DNA of 64,000 nucleotides, from the NCBI GenBank assembly GCA_011033025.1, contig WFMF01000145.1, forward strand, positions 186,001-250,000. The letters are read 5' to 3'. The notes below the pieces were generated by a model. It was given only the letters and a program-made list of their open reading frames with translations, made no database searches and had not been told where the DNA came from. The position numbers and the translations under genes are program-made. Shown piece after piece: positions 1-64,000 of this stretch (position 1 is its first letter; every line of letters starts with the position of its first letter). This DNA is from Beroe forskalii (lineage: Eukaryota > Ctenophora > Nuda > Beroida > Beroidae).

Positions 1-2
1 AC

Positions 3-1226
3 CGAGACTTTACCAGATTCCTCAATGACCCAACATTCCCTTATAAAGTGACTGTGTGTATTGGTTCTGATCAGATACTCTGTTCTGGAGTACTATTGGC
101 TCAACAAAGCAGTGTACTAGAACAGAAAATCAGAGAAGATAGTGGTGTGCTAATGTTCGATGAAATGCTCGAGATTAAGAACTCCTCTGAGGTATTGCAT
201 CAATGTATTGAATTCCTACATGGGGCAGATCTAACATTCACCCTTGATAACATAGAAATAATTCTAAAGTTTGCTAGCTGGTACAAGGTGAAAGATTTGA
301 TGGGTGAAGCATTGGGTTGGATATTTTGTTACTTTGATCATCATTCATATAGTGGGGACAGCATTGTTGTGCTGTTTAACTTACTTTTTATATGTTATCA
401 TTTAGATGAAGATGCATCATGCAATTTGAAATTGATCCTTTTCTCTATCATTGATGAAGTTGGTGACAAATTCTACTATGATCAATCTGAAAAAGGTTCA
501 CTATTTCACGTTATGTATGGTTTAATGCACAGTGATATTGCCAAAATTATTTCTATTTGGAAGCCCCTGAATTACTCTTCCTTCTTTTATGATTGGCTGG
601 ATTTCTCTATTGAAAACAGGAAATTTGTGCTTGATAACATCAATATGTTCAAGCTTTCTCAAATATTTCCTACCGAAAATGATCTGTCAAATTTCATATC
701 TCTAATCTCTGATGATGAAGAGTTAATGGATCCTAGGTACATGAAGATTCTCCTTCAGATACAAAAAGATTTCCTGGCCCAGAATACTGCTCAATCAACA
801 AATCAGCCAGCTGCTCTTAATTCCAACAATGCTAGTAATTCAACTTCATCCTGTATTTGTTATGGAAGCAGTATTGTAAGCTATGCTTTTCCATCTGCAT
901 CCAGTTTCTGGGATGATTTCAGTATCTCGGACTCTGATTTTGATTGTGATCTGAACAGTGATTCCTCTTCAGAATCGTATGATCATTACAAAGAGCGTAC
1001 AGTTTGGATTGGTAATGTTCCTACAACAGCCGCTAATGCTGATCTTAACACATTATTTGGAAGATACGGTAAAATTGATGAAATTGACATCAGGGAGGCC
1101 CCATTATATTCCTGCAACCAAGCATTCATAACTTTTGCCACAGTTGGATCTGCATATGCACTTCTTAGAGCAAATAGAAGATTTACTTTGCAGGGAAGCG
1201 TTTTGAAGATAGCAGAAAGAAGATGA
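3..1226 (+). CDS. BTB-domain protein with C-terminal RRM (5' partial)
   Basis: The reading frame is open from the left edge (first full codon at 3) to the stop at 1226, so the true ATG lies outside the window. The paralogue at 2628 has about 16 more residues before the shared motif RDFTRFLNDP. The N-terminal third reads as a BTB/POZ fold (YKVTVCIGSDQILCSGVLLA, then FLHGADLTFTLDNI and ILKFASWYKVKDL), followed by a helical BACK-like region. A Ser/Asn/Asp-rich linker leads to a C-terminal RNA recognition motif of about 70 residues, with an RNP2-like VWIGNVP and an RNP1-like QAFITFAT. BTB domains usually mediate dimerisation or Cullin-3 binding, and an RRM binds RNA or a protein partner; the combination suggests an RNA-linked adaptor, which is inference. 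The single long exon and the close copy 1.4 kb downstream point to tandem duplication. Domain calls are by eye. Confidence 0.8.
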   Translation, partial: RDFTRFLNDPTFPYKVTVCIGSDQILCSGVLLAQQSSVLEQKIREDSGVLMFDEMLEIKNSSEVLHQCIEFLHGADLTFTLDNIEIILKFASWYKVKDLMGEALGWIFCYFDHHSYSGDSIVVLFNLLFICYHLDEDASCNLKLILFSIIDEVGDKFYYDQSEKGSLFHVMYGLMHSDIAKIISIWKPLNYSSFFYDWLDFSIENRKFVLDNINMFKLSQIFPTENDLSNFISLISDDEELMDPRYMKILLQIQKDFLAQNTAQSTNQPAALNSNNASNSTSSCICYGSSIVSYAFPSASSFWDDFSISDSDFDCDLNSDSSSESYDHYKERTVWIGNVPTTAANADLNTLFGRYGKIDEIDIREAPLYSCNQAFITFATVGSAYALLRANRRFTLQGSVLKIAERR

Positions 1227-2590
1227 TATCCAAATCAGAGCGTTGAAGAGTTGAAGGGATGCTGAAATTCAACCATTTTTACATCATGTTACAGTATAGT
1301 ATATCATGTTGTTCAATATCGGGTCAACCAAATTTACCTATCTATTTGCATGTGTACAGGCAGCATCTTATTAAATGAACTTACATTTCATTGTGTTTTT
1401 ATTGGATCTTTATAATACTATTTCAATTTCTTTATATTCATAGATCGATTGTGTATAAGCTAGGTACTATTATTATTATTGAGTACTAAATTACTGTATT
1501 GTAAATTTTTAATTTGTTAGGAAGTTTTATTGGGTTCATTTTTATTTTATCCATTGTATTTTGAAGTCATAACGGCTCTTTTAATTGATTTTGACTTAAA
1601 AGTTGAATTTTACTGACCAATTTTGAATTATTATAGCAATCATTACTTCATTTAGAAATATTTTCAGATATTAGAATATAAATATATTGATTTAAATTGA
1701 ACGTCGACACAGGAAGAAATTGTGAGATTGTATATCTAATTCATTTTTTGTTTGTAGTACTCATTGATAATGTTCTCATCTCGATATAATTTATTGTGCC
1801 CCAACGTTTCATTCACGAATTGAAATCTATACAATTACTTGTTTTATTATGTTTTTTATTCAATTACTGGTAAAATCCAAAGGTACAAGTTGGCTGTGTT
1901 TTGGTGGCGCTCTGGTATTGTTTGAATGAATCATGTTTAATATATTTTCTTATTTTAAGCTGATGCCATTAAACCCACTTCCCCTCCATAATTAAGTTTA
2001 TTGTTGTTGCATCACTGCATCAGGATTCAGGTGTTACATATGTGGTGTAATCATTTGAAAAATTGAAAGCGCTTCTCTCATCCTACTCTTCAGGCCCCAA
2101 TAGACAGGGGGAGAAAATTACAGTTTTGGATTTTTTCCTCGGTGTGGAACTATCTTTTGGTACCCTAGTAAACAATTGGAAATTTTAAAGAAAATTCAAA
2201 TTTTTCATAATCAAAGGAACATATTATTTCAGGAAAGATTTATGATAGCAAACAACGATCTGGAAGCTTCTTTACTTTTTTCAGTCTCATGCTCATTTTT
2301 TTCGTTAGATTTAGGTTAAATTTGATGGCTTTTATCAGTAAACTCAATCAGAATCATTATGTGGAAAAGTTAAGATGAAATTCACCCCCTCTCATCTTAT
2401 TTGGAACCACACTTTTTTTAGACATACACTGGGGACAGTAATTACAGCCCCGCATCTATTTGGGCCTGAAGAATACCTGATCAATATCATTATTCGAACA
2501 ATTCCTTTTACAGCTGAATTTTGGTGTTGATATTATCGATTTCTGTAGATATTTTCACCTCTGCCGTTTACTTGATGAATTTATTAGTGT
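1227..2590. other. Intergenic spacer between the two BTB paralogues
   Basis: AT-rich sequence with no convincing exon. It holds the 3' flank of the first BTB gene and the promoter of the second. The only structure I see is an imperfect inverted repeat pair around 2085-2475, listed separately. Confidence 0.6.
2085..2475. repeat. Possible small inverted-repeat (MITE-like) element
   Basis: The segment begins near TTCAGGCCCCAATAGA and ends with the imperfect reverse complement TCTATTTGGGCCTGAA. Related GGGG/ATTACAG blocks follow inside both ends. The arms are about 35 bp and diverged, and no clear target duplication is visible, so the call is tentative. Confidence 0.35.
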
Positions 2591-2627
2591 CTTGTTGAAT
2601 ATTTTAAATCAATCTACCATCAGCAGC

Positions 2628-5600
2628 ATGTCAGAGCCACTCAGAAAACTTCCCTTAGATCGAGACTTTACCCGATTCCTCAATGACCCAACCTTCCCTT
2701 ATAAAGTGACTGCATATATTGGTTCTGATCAGATACTTTGTTCTGGAGTACTATTGGCTCAACAAAGCAGTGTACTAGAACAGAAAATCAGAGAAGATAA
2801 TGGAGTGCTAATGTTCCTTGAAATGCTCGAAACAAATAACTCTTCTGAGGTTCTGCATCAATGTATTGACTTCCTGCATGGGGCAGATTTACGATTCACT
2901 CTTGAAAACATAGAAATAATTCTGAAGTTTGCTAGCTGGTACAAGGTGGAAGATTTGATTGAAGAAGCATTACGTTGGATATATCGTTACTTTGTGAATG
3001 ATTCGTATGTTGGGGACAACATAGTTGTGCCATTAAACTTACTTTTTACTAGTTATCATTTGGATGACAATGCATCATATGAGCTGAAGAAGATCTTTTT
3101 CTCTACCATTGAAGAATTTGGTGACAAATTCCACTATGACCAGTCTGAAAAAAATTCACTCTTTCAGTTCATGTCAGATCTATTGCCTTGTGATATTTTA
3201 AAGATCCTGTCTACATGGAAGTCTCCTAAACTTTTTACTTTCTTTCACGATTGGTTAGAGTTTTCTAGCAAAAACAAAAAGTATTTCCTTGATAACATCG
3301 CTCAAGTAAATCTTTATGAACTTATGCCTACAGAATCCGATCTTTCCAGTTTTGTATCTCTTATCTCTTGTGATAAAGAATTAATGGATCCTAAATACAT
3401 TAAGATTCTGCTTCAAATTCAGAAAGATTTTCTTGTTCAAAAAACTGGTCAAGCAACAAATCTGCCAGTTCAAAGTGAGTCCAACAGTAACTTAACCTGG
3501 GCATTTACATTTTCTGGATAGCTTTAAAAGTGCCCTGTATGATAAAAGGATAAACAAGTGCATAATCATATGATAATCTGTTTTTCAGCTTTGGAAGGTC
3601 TTCTGTACAACACTAAAACAATCACACTATTGGGTTGGCACAATAAGTTTGTAAATGCAACTCCTGATGGATGTCGAAATGATGAGACTGAGCCTTCTGC
3701 TTCCTGTAATATCCAGGTGGAAGTAACCAAAGACAACTGCGTGGCTCTCAAATCTTGTCATGGGAAGTATCTATCTGGTGAGTGAGGAGCTTGCTTTAAA
3801 GGTCAGGGATGAAATGGTCAATATATAAATCCCGTGCTTTTGGAATGTTAATAAGGAGTTAGGATCGGTTTCCGGTACTTTAGACTATGCTGAATCGATC
3901 TAGACTTGTCGACAATTTTTGTTTCGATGTCGACACCTATTTTTGGCCACGCCCATTTTTGACCTGTCAGAAGCTGAAATGGGGCAACTTAAAAAATATT
4001 TTTTCCATAACATGGCATGTGGGGTATCGAAATAGGGGTTTTCTGGGACGGGAAGAACGATGCAACCATTGGTATTACTCTTAAACTTTCATATCTGGAG
4101 TTATGGTGACCACGCCCATTTTTGGCCTTGCCCGATGGCTGAAAATGGGAAAACATTGATTCCATCCTTTTGGTAGTGTGTGGGGCATCGAAATAGGGGT
4201 TTTCTGGGACGGGAAGAACGATACAACCATTGGTTTTACTCTAAAACGTTTATATCTGGAGTTATGGTGACCACGCCCATTTTTGGCCTTGCGCAATGGC
4301 TGAAAATGGGTAAACATTGATGCCATCCTTTTGGTAGTGTGTGGGGTATCGAAATACTAATAGGGGTTTTCTGAGACGAGAAGAACGATGCAATTATTGG
4401 TTTTACTCTAAAACGTTCATATGTGGAGTTATGGTGACCACGCCAATTTTTGGCCTAGCGTGATGGCTGAAATTTTGAAAATATTGATACCATCCTTTGG
4501 GTGGCATGTGGGGTATCAAAACAGGGGTTTTCTGGGACTAGAAGAACGATGCAATCATTGTATTGTATTGTATTGTATTGTATTGTAGGTTCCCCAAACT
4601 CGGAAGTAAGGGGGACAGTACCCTTAAGGGCACTGCCAGCACTGGGGCCACGGGACACCACTTATAGCGACGGCAAGTTGCCACTGGTACCCACTGGGTG
4701 CTCTGGCTTTATTGGGAACAGCATTTCAGTGACATTGGCTTGGTGAACTTCACTGAGCAATGGGGGTTTTTGGGTAAAACCAACGATGCAATCATTGGTT
4801 TTACACAAAAACGTCCAAATGTGGCATAATTGTTGACAACGCCCTATTTTGTCCTGTGCCATGGTTGAAAATTGGAATAGTATCTTGATTCCATACTTTA
4901 GGCATGTAGATTATCAAAATAGGGGTTTCTTGGGAAGTAAAAACGATCTTATCAATGATGGTTCTTGTCATTAATTCCACTCGAAAGCATTCATGTGTGA
5001 TTTTGACCATGCCTGTTTCTTGGCCTGCACAATGGCTGCAATTTTGGAAACCATTGAATCCGAAATCAATACTTCAATACTTCGGTTTAAAGCCCTATCA
5101 AAAAAGTAAAGAATTTTATAGGCACGAAACAGCCAATAAAGTTATAAGTTTTACTCAAGAATGGTCAAAAAATGAGTTTTAAGGCAACCATGGCCCGTTT
5201 GCATAACTAGGGAAACCCTCAGTTTAAAAGGAAACCCCTAATTAATAAGGTGAAGCTCTTATGTGTAAGGAAGTTACCTTATCCATGAGCTCATATGGGC
5301 TTCTCCTTTCATATATTAGGCAATTGCTTTACCACCAAAACCGTTGGACGGTTGGTCTAGTAACCCCCCGCTGGTTTGGATGTGATCAGCCCATTTTGTC
5401 TCTTTTTCAGGTTCCGTTGTCACATCCAAACCCGCGGGGGGTTACTAGACCAACCGTCCAACGGTTTTGGTGGTGATATCTTGACAGATGTATGTAGTTT
5501 GAACCCATGTTACTTGCCTAAAGGCAGTTCGGACCCACGTTACTTGTTCTCACGTAGTCTGAATCCACGTAACTAGCCCACACGCAAGCCGAACCCATGT

Positions 5601-8600
5601 AACGTACCCTGACAAAGTCCAAAACTACGTTATTCTAACTTGGAATTACTAGAATTGATATATTTCTTTATTTCTACAAATCGTCCACGCAAACTCACGT
5701 GCTTAAATATGGCAACCAGAACTAATTTCACGTGCATTATTTGTATTTGAACTCATTTCAACATAATCAAGTCGAAAATCCCGTGTAAATATCAATTTCT
5801 TCAAATCCCCTAATTTCTACAAAACTTCCGTGTGTACTCACGTGCTGAAATATGGCAACCAGATCCAATTTCACGTGCATTAGTCGTATTTGAACCAATT
5901 TCAACGTAATCAAGTCGAAAATCCCGTGTTAATATCAATTTCTTCAAATCCCCTAATTTCTACAAAACGTCCGCGTGAACTCACGTGCTCCACTAGTTCA
6001 TCGTATATTTCCCATCCCTATTCATTGTGAGACATAGAAAAACCATTATCAGTTGACCATCGTATCACAGAATAAGACTACGGTAAAAATTTTTGTCATA
6101 AACATAATTTCGATCAATTTACAGTTCAATTTTTAGAAGCCTCGTGGGACAACAATCTACGACCGATCGCCCTGAAACTCGTTTTATAGCTAAATCTCAA
6201 GGTCTAAAAGCAGCAGATCAAAGTAAAAAATAATCCGATGAAAACTCTTTGAGTTAGAGATGTCCAAAGTAGCGCAAAATAGCGTTCTATCGCAAAATAC
6301 ACTATTTTAGTGGTTTAACGCGATTTTGATGACGTCATCACAGCACCAAAATAGGCTCAAACCAACTTCCCATATAGCCTATCACACAATTCCGCCTTAG
6401 TACAACATACTTTGACCGGTCTCATCTCAAGATAAGTCGCAGTTCTTGACATCTCACTCGTTTAAGTTTTGTCCTATAATTTGGAAATCGATTTTTCACC
6501 TTACTTTAGAAAATCGCGTATATCTCGATGAAAAATCGAGATAACCCAATGATCCATATGATTTTCTGAAAGCTCTTTAAATTTGCTAAAAATCATTCTG
6601 AAAAATCAGACAGCTATCTCCTTTCCTTCTTGGTGAAAAATGCGCTCGAAAATAGCCTATTTTCGCTAAAAAAGCAAGAAATTTCGCTGAGTTGATGACG
6701 TCAAAGTGACGTGAAAATGACGTCACCAGAACTTCTCTTATAGCCTATAACATTTTCCCATCTTAGATCAACAAAACCTGACCTCGATCATGTCTCTACC
6801 ATTTCCCGTTCTTGAGATCTCATCGTTTTAAATTGGGTCCCAATTATCATGATATTATTATAATATTATTTCCCAAAACCAAAAAGGATTTGGTTGTGAT
6901 GGTCCGCGGCGGTTTTAAGGCGTTCTTCACGGTAAAACCCATGATATGAGAAAGAACGCGACGGTTAAAACTGCCGCAACGGCACTTTCTTGATGCATTA
7001 AAGTTACGTGAATGCTGTATAATATTGTGACGTTGCAGCAGTTTTAACCGTCGCGTTCTTTCTCATATCATGGGTTTTACCGTGAAGAACGCCTTAAAAC
7101 CGCCGCGGACCATCACAACCAAATCCTTTTTGGTTTTGGGAAAAAATATCAACATTTTTCTGTGCCCAGATATTGAAATTTGGCGTCAAATCGCGCGTCA
7201 ATATTCGCGTTACCTAGCATTACTGATGACGTCACAATTACGTCATAAAATTAGATAAGCTATCTGAGACCCATTCATTAACACAATTGGGACTATGACC
7301 GACAACATATCCAAAGATGAAGTTCTGGGGTTGTCCCGTTTTCTCTCCACTAGCTTCACAAGTTTTGCCATTTTTTGGGATTTTTTCCGTGTCAAAGTGT
7401 TTCAAACAATCGCATATATCTCAATGATGCTGGTGAGCTTAGAACTTTTCAACCACATTTTTGAAAAGTACATTAAATTTCCTTTCCACGCTAGGAGGAG
7501 CATTTTTTCCTATCTCGAAAGCTTCATACCGAAAAATTGCGTTGAAAAACGCCTATTTTTGGGAAAATCGACATGTGAAATTCTTAGTTTTGTGACGTCA
7601 TTATGACGTCATAATCGTGACGTAAAATAGTTTTTAAGGGCATTTTTTGCAAGTTCTATCCTTCTACTTTCCAACGCTGGGTCGATGAGCTCTGTATCTT
7701 TTACCGTTCCCGAGATATGGCCGTTTAAATAGGGTATACTTCTTGCACTAAAAGCGTCATCTCTCGTATATGTATCAGCGTCGTAACCCTTTTTAACAAG
7801 AACACCCTCAATTTTGGCGATTTCAAGTAGTTATAACTCAGCCATTTCTGAACGAATTGATCTCAAATTTAAAACTCCGAGCGTGCGCACAGCGAAGGCG
7901 CGGAAACTCAATTTTCAATCGATTTGATCGTCGGGAACGTACCGTAAAAAATTTTGAAATTCGGCGAATCCATGAAAACATATAGTTGGGGGCTGGCAAG
8001 CGCAGCGATGCGTACGCATCGCGTGTACGATTTCGGTGTGAATAAGTTGTTATAACTTGATCATTTTTTATCCAATTGATCTGAAATTTTGACAGTTGCG
8101 CCTTTGACCCTCAAAGAAGCGACGTATCGATTTTGGTGGAAATCCAATATCGGGAAATTGCCCAAATTTCTTCGTGAAATGTGGGGAAGTACATGAGATT
8201 TCTCTCGTTAGAATCGCCGTCCAATGCTCGCCCTCGGACCCTTCGGGTCCTCGGGCTCGCAGCTCGGGCCTTCGGCCCTCGCACTGTTAGGTTCGCCGTC
8301 CAAAGCTCGCCCTCAGGCCCTTCGGGCCCTCGGGCTCGCAAACCGCCGCGGGGGGCTTGCCAGCCCCCTGATTATTATTATTATAATATTAGATCACCCT
8401 GTGACACTCGTTTCTCTCATATATACCCTGGCCAGTCTTTTTTATTACCGCGGGGGGTTACCGCCCTGGCCAGGGCGGGAATATATAAGGAAAACAGTGG
8501 GTTTTCAATTAATTGATCAAATTACATCTGTGTGAGTTGAGAGGGGTACGTTTTGAGTTGAGAAGGCCATGTTACTCGTTGAGGTGGGCAAGTTATGAGT

Positions 8601-11600
8601 TCATGGGGGCGGGATATAGAGTCAAGAGGGGTATGTAATGAGTTGAGAGGGGTATGCTATGAGTTGAGAGGCATTTGTTCATTGATGATCGTACAAAGGT
8701 TTTTCAGGAGTCTGAGAGGGTTCTTTAGGAGTGTTATAGGGTTACTCAGGAGCCCAGTGGAATAATTTTTAAAAGTGGCTGGGAATGAGGATTTAGCGGG
8801 AAAATGGCTTTTTCTGTCTAGTGGCGTCTCTAAAATCTAAGACTACTTCAATCATGATTTCATGTCTCAAAATCACGGAATTGTGGAGAAGGCTCGTCAA
8901 ATTTGACTATTCTTTGAGAAATGATGTAGGGAATTGAATCAATATCACAATAAAACGCTGAAAGCAATTATGAAGTAACGAATTTTACTCGTATAGTTAC
9001 ACATTATTTTCATTCTGTATCACGCCTATCTAGCTCAGTTGGCTAGACCGCGCGCTTAAATTAGCACCGATCTGTCGTACGCGAGGTCCGTGGTTCGAGC
9101 CCGACTATAGTCAAATTTAAAATTTTCATTTTCGTAGCTTATCTTCAGTTTTCTGATAGCAAATAATGATCCTACAGCCTAATCAGTTCATCAGAAAGAT
9201 ATTAAATTGATTCAAAAAGATTCTAAGATTGATTCAGCAGTTTGATTTCGAAATACAGTGGGATCTACTCAAATAAGCATGTTGCACTGGTGGTTTAAAC
9301 TAGAACTTCCAAAATGTTGAGTTCCACAACAAAAAGATGATATGGTGAGTTCCTGGCTGTATGGTGAGTTCCTGGCTGTATAAACAAACAATGGTAGCCC
9401 TGCAGCGGATTTCAGGATTCCTGGCTACTTTTGGAGTCTGGCAGCTAGTTTGGGAATATTTTGGCTAGTTTAGGATCCCCGTAGCTTTTTTAGGCATGAA
9501 TGACGCGCGTTTCGTGCGCGTTAATTGGATTCTGACGCAGTTTGGAAATTGCTCCTTTATCAAAACTAGCGAGTTGAGACGATTAGAATTATTACGCGGC
9601 GTAAAATAGCCAAATACTAGTATCTAATTTCTTTAATAACTGTCAACCTAAATGGGCTTTTTTTGCTTCGATTTGGGCAAATTTCGGCTGGGATTGCCGC
9701 TCCTACAATCCTCATATTATGCCACTGGGCTCAGGAGTGTGATAACTGATACGGTTACTCAGGAGTGTGAGAGGGTTGTTCAGGAGTGTGATAGGGTTAC
9801 TCAGGAGTGTGATACGGTTACTCAGGAGCGTGTTACGGCTACTCAGGAGTGTGAAACAGTTACTCAGGGGTGATAAGGTAACTTAGGAGTGTGATATGGT
9901 TACTCAGGAGTGTGATACGGTTACTCAGGAGTGTGATACGGTAACTCAGGAGTGTGATACGGTAACTTATGTGATACGGTAACTCAGGAGTGTTATACGG
10001 TTTCTCAGGAGTGTGATACGATTACTCAGGAACGTGTTACGGCAACTCAGGAGTGTGGAACAGTTACTCGGAGTGTGATACGGTTACTCAGGAATGTGAT
10101 ACGGTAACTCAGGAGTGTTATACGGTTACTCAGGAGTGTGATACGGTGACTTAAGAGTGTGATACGGTTATTTTGATACCCCACACGCTGCCCAAAGGAT
10201 GGAATCAACGTTTTAGGGTAAAACCAATGGTTGCATCGTTCTTCCCGTCCCAGAAAACCCCTATTTCGATACCCCACACACTACCAAAAGGATGGCATCA
10301 ATGTTTTCCCATTTTCAGCCATCGCCCAAGGCCAAAAATGGGCGTGGTCACCATAACTCCAGATATTAACGTTTAAGAGTAAAACCAATGGTCGCATCGT
10401 TCTTCTAGTCCCAGAAAACCCCTGTTTTGATACCCCACATGCCACCCAAAGGATGGTATCAATATTTTCAAAATTTCAGCCATCACGCTAGGCCAAAAAT
10501 TGGCGTGGTCACCATAACTCCACATATGAACGTTTTAGAGTAAAACCAATAATTGCATCGTTCTTCTCGTCTCAGAAAACCCCTATTTCGATACCCTACA
10601 TGCCATGTTATGGAAAAAATATTTTTTAAGTTGCCCCATTTCAGCTTCTGACAGGTCAAAAATGGGCGTGTCCAAAAATAGGTGTCGACATCGAAACAAA
10701 AATTGTCGACAAGTCTAGATCGATTCAGCATAGTCTTAAGTACCGGAAACCGATCCTAACTCCTTATTAACATTCCAAAAGCACGGGATTCCATTTCATC
10801 CCTGACTATAAAGTTATTTAAGAACTTTCAAAGTTTCTAACTTCAATTTATTTTAACGACCTCCCTTATTATTCTAATTTAAGCATGAATCTTAGATATA
10901 TTGGTTCCAAGATCATAGAAATACCATGGTTTATGGTTTAAAAAGATTTTTAGTTATTTTTCTCAGCTCAGCAAAATGGAACGTTACAATGGAACAGAAA
11001 TCAGGCTCAGGCGTGGGAACATTTTTCGGTTTATAAGATTGATGAAAATAAGATTTCACTGAAGTCTTATCATGGGAAGTTTCTATCAGCTCAGCCAAAT
11101 GGTGAAATGCAAGTAAACAGATCCAAGTGCTTGGGTTGGGAGCATTTTACTGTGCATCCTGCGTGTAGGGTACAAATCATCCAAGATGTGGAAGAAGGTT
11201 TGCATATACAGCATATTATTTTAAATTGCATTTGGAAACAAAATATGGCATTTCAAGACATTGGTAACAGATCCAACTTTTGGTTACCAAGATTGATCTT
11301 AAATCTCTGGTCAATAACCATTCATAATTTCATAACCTTGGGCACCCTTTAGAAACACCGATTCAGCTTAGGCATATGATTACTTTTCTTAATAATCAGC
11401 CCCTGACTGCCTGGTGCATTGATTGCTAGGCACTCCATAGCTTTGCCAAAGGTCCACCTTAGGTCTCGTCTTCTGTAGCTCACCTGATTAGGTCGACTCA
11501 TTAATAAGTCTGCCTAGACTGGTTTGGCATTTCTCCAGACTGCTTAGTTGGTAGAATTAACGAAAATACCAGTTTTTCAATCCACATTACCTTTTCAATG

Positions 11601-12280
11601 ACAATAGTTTCAGTGGAGGAACTTCTGTGCAGAACTAAAAGGATCACTCTTTTGGGTTGGCACAAGAGGTTTGTCAAAGCTACGTGTGAGGGATGTCGCA
11701 ATGATGAGACTGAACCTTCTGCGTCCTGTAATATTGAAGTGGAAGTAATCAGAGACAACTGTTTGGCTCTCAAATCCTGCCACGGAAAGTATCTATCTGG
11801 TGAGCGAAGTGCACCCAGCGTGGTTATTTTTCTTTTAAACTTTTCTTTGAAAAGGCAACACAAACTTTCCGTATTTTTTTTCAGAAAATTTAAGCTTGTG
11901 TCAACTGCATTGACTAAATACAATAAGATTGTTGCTTCATTCTAAAGTCTAAACTCTAAGGCCGTTAGTTCAATTTTCAACTCTATGGTAACCTGCTTTT
12001 GTTAAATCTTACATATATTTCTTTTCACTCAGCTCAGCAAAACGGAACATTGAAATGGGACAGAAATGAGCCTCAGACTTGGGAGCAATTCACAGTTGAT
12101 AGGATTGATGAAAACAAGATTTCACTGAAGTCTTGTCATGGGAAGTTTATATCAGCTCAACAAATGGTGAAATGCAAACAGATCCAAGTGCTTGGGTTGT
12201 TTACTTTGCACCCTGCTTGTGATGTACAAATCACACAAGATGTGAAAAAGGTTTTAAAGTGCTCACAGTGTCATTTCTAA
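2628..12280 (+). CDS. BTB protein with two C-terminal fascin-like beta-trefoil repeats
   Basis: Exons as I reconstruct them: 2628-3474, 3589-3777, 10967-11197, 11614-11799 and 12033-12280. All four introns are phase 1 and the sum is 1701 nt (566 aa). The first exon is a BTB-BACK region close to the upstream paralogue. I chose the ATG at 2628 (MSEPLRKLPLD) because upstream in-frame candidates are not ATG. The remaining exons alternate two types. Type A has LLGWHNKFVNATPDG and VALKSCHGKYLSG; type B has AQxNGTLKW, ISLKSCHGKF and LGWEHFTVHPAC. Type A plus type B together make one fascin-like trefoil of about 130 residues, so two repeats follow the BTB part. Fascin folds bundle or cap actin in known proteins; here the role is inferred only. 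The intron between the first A and B exons is filled by a 7.0-kb transposon. The donor after the third exon (GTTTGC) is weak, and exon B' carries a compensated frameshift. A separate fascin-like gene starting at 3589 cannot be excluded without RNA data. Confidence 0.6.
4020..5130. repeat. Tandem ~161-bp units forming the left arm of the foldback-like element
   Basis: The motif TATCGAAATAGGGGTTTTCT recurs at 4025, 4186, 4347 and 4514 (variants), giving a 161-bp period. Each unit also contains GAAGAACGATGCAACCATTG and GGTGACCACGCCCATTTTTG. More diverged units continue to about 5130. A pentanucleotide run (TGTAT, five copies, around 4559-4586) and an unrelated ~150-bp insert interrupt the array near 4590-4740. 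Confidence 0.8.
5331..5474. repeat. 144-bp hairpin, stem about 55 bp
   Basis: ACCACCAAAACCGTTGGACG at 5331 is mirrored by its complement ending at 5474. The stem continues through GGTTGGTCTAGTAACCCCC and GTTTGGATGTGA. Partial relatives occur at 14166-14215 and 40877-40915, so this is a dispersed miniature repeat. Confidence 0.8.
5680..5995. repeat. Two-plus copies of a ~131-bp CACGTG-rich direct repeat
   Basis: TCACGTGCTTAAATATGGCA near 5695 recurs as TCACGTGCTGAAATATGGCA near 5840, and a third partial copy starts near 5981. Each unit also carries TTTCACGTGCATTA and CAAGTCGAAAATCCCGTG. A diverged reverse-complement relative lies at about 40590-40755. Confidence 0.7.
6330..7611. promoter_or_regulatory. 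Cluster of six CRE-type palindromes (TGACGTCA)
   Basis: Perfect TGACGTCA occurs at 6330, 6696, 6718, 7227, 7593 and 7604, with extra half sites such as GTGACGTGA near 6706. This is the consensus for CREB/ATF bZIP factors. All copies lie inside the foldback-like element, so they may belong to element biology rather than to the host gene. No function is shown. Confidence 0.45.
6871..7141. repeat. 271-bp near-perfect hairpin (MITE-like)
   Basis: TCCCAAAACCAAAAAGGATT at 6871 is mirrored by its complement ending at 7141. Stems are about 110 bp with a loop of roughly 50 bp. Both arms carry AAAGAACGCGACGGTTAAAA or its complement. A diverged relative is at 12435-12600. Confidence 0.85.
7986..8367. 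repeat. Small inverted-repeat unit with GC-rich hairpins
   Basis: GGGGGCTGGCAAGC at 7986 is mirrored by GCTTGCCAGCCCCC ending at 8367. The interior contains an 18-bp palindrome (GCGATGCGTACGCATCGC, 8004-8021). It also holds two successive hairpins with the loop CCCTTCGGG, in stretches that read GCTCGCCCTC and CTCGGGCTCGC. Confidence 0.55.
8440..8485. repeat. GC palindrome CCGCCCTGGCCAGGGCGG
   Basis: A perfect palindrome follows GCGGGGGGTTA. A relative (CCGCCCTGGCCGGGGCGG) lies near 40180 next to GTAACCCCC. This looks like a dispersed repeat end. Confidence 0.5.
8530..8752. repeat. Degenerate GAGTTGAGAGGGGTA minisatellite
   Basis: Imperfect copies of GAGTTGAGAGGGGTATG run from about 8534 to 8670. 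They grade into TTACTCAGGAG-type units that are resumed after the nested element, from 9730. Confidence 0.6.
8753..9729 (+). mobile_element. hAT-like non-autonomous element with tRNA-like segment, copy 1
   Basis: Ends are CCCAGTGG and CCACTGGG, with the TIR extending imperfectly into AATAATT/ATAATAT. It is flanked on both sides by CTCAGGAG, an 8-bp direct repeat as expected for hAT transposition. That octamer also recurs in the surrounding array, so the duplication alone is weak. Copy 2 at 20764-21743, with a different flanking octamer (CTCTGGCA), confirms the boundaries. The interior has a tRNA-like stretch but no coding sequence. Confidence 0.75.
9026..9115 (+). other. tRNA-like sequence (pol III A and B box) inside the hAT-like element
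   Basis: TAGCTCAGTTGG resembles an A box/D arm, and GGTTCGAGCCC about 55 nt later resembles a B box/T arm. The acceptor arms do not pair properly and the anticodon region is too long. I read it as a tRNA-derived pseudogene or SINE head, not a working tRNA. Confidence 0.5.
9730..10172. repeat. 21-bp minisatellite (ACTCAGGAGTGTGATACGG type)
   Basis: About 20 imperfect units with a 21-bp period, core CTCAGGAGTGTGATACGGTT. It lies between the nested hAT-like element and the inverted 161-bp arm. Confidence 0.9.
10171..10650. repeat. Tandem ~161-bp units forming the right arm, inverted
   Basis: Reverse-complement copies of the left-arm unit, marked by GATACCCCACA-type motifs near 10176, 10268, 10430 and 10590. 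The innermost unit is truncated at about 92 bp, where the 21-bp minisatellite begins. Confidence 0.8.
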
Positions 12281-12434
12281 TCGATGTCGTTTAAGATAAA
12301 TACTATAAGACCTTTATAGGGGGTGTCACTGTCCAAATTGTCCCAAACTCAAGACAGGGACAAATGGGACATTTGGGACAAATGGGGCCAAATTGGCAGA
12401 GAAAAATGGGAGTGTATATGAACAGCAGTTTATC

Positions 12435-12640
12435 ATCCTTTTCTTCAAAAGTCACAACCTATGATATAAGAAAGAACATGGCAATTTAAATGCAACAACT
12501 GCTGCAATGTTATTAACATGTTGCAGTAGTAGTGACAATGCAGCAACAGTTGCTGCATTGAAACTGTCACGTTCTTTTTTCCTACCATAGATTTTGAGAA
12601 CGCTTAACTGCTGCAAACAAACACAACCAAATGTGCTTAC
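12435..12640. repeat. Diverged hairpin related to the 271-bp MITE
   Basis: CCTATGATATAAGAAAGAAC and the later GTTCTTTTTTCCTACCATAG form arms around GCAACAACTGCTGCA-type sequence. The layout mirrors the 6871-7141 hairpin, with many mismatches. Confidence 0.45.
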
Positions 12641-13745
12641 AGTAGGTCAGGCAGGACTGAGAAGCTAGTAGGTCAGGTAGGATTAGAAGACGTTAGTACT
12701 TTAGTAAGTCAGGTAGGATCAAGAGACGCCAATGGCTAAAACAGTTACCTATTTGAGCTTTTATTTTAAGTTTTACTAGTGGGTCAGGCAAGAAGTACCA
12801 GCTGGGTCACAGGTAAGTGTCTGCTGTCACCTATGGTCAGGCAATTTTCGAAAGTATTAATAATAAAGTATGTCAGGTAATAAAGTATGTCAGGTAAGAT
12901 TCGCAAGTAGGTCAGAGATGATTAGTAAGTAGGTCGGATAAGAAGCGTCACTAGGCCAGGTAATAGTCGCCATTAGGCCAGATAAGATTCCTTATTAGGT
13001 CAGCTAAGGTTGTCAGTAGGCCAGGTGAGAGACGCTAGTAGGTCAAGTAGGAGGCCCCAGGAGATCAGGTAATGGGGATTCACCAGTCATTGAGGAATTC
13101 AGGCAAAAGGCCTAACTTGGTCACAATTTGGGTCACAATTTGGTCAGGCAAGAATCGCCATCTGGAACGGGTAAAGGTTACCAAAAAGCCAATGGGTCAC
13201 TGTCAGGCAAAAGTCATAATTCAGTCAGGCTAGAGAGAAAGAGGCCCTAGTTGGTCAGGTCAGAGTCAACAGTGAATTAGGCAAGAGTTGCAAAGCTGGA
13301 CAGCACTCAGCGTGTCAGCCAGGAGTCACAGCCGCTCAGGTTTGAGGTCCCATTGGATCAGGTCATAGTCACCAGTGAGTTAGGCAAAAGTTACAAGCTG
13401 GGTCTGGCATGGGTCACCAGTCACTGAGGCAAGAGTCACCAGTAAGTCAGCAAGAGACACCAGTTAGTCAGGCAATATTGTGCATTTTACTGTTAGCTGA
13501 TACCTAAGCCCTTCAAGCTCTGAAAATGTGAAAATAGCCGTTTCTATTCACCAAATAAACTTTTAAAGCCACTGACTGTGAAAATTATGTTCAAAAACAA
13601 CAGATTTTTATGTCAAAATTCATTGGAAAAAGCCCCAGAAATGACCAAAATGTAACCCAAAAAAACCGAAAAAGACCAATAAAAACCTAGCCCAAGAATC
13701 GAAAAATAGGTTAGGGCTAGGTTTTTTTTGGGCTACAATCCCCCC
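12640..13745 (+). mobile_element. 5'-truncated GGGGGGATTGTAG-family element
   Basis: It begins abruptly inside degenerate TAGGTCAGGTAGGAT repeats and runs through GTCACCAGT-type repeats. It ends in the family terminus TTTTGGGCTACAATCCCCCC at 13745. The same 3' part is present at 18050-18628 in the complete copy, so roughly the first 3 kb are missing. Confidence 0.75.
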
Positions 13746-14982
13746 ATAATTCAAATTGTGGTGGCCTGATCTTAAATATTTTCACACCGATTCAAGGTAT
13801 ATAATAGTATATTATTACCCTCCCGTGGCTCAAACTCCAGTGTGAAAATTATGGATATATCACTCTTTTGTACAACTACTGTACAGTGGCGGAATGATAG
13901 AGCAGAATATCGTTAAATAAATTTTTGATTTTATGAAGGAGGACTCGAAAATCTATAAAAACGTTGAATTCAGACGAGGGTCGTCAGACCCGAGTGGGAG
14001 GGAGAACTTTTTGTCGGGTAATAATACAATTAACAAACTCATGGATCGTTTGATATCGAAAATTGTCAAACTCGGCTGACGCCTCGAGTGATAATTTTCG
14101 ATATCACACTCCCATTCGTTTGTTAATCGCCCAATATAACACGAGTGACCTCACAAAATTATTTTCCACACCCAATTAACAAGGGGTTACTACGACAACC
14201 GCTCAACGGTTTTTAGGGGCCTAACTCAATAAGATAATACACTAAACCATTCCATTTCCATTTTCCAACCCTCTCATTTGCCTTTTTGTAAAACATAAAA
14301 GGCGATTCGCTTGAGGAGTGAAGAAATAAGAGAATTTTCACCTTGACATATCAGTGTTCTATTTGGATTTCCTTTCGTATCGTTCTCGTAATGCATAGAG
14401 TTGAGAAGCTCATATCGATCATTAATAACATTACGTGATCCAGTCCACGTGCTTCGAGATAATTCGTAGGTGTAGAGCTTGAAGAAAATCTTATCATGCT
14501 CCCAAAATACAACTGAACATTCTTGAATCTTGCCATCTTGCTTGGATACCCGGACATCTTTGAACCTGTACATATAAAGTTTGAACAGGAGGGAAAATTG
14601 GTCAAAAGGTAGGCAAAAATACAGTTTGGAGGGCAAGGTTCAAGGGGTTTCCTCGAAAAATGTAGGAGGAGATACATTTTAAAGTTTTTTTCGGCAAATC
14701 GCGTCGTAAGTTTGCGTGCGCACTGTAACTCTGTAATTACAGGCGAACTCGCGATTTGAAAAATTCATAACTTCGGCTAGGAACAATATTTTTTGATGAG
14801 GTAAAAACCCACTAGTAGCTGGCGTTCAGCTCTATCAGTAACAACAAAAAACCGAAAATCGACCTCAGACCACCCCGGCCCCATTAACTGTGAACTATAA
14901 AATGAGGCGCATCTTGCAAGTATGTTAATCGAATACTGGAGCTACAGGCGGAATTATTGCGTGAGGTTCTCCGACACATAAT
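13746..14982. other. Spacer with one possible minus-strand exon
   Basis: The sequence between two elements of the same family. It contains a fragment related to the 5331 hairpin (14166-14215) and an exon-like block at 14347-14571, listed separately. Otherwise I see nothing interpretable. Confidence 0.4.
14347..14571 (-). CDS. Possible isolated exon, unknown protein
   Basis: On the minus strand an acceptor-like ATATGTACAG precedes an open stretch reading FKDVRVSKQDGKIQECSVVF then FWEHDKIFFKLYTYELSR. A donor-like CAAG|GTGAAA follows near 14347. The composition looks coding rather than repetitive, but I recognise no family and find no partner exons. It could be a gene relic. Boundaries are approximate. 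Confidence 0.3.
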
Positions 14983-17900
14983 GGGGGGATTGTAGCCCAA
15001 AAAAAACAAAAAAAAACAAAAAAAAACCAAGCCCAAGATCGCAAATTTAGGGTAGGGCTTGGTTTTTTTTGGTTTCTTTTGGTTTTTTTCGGTTTTTTTT
15101 GGTTTTTTTTGGGTTGGATTTTTTGAACTTTTTGGACATATCACACCAATGTGTTATTTGTGTTATTTACATGTTCTTATTGATACTCAATGGTTTCCAA
15201 TCATTACAGATGGCTTAAATCACTATTTTAAAGACTTTATTAGCATTTGAGGAGCATTTTAAGAGCCCTCAGTGCTTTTTGATAAGGTACAACGGAAAAT
15301 CATGAGATAGCCCGGGACCTTGGTCAGCAGTGATAATAGAGAGGAACAGTAGAGGATCAATCGAATCAGGCCATACTGGTCTAAACAAGAGCGCTCTGAC
15401 CACTCATTATCACGTAGGGGTTAGTCAAGACCCGAGGGTCCTTCAAAAGGTCGTCCTTAGTTCACCAGAGGCCGGATGACGAAGGGCCAAGGATTCACCA
15501 AGCGTTACATCGCATCTCAGGGCGAGATAAGGCTTCATGAGGAGGTCAGGCTAGTGTCACCAGAGGGCTAGATAAGTGTTGCAGGGAGTCAGCTTGGAGT
15601 CACAAGGGGGCAAGAAAGGACCAACACGGCAACAGGTGAAGGTCGCCAGATGAAGGTCGGCCAGTTGAGAGCAATTTATCATTCTTGCTTCAATTATGAT
15701 TAACAAAGGTCAGCCACATTGATCGCCAGAAGACCAGTTTGTAAGCACTACAGGAACATGCCAAGTCAGCACTTCTGTCGTGGGAGCCACTGCGTCTGAA
15801 GGAACTCTTTGACAAAGACCTCATGGTGCCTTTCTCCCGATATGTGCATGGACTGATGAAGATCCGGTTTCCGGAAGATCCTCCTCAAATCAACATCCAT
15901 AAGTCAAAAACTAATACAACAGTTTATTAGCAAGTGAAATAACATTTTTGTGACAATCCTGTCTGTGACTTCTATACACTTTTCTTTATTGGATATGGCT
16001 CAGGAACTTAATTTCCACTTTTTAGTAGACACTTCAAGCATTTTAGTTCCTTGGCCTCATTTAAGTTGAGATTCCATCCTTTTCTACCTTTTTAACTTCA
16101 GTATTTCTTGGCTTTAGAATTTAGGACCTCTAGTTTTGCATACACTTCTTAATCATTCTTATCTTTTGAAACATTTCGGGGATTTTCCAGTAGAAGGTTT
16201 TCGGTCTGACATTACGTTATTTCTGTAATCTGACTGTAATGAACTATTTCTATTTCTATTTCTATTTCTAAGCACTTAGTCACCATTCACCAAGCAATGA
16301 TAAAGGCTTCATCAGTCAGCAAGGCTTGATTATTGATGCTCAGCATATCTTTCACGAGGTCGCAAGTTCATCTGTGTGGCTAAGGGACAGGCAAGTGCCA
16401 CCAGTTTCTTGCGAGAGTCGACTTGTTGATTAAACGTGTCCTGTGAAGTCATAATTGAGTAATTAACACTGGGAGAAGTGAGTCTGAAAAGGATGACGCC
16501 AAGGGTCTGTTCAGAATCTGGTTCATGAAGGTAACTAAGAGGGTATTCGGCCAGAAGATCACGTCAGAATCACCAGTGGGTTACTTGATCAGCTAAGAGA
16601 CAGCAGTGGGCCAAACAAGAAGTATCAGCTGGGTCATTAGAAAAGTTGTTGTCACCAGTGGTTTAAGCAAGATCAGGAGACGCCAGTAGGTCATGAAGGA
16701 TCAGGCAGGAGACACCAGTAGGTCAGGTAGGATCAGGAGACGCCAGTAGGTCAGGTAGGATCAGGAGACGCCAGTAGGTCATGTAGGATCAGGAGATGCC
16801 AGTAGGTCAGCTAAGATCAGGAGATGCCAGTAGGTTGGGTAGGATCAGGAAACACCAGCTATAGGTCAGGTAAGCAGGTAGGAACCGGAGACGCCAGTAG
16901 ATCAGGTAGGATAGCAGATACCACAAGGTAAGGTAGGATCAAAAGATGCCATTAGGTCAGGTAGGATCACGATGCTCAGGTAGGATCAGGAGACGCCAGC
17001 TGTAGGTCAGGTAGGATCAGGAGACGCAAATAGGTCAGGTAGGATCAGGAGATGCAAATAGGTCAGGTAGGATCAGGAGATGGCAGTAGGTCAGGTAGGA
17101 TCAGGAGAAGCTAGTAGGTCAGGTAGAATCAGAAGACGTTAGTAGGTCAGGTAGGATCAAGAGACACCAATGGCTAAAACAGTTACCTATTTGAGCCCTT
17201 TAATTTAAGGGTTTAGGCAAGATCAGGAGACGCCAGTAAGTCAGGTAGGATCAGGAGACGCCAGTAGGTCAGGTAGGATTAGGACTCCTAATCTTACCTG
17301 ACCTACTGGCGTCTCCTGATCCTACCTGACCTATAGCTGGTGTCTCCTGATCCTACCTGACCTACTGTGTACTGGCGTCTCCTGATCCTACCTGACTTAC
17401 TGTGTCCTGGTGTCTCCTGATCCTACCTGACCTATAATCGGCATCTGGACTGATCCTACCTGACCTACTGGCATCTGGACTGATCCTACCTGACTCATTG
17501 GCGTCTCCTGATCCTACCTGGGCCTCCTAAATCAGGAGGATCAGTCCAGATGCCAGTAGGTCAGGTAGGATCAGTCCAGATGCCGATTATAGGTCAGGTA
17601 GGATCAGGAGACACCAGGACACAGTAAGTCAGGTAGGATCAGGAGACGCCAGTACACAGCAGGTCAGGCAGGATCAGGAGACACCAGCTATAGGTCAGGT
17701 AGGATCAGGAGACGCCAGTTATAGGTCAGGTAGTAACCGGAGACGCCAGTAGATCAGGTAGGATAACAGACACCAGTAGGTAAGGTAGGATCAGAAGATG
17801 CCATTAGGTCAGGTAGGATCACGATACTCAGGTAGGATCAGGAGAAGCCAGCTGTAGGTCAGGTAGGATCAGTCCAGTTGCCGGTTGGTCAGGTAAGATT

Positions 17901-18628
17901 AGGAGACGCCAGTAGGTCAGGTAGGATCAGGAGTTGCCAGTAAGTCAGGTAGGATCAGGAGAAGCTAGTAAGTCAGGCAGGATCAGAAGACGTTAGTGGG
18001 TCAGGTAGGATCAAGAGACGCTAATGGCTGCAAATGCTTCCCAGTTACCTATTTGAGCTTCTAATTTATTAAGTGTCACTAGTGGGTCAGGCAAGAAGTA
18101 CCAGCTGGGTCAACAGTTAAATGTCTGCTGTCACCTTGACCTATGGTCAGGCAATGGTCGAAAGAAGGTCAGGTAAGATTCGCAAGTAGGTCAGAGAAGA
18201 TTCTTCAGTAGGTCATTATTCAGCCAAGCTAGAGAGAAAGAGGCTCTGTTGGTCAGGTCAGAGTCACCAGTGAATTGAGCAAGAGTTTCAAGCTGGGTCT
18301 GGCATGGGTCACCAGTCACTGAGGCAAGAGTCACCAGTAGTCACCAGTTAGTCAAGCAATATTGTGCATTTTACTGTAAGGTGATACCTAAGTCCTTCAA
18401 GCTCTGAAAGAGTGAAAATAACCGTTTCTATTCATCAAATAAACTTTAAGAGCCACTGACTGTGAAAATTATTTTCAAAAACAACAGATTTTAAGTTAAA
18501 ATTCATGGGAAAAAGCCCAGAAATTACCAAAATGTAACCCAAAAAAAACCTAAAAAAACCAAAAAAAACCTAGCCCAAGAATCGAAAAATGGGGTAGGGC
18601 TTGGTTTTTTTTGGGCTACAATCCCCCC
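14983..18628 (+). mobile_element. Complete GGGGGGATTGTAG-family TIR element with minisatellite, copy 1 (3646 bp)
   Basis: It starts GGGGGGATTGTAGCCC at 14983, ends with the complement at 18628, and is flanked by ATAAT (14978-14982 and 18629-18633). The subterminal ~100 bp at each end fold on themselves: AAAACCAAGCCC runs face GGGCTTGGTTTT runs. The interior has ~1 kb of unique sequence, a (TTTCTA)n run near 16245, and then a long array of GGTCAGGTAGGATCAGGAGA units. No transposase is visible. The second copy at 45048-49040, with a different 5-bp duplication, fixes the boundaries. Confidence 0.85.
16640..18330. repeat. Minisatellite GGTCAGGTAGGATCAGGAGA-type, with an inverted block
   Basis: Units of about 28 bp (GGTAGGATCAGGAGACGCC then AGTAGGTCA) run forward to 17280. 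They run in the opposite orientation from about 17283 to 17525, then forward again. The switch points are short palindromes (GATTAGGACTCCTAATC near 17277; CCTCCTAAATCAGGAGG near 17524). Confidence 0.9.
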
Positions 18629-18633
18629 ATAAT

Positions 18634-19132
18634 GTGATGGGATATCATGACGCCTTATATTATGCCACGTCGCTGAAATACTAACCAAAGAGAGAAGCGG
18701 AATTTGATCGTGTGCGTGTCACGTTTTGTCCCAGCGGCCAAAATCCAGCGCGGATAGATTTTGCCACGTGCATTCGACCACGTGCATGCGCGCGTTAAAT
18801 CAAGCACATAGGAGAGGGAAATTAAGCGCCTGCATACGGGAACAACGGAAAACAAGAAAAGCACTGGCAGGTGCAATTCTTGTTTAGGAGTTTTATATTG
18901 TTATATTGTTTTCGTGGCACAGCAGTGCAATAATATTAAGTTGATGTGCCACTATAATATTAAAGTTTAGATTATTATTATTATTAAAAATGGAAGTTGT
19001 TTTTTTACTTCAAATGGCTATAAGGACAATTAGCTGAGTGCAATGTCGTGTACCCTTCATTTATAAAATGAATTAAAAGATGAACAAAAATAAATAAAAA
19101 AGTCAGAGCACAGTTCGATTCTTATCAAGTTA
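18634..19132. other. Spacer, nothing recognised
   Basis: AT-rich sequence between two transposons. A short GC-rich stretch (18660-18860) has no convincing exon structure. Confidence 0.4.
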
Positions 19133-19264
19133 TTAACCCCTTAATGCCCGGTAGGTCAGAACCTGGTCCGATTTTGATGAAATTTTGGATTTTGTGTCTA
19201 GATGAGGTCGCATAACTTCTACTATCAAAATTTGAGGTTTTGGACCCCCATGGGGCCAGAATTC

Positions 19265-19400
19265 CTCTGGTTGCATATGCAACCACTAGGGGGAAATCGT
19301 TGCCAGTCAAATGGTGCATGGTTGCATATGCAACCACTAGGCTGAACTGGATATATTATGCCTGTATTTGTACAGTGGCCTGGTGGTTGCATATGCAACC
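19265..19400. repeat. Left cluster of GGTTGCATATGCAACC palindromes
   Basis: Three copies of the 16-bp palindrome (near 19269, 19320 and 19385), most followed by ACTAGG. They lie just inside the left end of the piggyBac-like element and may be subterminal transposase-binding sites, which is inference. Confidence 0.75.
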
Positions 19401-19709
19401 AAGTGAAGCTTTAGGCAAATTTATCCATATTTCATATCATGATAATATTATCTTTTTTTTACCAATCAATGTGGAATATAAATATTTGCATCTTTGCATA
19501 ATTTAAGTATGAGCTTATCAATAGAACACAAATGGTAACTGTACACTGTACAGTGTAGGTACAAACTTGAAATTGGAAACACCAATCAATGATTGTATTA
19601 ATATCAACCTCTTCAATTCCATGCATTGAAAGTAGAATTTGCAATAACTCCTGAAAGACCTTGCATAGATTTTATATCAGTCAACTATTCAAGAGAATTA
19701 CTGCGGGAT

Positions 19710-20763
19710 TCCCCTGGGAGCCCTGCCAGAGTCCCAAGAGAGTGTTACGGGGGCTGCCGGGAGTCCTCTTGGAGTCCTCCGGGAGTCCCCCAGTAGCCCT
19801 CTGGGAGTCCTACAGGAGTCTTTAGGGAGTCCCACGGGAGTCCTTCGGGAGTCCACTGGTAAGACTCCCGTGGGACTCCCGTAGAACTCCCTCGAACTCC
19901 CGTGAGGCTCCCTCGAGACTCCCGTAGTCCCGTGGGACTCACGGAGGACTTCTGGGGGACTCCCGTAGCTGTAGGACTCCCATGGGACTCTCGCAGGACT
20001 CCTGTAAGATTCCCCTTGGAATCTTGTGGGACTCCCGGACTCCGGAGTACTCCTGGGGGAATCGACTCCCATGGGACTCCCTCGAGACTCCGTGGGACTC
20101 CCTCGAGACTCCCGTGGGACTCCCTCGAGACTCCCGTGGGACTCTCTCGAGACTCCCGTTGGACTCCCTCGAGACTCCGTGGGACTCCCTCGAGACTGCC
20201 GTGGGACTCCCTCGAGACTGCCGTGGGACTCCCTCGAGACTCCCGTGGGACTCCCTCGAGACTCCCGTGGGACTCTTGCAGGACTCCCGGGGGAATCCCT
20301 TGGGACTCCCGTGGGCCTCCTATAGGACTCCTGTAGCTGTAGGACTCCCAGAGCACTCCCGTTGGACTCCCTCGAGACTCCGTGGTACTCCCTCGAGACT
20401 CCCGTTGGACTCCCTCGAGACTCCGTGGGACATCCTCGAGACTCCCGTGGCACTCCATCGAGACTCCCGTGGGACTCCCTCGAGACTCCCGTGGCACTCC
20501 CTCGAGACTCCCGTGGCACTCCCTCGAGACTCCCGTGGGACTCTTGCAGGACTCCCGGGGGAATCCCTTGGGCCTCCTATAAGACTCCTGTAGCTGTAGG
20601 ACTCCCAGAGCACTCCCGTGGGACTCCCTTAGGACTCCCGTGGGACTCTGGCAGGACTCCCGTGGGACTCTCATAGGACTCTTTTGGAACTCCCGTAGGA
20701 CTCTCGCAGGACTCCCGTAGGACTCTTGTGGGACTCCTGGAATACTCCCGAGGGACTCTGGCA
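19710..20763. repeat. 22-bp GGGACTCCCTCGAGACTCCC minisatellite with orientation switch
   Basis: Units run as GGGAGTCC from 19710 to about 19860, then flip to GGGACTCCCTCGAGACTCCC and continue to 20763. The array resumes after the nested insertion (21744-21880). Many units contain CTCGAG. Open frames through this array on both strands are repeat artefacts. Confidence 0.9.
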
Positions 20764-21743
20764 CCCAGTGGCATAATATGAGGATTGTAGGAGCGGCAAT
20801 CCCAGCCGAAATTTGCCCAAATCGAAGCAAAAAAAGCCCATTTAGGTTGACAGTTATTAAAGAAATTAGATACTAGTATTTGGCTATTTTACGCCGCGCA
20901 ATAATTCTAATCGTCTCAACTCGCTAGTTTTGATAAAGGAGCAATTTCCAAACTGCGTCAGAATCCAATTAACGCGCACGAAACGCGCGTCATTCATGCC
21001 TAAAAAAGCTACGGGGATCCTAAACTAGCCAAAATATTCCCAAACTAGCTGCCAGACTCCAAAAGTAGCCAGGGAATCCTGAAATCCGCTGCAGGGCTAC
21101 CATTGTTTGTTTATACAGCCAGGAACTCACCATACAGCCAGGAACTCACCATATCATCTTTTTGTTGTGGAACTCAACATTTTGGAAGTTCTAGTTTAAA
21201 CCACCAGTGCAACATGCTTATTTGAGTAGATCCCACTGTATTTCGAAATCAAACTGCTGAATCAATCTTAGAATCTTTTTGAATCAATTTAATATCTTTC
21301 TGATGAACTGATTAGGCTGTAGGATCATTATTTGCTATCAGAAAACTGAAGATAAGCTACGAAAATGAAAATTTTAAATTTGACTATAGTCGGGCTCGAA
21401 CCACGGACCTCGCGTACGACAGATCGGTGTGCTAATTTAAGCGCGCGGTCTAGCCAACTGAGCTAGATAGGCGTGATACAGAATGAAAATAATGTGTAAC
21501 TATACGAGTAAAATTCGTTACTTCATAATTGCTTTCAGCGTTTTATTGTGATATTGATTCAATTCCCTACATCATTTCTCAAAGAATAGTCAAATTTGAC
21601 GAGCCTTCTCCACAATTCCGTGATTTTGAGACATGAAATCATGATTGAAGTAGTCTTAGATTTTAGAGACGCCACTAGACAGAAAAAGCCATTTTCCCGC
21701 TAAATCCTCATTCCCAGCCACTTTTAAAAATTATTCCACTGGG
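20764..21743 (-). mobile_element. hAT-like non-autonomous element with tRNA-like segment, copy 2
   Basis: Reverse complement of 8753-9729 over its whole length and nearly identical. Ends are CCCAGTGG and CCACTGGG, flanked by CTCTGGCA on both sides, an 8-bp target duplication. The tRNA-like part is at about 21378-21472, minus strand. Confidence 0.85.
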
Positions 21744-22694
21744 CTCTGGCAGGACTCCCGGGGGACTCCCGTAGAACTCAGTTAGGAATTCCCAGAGGAA
21801 TCCTAGGGGACTTTCATTGGACTACCGTGGGACTCCCGTAATACTCCCGGAGGACTCTCGGAGTACTCCCGGCAATCTCCCGCAGTAATTTACTAGTATA
21901 ACTGAACATTATAATATATGAATTAGGAAAATTAGTTTGTGATGTGTGAAATTGCTGCCCTCAACGGAATTCTTGAACTTATCAAACCAGAGAAACTAGA
22001 GGGTTTCTAGACTCTTGAGGCAGTTCAGAATATGAATTAGGATAAGGAAATGAAAGACACAAGCTACTATAAAAATAGTACTGGCTAATATCCTTTCAAA
22101 ATTTCAAAGATTTAGGGAACGCAATTACACCCATTGATCATTATACACTGGGCCTCAAATGGCTCTGAATAACTTCATATTCTTAATCATTTTTGGTATA
22201 TGGACAGAACCTTGAATGAATATTGCATAGGGCCAAAGGAAGGATAAACTAGTCAGCAAGGATTTTTGTTTTGCTGATTGTAAATGAAGAATTGAGAACC
22301 ATCTATTTCATCCAAAATCATATTGATTATTACCAAAGGTTACAATTGCGCATTTTGACTAACACAATTGGAGGAATTGTGTTGTTAAGTTATCTTTTCT
22401 TGAGTCTAAACTATAAATATAATCTAAGCTTCTGGTAAAAAAATCATTGCTTATTCTTATAAAATCGTTAGGCCAATAGATTGATGTTTTCATGCAGCAA
22501 TGGCCAACGTATATTAGAATGAAATGACTTATATCAGATGAAATTATTTGATTATGACAAAGTTCCAGATGCAAAATTTAGCGGCATTTTACTCAAAAAT
22601 AATGTTTTAAACTTGATGCACCACTAAAACTCTACTCAAATTTTAGTTGATATCAAAATGGTGACTGCATAACTTAAATAACAAATAATGTGGG

Positions 22695-23185
22695 CCTAGT
22701 GGTCGCATATGCAACCATTTAGGAAAGTTTCACAATTCAGTGGTTGCATATGCAACCACTAGGCCAGATCTGTAGCCTGGTGGTTGCATATGCAACCGGT
22801 TTCATATGCAACCACTAGGCCCCACCTAGCGGTTGCATATGCAACCAGCATAGTTTCAAACATTCTCATGTTCACACTAATCTCCATTTTAACTTGAAAT
22901 TACTTTCATGCTGTAGAGCTGCCAATTCTGAATCAGGAACAAAATTTCCAAATCATTTGGGGCAAATTTCAAGTTTTGAGGTGAAGAGCCCTAGAGTAGG
23001 TCATTTTTCAAATTTTTAACCCAACTTTGGCAGGTTATACCAGCTTCATATCAAACTGTAGCCTGGAAATTTCTGTCTCAAATGAAAATTTAAACAATTT
23101 CCTACAAAACGCAATATGAACCATTTTCCTATCTCAAAATTTGCAAATTTTATGGGCGATTGAACTTGGTGGTTGCATATGCAAT
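22695..23185. repeat. Right cluster of GGTTGCATATGCAACC palindromes
   Basis: Copies or half-copies near 22702, 22742, 22784, 22804, 22831 and 23170, many with the same ACTAGGCC context. The cluster mirrors the left one. Confidence 0.75.
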
Positions 23186-23740
23186 AATGGGTTAAAAGGG
23201 CCTTCAAATGACCCTTCATCAGATCCTCAGTTTTGCAAACGGGCCAATCAACATTCTTGAGTCAATACCGACATCTTAATATCTAATTGCGCCACAGCTT
23301 CATTGTTACCAGAAGTGTGACATTGAGTGATTTATCATTTTACTGAATCGAAAAAGTCGATTGTGGAAAAAATGACTGAAATAAAGTCTCTTAACTTCTT
23401 AAAGATTAAGGCGGCCAGATAGTAAAGCGACCAGATATTATTTAGGGGACAAGATGTTAATATAAGGCGATTTTATTTTAAACGCCTAAATTTTTTGTCG
23501 CCTATATTAATGGTACTTTTTGGCACTTGATATTGCAAGTTTTACTTACTCTTGTCCACGCCACTCAGATCTTGGGGATTTCACTGCATAACAGAGAACA
23601 AGGAAACCAACAGTCCTTGAGCTAGCAATGAATGTGACAGTAACTGCTTTCCTACTTTTCCTAGTAGGTCTATCACTGAAACCATTGTCTTTTGTCAAGC
23701 TACCAATACATGATCAGAGTATTATGATCAATTGATAAAC

Positions 23741-23889
23741 GATAATTGATGAGTAATTTATTTATTATCTTTTGACTCAATGGTAAAAATATAAATGTAA
23801 ACGATGTGGTTATTTGATGAACCACATCGTTTACATTTGAATTTGTACCATTGAGTCAAAAGATAATAAATAAATTACTCGTCAATTGT
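23741..23889. repeat. 149-bp hairpin with ~70-bp arms
   Basis: Arms read through TTATTTATTATCTTTTGACT, CAATGGTA and AAACGATGTGGTT, with a loop of only a few bases (ATTTGAT). Arm identity is high, so it is a young or conserved fold-back. Confidence 0.8.
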
Positions 23890-24648
23890 AATCATGCGAC
23901 TCTTATTTAACGACACGATCGGTGAAATCGATAAACGATATAATAAGGCAGCAGCTAAAATCATCTTCTAATCAGCTAATCAAAGATTACTTTGATTATT
24001 GGGGAATATTTAGTGAATAGCTGCAAAGTGCACTAATCCAAATTTAATACTTTAATAATAACGATCCCACTGAATTATCAAAGGGTATGATATTATAATT
24101 TCTCTGAAGTCTTCATAGCAGAATCTATGGGACTATGGGTACTAACGGTGTTTGTCGTCTGTCAACCGGTTCATCATCATTCTCGAATGATCTGATTGGC
24201 CGTTTGTAGTTTCTGAACGTTTTTCATTTAATATAAGCATTTCCCTTAGTACTGAGTCATTGCAAAAATATTATAGGAAACTAATAAAGGATTTAAGAAA
24301 AACAATGAATATTATTCAAACTTCGAAGTGAAGTACTATTTAACAGAACTCTTCAAAGTACTTTAGTATATTATATCTTCACAATACAAGGAGATAAATT
24401 GAAGATAGAGTGGAGATAAATTTGTATTCTATATCAAAGTAAAAGCAAATAACAAACTTATTATTGGGGTTAGAAGCACTTTTTCCAAGCAACTGGACGT
24501 TCTGATTGTCTCCAAATTGCGTGGCTTTCCAGTTGAAGCTGCAGGTAAAATAATCTACTTTAGAGGATAGGGCCGTATGTGGAGGAGCAACAAAATTTTG
24601 GAAAATTAATAATAAGTTAGGGTTTATTGTCTGGATTGTACGCACTAC

Positions 24649-24711
24649 GCATTAATCAGTGCAATTAACAATGAGGCCGAAGGCCTAATTGTTAATGGAC
24701 ACGATTAATGC
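24649..24711. repeat. 63-bp hairpin
   Basis: GCATTAATCAGTGCAATTAA and its imperfect complement flank a GAGGCCGAAGGCCT centre. A simple fold-back of unknown role. Confidence 0.6.
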
Positions 24712-26049
24712 ATTAACTTCGTTCGATAGACAGTTGACACTTGTGCAAAAATATCATGGCCAAGGAAATATCATGGTCAAGGAAAGTCTGTAGGGCAGAC
24801 TTGGGTTTAGCTTAAATTTTTCACAACAGTCATGTTTTTATATATAATAGGCCTATTTGATAAACAGTATGCCCTAAAGCTCAGTTGACGAGTTATGAGT
24901 GAAAATTGGGTACACGTCACCCATTTACCCACTGGTAAGGCTGAACCCAACCTTACGTAAAAAATAGTTGTCTTATAAAGTTATAATGCTGTCTTAAATA
25001 TTTAAATTTAAGGTTTTCAGTCAAGTGACAAATCGATAAATCAATGTAGGATATGTATCGTGTTCGTATATTTTGCTGCTATGTCTCAGTAGTCAGCACT
25101 TTAGTCAGTTGGAAATTTAGATGACGAAATTATCAAAAAAAGGAACAAAATAGTACCTGTCTTGGCGAGTATCGGCAGTATCCTGCTTTAAAATGTCGCT
25201 GTATAATGATCTATATTGAGTCACTGCTGGTCTGGAAATTATTGAGTTATATGTATACTTCAATATAAAAAAACACATATAATCAAAGCAACTGTGCAGC
25301 AGCGGTGAGCTCTACAGAAAACTTATTCAAATATCATCTGAAAAAAATTCAAAAAAAATCTGGAAACATAAATCAAAGCTTTTTACTTAGATTTTATAAT
25401 TTTCTAAGATTTAAGTCTTTTCAGTTTGAACTTTGGAGCTTACAGTTTACAGTATTGAACTCGCAATCATGCCGGGGGGGGGGGGGGGGGGGGGCGAGAG
25501 CTAATTGGTTGGACCACATGCCAGTTAAGGGGTGGGTGACCCAGCAGGCTCAACCAGTTAGGGTCTGGACCCTAACTGGTAAAATTTTCTGCCAAAAGGG
25601 TCCACCAAACCATCTGACCAGTTAGATTTTGCTACCTAAGTGGCTATTTTCAGACCTAATTATTATTGAAATTACCATTTCAATCGAAATTGAAACCAAA
25701 TTGATTCATTCTACCAGAAAACGCATGATAAAAGAAAGTGAGTACAGTATGCTAAATTGCCAATTTTGTGCTTATTTTTCATCGTATATTCTTAATTCTA
25801 TTATATATACTGTATTATGCACATATTTATCACTCTCACATAACTCAATAATCAACATCTTATGACCTTATCAATCTCGCAATAACGTTGATGGCATAGG
25901 CGCTCGAAATGATAGTGAAATAAATTAATAGGTACCGTTCATTCTTAATAATGATTCTGTGTCATTTTCGTTGTATATTTAACAGAAAGTTGTTTTTTGG
26001 AGCTTTAAAATAATATGATGTGCAATGATAATTATGAGATCGGAGAAAA

Positions 26050-28268
26050 ATGCCATAGCTGCCAAACTTTAAAAATTCCTTGACAGGGCATAAAAATGGC
26101 CCAAAAAGCAGGGCAAATGCAGTGAAAAACAGGGCATATATGCCTATGTATCTTTTTGAAAAGTGTCCACCTTTTTTTTTTCTTTTTTTTTTGGACGCCA
26201 CCCTGAAAAGGCCATCCGAGATAGTGCTTAATGGGTATATTTTCCGATTTTCAGGTATATTTCATGAACACAGTGCTCAAAAAGGTATATTTTTACTTTA
26301 TTAGGTATATTTCCAAAATCCATCCGAGACAGTGCTTAATAGGTATATTTCCAAAATCCATCCGAGACAGTGCTGAATAGGTATATTTCCAAATTCTACC
26401 CGAAACAGTGCTTGATAACTTAAGAATTTAATAGGAATATTTCCAAATTCCATCTGAGTCAGTGCTTAATAGGTATATTTCCAAGTTCCATCCGAAACAG
26501 TACTTAATAGGTATATTTCCAAATTTCATCCGAGACTGTGCTTAATACTTAGAAGGTATATTTTCAAATTCTACCCGAAACAGTGCTTGATAATTTAAGA
26601 ATTTAATAGGAATATTTCCAAATTCCATCTGAGTCAGTGCTTAATAGGTATATTTCCAAGTTCCATCCGAAACAGTGCTTAATAGGTATATTTCCAAATT
26701 TCATCCGAGACTGTGCTTAATACTTAGAAGGTATATTTTCAAATTCTATCCGAGACAGTGCTTAATACTTAAAAGGTATATTTTCAAATTCCATCCGAGT
26801 CAGTGCTTAATAATTCAATAGGTACATTTCCAAATTCCATCCGAGACAGTGCTTAATTTAGTATATTTCCAAATTTCATCCGAGACAGTGCTTAATACTT
26901 AAAAAGGTATATTTTCAAATTCTATCCGAGACAGTGCTTAATACTTAATAAGTATATTTCCAAATTTCATCCGAGACAGTGCTTAATACTTAAAAAGGTA
27001 TATTTCCAAATTCCATCCGAGTCAGTGCATAATAATTTAATAGGTATATTTCCAAGTTCCATCCGAGACAGTGCTTAATACTTAAAATTTTAAAAGGTAT
27101 ATTTTCAGATTCTATCCGAGACAGTGCTTAATATTTAAAAGGTATATTTCCAAATTCCATCCGAGTCAGTGCTTAATAATTTAATAGGTATATTTTCAAA
27201 TTCCATCCGAGACAGTGCTTAATACCTAAAAGGTATATTTCCAAATTCCATCCGAGTCAGTGCTTAATAGGTATATTTCCAGATTTCATCTGAGACAGTG
27301 CTTAATACTTTAATAAAGGAATATTTTCAAATTCCATCCGAGACGGTGCTTAATGCTTAAAAAGATATATTTCCAAATTCCATCCGAGTCAGTGCATAAT
27401 AATTTAATAGGTATATTTCCAAGTTCCATCCGAGACAGTGCTTAATACTTAAAATTTTAAAAGGTATATTTTCAAATTCTATCCGAGACGGTGCTTAATG
27501 CTTAAAAAGATATATTTTCAAATTCTATCCGAGACAGTGCTTAATATTTAAAAAGGTATATTTCCAAATTCCATCCGAGTCAGTGCTTAATAATTTAATA
27601 GGTATATTTTCAAATTCCATCCGAGACAGTGCTTAATACCTAAAAGGTATATTTCCAAAATCCATCCGAGTCAGTGCTTAATAGGTATATTTCAGATTTC
27701 ATCTGAGACAGTGCTTAATACTTTAAAGGAATATTTTCAAATTCCATCCGAGACGGTGCTTAATGCTTAAAAGATATATTTTCAAATTCCATCCAAGACA
27801 GTGCTTAATGCTTAAAAGATATATTTTCAAATTCCATCCGAGACAGTGCTTATCGCTTAATACTAAAAAAAGTATATTTACAAATTCCATCCGAGACAGT
27901 GCTTAATAGGTATATTTCCCAATTCCATCCGATGTAGTGATTAATAAGTTAATAGGTATATTTCCAAATTTTATCCGCGCCGAGACGGTGATAAATAGAC
28001 AAATAGGTATATTTCCGAATTCCATCTGAGGCAGTTCCTAATAAATTAATAGGTATATTTCTGGAAATCGGCGACCTTTTTTTTTTTTTTTTTTTTTTTT
28101 GTGACCCAAAAATGGTAGTCTGAGTATATTTTTTGCCCCAGAAAACAGGGCAAATTGGTCCAAAAGCAGAGCAAAAGAAGGGCTTCGCAGGGCAAGGGCT
28201 AAAAAACAGGGCAAAAACAGGGCATGACAGGGCGCCCTGTCAAAAACAGGGCAGTTTGGCAGCTATGA
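26050..28268. mobile_element. Inner inverted-repeat unit (CATAGCTGCCAAACT ends)
   Basis: CATAGCTGCCAAACT near 26053 and AGTTTGGCAGCTATG near 28253 are inverted. Both are followed inward by repeated ACAGGGCAAAA or complementary blocks and a poly-T tract (26170-26190, 28078-28100). It may be a nested element or the subterminal part of the outer element. Confidence 0.55.
26215..28065. repeat. ~40-bp minisatellite GGTATATTTCCAAATTCCAT type
   Basis: About 45 units of GGTATATTTCCAAATTCCAT then CCGAGACAGTGCTTAATA, with small length changes (TTTAATA, CTTAAAA inserts). Blocks of several units are repeated as higher-order copies (compare 26380-26560 with 26560-26740). Confidence 0.9.
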
Positions 28269-28517
28269 AAATGCACATATTTAGCCATAGGAAATTAAGT
28301 CTCGATAATTTATGGGATTGAATTGAGATATTACATTATTATATAACATTATGGAAATCAACATTAATTGGGTGGGTGGTTATCGTCGATTTTGCCCAAC
28401 CACTTAGGGTAAGAACCTAACTGGTGGGTGGGTGGGTCAAAATTTTGGCTAACCAGTTAGGTACCAAAATAGGCATGTGGTCCAGCCATTTAGCTCCCGG
28501 CCCTCCCCCGATCATGC

Positions 28518-29772
28518 ATAATAATTATTATATTGTAATAGATGGCTATCAACTTCTTTACAAACTTACATTTTTAGTAAAGCCTAATAAGGGCCAAACA
28601 ACTGCTTTTAAATTAGACTGAAATAAGAGTTAAAATCCTATTGAGATGACAATTCTATTCAGTTTGAAACGTCCAGCTTATGGGGGCTGCCGCCCTCAGG
28701 CCCCTGCCTGTCTGCCAACTGGATTTCATTTTCATCTCTGTAGAAATTCGTCATTACAAAAACGGGCCAAATACTTTGAAATTATTCAGATTATTTTAGT
28801 CTTTGAATGAGAGGTTAAAATCTTATGGAGGTAAAAATTCAATCCATTGAAAACGTATGGCATAGGTACTGGATTCTATACTTGTTTCAGTCACACATTT
28901 TGGATTTAGAATACCCCGAAATTAGTAATGATTAAAATCCTGTTAGTTCTGAGGGCTGCCGCATCCAGACTTCCGCTTCACTAGTAGGAAATTCAGTTCA
29001 AATATTTGGAGGATTTTACATTCTGCTAATGAGTAATGGGAGGAAAACCTTATATTGGAAGGCAAGACTTTTAATGACCATTTCGACATGAATATGACAA
29101 TGGTCAAATTACAAATATAAGAATTAATAAGATTGACTTATTTGGGTGACTATTAGTCATTAACTTAATATTACCTTTTAGCATCATAGTGAGGATTATC
29201 ATCGGATAGCAATCCATCACCCAAGTGCTTTGCAACTATTAAAAAGTTCCCATTTAAATCTCAGCTGAGGTCCGGGCCGTGGGTGACCAATGAAATTTGG
29301 CTGGGACCGGGAGATTACCAACCTATCAATTTAGCTATATTGGGTTTCCACTTTCCCCAGCTAATACACGTCTTTTGGCCAGGGCCAGGCTAATTTCCAA
29401 ATTTTTCTCGGATAGTCAGGGGCAGTAATTTTGGGAATGGGGCAGGGCCTAAAGGGGTGGGGGATGGGGGGGGCTGTCATTGTTCCACTTCTCAATCGCC
29501 CGTCTTAATTAAATTTACTGGGTGTGCTACTATCTTTTGGGACATCTTAGTCTCATTCTTCCTATTTGTCCCAGTACACTATTTTGATCGGCATTTGTCC
29601 CATTTTCTCTGTCCCATTATTCCTAGACCGAATCCACTTTTCCTTGGGACAATAAAGTGCTATAAGGAGCGGCACCCACTCCCCCTAGGTGATTAAGTTG
29701 AGTCCCGATTAAAAATCATATCAAAAGAAAAACTTTCATGTGATAATTCATAATACAGTCCTGCATCAGAAC
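28518..29772. other. Intergenic stretch, weak diverged repeats
   Basis: Diverged blocks with GGGGCTGCCGCCCTCAG and GGGCTGCCGCATCCAG, and a GGGACAAATGGGACA-type segment (29520-29660) related to 12340-12410. No exon is supported. Confidence 0.35.
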
Positions 29773-30204
29773 TCACATTAATGACCGCTCCTCTTCAGTT
29801 GGCTCCTCCAAGACAGGTTCATCTTCAGTGTGATCTTCATTATTGCTACTACCAGGAATAGCGTCATTTCCGGTAGGCTCTGGCATCTTTGCTGCAGCAT
29901 CATCCACCTTTGGCTGCACTTCAGCATCATTTCTACCTTCAGAAACCACTGGCACATCATCAGGAGGCTTTTCGGATCCCAGTGGCAGTGGACCACATTC
30001 CTGTCCATCAATCTCGTCAACGGTTGAACTCTTCTCTATGTCCATGACTGTTTCTGCGTTCTCATCTTGACTAACATCACCTTTAAGCTCAACTTTTGGA
30101 TTACTAGAACTTGTTGCTGGTTCAAAGTGAGTTTCTGACGAGGTTTCGGCTTGAAAAATAAGTGGAACTTTGCTGGGGCCATGCTGAATTTCTAGCGAGT
30201 TCAA
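29773..30204 (-). CDS. Possible terminal exon of an unidentified gene, acidic C-terminus
   Basis: On the minus strand a frame of about 140 codons runs to a stop at 29773. It is rich in Glu, Asp, Ser and Pro (GDVSQDENAETVMDIEKSS; EDEPVLEEPTEEERSLM). Such low-complexity acidic tails are common in nuclear proteins. The frame opens after a stop near 30207 and has no ATG, so it would need an upstream exon. I could not place a convincing acceptor. I recognise no family. Confidence 0.35.
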   Translation of the reverse strand: MNSLEIQHGPSKVPLIFQAETSSETHFEPATSSSNPKVELKGDVSQDENAETVMDIEKSSTVDEIDGQECGPLPLGSEKPPDDVPVVSEGRNDAEVQPKVDDAAAKMPEPTGNDAIPGSSNNEDHTEDEPVLEEPTEEERSLM

Positions 30205-30277
30205 CTAGAGGCTCATTACCGGGTAGTGCTAGGATCAGGCTGCTGATCCGATGAAAGAATGTCAGCCACATTATGAC

Positions 30278-30366
30278 CCGAGGTCGCTTTGATTCATTAC
30301 CGTCCTCATTAATGCTATTATTACTTCGCTTTGGTTCCAACCTCATGGACACATCAGTGCTCTCCT
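30278..30366 (-). CDS. Possible internal exon with basic NLS-like motif
   Basis: Following an acceptor-like TTCTTCTCAG, the minus strand reads EESTDVSMRLEPKRSNNSIN and then ESKRPR, and reaches a weak GTCATA donor. It is probably part of the same gene as the acidic exon at 29773-30204, by proximity and similar composition. Frame continuity was not established. Confidence 0.3.
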
Positions 30367-30887
30367 CTGAGAAGAAGTTGAAATGTTGAAAATTAAAACA
30401 ATTTTACGATTATAATTTAATCCGCAATAATCACATTGAAAAATCACTGTTTTTCATTCTGATTTTAAATTATTTTAGATATGATTTAAATCTATTAATT
30501 ATTCTGTTTTAAATAATTGGATATGATTCATAGTATACTAAATAGTATAACATATTATGATTTTAAAATTCTCTTCTTGGCGCAAGGGCCAGTGGCAAAG
30601 AGTTCTTAAACTTTGTCGAAATTCAAAAAATTTAATCTTTCAATTTGCAAACCAAGAAGGCGATTTTCAAAATTTATGATAATACGTTTATTTTGAGTTA
30701 TTTCAAGATTATACATAATTAATTTGTAGAATTGTGACTATAATGAAGTAGTCTACTAAGTACCGTGTGATCACTAATCAGTTGAGATACACTAATTATA
30801 AGTTTATAATTGCAGAACCTATTGCGGTTACAATTTTATATTTTAATTTAAATTTAAAAAAGCAAATATTGTGCCAACCTTCTTGAG

Positions 30888-30974
30888 CAGGAGCATAATC
30901 AGAATTCTGTGAATCCAGCATTACGATATTATCTTTGAAGTCTCTATTGAAATCTTCTGCAACAGGCCTGCAGA
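30888..30974 (-). CDS. Possible upstream exon of the same unidentified gene
   Basis: The minus strand reads PVAEDFNRDFKDNIVMLDSQ NSDYAPAQE between an acceptor-like CTCTGCAG and a donor-like AAG|GTTGGC. Supported only by splice-site resemblance and composition. Confidence 0.28.
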
Positions 30975-31294
30975 GAGTCAATGGCATTTCGAGTCAATCT
31001 CCATGTGTTCCTGATGGTTCCTCGAAAACATTGGTTCTATCCACAGCAGAGTCGAGAACCACAAAACTCGTCACTGGAAGCTTGATTATTAAAAATAAAA
31101 CAAACATCTAACATGTCCAAAACATCATTTTTTAGGGGGAACATGATCCCATATCATTTAGTTTTATGACAAATAGCTGCTATTAATGTATGAGCTATTT
31201 TGAGGAACTTATAAGACATTCGCATATTATTCAAAAAAGAGCATCACGTCATTCTGATTTAACAGTTTAATCAAAACACAAAAATTTGACCAAC

Positions 31295-31394
31295 NNNNNN
31301 NNNNNNNNNNNNNNNNNNNNNNNNNNNNNNNNNNNNNNNNNNNNNNNNNNNNNNNNNNNNNNNNNNNNNNNNNNNNNNNNNNNNNNNNNNNNNN
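31295..31394. other. Assembly gap (100 N)
   Basis: Exactly 100 N, the usual placeholder for a gap of unknown length. The sequences on its two sides differ sharply in character. Confidence 0.99.
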
Positions 31395-32044
31395 TTAAGA
31401 AATCTTTTTCTGCTTTGGTTTTTAAACTAAAAACCCATTTTTTTAGGTGGATTAAAAACTAAAAAAAAAGTTAAATTTTAAAAAAAAAAACGAAAATTTT
31501 TAGAAATTTAACCCAAAAGTCAAAAGGCCCAATTAAATTTTAAAACTTGGGATTAAATTAATTCCCATGAAATTTGGTGGTTTTAAAAATTTAATTTTTA
31601 GAAAAACCCAAAGGATGGATTAAAGGTTTTTGAAGAAAAATTGCAAATGGGGAAAATTTTTCCCCAAAAAATTTCTTTTTTTTAAAAGGACAAGTTAAAG
31701 GGACCTTAAAACAATAAATTCTTTGGGATTTTTGACCGATCCGCCAAACCTTGGGGTGCTGAACGCGTCATGGGCAATAAAAGGTTCCGATCCACCCCCT
31801 TTTCTTATCCTAAATTTTTTAATAAAAACTTTAAGCTAAAAAAATTTAAATTTGCCTTTTTAAACCAAACCAAAATTCCAAGGGGGAAAGAATTAAAAAA
31901 CATTTTCCCGAAAAAATTTTACACAAATTTTACGACCAAAAGGCCCCCGGATTCCGTCCAGCCCGCCCCCTTTCGGTTTCGGAAAATTTTTGAGTCTCAA
32001 AAAAGGTCGGAGCCGAGCCCCGGGGGCCGAGCCGTGAGCGGGGT
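31395..32044. other. Homopolymer-inflated, probably poor-quality sequence
   Basis: The sequence is dominated by runs of 3-9 identical bases in all four letters (AAAA, TTTT, CCCC, GGGG), unlike anything else in the window, and it abuts the N gap. It looks like unpolished long-read sequence. I would trust no open frame here. Confidence 0.65.
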
Positions 32045-33475
32045 TGAAAAAAAAAATGAGCTCGAGTCGGGGTGCCGAGCCGATTTTCGTCGGGGTCGGG
32101 GCGTCGAGCCGTGGAGTCCGAAGCCGGGCCGTCAGTCGGGGCCGTTCGGGGTCGTCAAATCGAGTCGTCGAGCCGAGTCGTCGGGGTCGAGTCGTCGAGT
32201 CGGGGGTCGTCGAGCCGAGCCGTCGGGTCGGGGTCGTCGGCCGGGGTGGGGCCGGGTCGAGTCGTCGGGGAGTCGTCGAGTCGAGTCGTGGTCGAGTCGT
32301 CGATTTGAGTCGTCGAGTCGAGTCGTCGGGTGAGTCGAGTCGAGTCGTCGAGTCGAGTCGTCGAGTCGAGTCGTCGAGTCAGCCGTCGAGTGGGAGCTCG
32401 TCGAGTCGAGTCGTCGAGTCGAGCTGTCGAGTCGAGTCGCCGAGTCGAGTCGTCGAGTCGAGTCGTCGAGTCGAGTCGTCGGAGTCGTCGAGTCGAGTCG
32501 TCGAGTCGAGTCGTCGAGTCGAGTTGCCGAGTCGAGTTGCCGAGCCGAGCCGAGTCGAGTTGCCGAGCTGAGTCGTCGAGCCGAGCCGTCGAGTCGAGCC
32601 GTCGAGTCGAGTCGTCGAGTCGAGCTGCCGAGCCGAGCCGCCGAGCCGAGCTGCCGCGAGCGAGCCGCCGAGCGGAGCTCGCCGAGTCGAGTCGCCGAGC
32701 CGGAGTCGCCGAGTCGAGCCGTCGAGCCGAGCTGCCGAGTCGAGCCGCCGTCGAGCGAGCTGCCGAGTCGAGTCGTCGAGTCGAGTCGTCGAGTCGAGTC
32801 GTCGAGTCGAGTCGTCGAGTCGAGTCGTCGAGTCGAGTCGTCGAGCCGAGTCGTCGAGTCGAGTCGTCGAGCGAGTCGTCGAGTCGAGTCGTCGAGTCGA
32901 GTCGTCGAGTCGAGTCGTCGGGAGTCGAGTCGTCGAGTCGAGTCGTCGAGTCGAGCCGTCGAGTCGAGTCGTCGTCGAGTCGTCGAGTCGTCGAGTCGAG
33001 TCGTCGAGTCGAGTCGTCGAGTCGAGTCGTCGAGTCGAGTCGTCGAGTCGAGTCGTCGAGTCGAGTCGTCGAGTCGAGTCGTCGACTCGACGACTCGACG
33101 ACTCGACTAGACGACTCGACTCGACGACTCGACTCGACGACTCGACTTGACGACTCGACTCGAATCGACGACTCGAGTCGAGTCGAGTCGTCGAGTCTTC
33201 GAGTCGTCGAGTCGAGTCGAGTCGAGTCGTCGAGTCGTCGAGTCGTCGAGTCCTCGAGTCGAGTCCTCGAGTCGAGTCCTCGAGTCGAGTCCTCGAGTCG
33301 AGTCCTCGAGTCGAGTCCTCGAGTCGAGTCGACTGGAGTCGTCGAGACGTCCGAGCCAAGTCATTAAGTCGAGTTGTTGAGTTGAGTCGTCGAGTCGAGT
33401 AGAGGGGAGTCGTCGAGTCGTCTTGTCTGACGTCGTCAGGGGGTCAGGCAACGCCTGACAAGAGTCGTCTAGTTG
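32045..33475. repeat. GTCGAGTCGAGTC (13-bp) array with an inverted block
   Basis: About 1.4 kb of TCGAGTCGAGTCG units, diverged (GCCGAGC) at the left edge and near-perfect between 32750 and 33080. From about 33083 to 33172 the units run inverted (CGACTCGACGACT), then they return. The unit has no stop codon in any frame on either strand, so long Ser/Arg/Val or Thr/Arg/Leu/Asp frames are automatic. Confidence 0.9.
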
Positions 33476-35073
33476 AGAAGAGTCGAGTATTGTGGTCCCA
33501 GCACTCGAGAAAGATATAAAACAGTATGTCCTGAAATGGAAAACGTTCTAAACTTGGGCTTCAGATCCCTTTTTACGACCCCTTTTAACTACCCTATTGA
33601 CGAGGTAGGGTAGTAAATGGTGGCAAAAAGGGAGTTTATAACTATAAGGGAATAAACCCTGGAATCATGATCTAAGACTCTTTTATAAGATATGCAGTAG
33701 TCTAAACACTTGAAATAGATAACAAGCAGATTTCCTGATGTAATGTAAAAAACTGTCTAAGGTTTGCATCATAATCCTTTTTACTACCCTATTGACGAGG
33801 TCTTATTGACTGATGAGCACACATACGTGTTAGAATTTAACTTTTTTACTCATCATAAAACAATGTTTTTATAATATTTTTCTGCGATGGGCTTTACAAC
33901 TTCACCACAGCAAAATCACTGTGCATTGTGAATGTGTGCGTGTACCTATATCATGATACATTACTTATTATATGAAGATGACGTAACAGTTACACTATAT
34001 ATTAGTTTAATACACTTACACATGAGAATCGAGAAACGGGGACAAGGATCAAATTAGACCCTCTTCTAACCTCATTACCCGCTATTAAACAAACACGCAA
34101 TTACACCATTATGAGATCAGAACTGGATGCGGAAGAGAGCTGCAGCACCTAATTCGATCGCATATTTGCATAAAGGGAGGAAGAGAGGAGGATACAAATT
34201 GGGCGTTGATTGGATCAGCGCTGAGTAGCTGATTAGAGGCTCGCGAGTTAATTCAATGAAAGCAGTTACATAGATGTCACGTGGGGCAGTGTCACGTGAT
34301 AAAATTGGTCATTTTCAAATGCAAATATCTCCCTCAAGGAATGAGCTACAGCTTAAAGAGTTAGCTTGCCGGAATCAGCAAATCGTCCTCTTTCAGATGA
34401 GCTACGTTTTGGAACGATTCATGATTCACTGGGAGCCCCTACGATTGTGTGCGTTTTTCATTTGATCAATCCATTTGATCGACGCGGAACGATGAAACCA
34501 CCTTAGCATTACTAAACACGCATACAAATGGGAGACCGACCAACAAATATACCCGGCCCCTGTTTGCATTGTGCCATTGCTGATTGCGCATGAGCGCGCT
34601 TTCCATAGGCAGTAGGGACTAGGGATGCGGCGCGCGCGCGTGGTGCACGCGTGAAACTTTAAACTATGGATCTGGTTAAAGCAAAGTTGCTCATGTTGAC
34701 TGTTGTGTAAAGTAACGCGCGCAAAATTGTTTATAATCGCTTTTAGGTTTATAAAATTTAAAGCTTTATCGAGGACTCCTTTTTGAACAATCTGCACACC
34801 TTATAATGTGTATTATGTTTTGCAAGAATCGGAGAAGTTTTTAATATTTGACTAAAAAACATAGCCCTATTATTGCACTCCTCCTTGCACTTTTTAGTCT
34901 AAGCATTTGGTTTGAATAGAATGCAACTGTGAATTTATTATTATGACATCTTCAAATAAATAAATAACCTTACAAAAAGTGAAAGTGACAATATGACCTA
35001 GATGTTAAATCTGCATCCATAAATATTGTTCCTTGTGTTTTGTATTAATGGTTATTTTCTACTGAAGCTATAG
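33476..35073. other. Upstream region of the GLYCTK gene
   Basis: No exon is evident. It contains two copies of TACCCTATTGACGAGG (33590, 33785) and a 20-bp motif TTGACTGATGAGCACACATA (33806) that recurs inverted at 37274. A CpG-rich stretch lies at 34580-34660. Confidence 0.4.
34580..34660 (+). promoter_or_regulatory. Candidate GLYCTK promoter with NRF1-like site
   Basis: TGCGCATGAGCGCGC (34585-34599) is close to the NRF1 palindrome, and GCGGCGCGCGCGCG follows near 34627. This is the only CpG-dense patch within 2 kb upstream of the first coding exon of a mitochondrial/cytosolic metabolic gene, the kind of gene NRF1 often drives in animals. Position and role are inferred. Confidence 0.35.
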
Positions 35074-38000
35074 ATGTTCAAAAAGCTGACACAGAATATA
35101 ATTGAATGTCTTGGCCCAAAACAATTCTTGGAGAAAATCTTGCAGCTTGGTGGCCCAAGGTTGTATGTCATTTATGAAAGCACTAATTTCTTGTGTGCCC
35201 ACCAACAGAACATTGGTACAGTTTTGAAATGATGTAGCATCAAAAATTTTGTATTGGTGCCAACTTTATTTTGATACACATGCAACCTGATAGATTTGTT
35301 CTGTATTTTGTCTGAGTAATTTATCTGATTGAATGTGTTTTAAAACAACTATCAGTTATTATTACAGGTTATTAGTTGGTGACAGAGTGTTTAGCCTTGA
35401 GAAAGATGTTTGTGTGGTTGGTTTTGGTAAAGCAACCATGGAAATGTTCAAGCCATTGAAACAGTAAGTTTTATTCTTCAATTGATTATTATGACATCTA
35501 TTTTCAATCTATTTTCATACAACAATAATGGTTGATACACACTTCCACATTGAATTTGCATTACTTTCAAATACCTGCTTTATGAATTAGGTCTAAGTTG
35601 TACATAATACAGTAATTCAAAAGATGTCAGTAAATTCATTCAATAGATATTTTAAAAGTTAGCTAATATGTTTGAAGTGATTGATCATTTCAGTGAAACA
35701 CTAAAGTTAGCTGTGGATATAGTAAAATTTTCAAAGTCAAAAAGAATAGAACTTAAGGTCAAGCTAATTTCAAACAAATCTGAAGGACTTTATCTAATGA
35801 TATGGCCCCATGTGATGATTCACCTAGCTGAGAATTCACAAAATAAGGCTCATTAATCATCCTTTTGTGATGAAATAATTAATTCACGCAAGATTACTAA
35901 GGCTATTAGGTATATTTTCCAAAGGTTCAAAACTATTTGCACAAAATTGCATTTTCCCATAACAGCTCTGACTATTCAAACTAATGCTAATTAGAGCTTA
36001 AAGAACTATATGACTCCTCTTGGAAAACAATACTATGGTTAATTCTTTTGTCCTTGAAGCAAATGATTGGTATCAGTAGTGATAAGCTGCAGAGAAGTGC
36101 TAAAGTTCCCCAAAATATCCCTGCCCTTGAAAAATCCTCTTTAAACAGTTGGTCAATGAAACCTGCTAGATATGCACCAAGTGCATAAGCTAGACCATTG
36201 CCAGCTATCCAAAGAGATGACATAGTGTGCTTCTGGCTATCACTAGGCTCTTGGTTATGTGCTGTGGTAAATAAATGAATCATTGCTGGGGTAGTGTTTA
36301 TGGTACTATATGCATCTGACATTCCAATGATACATAGAAGTGGGTATATAATGTAGTGTATTGCAGATACCCATGATGTCGAAGCACTCTCTGGTGGGAA
36401 GATTGTGTATGCAGCCACAGCATCTAATGTGCAACACATGCATAAGAAATGCAATATTTTGTTACTGTTAGGTGTACTGAAGAATGTTATTATGACATTG
36501 ATTATTGCTATTGATATCATCATAATAAAAAGTGGCAAACTTGCCTCAATGACAGAAAATCCTAGACTAGCTACTGCAAAATGAGGTAGAGTAAGTTGAA
36601 GATAGCTTAGATATGCAGTAAGAACATATGACTGGCCTAGTGGAATATAGCATCTTAATGGCAATGAATTTGTAGAACCTTCATCATCATTATCAAACCT
36701 ATAGTCAAATTCCTTGATATTGAATATGGTGTGTGCAATGAAAGATAAGAAGAAAGCTATGGCCCCAAATATGTACAGTGGGGGAGCATAACCTCCTAGC
36801 GAATGGTAAATGATATTAGCTACTACAGGAACCACCCCATGAGGTATTACAGCTCCCAGATAGTAAGTTCCATTCACTTTACCCATATCATCTCTGTAGT
36901 AAGCAGATCCTAAGCAAATACTGCTCAATGTGACTGAGCTCATGAGACCACCCTGGATGGCTTGAAAGATGCAAGTCAAGGCTTGAAAACCTATTTTGTT
37001 GTTGTAGGACACCTTTTCATCAGTGGTATCCATAAGTAAGTTGTAGATTAATCCGGCAAGAAGTAAGCAACATCCATGTCCGTATAGTCCAATAAGTATG
37101 ACACATTTAGCAGAGAGATATTTCAGCACACATTTGTTGAAGAAGCCCATGAGGACATATCCAACTATGTAGTTGGCTTTGAACAGTCCGTACACAAATC
37201 CTGGTGGAAAGTTTCTGTGATATAAGTAGTGAAAACAATAATTTTGGAAAACATATCAGTTAATCATAACTGATATGTGTGCTCATCAGTCAAAAGCAGC
37301 TCGTCATAAGAGAAGTGAAAAGGGGCAGTAGAAAGAACCAAACAACGAGATATGCCGCTATTTTATTGTATACTTGTATGATTTTCTCCCCACTACTCGA
37401 ACTGTTTGGTCTATACCCAGGTCTTGAAACCACTCTTTGCTTTTTCTACTGGACCTTTCACTGCTCTTTTAGAAAGGTGCTTTTTGCCGATGAGTGATAA
37501 GCACGTCATGCACACATGAAATTATATTATATTCCAGGAATGATAAGAGTTCTGAAATTCTGTGTGTAAATCATTGTCAAGTACCACAAATCGACTGATA
37601 AGCGAATAAGATGTAATATGTTTATTTCTTGATTATTTTTACCAACCTGAAATTTGGTTGTCTGCTGCAAATATAGCCAAGTAGCCATCTCTTGCACTGA
37701 AACATGTGTTGGTGATGAAACAACACAGTGCGATCAGAAACAAGGCCCACTTCTTTTTAGAATCTTCTATTTTCGGGAATAAAGTGACTTTTTCGTGTGA
37801 ACGAGTTGCCATTTTTTGGTCCTTTGAGCTCAAATTGAAGTAGGTGTTAAATGAGAAAATTTTGGGAGCTCGAACTAATAATGTCGACATACAAATTAAT
37901 CATTTTAATAAACTATTGTTTCTCAATTAATACTACTGTCAATAAATTAACAAAAGTGCTGACACTTATATACAGGGTGCGCCAAAAGTCTTGTCCCCTT

Positions 38001-41000
38001 TTACTTTTTTGATTATTTGAAAAGTACAGCAGATATTTCGATTTTGTAAAAAGTTTCTTTAAATATAACTAAAGAATGGCGGATTCTGAGATTTTCGGGT
38101 TGCTGTGACGTCCATAGCGGCGGCACGGGTTCCCATAGCAACCGACCTAAAAATTAAAGATTTTTGACATTTTTGACATATAGATCAGGACCACATTTTA
38201 TCTTTTGATTGGTCATCTTACAGGATAGATATTTCGATTCTGTGAAAAGTTTCAGTGATCATAACCAGTCTGCAACGCTAAATTCAGAGATTTTCAGGTT
38301 GCTATGACTTTCACAGCAACCACACGAGTTTCCATAGCAACCAGACTCAAAATGGAAGAATCTGGGCTTCTTTAAAAAAATGAAACTCGCTAATTGCCAT
38401 TTATTTCAATTTTATTGCTGGTAGAAAGGGTAGTAAACACTACAAAATGTTAAATTACAGTGAATCTAGCTCAATAGGGGTTCAATGCATGTTCAAAGTA
38501 GTCTCCTTGGGTGGAATTTTGGGCTAATTTCAGTGAAAATCCTTGAATTTTAAACCCGGTTGCTATGGAAACTCGTGTGGTTGCTATGAAAGTCATAGCA
38601 ACCTGAAAATCTCTGAATTCAGCGTTGACTGGTTATGATCACTGGAACTTTTCACAGGATCGAAATATCTATTTTTATGATTAGCAATCAAAACAGTATA
38701 TTTGGTCTTGATTTATATGTCAAAAATGCCAAAAATCTTCGATCTTTAGGTCGGTTGCTATGGGAACTCGTGTCGTTGCTATGGACGTCGGAGCAACCTA
38801 AAAATCTCAGAATCCGCCATTCTTTGGTTATATTTAAAGAAACTTTTTACAGAATCGAAATATCTGCTGTATTTTTCAAATAATCAAAAAAATAAAAGGG
38901 GACAAGACTTTTGGCGCACCCTGTAAAAATAACATTCCAGAATTTGGTATAGATTTTTTTCCTCAAGAACATGTAACTACTTTACTGCCATGAAACTTAA
39001 ACAACTCTGAGCATTGCCCATATCAGTGGTGGCTTAAAAGGTGGAATGATTCTTTCAATTATTTCCTCAATTAAGTGAGATTAGCTACACCTCAACACCG
39101 GTCCTCTCCTCCCAACACTCGGTTATTGGTTACTGGGCGGTTTCCAAAACCCCCCTGACATGGACTGTAGGTATATATGCCAGAACTACGTCACTAACGG
39201 TCCACACTAAACTATGATAATGACGTCACTCAGAACAGCCTTGAGATTATACGAGCATCTTTGATCCTGGCTTTGATTAAGGAAATCTGGATCATGTGGG
39301 AGTTATTACTTCGCCCCCACCTGCCCTAAATCAGGATTTTCACCTACAATTATCATTAATTCACCTCTGTATTATTACCTCTATCACTACGTTACAGCAC
39401 GTGCATTGCGCAGCGGTGTGATTAGGAAAAACACATGTTTATAACCGTGATTATTTTCACGGTCAGAATGAATTACTTTGACTGGTGGAGATGATTTACT
39501 GATTTATTCCATAGCCTCGTGTCTCACATTTGAAGACTAATTAGTGTGAGGTGGATAAATCAATGGTAATAGGAGGATATACTGTGGTTAAAACACCTGC
39601 TTGTTATTTAGCACGCGGTTTGGTGAGAAGACGACCGCTTTATCGCAATCATATTCTTTTTCAGAAGGTCATGATAATAATAAGAAAAAGAAAGTTTCGG
39701 AGGTTTGTTAAATTCTATACTGGCCAGATCAAGCTGTTTGGTAGGTTAATATTATTATGTATATATAAGTATAAATAACCTGTTTGAATCAGTAGCGTAA
39801 ATTAGAAAAGTTTATAGTTTGTTTAATTGTAAGTTATCGAGTAATCAATTGCAACTGTTGACTGGCAGATTTTAAATCCATAATATGTAATATTTAAAAA
39901 TAAAGTTTCCTACACCTGAGGCCTGAGTGGAATTGTATTTTTGGCTTCAAGTTCTAAAATCATAGATAAATATAGGTACTTAGGTAAATGAATGTAGCGA
40001 TATACTACTGCGAAACGAAACTTGAAGAACAAGTCGAATTACCCATTGGCTCTACGCTGACGAGTTACGAATTACATCCTGATATTATGATAACTGGTGC
40101 GAATAATGACAAAGCCATAATATGATGAAGGCGAGAATTAGAAATCTAAATTATCGTATTGCTCGATCGTATATTTCCCGCCCTGGCCGGGGCGGTAACC
40201 CCCTGCATATCAGAAAAAGAAAAAGAAATAGAGAGTCGGGACCTATCAAAAACGATTCGTCATAACGTTTTAGAATTTTATCTTCTCCTATCTTCCTGTT
40301 TCACAGTTCAGGCGATGATTGCTTGCCCTGAGCTATGCTATTGCTCACTGTAGCTTAAATGAGGGCAACGTAAGTTCATATCGGATCGGACGAAAATTGT
40401 TGCCGTGGGAAGCCCCTGAATAATGTCTATGGACCTGCAAAATGGTTAAAATTACGGTCATGGCGAAAATTTGTTACTGTTACAGTGTTACCCTATTTTG
40501 TGATACAATGGTGACCTAATAACTTAATAGTTAATTATAGTAATCATGTCTCGCAGTTAATAGGTATAGGGAAATACGATGAAACAGTGAAGCACGTGAG
40601 TTCACGTGGACGTTTAGTAGAAATGCGGGAATTTGACGAAATTGCTATTTTCACGTGATTTGCATTTGAATTGAAATGCATTGAAACAAGTTCAAATACG
40701 ATAAATGTGAAATTGAAGCCAACTGCTGTATTTCAGCACGTGAGTTCACGTCGATGAGTTGTAGAAATAAAGAAAAACGTCACTTTCGTCGATTCCAAGA
40801 ATAACGTTGTTTCCAACTGCGTGGGGTTTAGTTACATTGGTTACAATTGACAAATGAACTGACCACTCCATATCAGCGGGGGTTACTACGACGACCGTCC
40901 AATGGCTTTGGAGATAATATAGATTAGATAACATATTTATGACTAAAAGGGGTATATAAAATTCTTTCTTATTTATACTCTGAAAGACAAGAGATTATGA

Positions 41001-44000
41001 GAAACACCTGATGGGGTCCAGGGTGCCTGAAATCTGTTTCTTCAGGGCAACAGACTTCAGAGTGCTTTATATCATGGTATCACGTGACATTCACAACTTA
41101 AACAACACAGTCAGGTGACTGAGGTGCTGTATATCATGTGACGCATCACATGATATAGGTTTATAATGTAACGTATCATATATAGCGCTCGTTATGCGAA
41201 AAAACAAAGGTTCTACCGTGGACATAAAGCAAGAAAAACATGTAAACATGTCATAATATATGTGTTTGTAAAAAAAACAAAGGTCATGACAAAAGCAATA
41301 TTAGTAAATTGGTTAACATATAATATTGGAACGCTAATTAACATCGCCCCTGACTACACGGGAGTTGTTCCGTGAGAAAACAATTAATAAGCTCACTGAG
41401 CTGTGGAATTACCGACCTTCCAAGACAGGTGTTCTGGTGTTTGGTAAGGCATTGTCCCGTCTCAAGGCGTCAAAAACTTAGGAGCGAAAGTTTTATATAT
41501 TGAATATTATTACTAAGTCAAAACCTGGGTCCCCTACTATACCAACTACGAGCTGGCAATCCACAACGCTGTTGCTGATTTGTAATGTAATGGGATTTTC
41601 GGACAAATGTCCGTGTTGGACAAATGTCCGCAAAATTTCGTACTGGGTTTCGGACAACTGTCCGTGTCGGACAAATGTCCGTGTCGGACAAATGTCCGTG
41701 TCGGACAAATGTCCGTGTCGGACAATTTCATGTGATGCGCCCTAAAGTTCTTCGTACTTGACATTCACCGTCCATCACTGATAATGGATGATGGGATCAG
41801 TGTCCCCTGACGAGTTGCTCATGTATTTAAGTAATGTGATGCGAGACAGGCTCTTCTAGGAACACCATTTATCTCCCTTCTACGGACTTCTTCCTGGAAA
41901 GACCACCACCCTTCAGGTTGCGAAGAAGTCAAGATGGTTTCCCCTCAGGTTGGCAATCCACAACGCTGTTGCTGATTTGTAATGTAATGGGATTTTCAGT
42001 TTCCCCTCAGGTTACTTAGAGATAAGATCAGTTTCCCTCAAGTTGCTGGGTGATAAGATCAGTTTCCCTTCAGGCCCTTCAGGTGGCTTGCAGATAAGAT
42101 CAGTGTCCACTCAGGTTTCTAGTAGATAAGATCAGTTTCCCTTCAGGTTGCTTGGAGATAAGATCAGTGTCCACTCAGATTGCTTAGAGATAAGATCAGT
42201 TCCCTTCAGGTTGCTAGGAGATAAGATAAGTTTCCCCTCAGGTTGCTGGGAGATACGATCAGTTTTCCCTCAGGTTGCAAGAAGATAAGATCAGTTTCTC
42301 CTCAGGTTGCTAGTAGATAAGATCAGTTTCCCTTCAGGTGGCTTAGAGATAAGATCAGTGTCCACTCAGGTTGCTAGGAGATAAGATCAGTTTCCCTTCA
42401 GGTTGCTTGGAGATAAGATCAGTGTCCACTCAGGTTGCTTAAGATAAGATCAGTTTCCCGTCAGGTTGCTAGGAGATAAGATCAGTTTTCCTTCAGGTTG
42501 CTTGAGATAAGATCAGTTTCCCCTCAGGTTGCTTAGAGATAAGATCAGTTTCCCCTCAGGTTGCTAGGAGATAAGATCAGTTTCCTCACAGGTTGCTAGG
42601 GGATAAGATCAGTTTCCCTTCAGGTTGCTAGAAGATAAGATCATTTTCCCCTCAGGTTGCTAAGAGATAAGAACAATTTCCCTTCAGGTTGCTAGGAGAT
42701 AAGATCAGTTTCCCCTCAGGTTGCTAGAAGATTAGATCATTTTCCCCACAGGTTGTTAGGAGATAAGATCAGTTTCCCCTCAGGTTGCTTGGAGATAATC
42801 CAATGTCTTATCTATAGAGGTGTATGGGTATACTATAAACATAACAAAATACTGCATATCGATTTTCCAATTCAAGGATCATTTTTCCCTCAGGTTGCTT
42901 AGAGATAAGATCAATTTCCCCTCAGGTTGCTTAGAGATAAGATCAATTTCCCCTCAGTTTGCTTAGAGATAAGATCAGTTTCCCCCAGGTTGCTAGGAGA
43001 TAAGATCAGCAAGAGCTTTCTATCAGTGCCGCACTCAGGTGCCGTTGATCCACTTGTGGGCCACGATGCTTCTTGTAAGGTGAATTATGTTCAGGAAACT
43101 GTTTTCGTTCGTTCAATAGTGAATATAAAGTAAAACCCAGGATAGTTTTTCTTCTTACATCTTACAGCTTTTTCAAGACCCCTACAATCATATCAATCCA
43201 CGTGTGGTAATCGATTCCTCAGCGTAATCTGGCTTCAGATGTTTGAGTAAATTTGGGCTCCTTTATTATCAAAAAGTGAAGGCAAACGTCCCAATTCACA
43301 GGTGGTACGAGCAGCGAAAAACAACCTTCCTGACGATAATACTCTGGATATAACGGGACAGATAGTTGATCACGTGACCACTCTGAAAGAGGGTGATCTC
43401 TGCATCTGCCTCATATCAGGTACTCTGAATAGGAATTCAAGGAAATCAACTGGAATGGAATATATCACCGAATTAAATGTCAAATCTAGGGACCTGCTGG
43501 AAAACAGTCATATATATGTATGAACGGAGGGTATATCAAAGGTGGATAAAACAAGCATGCTTTTCTGTATGAATTGTTCATTTCACATCAAGGCATCCTA
43601 AATTTCAAAGTACGGCATCAATTGGCTAAGAAATGTGTAAGAAAAAGTGTATTGAAAGTTTTGAAAATAATCTGCAATTGTATTGCATATTTTCACTGTT
43701 CATACTGATAAGCATGGAAGTTATCAATGTGCCCAGTACTGAAATACACTAGTTTTGAAAACAATAAGCTATCCAAAACTTGACCGACGATTTAGGGCAC
43801 AGAAGGTAAACCAAACTGTGAAATGAAAGTGCGTAAAATGCGAGAATAGTGTATTTGGAAGGCAATTCCTGACATTCGAAGCAGCCAAATTCATGGTCAC
43901 TTTTACTAGGTACATTAAGAGTCCATTTGCTTATTTAGTTGTGTACCCCTAGCTCACAACAAAACCAACTTTCTAATGATAAAAGCTACAGTAATGATAA

Positions 44001-47000
44001 AATTATACTGTTAACATAGATCGCTATATCCGGAATTCTTGCTAATTTCCTCATACTTTTGCTAGTTTAATCATGATAAATGATAATAATCATCATATTA
44101 TCAGTTTACGCTGATACAGATGCCACCACAAGTTATACGAATGACACCGTAACTCTTCATATCCAGGTGTTATTATTCAGGTGGTGGCTCTGCGTTGCTT
44201 TGCGACCCTATCGTACCCCTTCCCGACCTCCTTGACACCATTCGGATCCTGGTGTCAAAATCAGCTACAATACAACAGGTAGAGCAGAATGAAACACAAT
44301 TAAACCTAGCTTATGTCATAGTTTTTAATGGTTTCATCACACTATCTCAGTCATTTCACCACATTAAACTTGATACACGTAATCGTTATGCTACGACGAG
44401 TGGATGATAAATTAAGGTTGTTGGCCTGTTTTTGGCAAAAGGCCAAAAGTGATCCTATTTGATATTCTTTTGATGGTTCAGAGCGCGTTAAGGACGCATC
44501 AATCGACTTGATACTGACCGTTTTCACACTTATGTCGTAGTACTTGGTCCATGCGTAGCCCAATGAATGTCCTCCTGTACGGTATGTTGAACAAGGAATT
44601 GAAACTGACTCTGAGGGGTCCCGTACAGACCGAACTTTGGCAAAATATGTGGAAATAGCCCTTATTAGTGTAGTAATACATTTACACTGAGTAATAATGC
44701 TTAGCCACGAATACTGCAACAACTTTAAGGGACGATCATATTTTAATGTTATCTGTGTTTAAAACGACTCGTTATTAGCAGTTTTGCAACAAAACTTTTA
44801 CAAATATATGCGTTCTTGCAGTATTACGATTCTAATCTTGCAGAATTAAGACTCTAATCCCCCGCAGTTGAACACAGTCAGGACCTTCCTCTGCTCACTA
44901 AAAGGCGGTGGATTGGCTGCCCACATAGCCCCAGCTACCGTAGTATCGCTCATTATCTCTGATGTCATCGGGGACCCGCTACACAGCATAGCTAGTGGAC
45001 CCACCGTGCCGCACAAGGTTAGTACTTTGAGAGTGGAAGGGAACCAAGGGGGGATTGTAGCCCAAAAAAAACCAAGCCCTACCCCATTTTTCGATTCTTG
45101 GGCTAGGTTTTTTTTGGTTTTTTTTGGTTTTTTTAGGTTTTTTTTGGGTTACATTTTGGTAATTTCTGGGGCTTTTTCCAATGAATTTTAACTTAAAAAT
45201 CTGTTGTTTTTGAAAATAATTTTCACAGTCAGTGGCTCTTAAAGTTTATTTGATGAATAGAAACGGTTATTTTCACTCTTTCGGAGCTTGAAGGGCTTAG
45301 GTATCACCTAACAGTAAAATGCACAATATTGCCTGACTAACTGGTGACTACTGGTGACTCTTGCCTCAGTGACTGGTGACCCATGCCAGACCCAGCTTGA
45401 AACTCTTGCTTAATTCACTGGTGACTCTCACCTGACCAACAGAGCCTCTTTCTCTCTAGCTTGGCTGAATAATGACTTTTGCCTGACCTATTGCGGCTTA
45501 CTGGTGAGTGGTGACTACGCGTTCCAGGTGCAGGCGATTCTTGCCTGACCAAATTGTGACCCAAATTGTGACCAAGTTAACAAGTTAGGCCTTTTTCCTG
45601 AATGCCTCACTGACTGGTGACACCCCATGACCCAGCTGCCCATCGGACCACAGGTAACTCTTACCTGATCTCCTGGCGCCTCCTACTTGACCTACTAGCG
45701 TCTCTCACCTGGCCTACTGACAACCTTACCTGACCTACTAAGGAATCTAATCTGACCTACTGCCGACTCTTACCTGGCCTAGTGACGATTCTTATCTGAC
45801 CTACTGACGAATCTTCTCTGAACTTCTTGCGAATCTTACCTGACCTTCTTTCGACCATTGCCTGACCATAGGTCAAGGTGACAGCAGACATTTAACTGTT
45901 GACCCAGCTGGTACTTCTTGCCTGACCCACTAGTGACACTTAATAAATTAAAAGCTCAAATAGGTAACTGTTTTACTTTTAGCCATTAGCGTCTCTTGAT
46001 CCTACCTGACCCACTAACGTCTTCTGATCCTGCCTGACTTACTAGCTTCTCCTGATCCTACCTGACTTACTGGCAACTCCTGATCCTACCTGACCTACTG
46101 GCGTCTCCTAATCATACCTGACCAACCGGCAACTGGACTGATCCTACCTGACCTACAGCTGGCTTCTCCTGATCCTACCTGAGTATCGTGATCCTACCTG
46201 ACCTAATGGCATCTTCTGATCCTACCTTACCTACTGGTGTCTGTTATCCTACCTGATCTACTGGCGTCTCCGGTTACTACCTGACCTATAACTGGCGTCT
46301 CCTGATCCTACCTGACCTATAGCTGGTGTCTCCTGATCCTACCTGACCTACTGTGTACTGGCGTCTCCTGATCCTATCTGACGTACAGCTGGTGTCTCCT
46401 GATCCTACCTGACTTACTGTGTCCTGGTGTCTCCTGATCCTACCTGACCTACAATCGGCATCCGGACTGATCCTACCTGACTCATTGGCGTCTCCTGATC
46501 CTACCTTGGCCTCCTAAATTAGGAGGCCCAGGTAGGATCAGGAGACGCCAATCAGTCAGGTAGGATCAGTCCAGATGCCGATAGGTCAGGTAGGATCAGT
46601 CCAGATGCCGATTACAGGTCAGGTAGGATCAGGAGACACAAGGACACAGTAAGTCAGGTAGGATCAGGAGACGCCAGTAGGTCAGGTAGGATTAGGAGTC
46701 CTAATCCTACCTGACCTACTGGCGTCTCCTGATCCTACCTGACTTACTGGCGTCTCCTGATCTTGCCTAAACCACTGTTGACCCAGCTGGTACTTCTCGC
46801 CTGACCCACTAGTGACACTTAAATTAAAAGCTCAAATAGGTAACTGTTTTAGCCATTGGTGTCTCTTGATCCTACCTCACCTACTAACGTCTTCTGATTC
46901 TACCTGACCTACTAGCTTCTCCTGATCCTACCTGACCTACTGCCATCTCCTGATCCTACCTGACCTATTTGCATCTCCTGATCCTACCTGACCTATTTGC

Positions 47001-50000
47001 GTCTCCTGATCCTACCTGACCTACAGCTGGCGTCTCCTGATCCTACCTGAGCATCGTGATCCTACCTGACCTAATGGCATCTTTTGATCCTACCTTACCT
47101 TGTGGTATCTGCTATCCTACCTGATCTACTGGCGTCTCCGGTTCCTACCTGACCTATAGCTGGTGTTTCCTGATCCTACCCGACCTACTGGCATCTCCCG
47201 ATCTTACCTGACCTACTGGCATCTCCTGATCCTACATGACCTACTGGCGTCTCCTGATCCTACCTGACCTACTGGCGTCTCCTGATCCTACCTGACCTAC
47301 TGGTGTCTCCTGCCTGATCCTTCATGACCTACTGGCGTCTCCTGATCTTGCTTAAACCACTGGTGACAACAACTTTTCTAATGACCCAGCTGATACTTCT
47401 TGTTTGGCCCACTGCTGTCTCTTAGCTGATCAAGTAACCCACTGGTGATTCTGACGTGATCTTCTGGCCAAATACCCTCTTAGTTACATGAACCAGATTC
47501 TGAACAGACCCTTGGCGTCATCCTTTTCAGACTCACTTCTCCCAGTGTTAATTACTCAATTATGACTTCACAGGACACGTTTAATCAACAAGTCGACTCT
47601 CGCAAGAAACTGGTGGCACTTGCCTGTCCCTTAGCCACACAGATGACCTTGCGACCTCGTGAAAGATATGCTGAGCATCAATAATCAAGCCTTGCTGACT
47701 GATGAAGCCTTTATCATTGCTTGGTGAATGGTGACTAAGTGCTTAGAAATAGAAATAGAAATAGAAATAGTTCATTACATTCAGATTACAGAAATAACGT
47801 AATGTCAGACCGAAAACCTTCTACTGGAAAATCTCCGAAATGTTTCAAAAGATAAGAATGATTCAGAAGTGTATGCAAAACTAGAGGTCCTAAATTCTAA
47901 AGCCAAGAAATACTGAAGTTAAAAAGGTAGAAAAGGATGGAATCTCAACTTAAATGAGGCCAAGGAAATAAATGCTTGAAGTGTCTACTAAAAAGTGGAA
48001 ATAAAGTTCCTGAGCCATATCCAATAAAGAAAAGTGTATAGAAGTCACAGACAGGATTGTCACAAAAATGTTTTCACTTGCTAATAAACTGTTGTATTAG
48101 TTTTTGACTTATGGATGTTGATTTGAGGAGGATCTTCCGGAAACCGGATCTTCATCAGTCCATGCACATATCGGGAGAAAGGCACCATGAGGTCTTTGTC
48201 AAAGAGTTCCTTCAGACGCAGTGGCTCCCACGACAGAAGTGCTGACTTGGCATGTTCCTGTAGTGCTTACAAACTGGTCTTCTGGCGATCAATGTGGCTG
48301 ACCTTTGTTAATCATAATTGAAGCAAAAGAATGATAAATTGCTCTCAACTGGCCGACCTTCATCTGGCGACCTTCACCTGGTGCCGTGTTGGTCCTTTCT
48401 TGCCCCCTTGTGACTCCCAGCTGACTCCCTGCAACACTTATCTGGCCCTCTGGTGACACTAGCCTGACCTCCTCATGAAGCCTTATCTCGCCCTGAGATG
48501 CGATGTAACGCTTGGTGAATCCTTGGCCCTTCGTCATCCGGCCTCTGGTGAACCAAGGACGACCTTTTGAAGGACCCTCGGGTCTTGACTAACCCCTACG
48601 TGATAATGAGTGGTCAGAGCGCTCTTGTTTAGACCAGTATGGCCTGATTCGATTGATCCTCTACTGTTCCTCTCTATTATCACTGCTGACCAAGGTCCCG
48701 GGCTATCTCATGATTTTCCGTTGTACCTTATCAAAAAGCACTGAGGGCTCTTAAAATGCTCCTCAAATGCTAATAAAGTCCTTAAAATAGTGATTTAAGC
48801 CATCTGTAATGATTAGAAACCATTGAGTATCAATGAGAACATGTAAATAAGACAAATAACACATTGGTGTGATATGTCCAAAAAGTTCAAAAAACCCAAC
48901 CCAGAAAAAACCAAAAAAAACCGAAAAAAACCAAAAAAAACCAAAAAAAACCAAAAAAAACCAAGCCCTACCCTAAATTTGCGATCTTGGGCTTGGTTTT
49001 TTTTGGTTTTTTTTGGTTTTTTTTGGGCTACAATCCCCCCACCAAGACAAAGTTAATGGGATTTCTAAAATTTAGAATATGATGAAAGTGAGAAATGAGA
49101 ATCTCAAATAAAATTTGAAGGTTTTCTTTGGCGATTTAACCGATTCTAAGTTCTAATGTGACTCTTCGGCAGGTAACCTCAGAAGACGTCCTGAGTACCC
49201 TGACCAGTATCGATGTCTCACTCCATGCCCTACCTACCTCAGTACAACACCTCATAGAAACGCAACACGAAAGCAATGTTACGTTGCCAGCAGAGCAACC
49301 TTTCAACCTGATTGTGGCATCCAACACGGTGAGAAAATATGGTTTATTCGCTGTTCCTAACACCGTAGTAATAAGGAAATGGTAATTGGCAATTGAATTT
49401 TTGAATTAGCGTTATCCTGCTATAATTTTATCTAGAATAATTTTGTTATTCGTCATTTTATTCCTACTGTAAGTAGCAGCAATGGTAATTATTTACTGGT
49501 TATGTTAAATTTCCTCAGTCCCTCACATTGTATTTCATTGAATATTATTTGAATGTTTAAAAGGATGAATTTTCATGAACAGAAAGGCCTTATAATTAAT
49601 GATTTGCCCACTTTTAATGCGATTTAGAATTCCTTTTCTTTTCATTTTCAATCCCTAAGCAGGTATAGTAATAATACAATACCAACTGAGCTTCCATTTT
49701 CATGCGGCCTGTAAATTGTAAACTTAACTTTGTAAATTGTAATTTTATTTAAAAATTATATCATACGATGGAGAGGTGACAAAATTGTATGTGCGAGTAA
49801 TAAAAATAAAATGTAGATTACACCTTGAATAGTGAATATATTATAATATTGCATTACATAAACTGTTAGGTTATTACTAATAGTGTTTTAATATTATATA
49901 AGAGCAAACCGACTGGTTTGCTCTTGAATGTTTAATTTTATCCTTCTTTTTGGAATGAATTTGGTAAATGCTTATATCTGTCTACATGGAGATCCAGAAG

Positions 50001-52329
50001 GCTTCAAAAGTTTGATCCATTTTTCATTCGCCCTGTATGTAGTAGTTGTGTCTTATTTGGTACCATTTAAAGCTATCAGATAGTTATAGTCAGAATCAGT
50101 ACAATGAAATCACCGTGTGAACCTATTATCAGATACTTTAAGTCTGTCAGAACCACGGAACATTGAATTAGTGGACAAATCCAAGCGCTCATGCCCAACG
50201 TAAAATGAACTTACAATGAAGCTCTGAGAGCTATATCTGTCTCCTGGCCGAAATGTGCTGAACCAAATAGAAAAGTTCGGAATAAGTAGTCTTGAAATCC
50301 TTTTTGTTACGAGAATAATTACATTGAAATGATATGACATTGCTTAACGATATATCAAATCTTCAGATTGCTATGGAAGTGGCTGGGAAGCAGGTTGAAG
50401 CTCTTGGTTTTACGCCCTACCTCATGTCAAACTCTCTATCCGGTGAAGCTAGGTACGTTTTAAAACATCCTTATACCTACTTTAGTGTACCTACTTTAGT
50501 ATACCTACTTTAGAATGTACAATATACTTATAAATCATGAAATTCGTTCGGATTTCCCTCATACGCATATTAATTATGTGACGTTTAAAATTCAAGTCTA
50601 CCTTATAGGTAGTGTGAGTTTCATGATTAATTCAGTCATTTAACATTCATTCCGAATATAAATGATTGTATCCGCCTAATAAACTGGTGGAGTATAAACA
50701 TTTTGTATTATCAGATACAGTATTCACGACATTCTAAAGTAATACTTGTAAGTGAGTGAACAGACTTTATAAGATGGTAGACGTTATATACAACAGCTAA
50801 CTGTTAATTCATAGCACTCCCGTAGTAGCTTAAAATCTAAAATGTCAAACCTGCAAATGTCCATTGTCTCCCAGAGAAGTTGCTACTGAACTGGCAGAGT
50901 CAGTGGTGCTCTCGACACATGATAGGACCTTCTCGCACATAGGAAATGATATGGTTCACAAAATACAGCATGCTATGACATCAGGTTTATGTTTGATTTG
51001 ATAATATACAGGCACATCTCAGAAATCAAGTAAGAAGAGTTCCGTTTGGTTTTGAAGGTCAATGTTTTTCAAGTTATTAAGACATCAAGATCAAGTTTTT
51101 AAGACAGTAATTGAAAAGATTTTAAAAATCAAGCGTTCTTGACCTTTTAATTTCAAGTTCTTTCAAAATTCGGGTACTGAGATTTGAAACCTCACGGACA
51201 CCTCATATATATATAAATATTGTTAGAACAAGCGAAACAACATAACTGAAATTGTTATAATATGTTATATTAAATTAGTCACATATTATTATTATGATGT
51301 TGCCCTACCGTTTCAATGGGAGTCTACGGGTGTTGTACTGGGCACGGCGTCTATCGTCTAGCGCCTCTCAATTGTAGAGTTTCAGGTCCATCATGGAATT
51401 ACGATTTTCATTGTGCGGACATCGCTCTTTTTGCCACTTTGGCTTGCCGCTGCCGGCTTGTTTCAAGTCCAACGCACCATGACCGTAACATTCAACCTAA
51501 CGGAGATGTCATGAGTACTGAGAACGCCCATTGACATCTCCAAACGACCGCCATTTGTACGCGCGTGATACTGATTTAAACCATGTGTATTTATGGTCCC
51601 ACACGGCTCAGAAATTTCAGTATGATTCTCATTCCTCGAACTCGCAACACCTTTTTTGTGACACCCGCCCCCATATCCATTGCTTGTCCAGGATATGAAA
51701 AGGTGTGTTTCATTTGGGGCGGGGAAACTACGGTAACTATCGTGGGTGACGGGGTCGGAGGCAGGTGTCAGGAAATGGGATTAGCAGCTCTAATAGCACT
51801 CGGTGAGTTAGCAAGGATGGTGTGATTTTCAGATAACTTCATGATTATTAGAAATAAGCTATATTCACATACCAAGTAATATATTTGATCTAGTTATATC
51901 TGGGGAATCAAAAACTTTGAAGTTCTGGTTTTGAATGCTGATAGATTCAGCTCAGCACTAGGTAGAGTTTGAAAGTTTGCTTCATAGTAGTGCTTTTGTA
52001 ATCGCAATATTCATCAATTCCACCTCAACTAAAACTAACTTATCTCAGGACGCCACCCAGTTCCCACCTCCTCCCTCCACCCTATGATTACAGTCGTTAT
52101 CACCAGTACGGATGGTCAGGACGGTCCTACGGACGCTAGTGGGGTCATTGTGTCCTGTAGCACTGCTCCGGAAGCAGAGAACCAAGGGCTGTCTCCCCTC
52201 TCGTATCTAGATCGGAATGATTCGTACACTTTCTTCAGTCAGCTTAATGGAGGAGATAACTTACTGAAGAGTGGTCTGACGGGTACTAATCTCATGGATA
52301 TTGTCATGGTGTTTGTCGAGTTCACCTAA
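35074..52329 (+). CDS. GLYCTK: D-glycerate 2-kinase (class II, MOFRL family), 11 exons
   Basis: It phosphorylates D-glycerate with ATP to 2-phosphoglycerate in serine and fructose catabolism. Exons: 35074-35162, 35368-35463, 42989-43079, 43302-43419, 44181-44278, 44868-45017, 49173-49328, 50367-50452, 50875-50984, 51692-51802 and 52049-52329. All phases agree and the total is 1386 nt (461 aa; the human protein is 523). Family motifs in order: GDRVFSLEKDVCVVGFGKA, LISGGGSALL, SLKGGGLA, SDVIGDP, ASGPTVP, VASNTIAMEVA, FIWGGETTV, STDGQDGPTDASG and LTGTNLMD. The start ATG gives MFKKLTQNIIECL, which aligns with the family N-terminus; an upstream exon is possible because CTATAG precedes it. Intron 2 (7.5 kb) holds an antisense transporter gene and ends in an amplified splice-acceptor array. 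Intron 6 holds a 4.0-kb transposon. The region after SVPHSG is about 15 residues shorter than in human. Confidence 0.9.
35987..37890 (-). CDS. SLC18B1-like major facilitator transporter, nested in GLYCTK intron 2
   Basis: Two exons on the minus strand, 37890-37647 and 37200-35987, phase 1 junction, 485 aa. The junction reads AADNQISGFVYGLFKANYIVG, matching the TM1-TM2 turn of SLC18B1-type carriers (IIGMIFGCFALFE in human). About 12 hydrophobic segments are visible: one in exon 1 (WALFLIALCCFITNTCF) and the rest in exon 2. They include GTYYLGAVIPHGVVPVVANI and SSLWIAGNGLAYALGAYLAG, the equivalents of the GPxxGG and MWSIGA regions of the family. The tail ends in SYSSLSSN. SLC18B1 is a vesicular polyamine carrier in mammals; the substrate here is inferred only. 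The first ATG (37890) gives a ~30-residue N-tail; a second in-frame Met (MATRSHEK) is an alternative. Being wholly inside an intron of GLYCTK on the opposite strand, it must have its own promoter. Confidence 0.82.
37973..38923. mobile_element. 951-bp mariner-type fold-back element
   Basis: CAGGGTGCGCCAAAAGTCTT at 37973 and its complement ending at 38923 are flanked by TA on both sides, the Tc1/mariner target. The inverted arms extend roughly 390 bp through TTGCTATGGAAACTCGTG-like repeats, leaving a short unique centre. There is no coding capacity. It lies just upstream of the nested SLC18B1-like gene. Confidence 0.85.
38926..41490. other. Rest of GLYCTK intron 2, scattered repeat fragments
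   Basis: Fragments related to elements elsewhere: a GC palindrome with GTAACCCCC near 40180, an E-box-type repeat at 40590-40755 related to 5680-5995, and a GGGGGTTACTACGACGACC fragment at 40877. No exon seen. Confidence 0.45.
41552..41998. repeat. 47-bp direct duplication flanking a palindromic 17-bp repeat
   Basis: TGGCAATCCACAACGCTGTT and the following 27 bases (to GGGATTTTC) occur at 41552 and again at 41952. After the first copy come about five units of GTCGGACAAATGTCCGT (41600-41725), each containing the palindrome CGGACAAATGTCCG. After the second copy the splice-acceptor array begins. Confidence 0.8.
41995..43009 (+). repeat. ~32-bp minisatellite built from the GLYCTK exon 3 splice acceptor
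   Basis: Roughly 29 units, each made of TTTCCCCTCAG followed by GTTGCTAGGAGATAAGATC and AG. The array is broken once (42800-42885) by unrelated sequence. The last unit is the genuine 3' splice site and first 20 nt of GLYCTK exon 3 (acceptor AG at 42987-42988). Many upstream units encode the same LLGDKI as the exon, with synonymous changes such as CTT for CTA. Confidence 0.88.
43420..44180. other. GLYCTK intron 4
   Basis: 761 bp, AT-rich, no further feature seen. Confidence 0.6.
45048..49040 (-). mobile_element. Complete GGGGGGATTGTAG-family TIR element, copy 2 (3993 bp), in GLYCTK intron 6
   Basis: Six G at 45048 and six C ending at 49040, flanked by ACCAA (45043-45047 and 49041-49045). It is the reverse complement of 14983-18628 with a longer minisatellite, and it shares the same unique segment (AAGATCCGGTTTCCGGAAGA type), (TAGAAA)n run and subterminal CCAAAAAAAACC hairpins. 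The donor of exon 6 lies 30 bp upstream and the acceptor of exon 7 about 130 bp downstream, so splicing signals are untouched. Confidence 0.88.
45650..47400. repeat. Minisatellite of the second GGGGGGATTGTAG element
   Basis: Mostly TCTCCTGATCCTACCTGACC orientation, with an inverted block from about 46520 to 46697. It is bounded by the same palindromic switch points (CCTCCTAAATTAGGAGG, GATTAGGAGTCCTAATC) seen in copy 1. Confidence 0.9.
49329..50366. other. GLYCTK intron 7
   Basis: About 1.0 kb, AT-rich. Nothing recognised. Confidence 0.6.
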
Positions 52330-52591
52330 TGTATACAATGGAGGTGATTTTTTGGGAAGGATACATTTTAATGTGGATTATTGGTCGTTGGCAGCGCTCT
52401 AGCCTCTATTTTACAGTTTTTATCTCAGCTACATTTAAAAAGTATTTTATGTTCCAGCCGATTGTGTGTTAATTTTGATTGAATTTTCAAACATTGAAAC
52501 ATTCGTTTTTAACCCTTTTTAAATCGATTGTTTTATTTTCAATTATTGTATCTATTGTGTTTCACTGAATGAATTCATCGATAATTGAATA

Positions 52592-52663
52592 CAGGTGCGT
52601 CCTAATAAACGTTACAAAAGTAAAGAGCTGTAGCTTTTGTAACGTTTATTATGACTCACCCGG
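52592..52663. repeat. Miniature TA-flanked hairpin 3' of GLYCTK
   Basis: CAGGTGCGTCCTAATAAACG then TTACAAAAG (52592-52620) is mirrored at 52633-52661 with few mismatches, and TA lies on each side. It resembles a 72-bp mariner-type MITE. As a hairpin in the probable 3' UTR it may also fold in the mRNA. Confidence 0.6.
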
Positions 52664-52901
52664 TATTATGTTGGAAATTATATAGCTCCATACTACAAAC
52701 CCAACTCATCACTTTTTCTTTTATTTGTTAAATTTCAATGATCAAAGTGAATACCTTGACTTGAGGGAAGTTATTTTTTCAGCTCTAAAACCTTAAACTG
52801 TAATTCTAAACAGAATTAAACATAATTATTAGCCAATAGCTAATACTGAATTATCTCAATCTGCTAACCCACCACATACTGAGTAGCAAGGTGTTTTGTT
52901 G

Positions 52902-54949
52902 ATGAGTGATTCTAATCCACCTGACAACACGACACCAACCTCCGACCCTTCAGACCCTCCAGCCTCCTCCCAGACTTCTGACACCAACCCTCCTCCCGCC
53001 ATTGACACCCCATCAGCCACCATTGACACCCCTGCCATCGACACTGCGCAGCTTGCCAGCGAACTCACCAAAACTATCGTAAAAACGTTAGAGCCGGGCG
53101 CCGAAACCGGCACCGCATTCGTTCCCACATCAGACCCAGGCCCCGAGGTCAAGTTTAAGTTGGTGTACAACAAGCAGAATTATGAGATTGTGTTGGGGGA
53201 GAATCAAACGGTGAGGGAGCTTAAGGACTATATTGAGGGGTTAACTAAGCTCCCGCGGTCAATGCAGAAACTCATGTTCAAAGGTTAGTCGGTCTGGTTC
53301 TCTAACTATCGTGCTTACCAAGCTATCGTCCCTACCAACTTGCCAAGAAGAAGTTAATTATTGATCAACTTCTTCTGTTTAGCATCTTATCGAACTTTTC
53401 AAATCCCAACTTCTACCCAGCATTCCTGACGATCGCCCACCAGTTCCCCATCTAACTTCCTTTTTAAAACCAGGTCTTGTTAAGGACGACACGAAGACAC
53501 TCAAAGATCTGAAAGTGGTGAAGAACAGTAAGATGATGCTGGTCGGAACCACCATGTCTGATTTAGTGGCTGTCACCACGAAACCTTCCTCATCAGAGAT
53601 AGCTGCCTCCACCGCATCAGTCCCAAAGAGGGAACCTCTCTGCAAACAGAAGGTAATTTTCACAATGACGGAGCAATTAAGATTCAAACACAAGAAAATA
53701 ATTTGCCATAATCGAATTTGTGTTGTATTTGGATGGCGCGAAGGACTTTTGGTAGATCAATCCGCGCGCACGCGCATTTTTATTGCAAATTTTGTGGATT
53801 TCTTGAAGCTATTATCTGATAGTGGTATGAAAATATTCGCACACGTTCCAGTATTACATCATCCGACGGCATTGAAGACAGTGAAAGAATGATATAGGGG
53901 CGTGGTGATTGGGTACCACCTGGTACTGCGCAGTCATTGGTCAATATTGTGAACTATATTTAGAAGTCTTATTTTCTGACAACAATGGTTGTCAGAAACC
54001 ATTGTTGTAAGGGACCAGTTTTTAACGAACTAATCTTGGATTCTATTATAAATTGTTTACTTCTATGATGAGTTTCAGTGTCAACTTTCATTTACAAGCG
54101 GAACGTTCATTCCAGCAAACTGACAAACACAATTCATTCAATCGTACGAGTTTTCAACTAACGACATTAGCCAATAGCCATTGCCCCAACCCAATTTAGT
54201 GTCGTTAAGTGGAGCACTGAAAAGTTCGTTCCCATCCCCATTGCAGCAACCAAATCAACCTCCCAGGTCCACCAGAAGGTGCTGGAGAAGGGTAAGCCTG
54301 AGGATGCAATGCCTGGTGTGCTGGGGGTGAAGGAACCTCTCCCTTCCACGCCCCTCAATGGTATGATCAACAAAACGGGCGGAAAAGTCAGATTAACTTT
54401 CAAACTGGAAGAAGATTCCTTATGGATTGGAACTAAAGGTTGGTAACATATGATATTATATGTTAGTTTTGAAACGTTATTCCTCTCAAATTACAGTAGG
54501 TGACACCTGAGAAGCATGACTGTGCTGTGTCCGTTTCCAAGCACAATTCTTGCATTGATATGTCAATTCATCCCTTCAGCCAGAACAGAAAAGATAAGTA
54601 TGAGCAGTATAAGAAATGTTCTCAGTGAGAAAATAGAAGACCATCCTGAATACCATATCCTGGTAAGTCTAGGACTAAGTAAGAGGTTAAATAGAGCAAA
54701 GTAGTATTAGCTAAGTAGGCCTTCCGCATGGTGGAATCTACCTATTTGACTAATAATTGATGCGCAATAAACACAGCGATCCCAATATACCACTCTTTTG
54801 ATTCAACTGAATTTCAACCTTCCCTCATGTCCCAGGGTGTACAGCTAGGACCGACAGAACTTTCCACATATTGGATCTACTGGGTCCCCACCCAATACGT
54901 CGACGCAGTCAAAGACACCATCTTAGGAAAGTGGCAAACTTTCTTTTGA
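52902..54949 (+). CDS. UBFD1: Ubiquitin family domain-containing protein 1, 5 exons
   Basis: Exons 52902-53283, 53474-53652, 54267-54438, 54580-54662 and 54836-54949 total 930 nt, 309 aa, the same length as the human protein. An N-terminal ~85-residue Pro/Ser/Thr/Asp-rich tail precedes a ubiquitin-like domain (VKFKLVYNKQNYEIVLGENQ, ELKDYIEGLTKLPRSMQKLM, then TLKDLKVVKNSKMMLVGTT). The signature C-terminal part follows: KREPLCKQKVHQKVLEKGKP, PLNGMINKTGGKVRLTFKLE, LWIGTK and YWIYWVPTQYVDAVKDTIL. Human UBFD1 binds polyubiquitin and has been linked to NF-kB regulation; its role is otherwise poorly known. The start ATG at 52902 gives MSDSNPPDNT. All exon joins keep frame with family identity across them. 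It begins about 570 bp after the GLYCTK stop on the same strand. Confidence 0.93.
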
Positions 54950-55918
54950 TCAATAGAATTTAGGAGATTTTATTTGATTCGTGTTGATAATAAGCTCTAC
55001 TGCACTTGAATTTGCAATACCCGGGACAAGTTTTGTTTTGGATCCAGCTTGAAAATTTTTCTCTCTTTTTTGTTATTTAATTAGTAGGATGTCACCCTAC
55101 CCACGCGCACTTTTTTCCTAGTCTGCAATATGACCCTCCAAATTTGCGAGTGTTGCGCGCTAGGGATGGGAGAAATCCATCTATTATTTCCATTGCTCTT
55201 CGCAAAGTTTTTATTATGGTTAATAATAATATCTCGGTTCACTCATATAATTGAGATCCTCTTTAACTTATGAAGTAAATAATATGAAGTATTTATAGAA
55301 TATATTAAGCAAGCTTTTTACTCAAGTTTCAGATTCATTACTGTGATTTAGATATAGGATAAAACCATAAACTGATAAATTTACATCAAGGATCATCTTC
55401 CTTGCACAACTCTAAGATTTACATACATACATATTTACAAAATATCTGAAAACAAATCATTTTAAATTAATTTAAAACACAATTCATGCATCTTTTAATT
55501 GTGCTTTAATGGGTTATAACGCCAGCAACGTTTTAGTTCATCGATATTTCTACCATGAATATTAAAACTTAAGTTAAGCTACACATTCTGAAGTTTGCTC
55601 ACATATCAACTGTTGCAAGGACGATGTATGATGCCTAAAAAGAGTCTTCCACCATCCTATTTCCTTCCCTCGCTGTTCCCTCATCCCTCACTCCTTCCCC
55701 CTCGCTCTTCCCATCCTCCTCCCCTCGTGTCTACATGTTCTGAAGAGTGGCTCCTCCCCTCTTCTTTCCTCCCAACACCTCGTTTATCTTCTACATGTTC
55801 TGGAGGGTGGCTCCTATCCACTGGAGAGGTGCTGTAGCTCGGATCATGCTCTCCAGGTTTGCTGTAGGTCGGGAGAAGTGGAGTGCGTTGACTGGCATCC
55901 GACATCCTGTGACAACTT
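54950..55918. other. Spacer between UBFD1 and a convergent minus-strand gene
   Basis: Contains the UBFD1 3' flank and a purine/pyrimidine-asymmetric stretch (55655-55810) with CTACATGTTCTG repeated twice. No exon supported. Confidence 0.4.
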
Positions 55919-56847
55919 TTAAAACTCACTGGGGTGACAAACTGATGGGAATAGACCACAACCATTTTCTGCTCGGGAAAATGCTATGTTCAATGATTTC
56001 TCACCGAACTTTGCTTTAAAAGGAAGGCCGAATGTTAACTTTAAATGGCTTGATATTTAATCATAAATATCATTTAAAAAAGCTATGAACATTGAGCCAA
56101 TAGGGTGGAAACTCTCTTTGGCGTTGAATAGCAGATTAACGAGACAATAAATATCCTAAATTTGATAGCATAACCATGATCAGCCTATGAGAATGTGTAA
56201 CAGCGTAGATACAATAAAATGGAGTGAATCAATCCTCAGAGTAATTGGGTGAAATGAATATTAATAAAAACTGTAATAATTTCCGAACTTATCCTTACCT
56301 AGCACTGTATTCTTGGAGCCGAACTGTCCATAAGACTTGACTTTTGTATCAGCAGTCTGCATGTTTCCCTGCTGCCAGTATTGGAAGCCTGACTCGGCCC
56401 TGGCCTTGGCAGTGTTCTTAGGTCGAGGCCGACGTTTGCCAGGTTTGTGCGTGTTTTCAAAGTAAGATTTGGTGCCGAGGGCCGACGAAACATTGTGATG
56501 GAAGTCCGAGAGAGATTTTAGACGCTTAGAAACCTGGAAATATAAGTATTTTGATTATAAAGGGTCCATATCCTATCAGCTATGTCCAATATGCAACGCA
56601 AATTGACCGTTTATTAACAAGGATTAAGAACAACCGACTGCTTCCTAAAATCACCCCAAACACACACCTCCGGGTTGGGTTTGAACTCCTTCTTGACAGA
56701 CGGCACAGAGACCAGGTTGTCACAGTAAGACACGATGTAGCCGTTGGGCATCTGGTGACGGGTGAAGCTCCGTGAGCCACTGGAAGGGGTTTTCTGGAGC
56801 GGGGGAAGGGTGTACACCCGGTCCGCTAAAGGGTCGTCGGGTTTCAT
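55919..56847 (-). CDS. Small uncharacterised protein, about 154 aa, 3 exons
   Basis: Exons on the minus strand: 56847-56668 (ATG, phase 0 out), 56533-56299 (phase 1 out) and a tentative last exon 55968-55919. Exon 1 reads MKPDDPLADRVYTLPPLQKT and then RHQMPNGYIVSYCDNLVSVP. Exon 2 reads VSKRLKSLSDFHHNVSSALG and then GTKSYFENTHKPGKRRP, FQYWQQGNM and SYGQFGSKNTVL. The protein is hydrophilic, Pro/Lys/Tyr-rich and lacks signal or membrane segments. In character it resembles small axonemal microtubule-associated proteins, but I do not recognise the family and claim no function. Exons 1 and 2 have good splice sites (GTGTGT and GTAAGG donors, TATATTTCCAG acceptor); exon 3 rests on phase and a modest acceptor only. 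Confidence 0.6.
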
Positions 56848-58529
56848 GGCTTCTCAATAAGAGAAAGAGGGATTGATATTGCGTGGTACTATAATATAGG
56901 GAGTAGAAACTAAGAATGCATCCAAATTTTAGATAGCAGGTTAGAACTATGAAAAGTCGCTCGTTGCACATTTAAACTATAGCGAGTACCGATTAAACAT
57001 GTATTAAATGTTTATTATCCCAAGTTATTAGTAGAAATCTGAGGAATTGGACATAAAGTTTAAAATTCACGAAACAAATTGAAATGTCCACTAAATACAG
57101 AATACAGATACATGAAGGCAAGATATTTGGAAACTAGTTTTTGAGACAAACTGCAATCACTACAGTACTGAACATAATGGAGATGGAGAGTGTATGTTGA
57201 TAGTGTCATGCATAGCGATGTTAAGCTTGCTAAGACAGAGTTATCACGTGACTTATGATATATCGAACTCAGCCAGCACACGGTTGCAAATGATGTCATC
57301 ATCATGCTTTTAGATGGTAAATTGGTGTCATTAAACCGCCTATTTCTCTTGATCGGTTCCTAATATAATACAGAGCTAAGGAGGTGGTGTATTATAATGT
57401 GTGGCAGCGTGGCTATATGTGCTGTGTACGAAACTTGATTCTAGCAACTCTGGGGTATTGAATATTTGTGAGGTGCAAGCGGCCAGAACAAGGATTTGCA
57501 GGTATTTTAATATTATGGTATGGATTTGTAATGGAATTTATGAAAATTAATGAAATGTCAGTAGAAATAATGGGTTATTAGTAATACTAGAATGGTTCAT
57601 TGCTTTAGTCATGTGACGGTGAGCGATCTGGATGCAATATGCTGCAGAATTCTGAGTGTTGTTATAAAAGATAGTTCGGTCTTTGCTAAGAATTTAGATA
57701 GAGTTCCATTACTACCAAAACTAAGGTCGCAGTTACGGAAGAGAATCAGGTATGGATTTTTATAAGGAAGGGGAAGTATTAAATCATTCTCTGGTAGTGG
57801 TACTCGAATACTTGAGTACTCGCCATTAAGATCTGAATTATGGGTACTCTGGTTATATGCACCAACCCACAAACCAATTTATTAATACGTCACTACTTAT
57901 CAGCTACAATCAAGCCCATTACGTTTAATCACCCATAATAGTAACAGATATATCCCACCACTATTATATAGCGCCAAATCTCCAATAGTCCAATATCGGT
58001 AATAACTTAAAACCATTCTCTGAATCTCTGAATTCCCAGGTCCCTGGCTCCTAAGTCCTACCGTACTGAAGATCGTGTGTGATTGACAGAGTGTTGACAT
58101 CAACTGAACACTCTAAACCCTGGTGATGACGTCACCAATTGAACACTCTAAACTCCCCACCATCCTGACGCAGTCTGTATCCAGTAGTACTTACCACCAG
58201 CCGCTCCTAGCTGCCGCCTGCTCCCCCCTGTGTTTGACTGGTCACATGACCCAGTCCTGCCACCCCATTGGTCGCTGCCTCCCTCCCCCTGCATGCTGAT
58301 TGGATGGAATTAAAGTGTGACAAGCACTCCCAGGGTTACTAATTTCTAGTTTTTACCTAACTCTCCCAGAGTTGATTGATTTCCAAACGAGTTTTAAACT
58401 CCATAAATTAGCGCCCCGGGCGGTTCACGGGGTCAAACCCATTGTCTCGTCCACGTGACTTTACCACCATTCAAAACACTTTAAATACCGTCTTAAATCC
58501 TGTACAAATCATATTCCTTGCCTCCACAG
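56848..58529. other. 5' region of the minus-strand gene
   Basis: Mostly AT-rich without exons. A GC-richer patch at 58140-58320 has two ATTGG (CCAAT on the minus strand) and is listed as a candidate promoter. Confidence 0.4.
58230..58315 (-). promoter_or_regulatory. Candidate CCAAT-box promoter
   Basis: ATTGG at 58267-58271 and 58299-58303 in a pyrimidine-rich, GC-richer patch. Spacing of about 30 bp between CCAAT boxes is typical of NF-Y promoters. It could serve the minus-strand gene or a plus-strand transcript including the exon-like block at 58530. Confidence 0.28.
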
Positions 58530-58653
58530 GACATTTTCAGTTGTGCGATTTCGTCAGTTGGACCCTTTTACAACATTCCTGCTTACGTTTGGTACACGTT
58601 TCACTTTGATATACTTCCAAGACCACTCCCAGAAAAACATGATCTATACCCAG
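58530..58653 (+). CDS. Orphan exon-like block
   Basis: Acceptor GCCTCCACAG and donor CAG|GTAAAT bracket an open frame reading DIFSCAISSVGPFYNIPAYV and then WYTFHFDILPRPLPEKHDLY. It ends in phase 1. It does not join in frame to the first kinase exon at 62615, so an intermediate exon would be needed. Unknown protein. Confidence 0.33.
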
Positions 58654-61600
58654 GTAAATTGACTGAGAGTTTTGTGGAAGGTACTTTATTTAGTATCTTA
58701 CATTCAACAGTGTTTCAGCTGTTTCATGGTTGCAAATGACGATCTATAATCAATATAAAAGTAACAAAATGTCGCCCCTTTTCAGAATTTATCTTACGTT
58801 ATAAGGCGTGCGAATAATGTTCACCGACCCAAGCCGTTAAATCTTGCACCTTTTAAGGGTGCATCTCGGAATTTCAAGATTATTTCCGAGTATACAATCC
58901 CTTCCCTTTTTCTGATTTGAATTTGAATACTTGTATCCTCATGGTGATGTTTGATAGATACATATTTTTATCAAAACGTGTTGTCGCAACTTAGCTTGAT
59001 CTACTCAATGCATGGATTTTAACCCACTTAGTGCTTTTCACCAAGCACTTCCCTCCTACATATCACATGACCCACCCTTCCAGTGTTTGGGAGGGAGATA
59101 AGGCGGATCAGCATCATCATGTTACCATTTTAAACTATAATAATGACGAAACTTTGTGTTCTCTGTGATCTAAGTAGTGTGATCCTGCGGTAAAGCCAGA
59201 CGCCAGCTAAACGATTCAATACCACGTGGTATAAACTCAGTATACTTTAAACCGAACCATTTTTGTGTTAGCCACATAGAAAATCTTCTATCGCAAATGA
59301 CAGGATGTTTTTGTGTTATCCCTTCCGATCAACTCTTACACTTTGGGTTAGATCATCACTTGAACTGGTTGAACGTGTATAATTGTATTTGTACAATGCT
59401 CCGTTGGAACAGGAATAATCTTGGCTTTATTCGGTTTTAAACGGTTTTATACATGCTGAATTCCTTTTGAATCGAAGAAATTCATGAAATCCGTAAATCA
59501 AATGATACCTTGTTGCTTTTTCGCATACTATTTGTTGATGATGTCACAATTCTGTCTTTCACTGCCTCAATAACGCGGAAATTCTGGAATTGGTCATTTT
59601 AATGATGGACACACGCCGGAACTCAGTAGATAATTGCCAGAATTGGAATCATTCAATTGCTGGCTCAATCAAATGCAGTTTAATATGTGAAGACTTCTGA
59701 CAAATTTGATTACTAGATGTCTCATTAAAATCCAATTCATTTATTGTCGTGATGTGCTTTTTGACGTTGGAATGGGAGGGCATGAAAAGTCAAAGATGCA
59801 AAATTCATGTCTACTTTGCAAAAGTCTAGACGCGTTCCAACTTCTTCATTAAATCGCCATTGTTCAAAAGTCTGTGGACCACACCAGTCGTGATGAATTT
59901 GACCCCACTAAATTTATCATTTGCGACCTCATAATTTCTCCCACAACATATTTATACCAGAGAACATATTATCAATTTACCTAAGTATGTCGCCCGGAGT
60001 TTTGCTAAATACTCATTTTCCTTCACATTGTTCGTAGTATAATTATATGTCGCGTTTCTAATAGAGGTTTGAGCCTGGTGGGCTCTGCATCATCAATTGA
60101 GCATTTTAATCCTTGATGATGACGTCATCCTGGTCCATTAACTAATTTCACTCGACTCCTCGCCATATTTTATTGATTTAAATATATTTTATTATTAAAT
60201 GTTGCAGTTTGCCGTGCCAATCATAATATAAAGCATGTCTTGTCGCGTAGCAATGATAATTTTAACCTCCCGTCACAATGTAAAACTTTGTTGGGAATTT
60301 TCCGAGAATCATTCTTTATACAATCTATCGTTAATTTGAAATACTGTTTTGGCATATGTTGAATATTATTGGGTATTTATTGCTCTAATCTACTGTTAAA
60401 TACTGTTTTCCATTTATTGAGCTATAATCAACTTATTATTGTCGTTAAATAGCTCGGAATTCGTCCCTTCTTCGGGGTTTTTATATTCTTACTTCAGTCC
60501 CATCTTCTAACTTCACTATCGAGTTACATTCTCTCTCAAATTCTTATTAGATCACTCTTCTGCTCTGTAGTCTCTTCTTACCTTTTAAGTGTGGTTGTTG
60601 TTACATCTTTTTTATTTGGAAGGTAGAATATCTTCATGATTATCTGACTTTGTTGGACATCTATATGACAATCGTACCGATTTGTACCTAATTGATTTGT
60701 ATTGCCACATAAAAAGATGGATTTCACTTTATTGATTTAGCACTTCATTGCTTCAAATTTTTGAGAAAATTCTAGCTAGGGCCATTGGCCAAGGCCTCCC
60801 CTAAAATTTTTCTAGGGGGTGGGCGTGTTATCCATGTGCTACTACTTGCTTCTTCACGATTCTTTTGATGAACAACTTATTTGATTTTCACAGACTCAAT
60901 TTCGAGTGACCAGAGATAGTAAAATTCATGCAACACCTATAATTTGTCCCCTTACACCGATTTGTCACTCGAATTCTAGTGGAAGTATCGAGGGTGAACT
61001 AGATTTTACTATGGCGTATTCTGTTTCCTTGACAAATTTTAATATTGAGCTACAATATTATCGCAAAGAAAATAAGCTGTAAGACACACCGTTGGTGACA
61101 CCAATATGCGGTTCACTTAAACTTCAACTTCAAGTGAAAATCCGGTGTTCTGAGTTTTAGCATTATCTTATCTTTTGTACCTCAAAGTCTGTGAAAATTG
61201 AATTATGAAGTACATAAACTCGTGGTATTCTAGTCACACTTCAAGCGCGATAGACCGGTGCGAGTGTCAATTATCGGTGTTTTATTTATGTTCAAATTCA
61301 TGGACCTACCCCCACACTTTGAGAAACACATTAGATAAGGTTTATGAATATAAACGCACATCACCAGATAAAAGTAGAATATTTGCCGACTGTCAAGCGA
61401 GCAAGCGGTTAGCACTTGATTTGACAGCTGCTAAAGCGAATGCATTTAAGATTGCCATGATTGATTTTGTTTTTATTATCTGTTGTTCTTTCCTGAATTT
61501 TGATCATTGTTTCTTATAATTACCAGGGAGCTCAAGAAAGCATGAAAGTCTTTAAAATTTTGAAATTTGAATCTAAGATTCAATTGCAGTAGAACTTGGT

Positions 61601-62614
61601 ATTTTGAAAAATCTACTTTTTACTCATATTTTACCGTTATTATTTCCTATTCCCATTGAATGGTATTGGCTCTCCCCAACTGATATCATCTAGCATGTCA
61701 AGTGGGCTTAAAATCAATGATCAAACATTTCACCTACTCAGTACTGTCTGATAAACATACTTAATACTAGACTGTATGTTGCCTGCTGTCTTAAACAGCT
61801 TCCTTGATTGGAGTCTACCTGTTGACACTGAATCATGTCTGCAACATTCCAGACGCACATGCAACCTTGCACCCTGTCAACACCCTATCACCGGATACAT
61901 CAGATCATCATCCTTCCCACGGTCGTGAGAAAGACTCGAAACCAGGCATGACAGGTCTAGTGTCACGTGATACGCTTCTGTCTTGCGACACGCAACGCAG
62001 TTTCCTTGACAACGCTCCATGATTGGGTGTTCTGCTGGTCATGCTATGATTAGTTTTACAGGGCCCCAGCTTCTCATTTGATTAGCTTCTCGTGTTTCAC
62101 TTTTCACCGAGGACTTAGGGGCTGCTCCCATCACCACTCTTTACGCCCTCTGATATTTTAGCCACTCAGTTTCTGCTAATTTTTGCAATTAACGCCTCTA
62201 CGCGCCGTAGGTCTTCGCATTTATTTAAAATCGTCACCGTTGATTTTGCCAGTTTGTATCCACTTCAATTTTGTTCTTTCCATCGTAGCTTTAAGTGCGA
62301 GTTTGACCTGTCTTTGTTGAACTTTACTTCGTTTAAACACAGGTCAGTAAGAAGCAAATGTCTCTTTAACGTACTCATCCTATCTTTTATTCGCTACTTG
62401 TATAAGTTTGTCGTTCATTGCCTTCAACCTTGCCAAACAAACTGTTCCTCTTCATCAAAGCTAGCATCTTAATTATAGTCTCAGTTTTTGTGTTCAAGGA
62501 ACAAGGCCACCTTATTTATCTACTCACCCAGTACCATATTTCATTTTTTGTATTAATGTTTTGGCTGGTACAGTCGAAAAGTTTATCCTTCTAAAGATTC
62601 ATCCTCTTTTTCAG
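58654..62614. other. Long non-coding stretch upstream of the PIM-like kinase exons
   Basis: AT-rich sequence with no exon I can defend. CRE-type TGACGTCA occurs near 60120, in a GATGATGACGTCA context also seen near 58127 and 39222. A 104-codon open frame at 61205-61519 lacks splice or family support. Confidence 0.4.
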
Positions 62615-63923
62615 AAGAAGCCCATCAGTTTGCTGAGATCTGACAACACGATCGAGCAAATCTACCTGAATAACAAGATGCACATCGTGGCAGATACTTA
62701 CGTGGTCCTCAACGAGATCAGCAAGTGAGTACTTTGTTATATTTATTTGGTAATGATTGGTTTGATCAGTTTAAAATGATTGTTAAGTCTTAGAACGTTC
62801 AAAAGTTTGTCAATCTTCAATTCAACATTCAAAAGTTACAAAATCTGTGAATTGGTGAAAGTTTTATTTCCCCTGAAACTCTGTTTTCTCTAAGGTGTAG
62901 GTTCGGATCGGTCCACCTTGCAACTCACATCAAGAATAGACGAGTAGTCACCATCAAGTTCATTCCTACCAACGTGGTCAAGTGTTTTGACAATGCTGAC
63001 ATGTTGGAGAAGCTGAATAAGCAGAAGAACGGGAACATCGATAAGGTGAGGAATTGGGAAATGCTTCAATGAAGATCTAATTCTACTTCTATTTCCTAGT
63101 ATTATTGAGACTATCTGATGATGAATTATTGAACTGATTAATAAAGAAATTAATCAATGGCAATCAATGAATCACAAGATTTTTCTGGACTGACCCCTTC
63201 TCATTGAGGAAGATAGGAGCCGTACGTTCAAACTTCTTCGAATATTCCTAATACAGATAAATATCCTCTAACATTACCTTAGCTCCTTACATCTATTTCG
63301 TATTTAATGCACATTAGTTGAAGTTCATCCTATTTTCCTGTTCCCAGGTTCTGGGGAAGCTGCCGGCTGAGTTTGTGTACGGCAGCATTTGTCAGTGTCC
63401 TGAGATCATCAGATACGAGGCCTGCTACGTGGACCAGGGCTGCTGGGCTATGGTAAGTGAGACATGGGATTAAGGATTCGTAATCATGTTTGGAAAAGGG
63501 TTCCAATAAGAGAAGTTGCTAGTGGAAGCATGGGATGAGCTGAGGTTAATGGGTACTTGGCAGTGGGATATGGGATTAAGGATTAGTAACAGTATGTGGG
63601 AAAAAGAGGAGAAGAGTTGCTAGTTGTGTGAGCTACTGAGCTGGGAGCGGGTATTAGATTTTGGCGGGAATAAGGGGATTGGGAGAAGATTACTTTTGAT
63701 CTGTTAATGGATGTCTTATTGAGTTACCTGGTCCTAATTTTCAATTCATTAAATCGAAATATCCCATTGGTTCGTTGCAGCTACATCAGTCATCAATTCA
63801 GTAGCTTCAATCTCATTTCAAAAACCACTTATTTTCTCAGGTAATGGAGTTTCCAGAAGGTTTCTCCATCCTCCGGGATTACATTATTTCTCACGGCCCC
63901 CTGGACTACCGATCAACTTGCCG
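62615..63923 (+). CDS. PIM-like serine/threonine kinase, N-lobe exons (partial at both ends)
   Basis: Exons 62615-62724, 62895-63045, 63348-63452 and 63841 to about 63923 are in frame with consistent phases. They read PISLLRSDNTIEQIYLNNKM, YVVLNEISKCRFGSVHLATH, RRVVTIKFIPTNVVKCFDNA, GKLPAEFVYGSICQCPEIIR, CWAMVMEFPEGFSILRDYII and SHGPLDYRSTC. This follows the PIM layout: a strand-1/2 glycine loop ending FGSV, the VxIK lysine, an alpha-C Glu region (PxE), and a hinge with the proline insertion (MEFPEG compares with LERPEP in PIM1). The catalytic loop and DFG would lie beyond the window. The first Gly of the glycine loop is replaced (S-K-C-R-F-G). The last donor (GTTAAG) is a guess, and the start codon is not found upstream. 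Confidence 0.7.
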
Positions 63924-64000
63924 GTTAAGGGTTTCACTTTACTTTTTACTTTCTATAAATCCATTGGTATTATAAAGATCAATTTTGTTTCAAAAAGGGT

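Follow-up and report, generated by a model that had tools for sequence, protein, structure and literature searches.

Intron 2 of the glycerate kinase gene (GLYCTK) in this stretch of DNA ends in a long row of near-identical splice acceptors. Which of them is the real boundary of exon 3, how did the others arise, and do they change the message that the gene produces? The analysis covered the whole 64-kb stretch, called the window below. Our best explanation is a neutral minisatellite that grew out of the intron/exon boundary itself, of the kind called a mirage, with splicing predicted at its last unit; we give this reading a probability of roughly 0.75.

The GLYCTK model was built from homology and splice signals, with the first ATG taken as the start. 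It has 12 exons on the + strand, from the ATG at 35074 to the stop at 52329, and encodes an uninterrupted protein of 473 residues; every intron is GT-AG, and the phases are consistent throughout. This one open protein carries both glycerate 2-kinase domains, DUF4147 (191.7 bits) and MOFRL (104.4 bits), which bears out the gene identity proposed by an earlier, sequence-only reading. The exons and the intron that holds the array are as follows.

35074-35159, + strand: GLYCTK exon 1 (coding), open, GT-AG, phase fits; the Pfam DUF4147 alignment begins at profile position 3
35368-35463, + strand: exon 2, encoding the GFGKA motif; ends AAACA/GTAAGT (the slash marks the junction), phase 2
35464-42988, + strand: intron 2 (7.5 kb), whose 3' end carries the array
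42989-43079, + strand: exon 3, 91 nt, starting G/TTG CTA GGA GAT AAG ATC; its first 21 nt lie in the repeat
43168-43206, + strand: exon 4 of the gene model
43302-43419, + strand: exon 5 of the gene model
44181-44278, + strand: exon 6 of the gene model
44868-45017, + strand: exon 7 of the gene model
49173-49328, + strand: exon 8 of the gene model
50367-50452, + strand: exon 9 of the gene model
50875-50984, + strand: exon 10 of the gene model
51692-51802, + strand: exon 11 of the gene model
52049-52329, + strand: exon 12 of the gene model

A domain search of the genome placed DUF4147 and MOFRL at this locus only, with two exon matches per domain. A pseudogene or a duplicate copy of GLYCTK is unsupported, since both domains lie at a single locus and the model is open. 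Among the matches listed, three Branchiostoma GLYCTK entries were 37-38% identical to the query and other animals 35-40%, so that Branchiostoma stood no nearer to the query than did sea urchin, coral or lizard and other reptiles. An identity far above 37-38% would be expected if the gene came from a lancelet, so the host of the array is probably not one.

Intron 2 also contains a nested gene on the opposite strand.

35990-37255, - strand: MFS-transporter-like ORF of 422 aa within GLYCTK intron 2, with nine homologues at 54-77% identity
37639-37899, - strand: likely further exon of the nested MFS-like gene

Three of the nine homologues carry Pfam PF07690 and eight are without a name; the one labelled eukprot:sb/3467174/ is 59% identical. 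The style of this label may point to the ctenophore Pleurobrachia bachei, no more than a hint towards ctenophores. The 422-aa ORF itself had no Pfam match.

Wrap-around alignment located the minisatellite at 41909-43009, as 34 tiles of a 32-bp unit: 28 clean units, the decayed tiles 1-3 and 6, and the interruption tiles 29-30. TRF reported the same array with period 32, 24.9 copies and a score of 981, plus an end piece of 4.2 copies (score 215). The unit consensus is TTTCCCCTCAG/GTTGCTAGGAGATAAGATCAG, a pyrimidine tract followed by CAG and by 21 nt from the start of exon 3. The array's 3' end lies 21 bp into exon 3, and the repeat unit thus spans the intron/exon boundary. The sequence-only reading had described a minisatellite at this acceptor; the array is real, but its start moves from 41995 to about 41909. 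Its parts are the following.

41909-41999, + strand: tiles 1-3, the decayed beginning of the array, 91 bp, holding a 47-bp copy of 41554-41600
42000-42798, + strand: main block of 32-bp units, from tiling and TRF
42799-42882, + strand: interruption unrelated to the unit (tiles 29-30), about 80 bp, of which the last 6 bp are possibly unit
42883-43009, + strand: last four units; the final one, 42979-43009, holds the real intron/exon boundary

The copied 47-bp stretch lies upstream of the array and reappears at 41951-41997, within the decayed first units. Unit statistics were computed on 28 of the 34 tiles (tiles 1-3, 6, 29 and 30 dropped), with unit 28 gap-filled and two surplus letters trimmed off the end of unit 5; unit 10 was placed at 42210 in the acceptor counts. 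Beyond the 28 clean units, the array has three pyrimidine-CAG sites, at 41917, 41949 and 42083. The branch-point consensus YTNAY does not occur in the unit consensus; it matches three times in 41881-42988, at 41972, 42585 and 42807, the last within the interruption.

The real boundary can be recognised by reading frame and by homology. Exon 2 ends TTG AAA CA/GTAAGT, in phase 2, so exon 3 must open with one codon-completing base. The acceptor AG at 42987-42988, with exon 3 starting at 42989, completes CA+G as Q and reads PLKQ/LLGDKISKSFLSVP in frame. For comparison, two sets of 120 homologues were used, one from the first protein search and one from a full-length search, each the best 120 of several thousand, with no sequence shared between them. 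In all 240 of these best matches, the spacing from GxGKA to LLG is 15 residues, as in the join to 42989. LLGDKI agrees with the family consensus [IL]LGD[RH][IL]; in the second set (best 120 of several thousand), L stands at position 2 in 98 sequences, G at position 3 in 113 and D at position 4 in 105, with mostly I at position 1 and mostly H at position 5. On the downstream side, the spacing from LLG to FLSVP is nine residues here, in 103 of the 120 sequences of the first set (17 differ) and in 120 of 120 of the second, again among the best of several thousand. Weighing on the other side, leaving out the LLGDKI encoded by the repeat lowers the domain profile score only from 187.1 to 184.1 bits, and the two PDB relatives align well only from query residue 73 or 77, beyond the junction.

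Spacing and motif together indicate that the exonic part of the repeat is old GLYCTK coding sequence; the array therefore derives from the boundary. The agreement of LLGDKI with the family pattern puts the boundary first in time, with the array made up of copies of it. By these sequence criteria, the last unit is the true intron 2/exon 3 boundary. Two proposals of the sequence-only reading stood up here: that the unit was made of the acceptor plus the start of exon 3, and that the final unit, entered at 42989 in phase 2, was the genuine one.

The upstream copies keep much of the form of an acceptor. AG is retained in 26 of the 27 upstream clean units, or 27 of 28 with the last unit counted, in line with the many intact copies noted before. 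When each decoy was joined to exon 2, 17 of 27 joins were out of phase, which agrees with the earlier expectation that most alternatives would shift the frame, and nine of the ten in-phase joins met stops. Overall, 26 of the 27 joins, and 25 of the 26 with AG, reach a stop before the end of exon 3. The sole productive decoy, both in phase and open, would start the exon at 42926, as the sequence-only reading had also found.

42926-42988, + strand: candidate exon 3 extension of 63 nt (21 codons), if the acceptor at 42924-42925 is used

This decoy gives an intact longer protein and to that extent counts against a neutral reading. It would allow an alternative GLYCTK isoform, in which some transcripts use 42924-42925 and insert 21 residues (LLRDKINFPSVCLEIRSVSPR) between GFGKA...PLKQ and LLGDKI. 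The site scores 7.7 as an acceptor, within the range of the other units, and its join is open and in phase with exon 2. However, none of the 240 aligned homologues (the two best-120 sets) has an insert at this place, the extended protein fits the domain worse (179.8 vs 187.1 bits), and a single open frame among 27 decoys is unremarkable. We therefore consider such an isoform unlikely.

Acceptor strength was scored with a matrix made from the gene's 10 other acceptors, a small sample from one gene, whose leave-one-out scores ranged from -5.7 to 5.6. On this scale, the decoys averaged 6.2 and the real site scored 9.2, so that the decoys lie level with or above the gene's other acceptors. Two decoys outscored the real site, the clean one at 42894 (10.9) and the decayed one at 41917 (11.2), and so did four intron 2 sites outside the array. 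In sequence, the units thus resemble acceptors, and the choice among them must fall to position or context. With two decoys above the real site, site sequence does not explain why the last acceptor should win, which also weighs against the neutral reading.

The same observations, acceptor-like scores together with AG in 26 of 27 decoys and stops in 25 of those 26, are what one would cite for a tuning of gene output. Here the decoys would send splicing into stop-containing frames (NMD), and productive mRNA would drop as the copy number rises. In its full form, this would be a copy-number-dependent splicing rheostat: 27 near-equal decoys would stand against the last acceptor, nearly all of them giving stops and one a 21-residue-longer enzyme, and the length of the array would set GLYCTK output and vary between individuals. 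Against this, lancelet mirages reportedly leave regular splicing undisturbed (PMC3087553, PMC3902484), and the copies carry no clear sign of selection on their AG or codons in either codon-position counts or three-column windows. Changes in the upstream copies fall at codon positions 1, 2 and 3 in 13, 11 and 21 cases, with most of the position-3 changes coming from one column (14). The CAG shows no clear excess of constraint, since three of the 32 three-column windows, its own included, are as invariable. No coding constraint is apparent in the upstream copies. We regard output tuning as quite improbable, and expect just as little of the rheostat built on it.

Could the array instead have come from elsewhere? 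An unrelated minisatellite or transposon array might have inserted at the boundary and brought a new acceptor with it, and the region is indeed rich in minisatellites and other repeats. In the genome, however, 32 matches to the unit with at most two mismatches were counted, of which 26 lie in the array; the other six all have two mismatches, and five of these are near-identical to one another. A backwards control pattern gave one match, with about 2.5 expected by chance under equal base frequencies. Within these genome counts, which are lower bounds, the unit is confined to the one locus, and its sequence stems from the gene there. An origin from a dispersed satellite or a transposon is rejected on this confinement, again with counts that are lower bounds; the dispersed satellite that would have refuted the sequence-only reading did not turn up in them. 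As the repeated exonic part also carries the family motif where the homologues have it, the arrival of a foreign array is very improbable.

Recursive (ratchet) splicing, in which a mistaken join might restore a donor that is then spliced again further down the ladder, finds AG/GT in 25 of 28 units. Yet the re-formed donor ACA/GTTGCT scores 1.1, under 10 of the 11 gene donors (0.2 to 8.5 when left out), and as exon 3 also begins GTTGCT, the same logic would skip exon 3; this is the least probable of the readings.

The neutral boundary minisatellite accounts for the array as follows. A short stretch running from the pyrimidine tract through the AG to nucleotide 21 of exon 3 would have been tandemly duplicated, and unequal exchange or slippage would then have enlarged and shuffled the array to about 30 intronic copies. 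The TGTCCACTCAG variant is common to the distant units 7, 9, 15 and 17, and variants common to distant or alternating units point to turnover within the array. The spliceosome most likely keeps to the last copy, which adjoins exon 3 and its donor; all the earlier copies would then be intron, and their occasional use would mostly yield truncated, probably degraded messages. Going by the lancelet cases, no effect of the array on splicing would be expected by default.

The position of the array at a boundary was compared with the general density of tandem arrays. The scan covered the window and three 10-kb stretches, and the comparison with exon edges was made within GLYCTK. Tandem arrays fill 11.2 of the 64 kb of the window, and 17 of the 49 merged arrays have a period of at least 15 and at least three copies. 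With 15 arrays in the gene span, three array ends were seen within 32 bp of an exon edge, against 2.6 expected under random placement; the coincidence of the array with the boundary thus needs no special cause.

Several other repeats were recorded in the window. A 28-bp family (GATCAGGAGACGCCAGTAGGTCAGGTAG) forms large arrays at 16671-18021 and 45987-47347, in both orientations, the second within GLYCTK intron 7. A 22-bp tandem duplication of 2.1 copies at 44814-44867, each copy containing TCTTGCAG, stops 8 bp short of GLYCTK exon 7 and is possibly a small second case of acceptor duplication. An array of GTCGA-type short repeats, 1.25 kb long, lies at 32151-33400. The ORFs at 10954-12277 have weak fascin/FRG1-like domain matches, under the curated cut-offs, with several 21-22-bp arrays nearby.

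If this locus is a guide, boundary minisatellites are no peculiarity of lancelets and may arise as a by-product in any region dense in minisatellites. The 28 very similar acceptors in a row offer a natural test of how the spliceosome chooses the exon-proximal AG where the sites differ so little in sequence, and also of models that treat such arrays as seeds of new introns.

The closest known systems are the mirages of lancelets, a name that follows earlier work on Adh (PMC3087553). In the passages that describe them, an intron/exon boundary is tandemly amplified in Adh, the globins and PGBD5, acceptor side included, and the arrays are proposed as seeds of new introns (PMC3087553, PMC3902484); the second source added the PGBD5 case and cited troponin C (PMC3902484). 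A full-text search of the open-licence literature, in the text it returned, recognised no mirages in animal groups other than lancelets, which is weak evidence of absence. A different kind of case is known from human segmental duplications, where internal tandem repeats, with units of 30 bp on average and four copies, are described as altering gene structure and in some cases activating cryptic splice sites (PMC2812944). Those repeats, as described there, concern recent primate paralogues with changed structure, whereas GLYCTK, found once in the genome, keeps a gene structure that yields a full-length protein.

Like the GLYCTK array, the lancelet mirages are described with units that combine the intron end and the splice signal with one edge of the exon, either its start or its end, and many, not all, of their units keep AG or GT (PMC3087553, PMC3902484). 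The acceptor-side mirage of BflGb6 has six and three units in two haplotypes, each unit of 150-160 bp, in contrast to the 32-bp unit and 28 clean copies seen here, whereas the Adh3 units of 10-72 bp overlap the GLYCTK unit in size (PMC3087553). The lancelet cases, in the same account, are backed by RT-PCR (PMC3087553); the GLYCTK array is described here from DNA sequence. On this comparison, the GLYCTK array is apparently a mirage-type boundary minisatellite with many short units, outside the lancelets.
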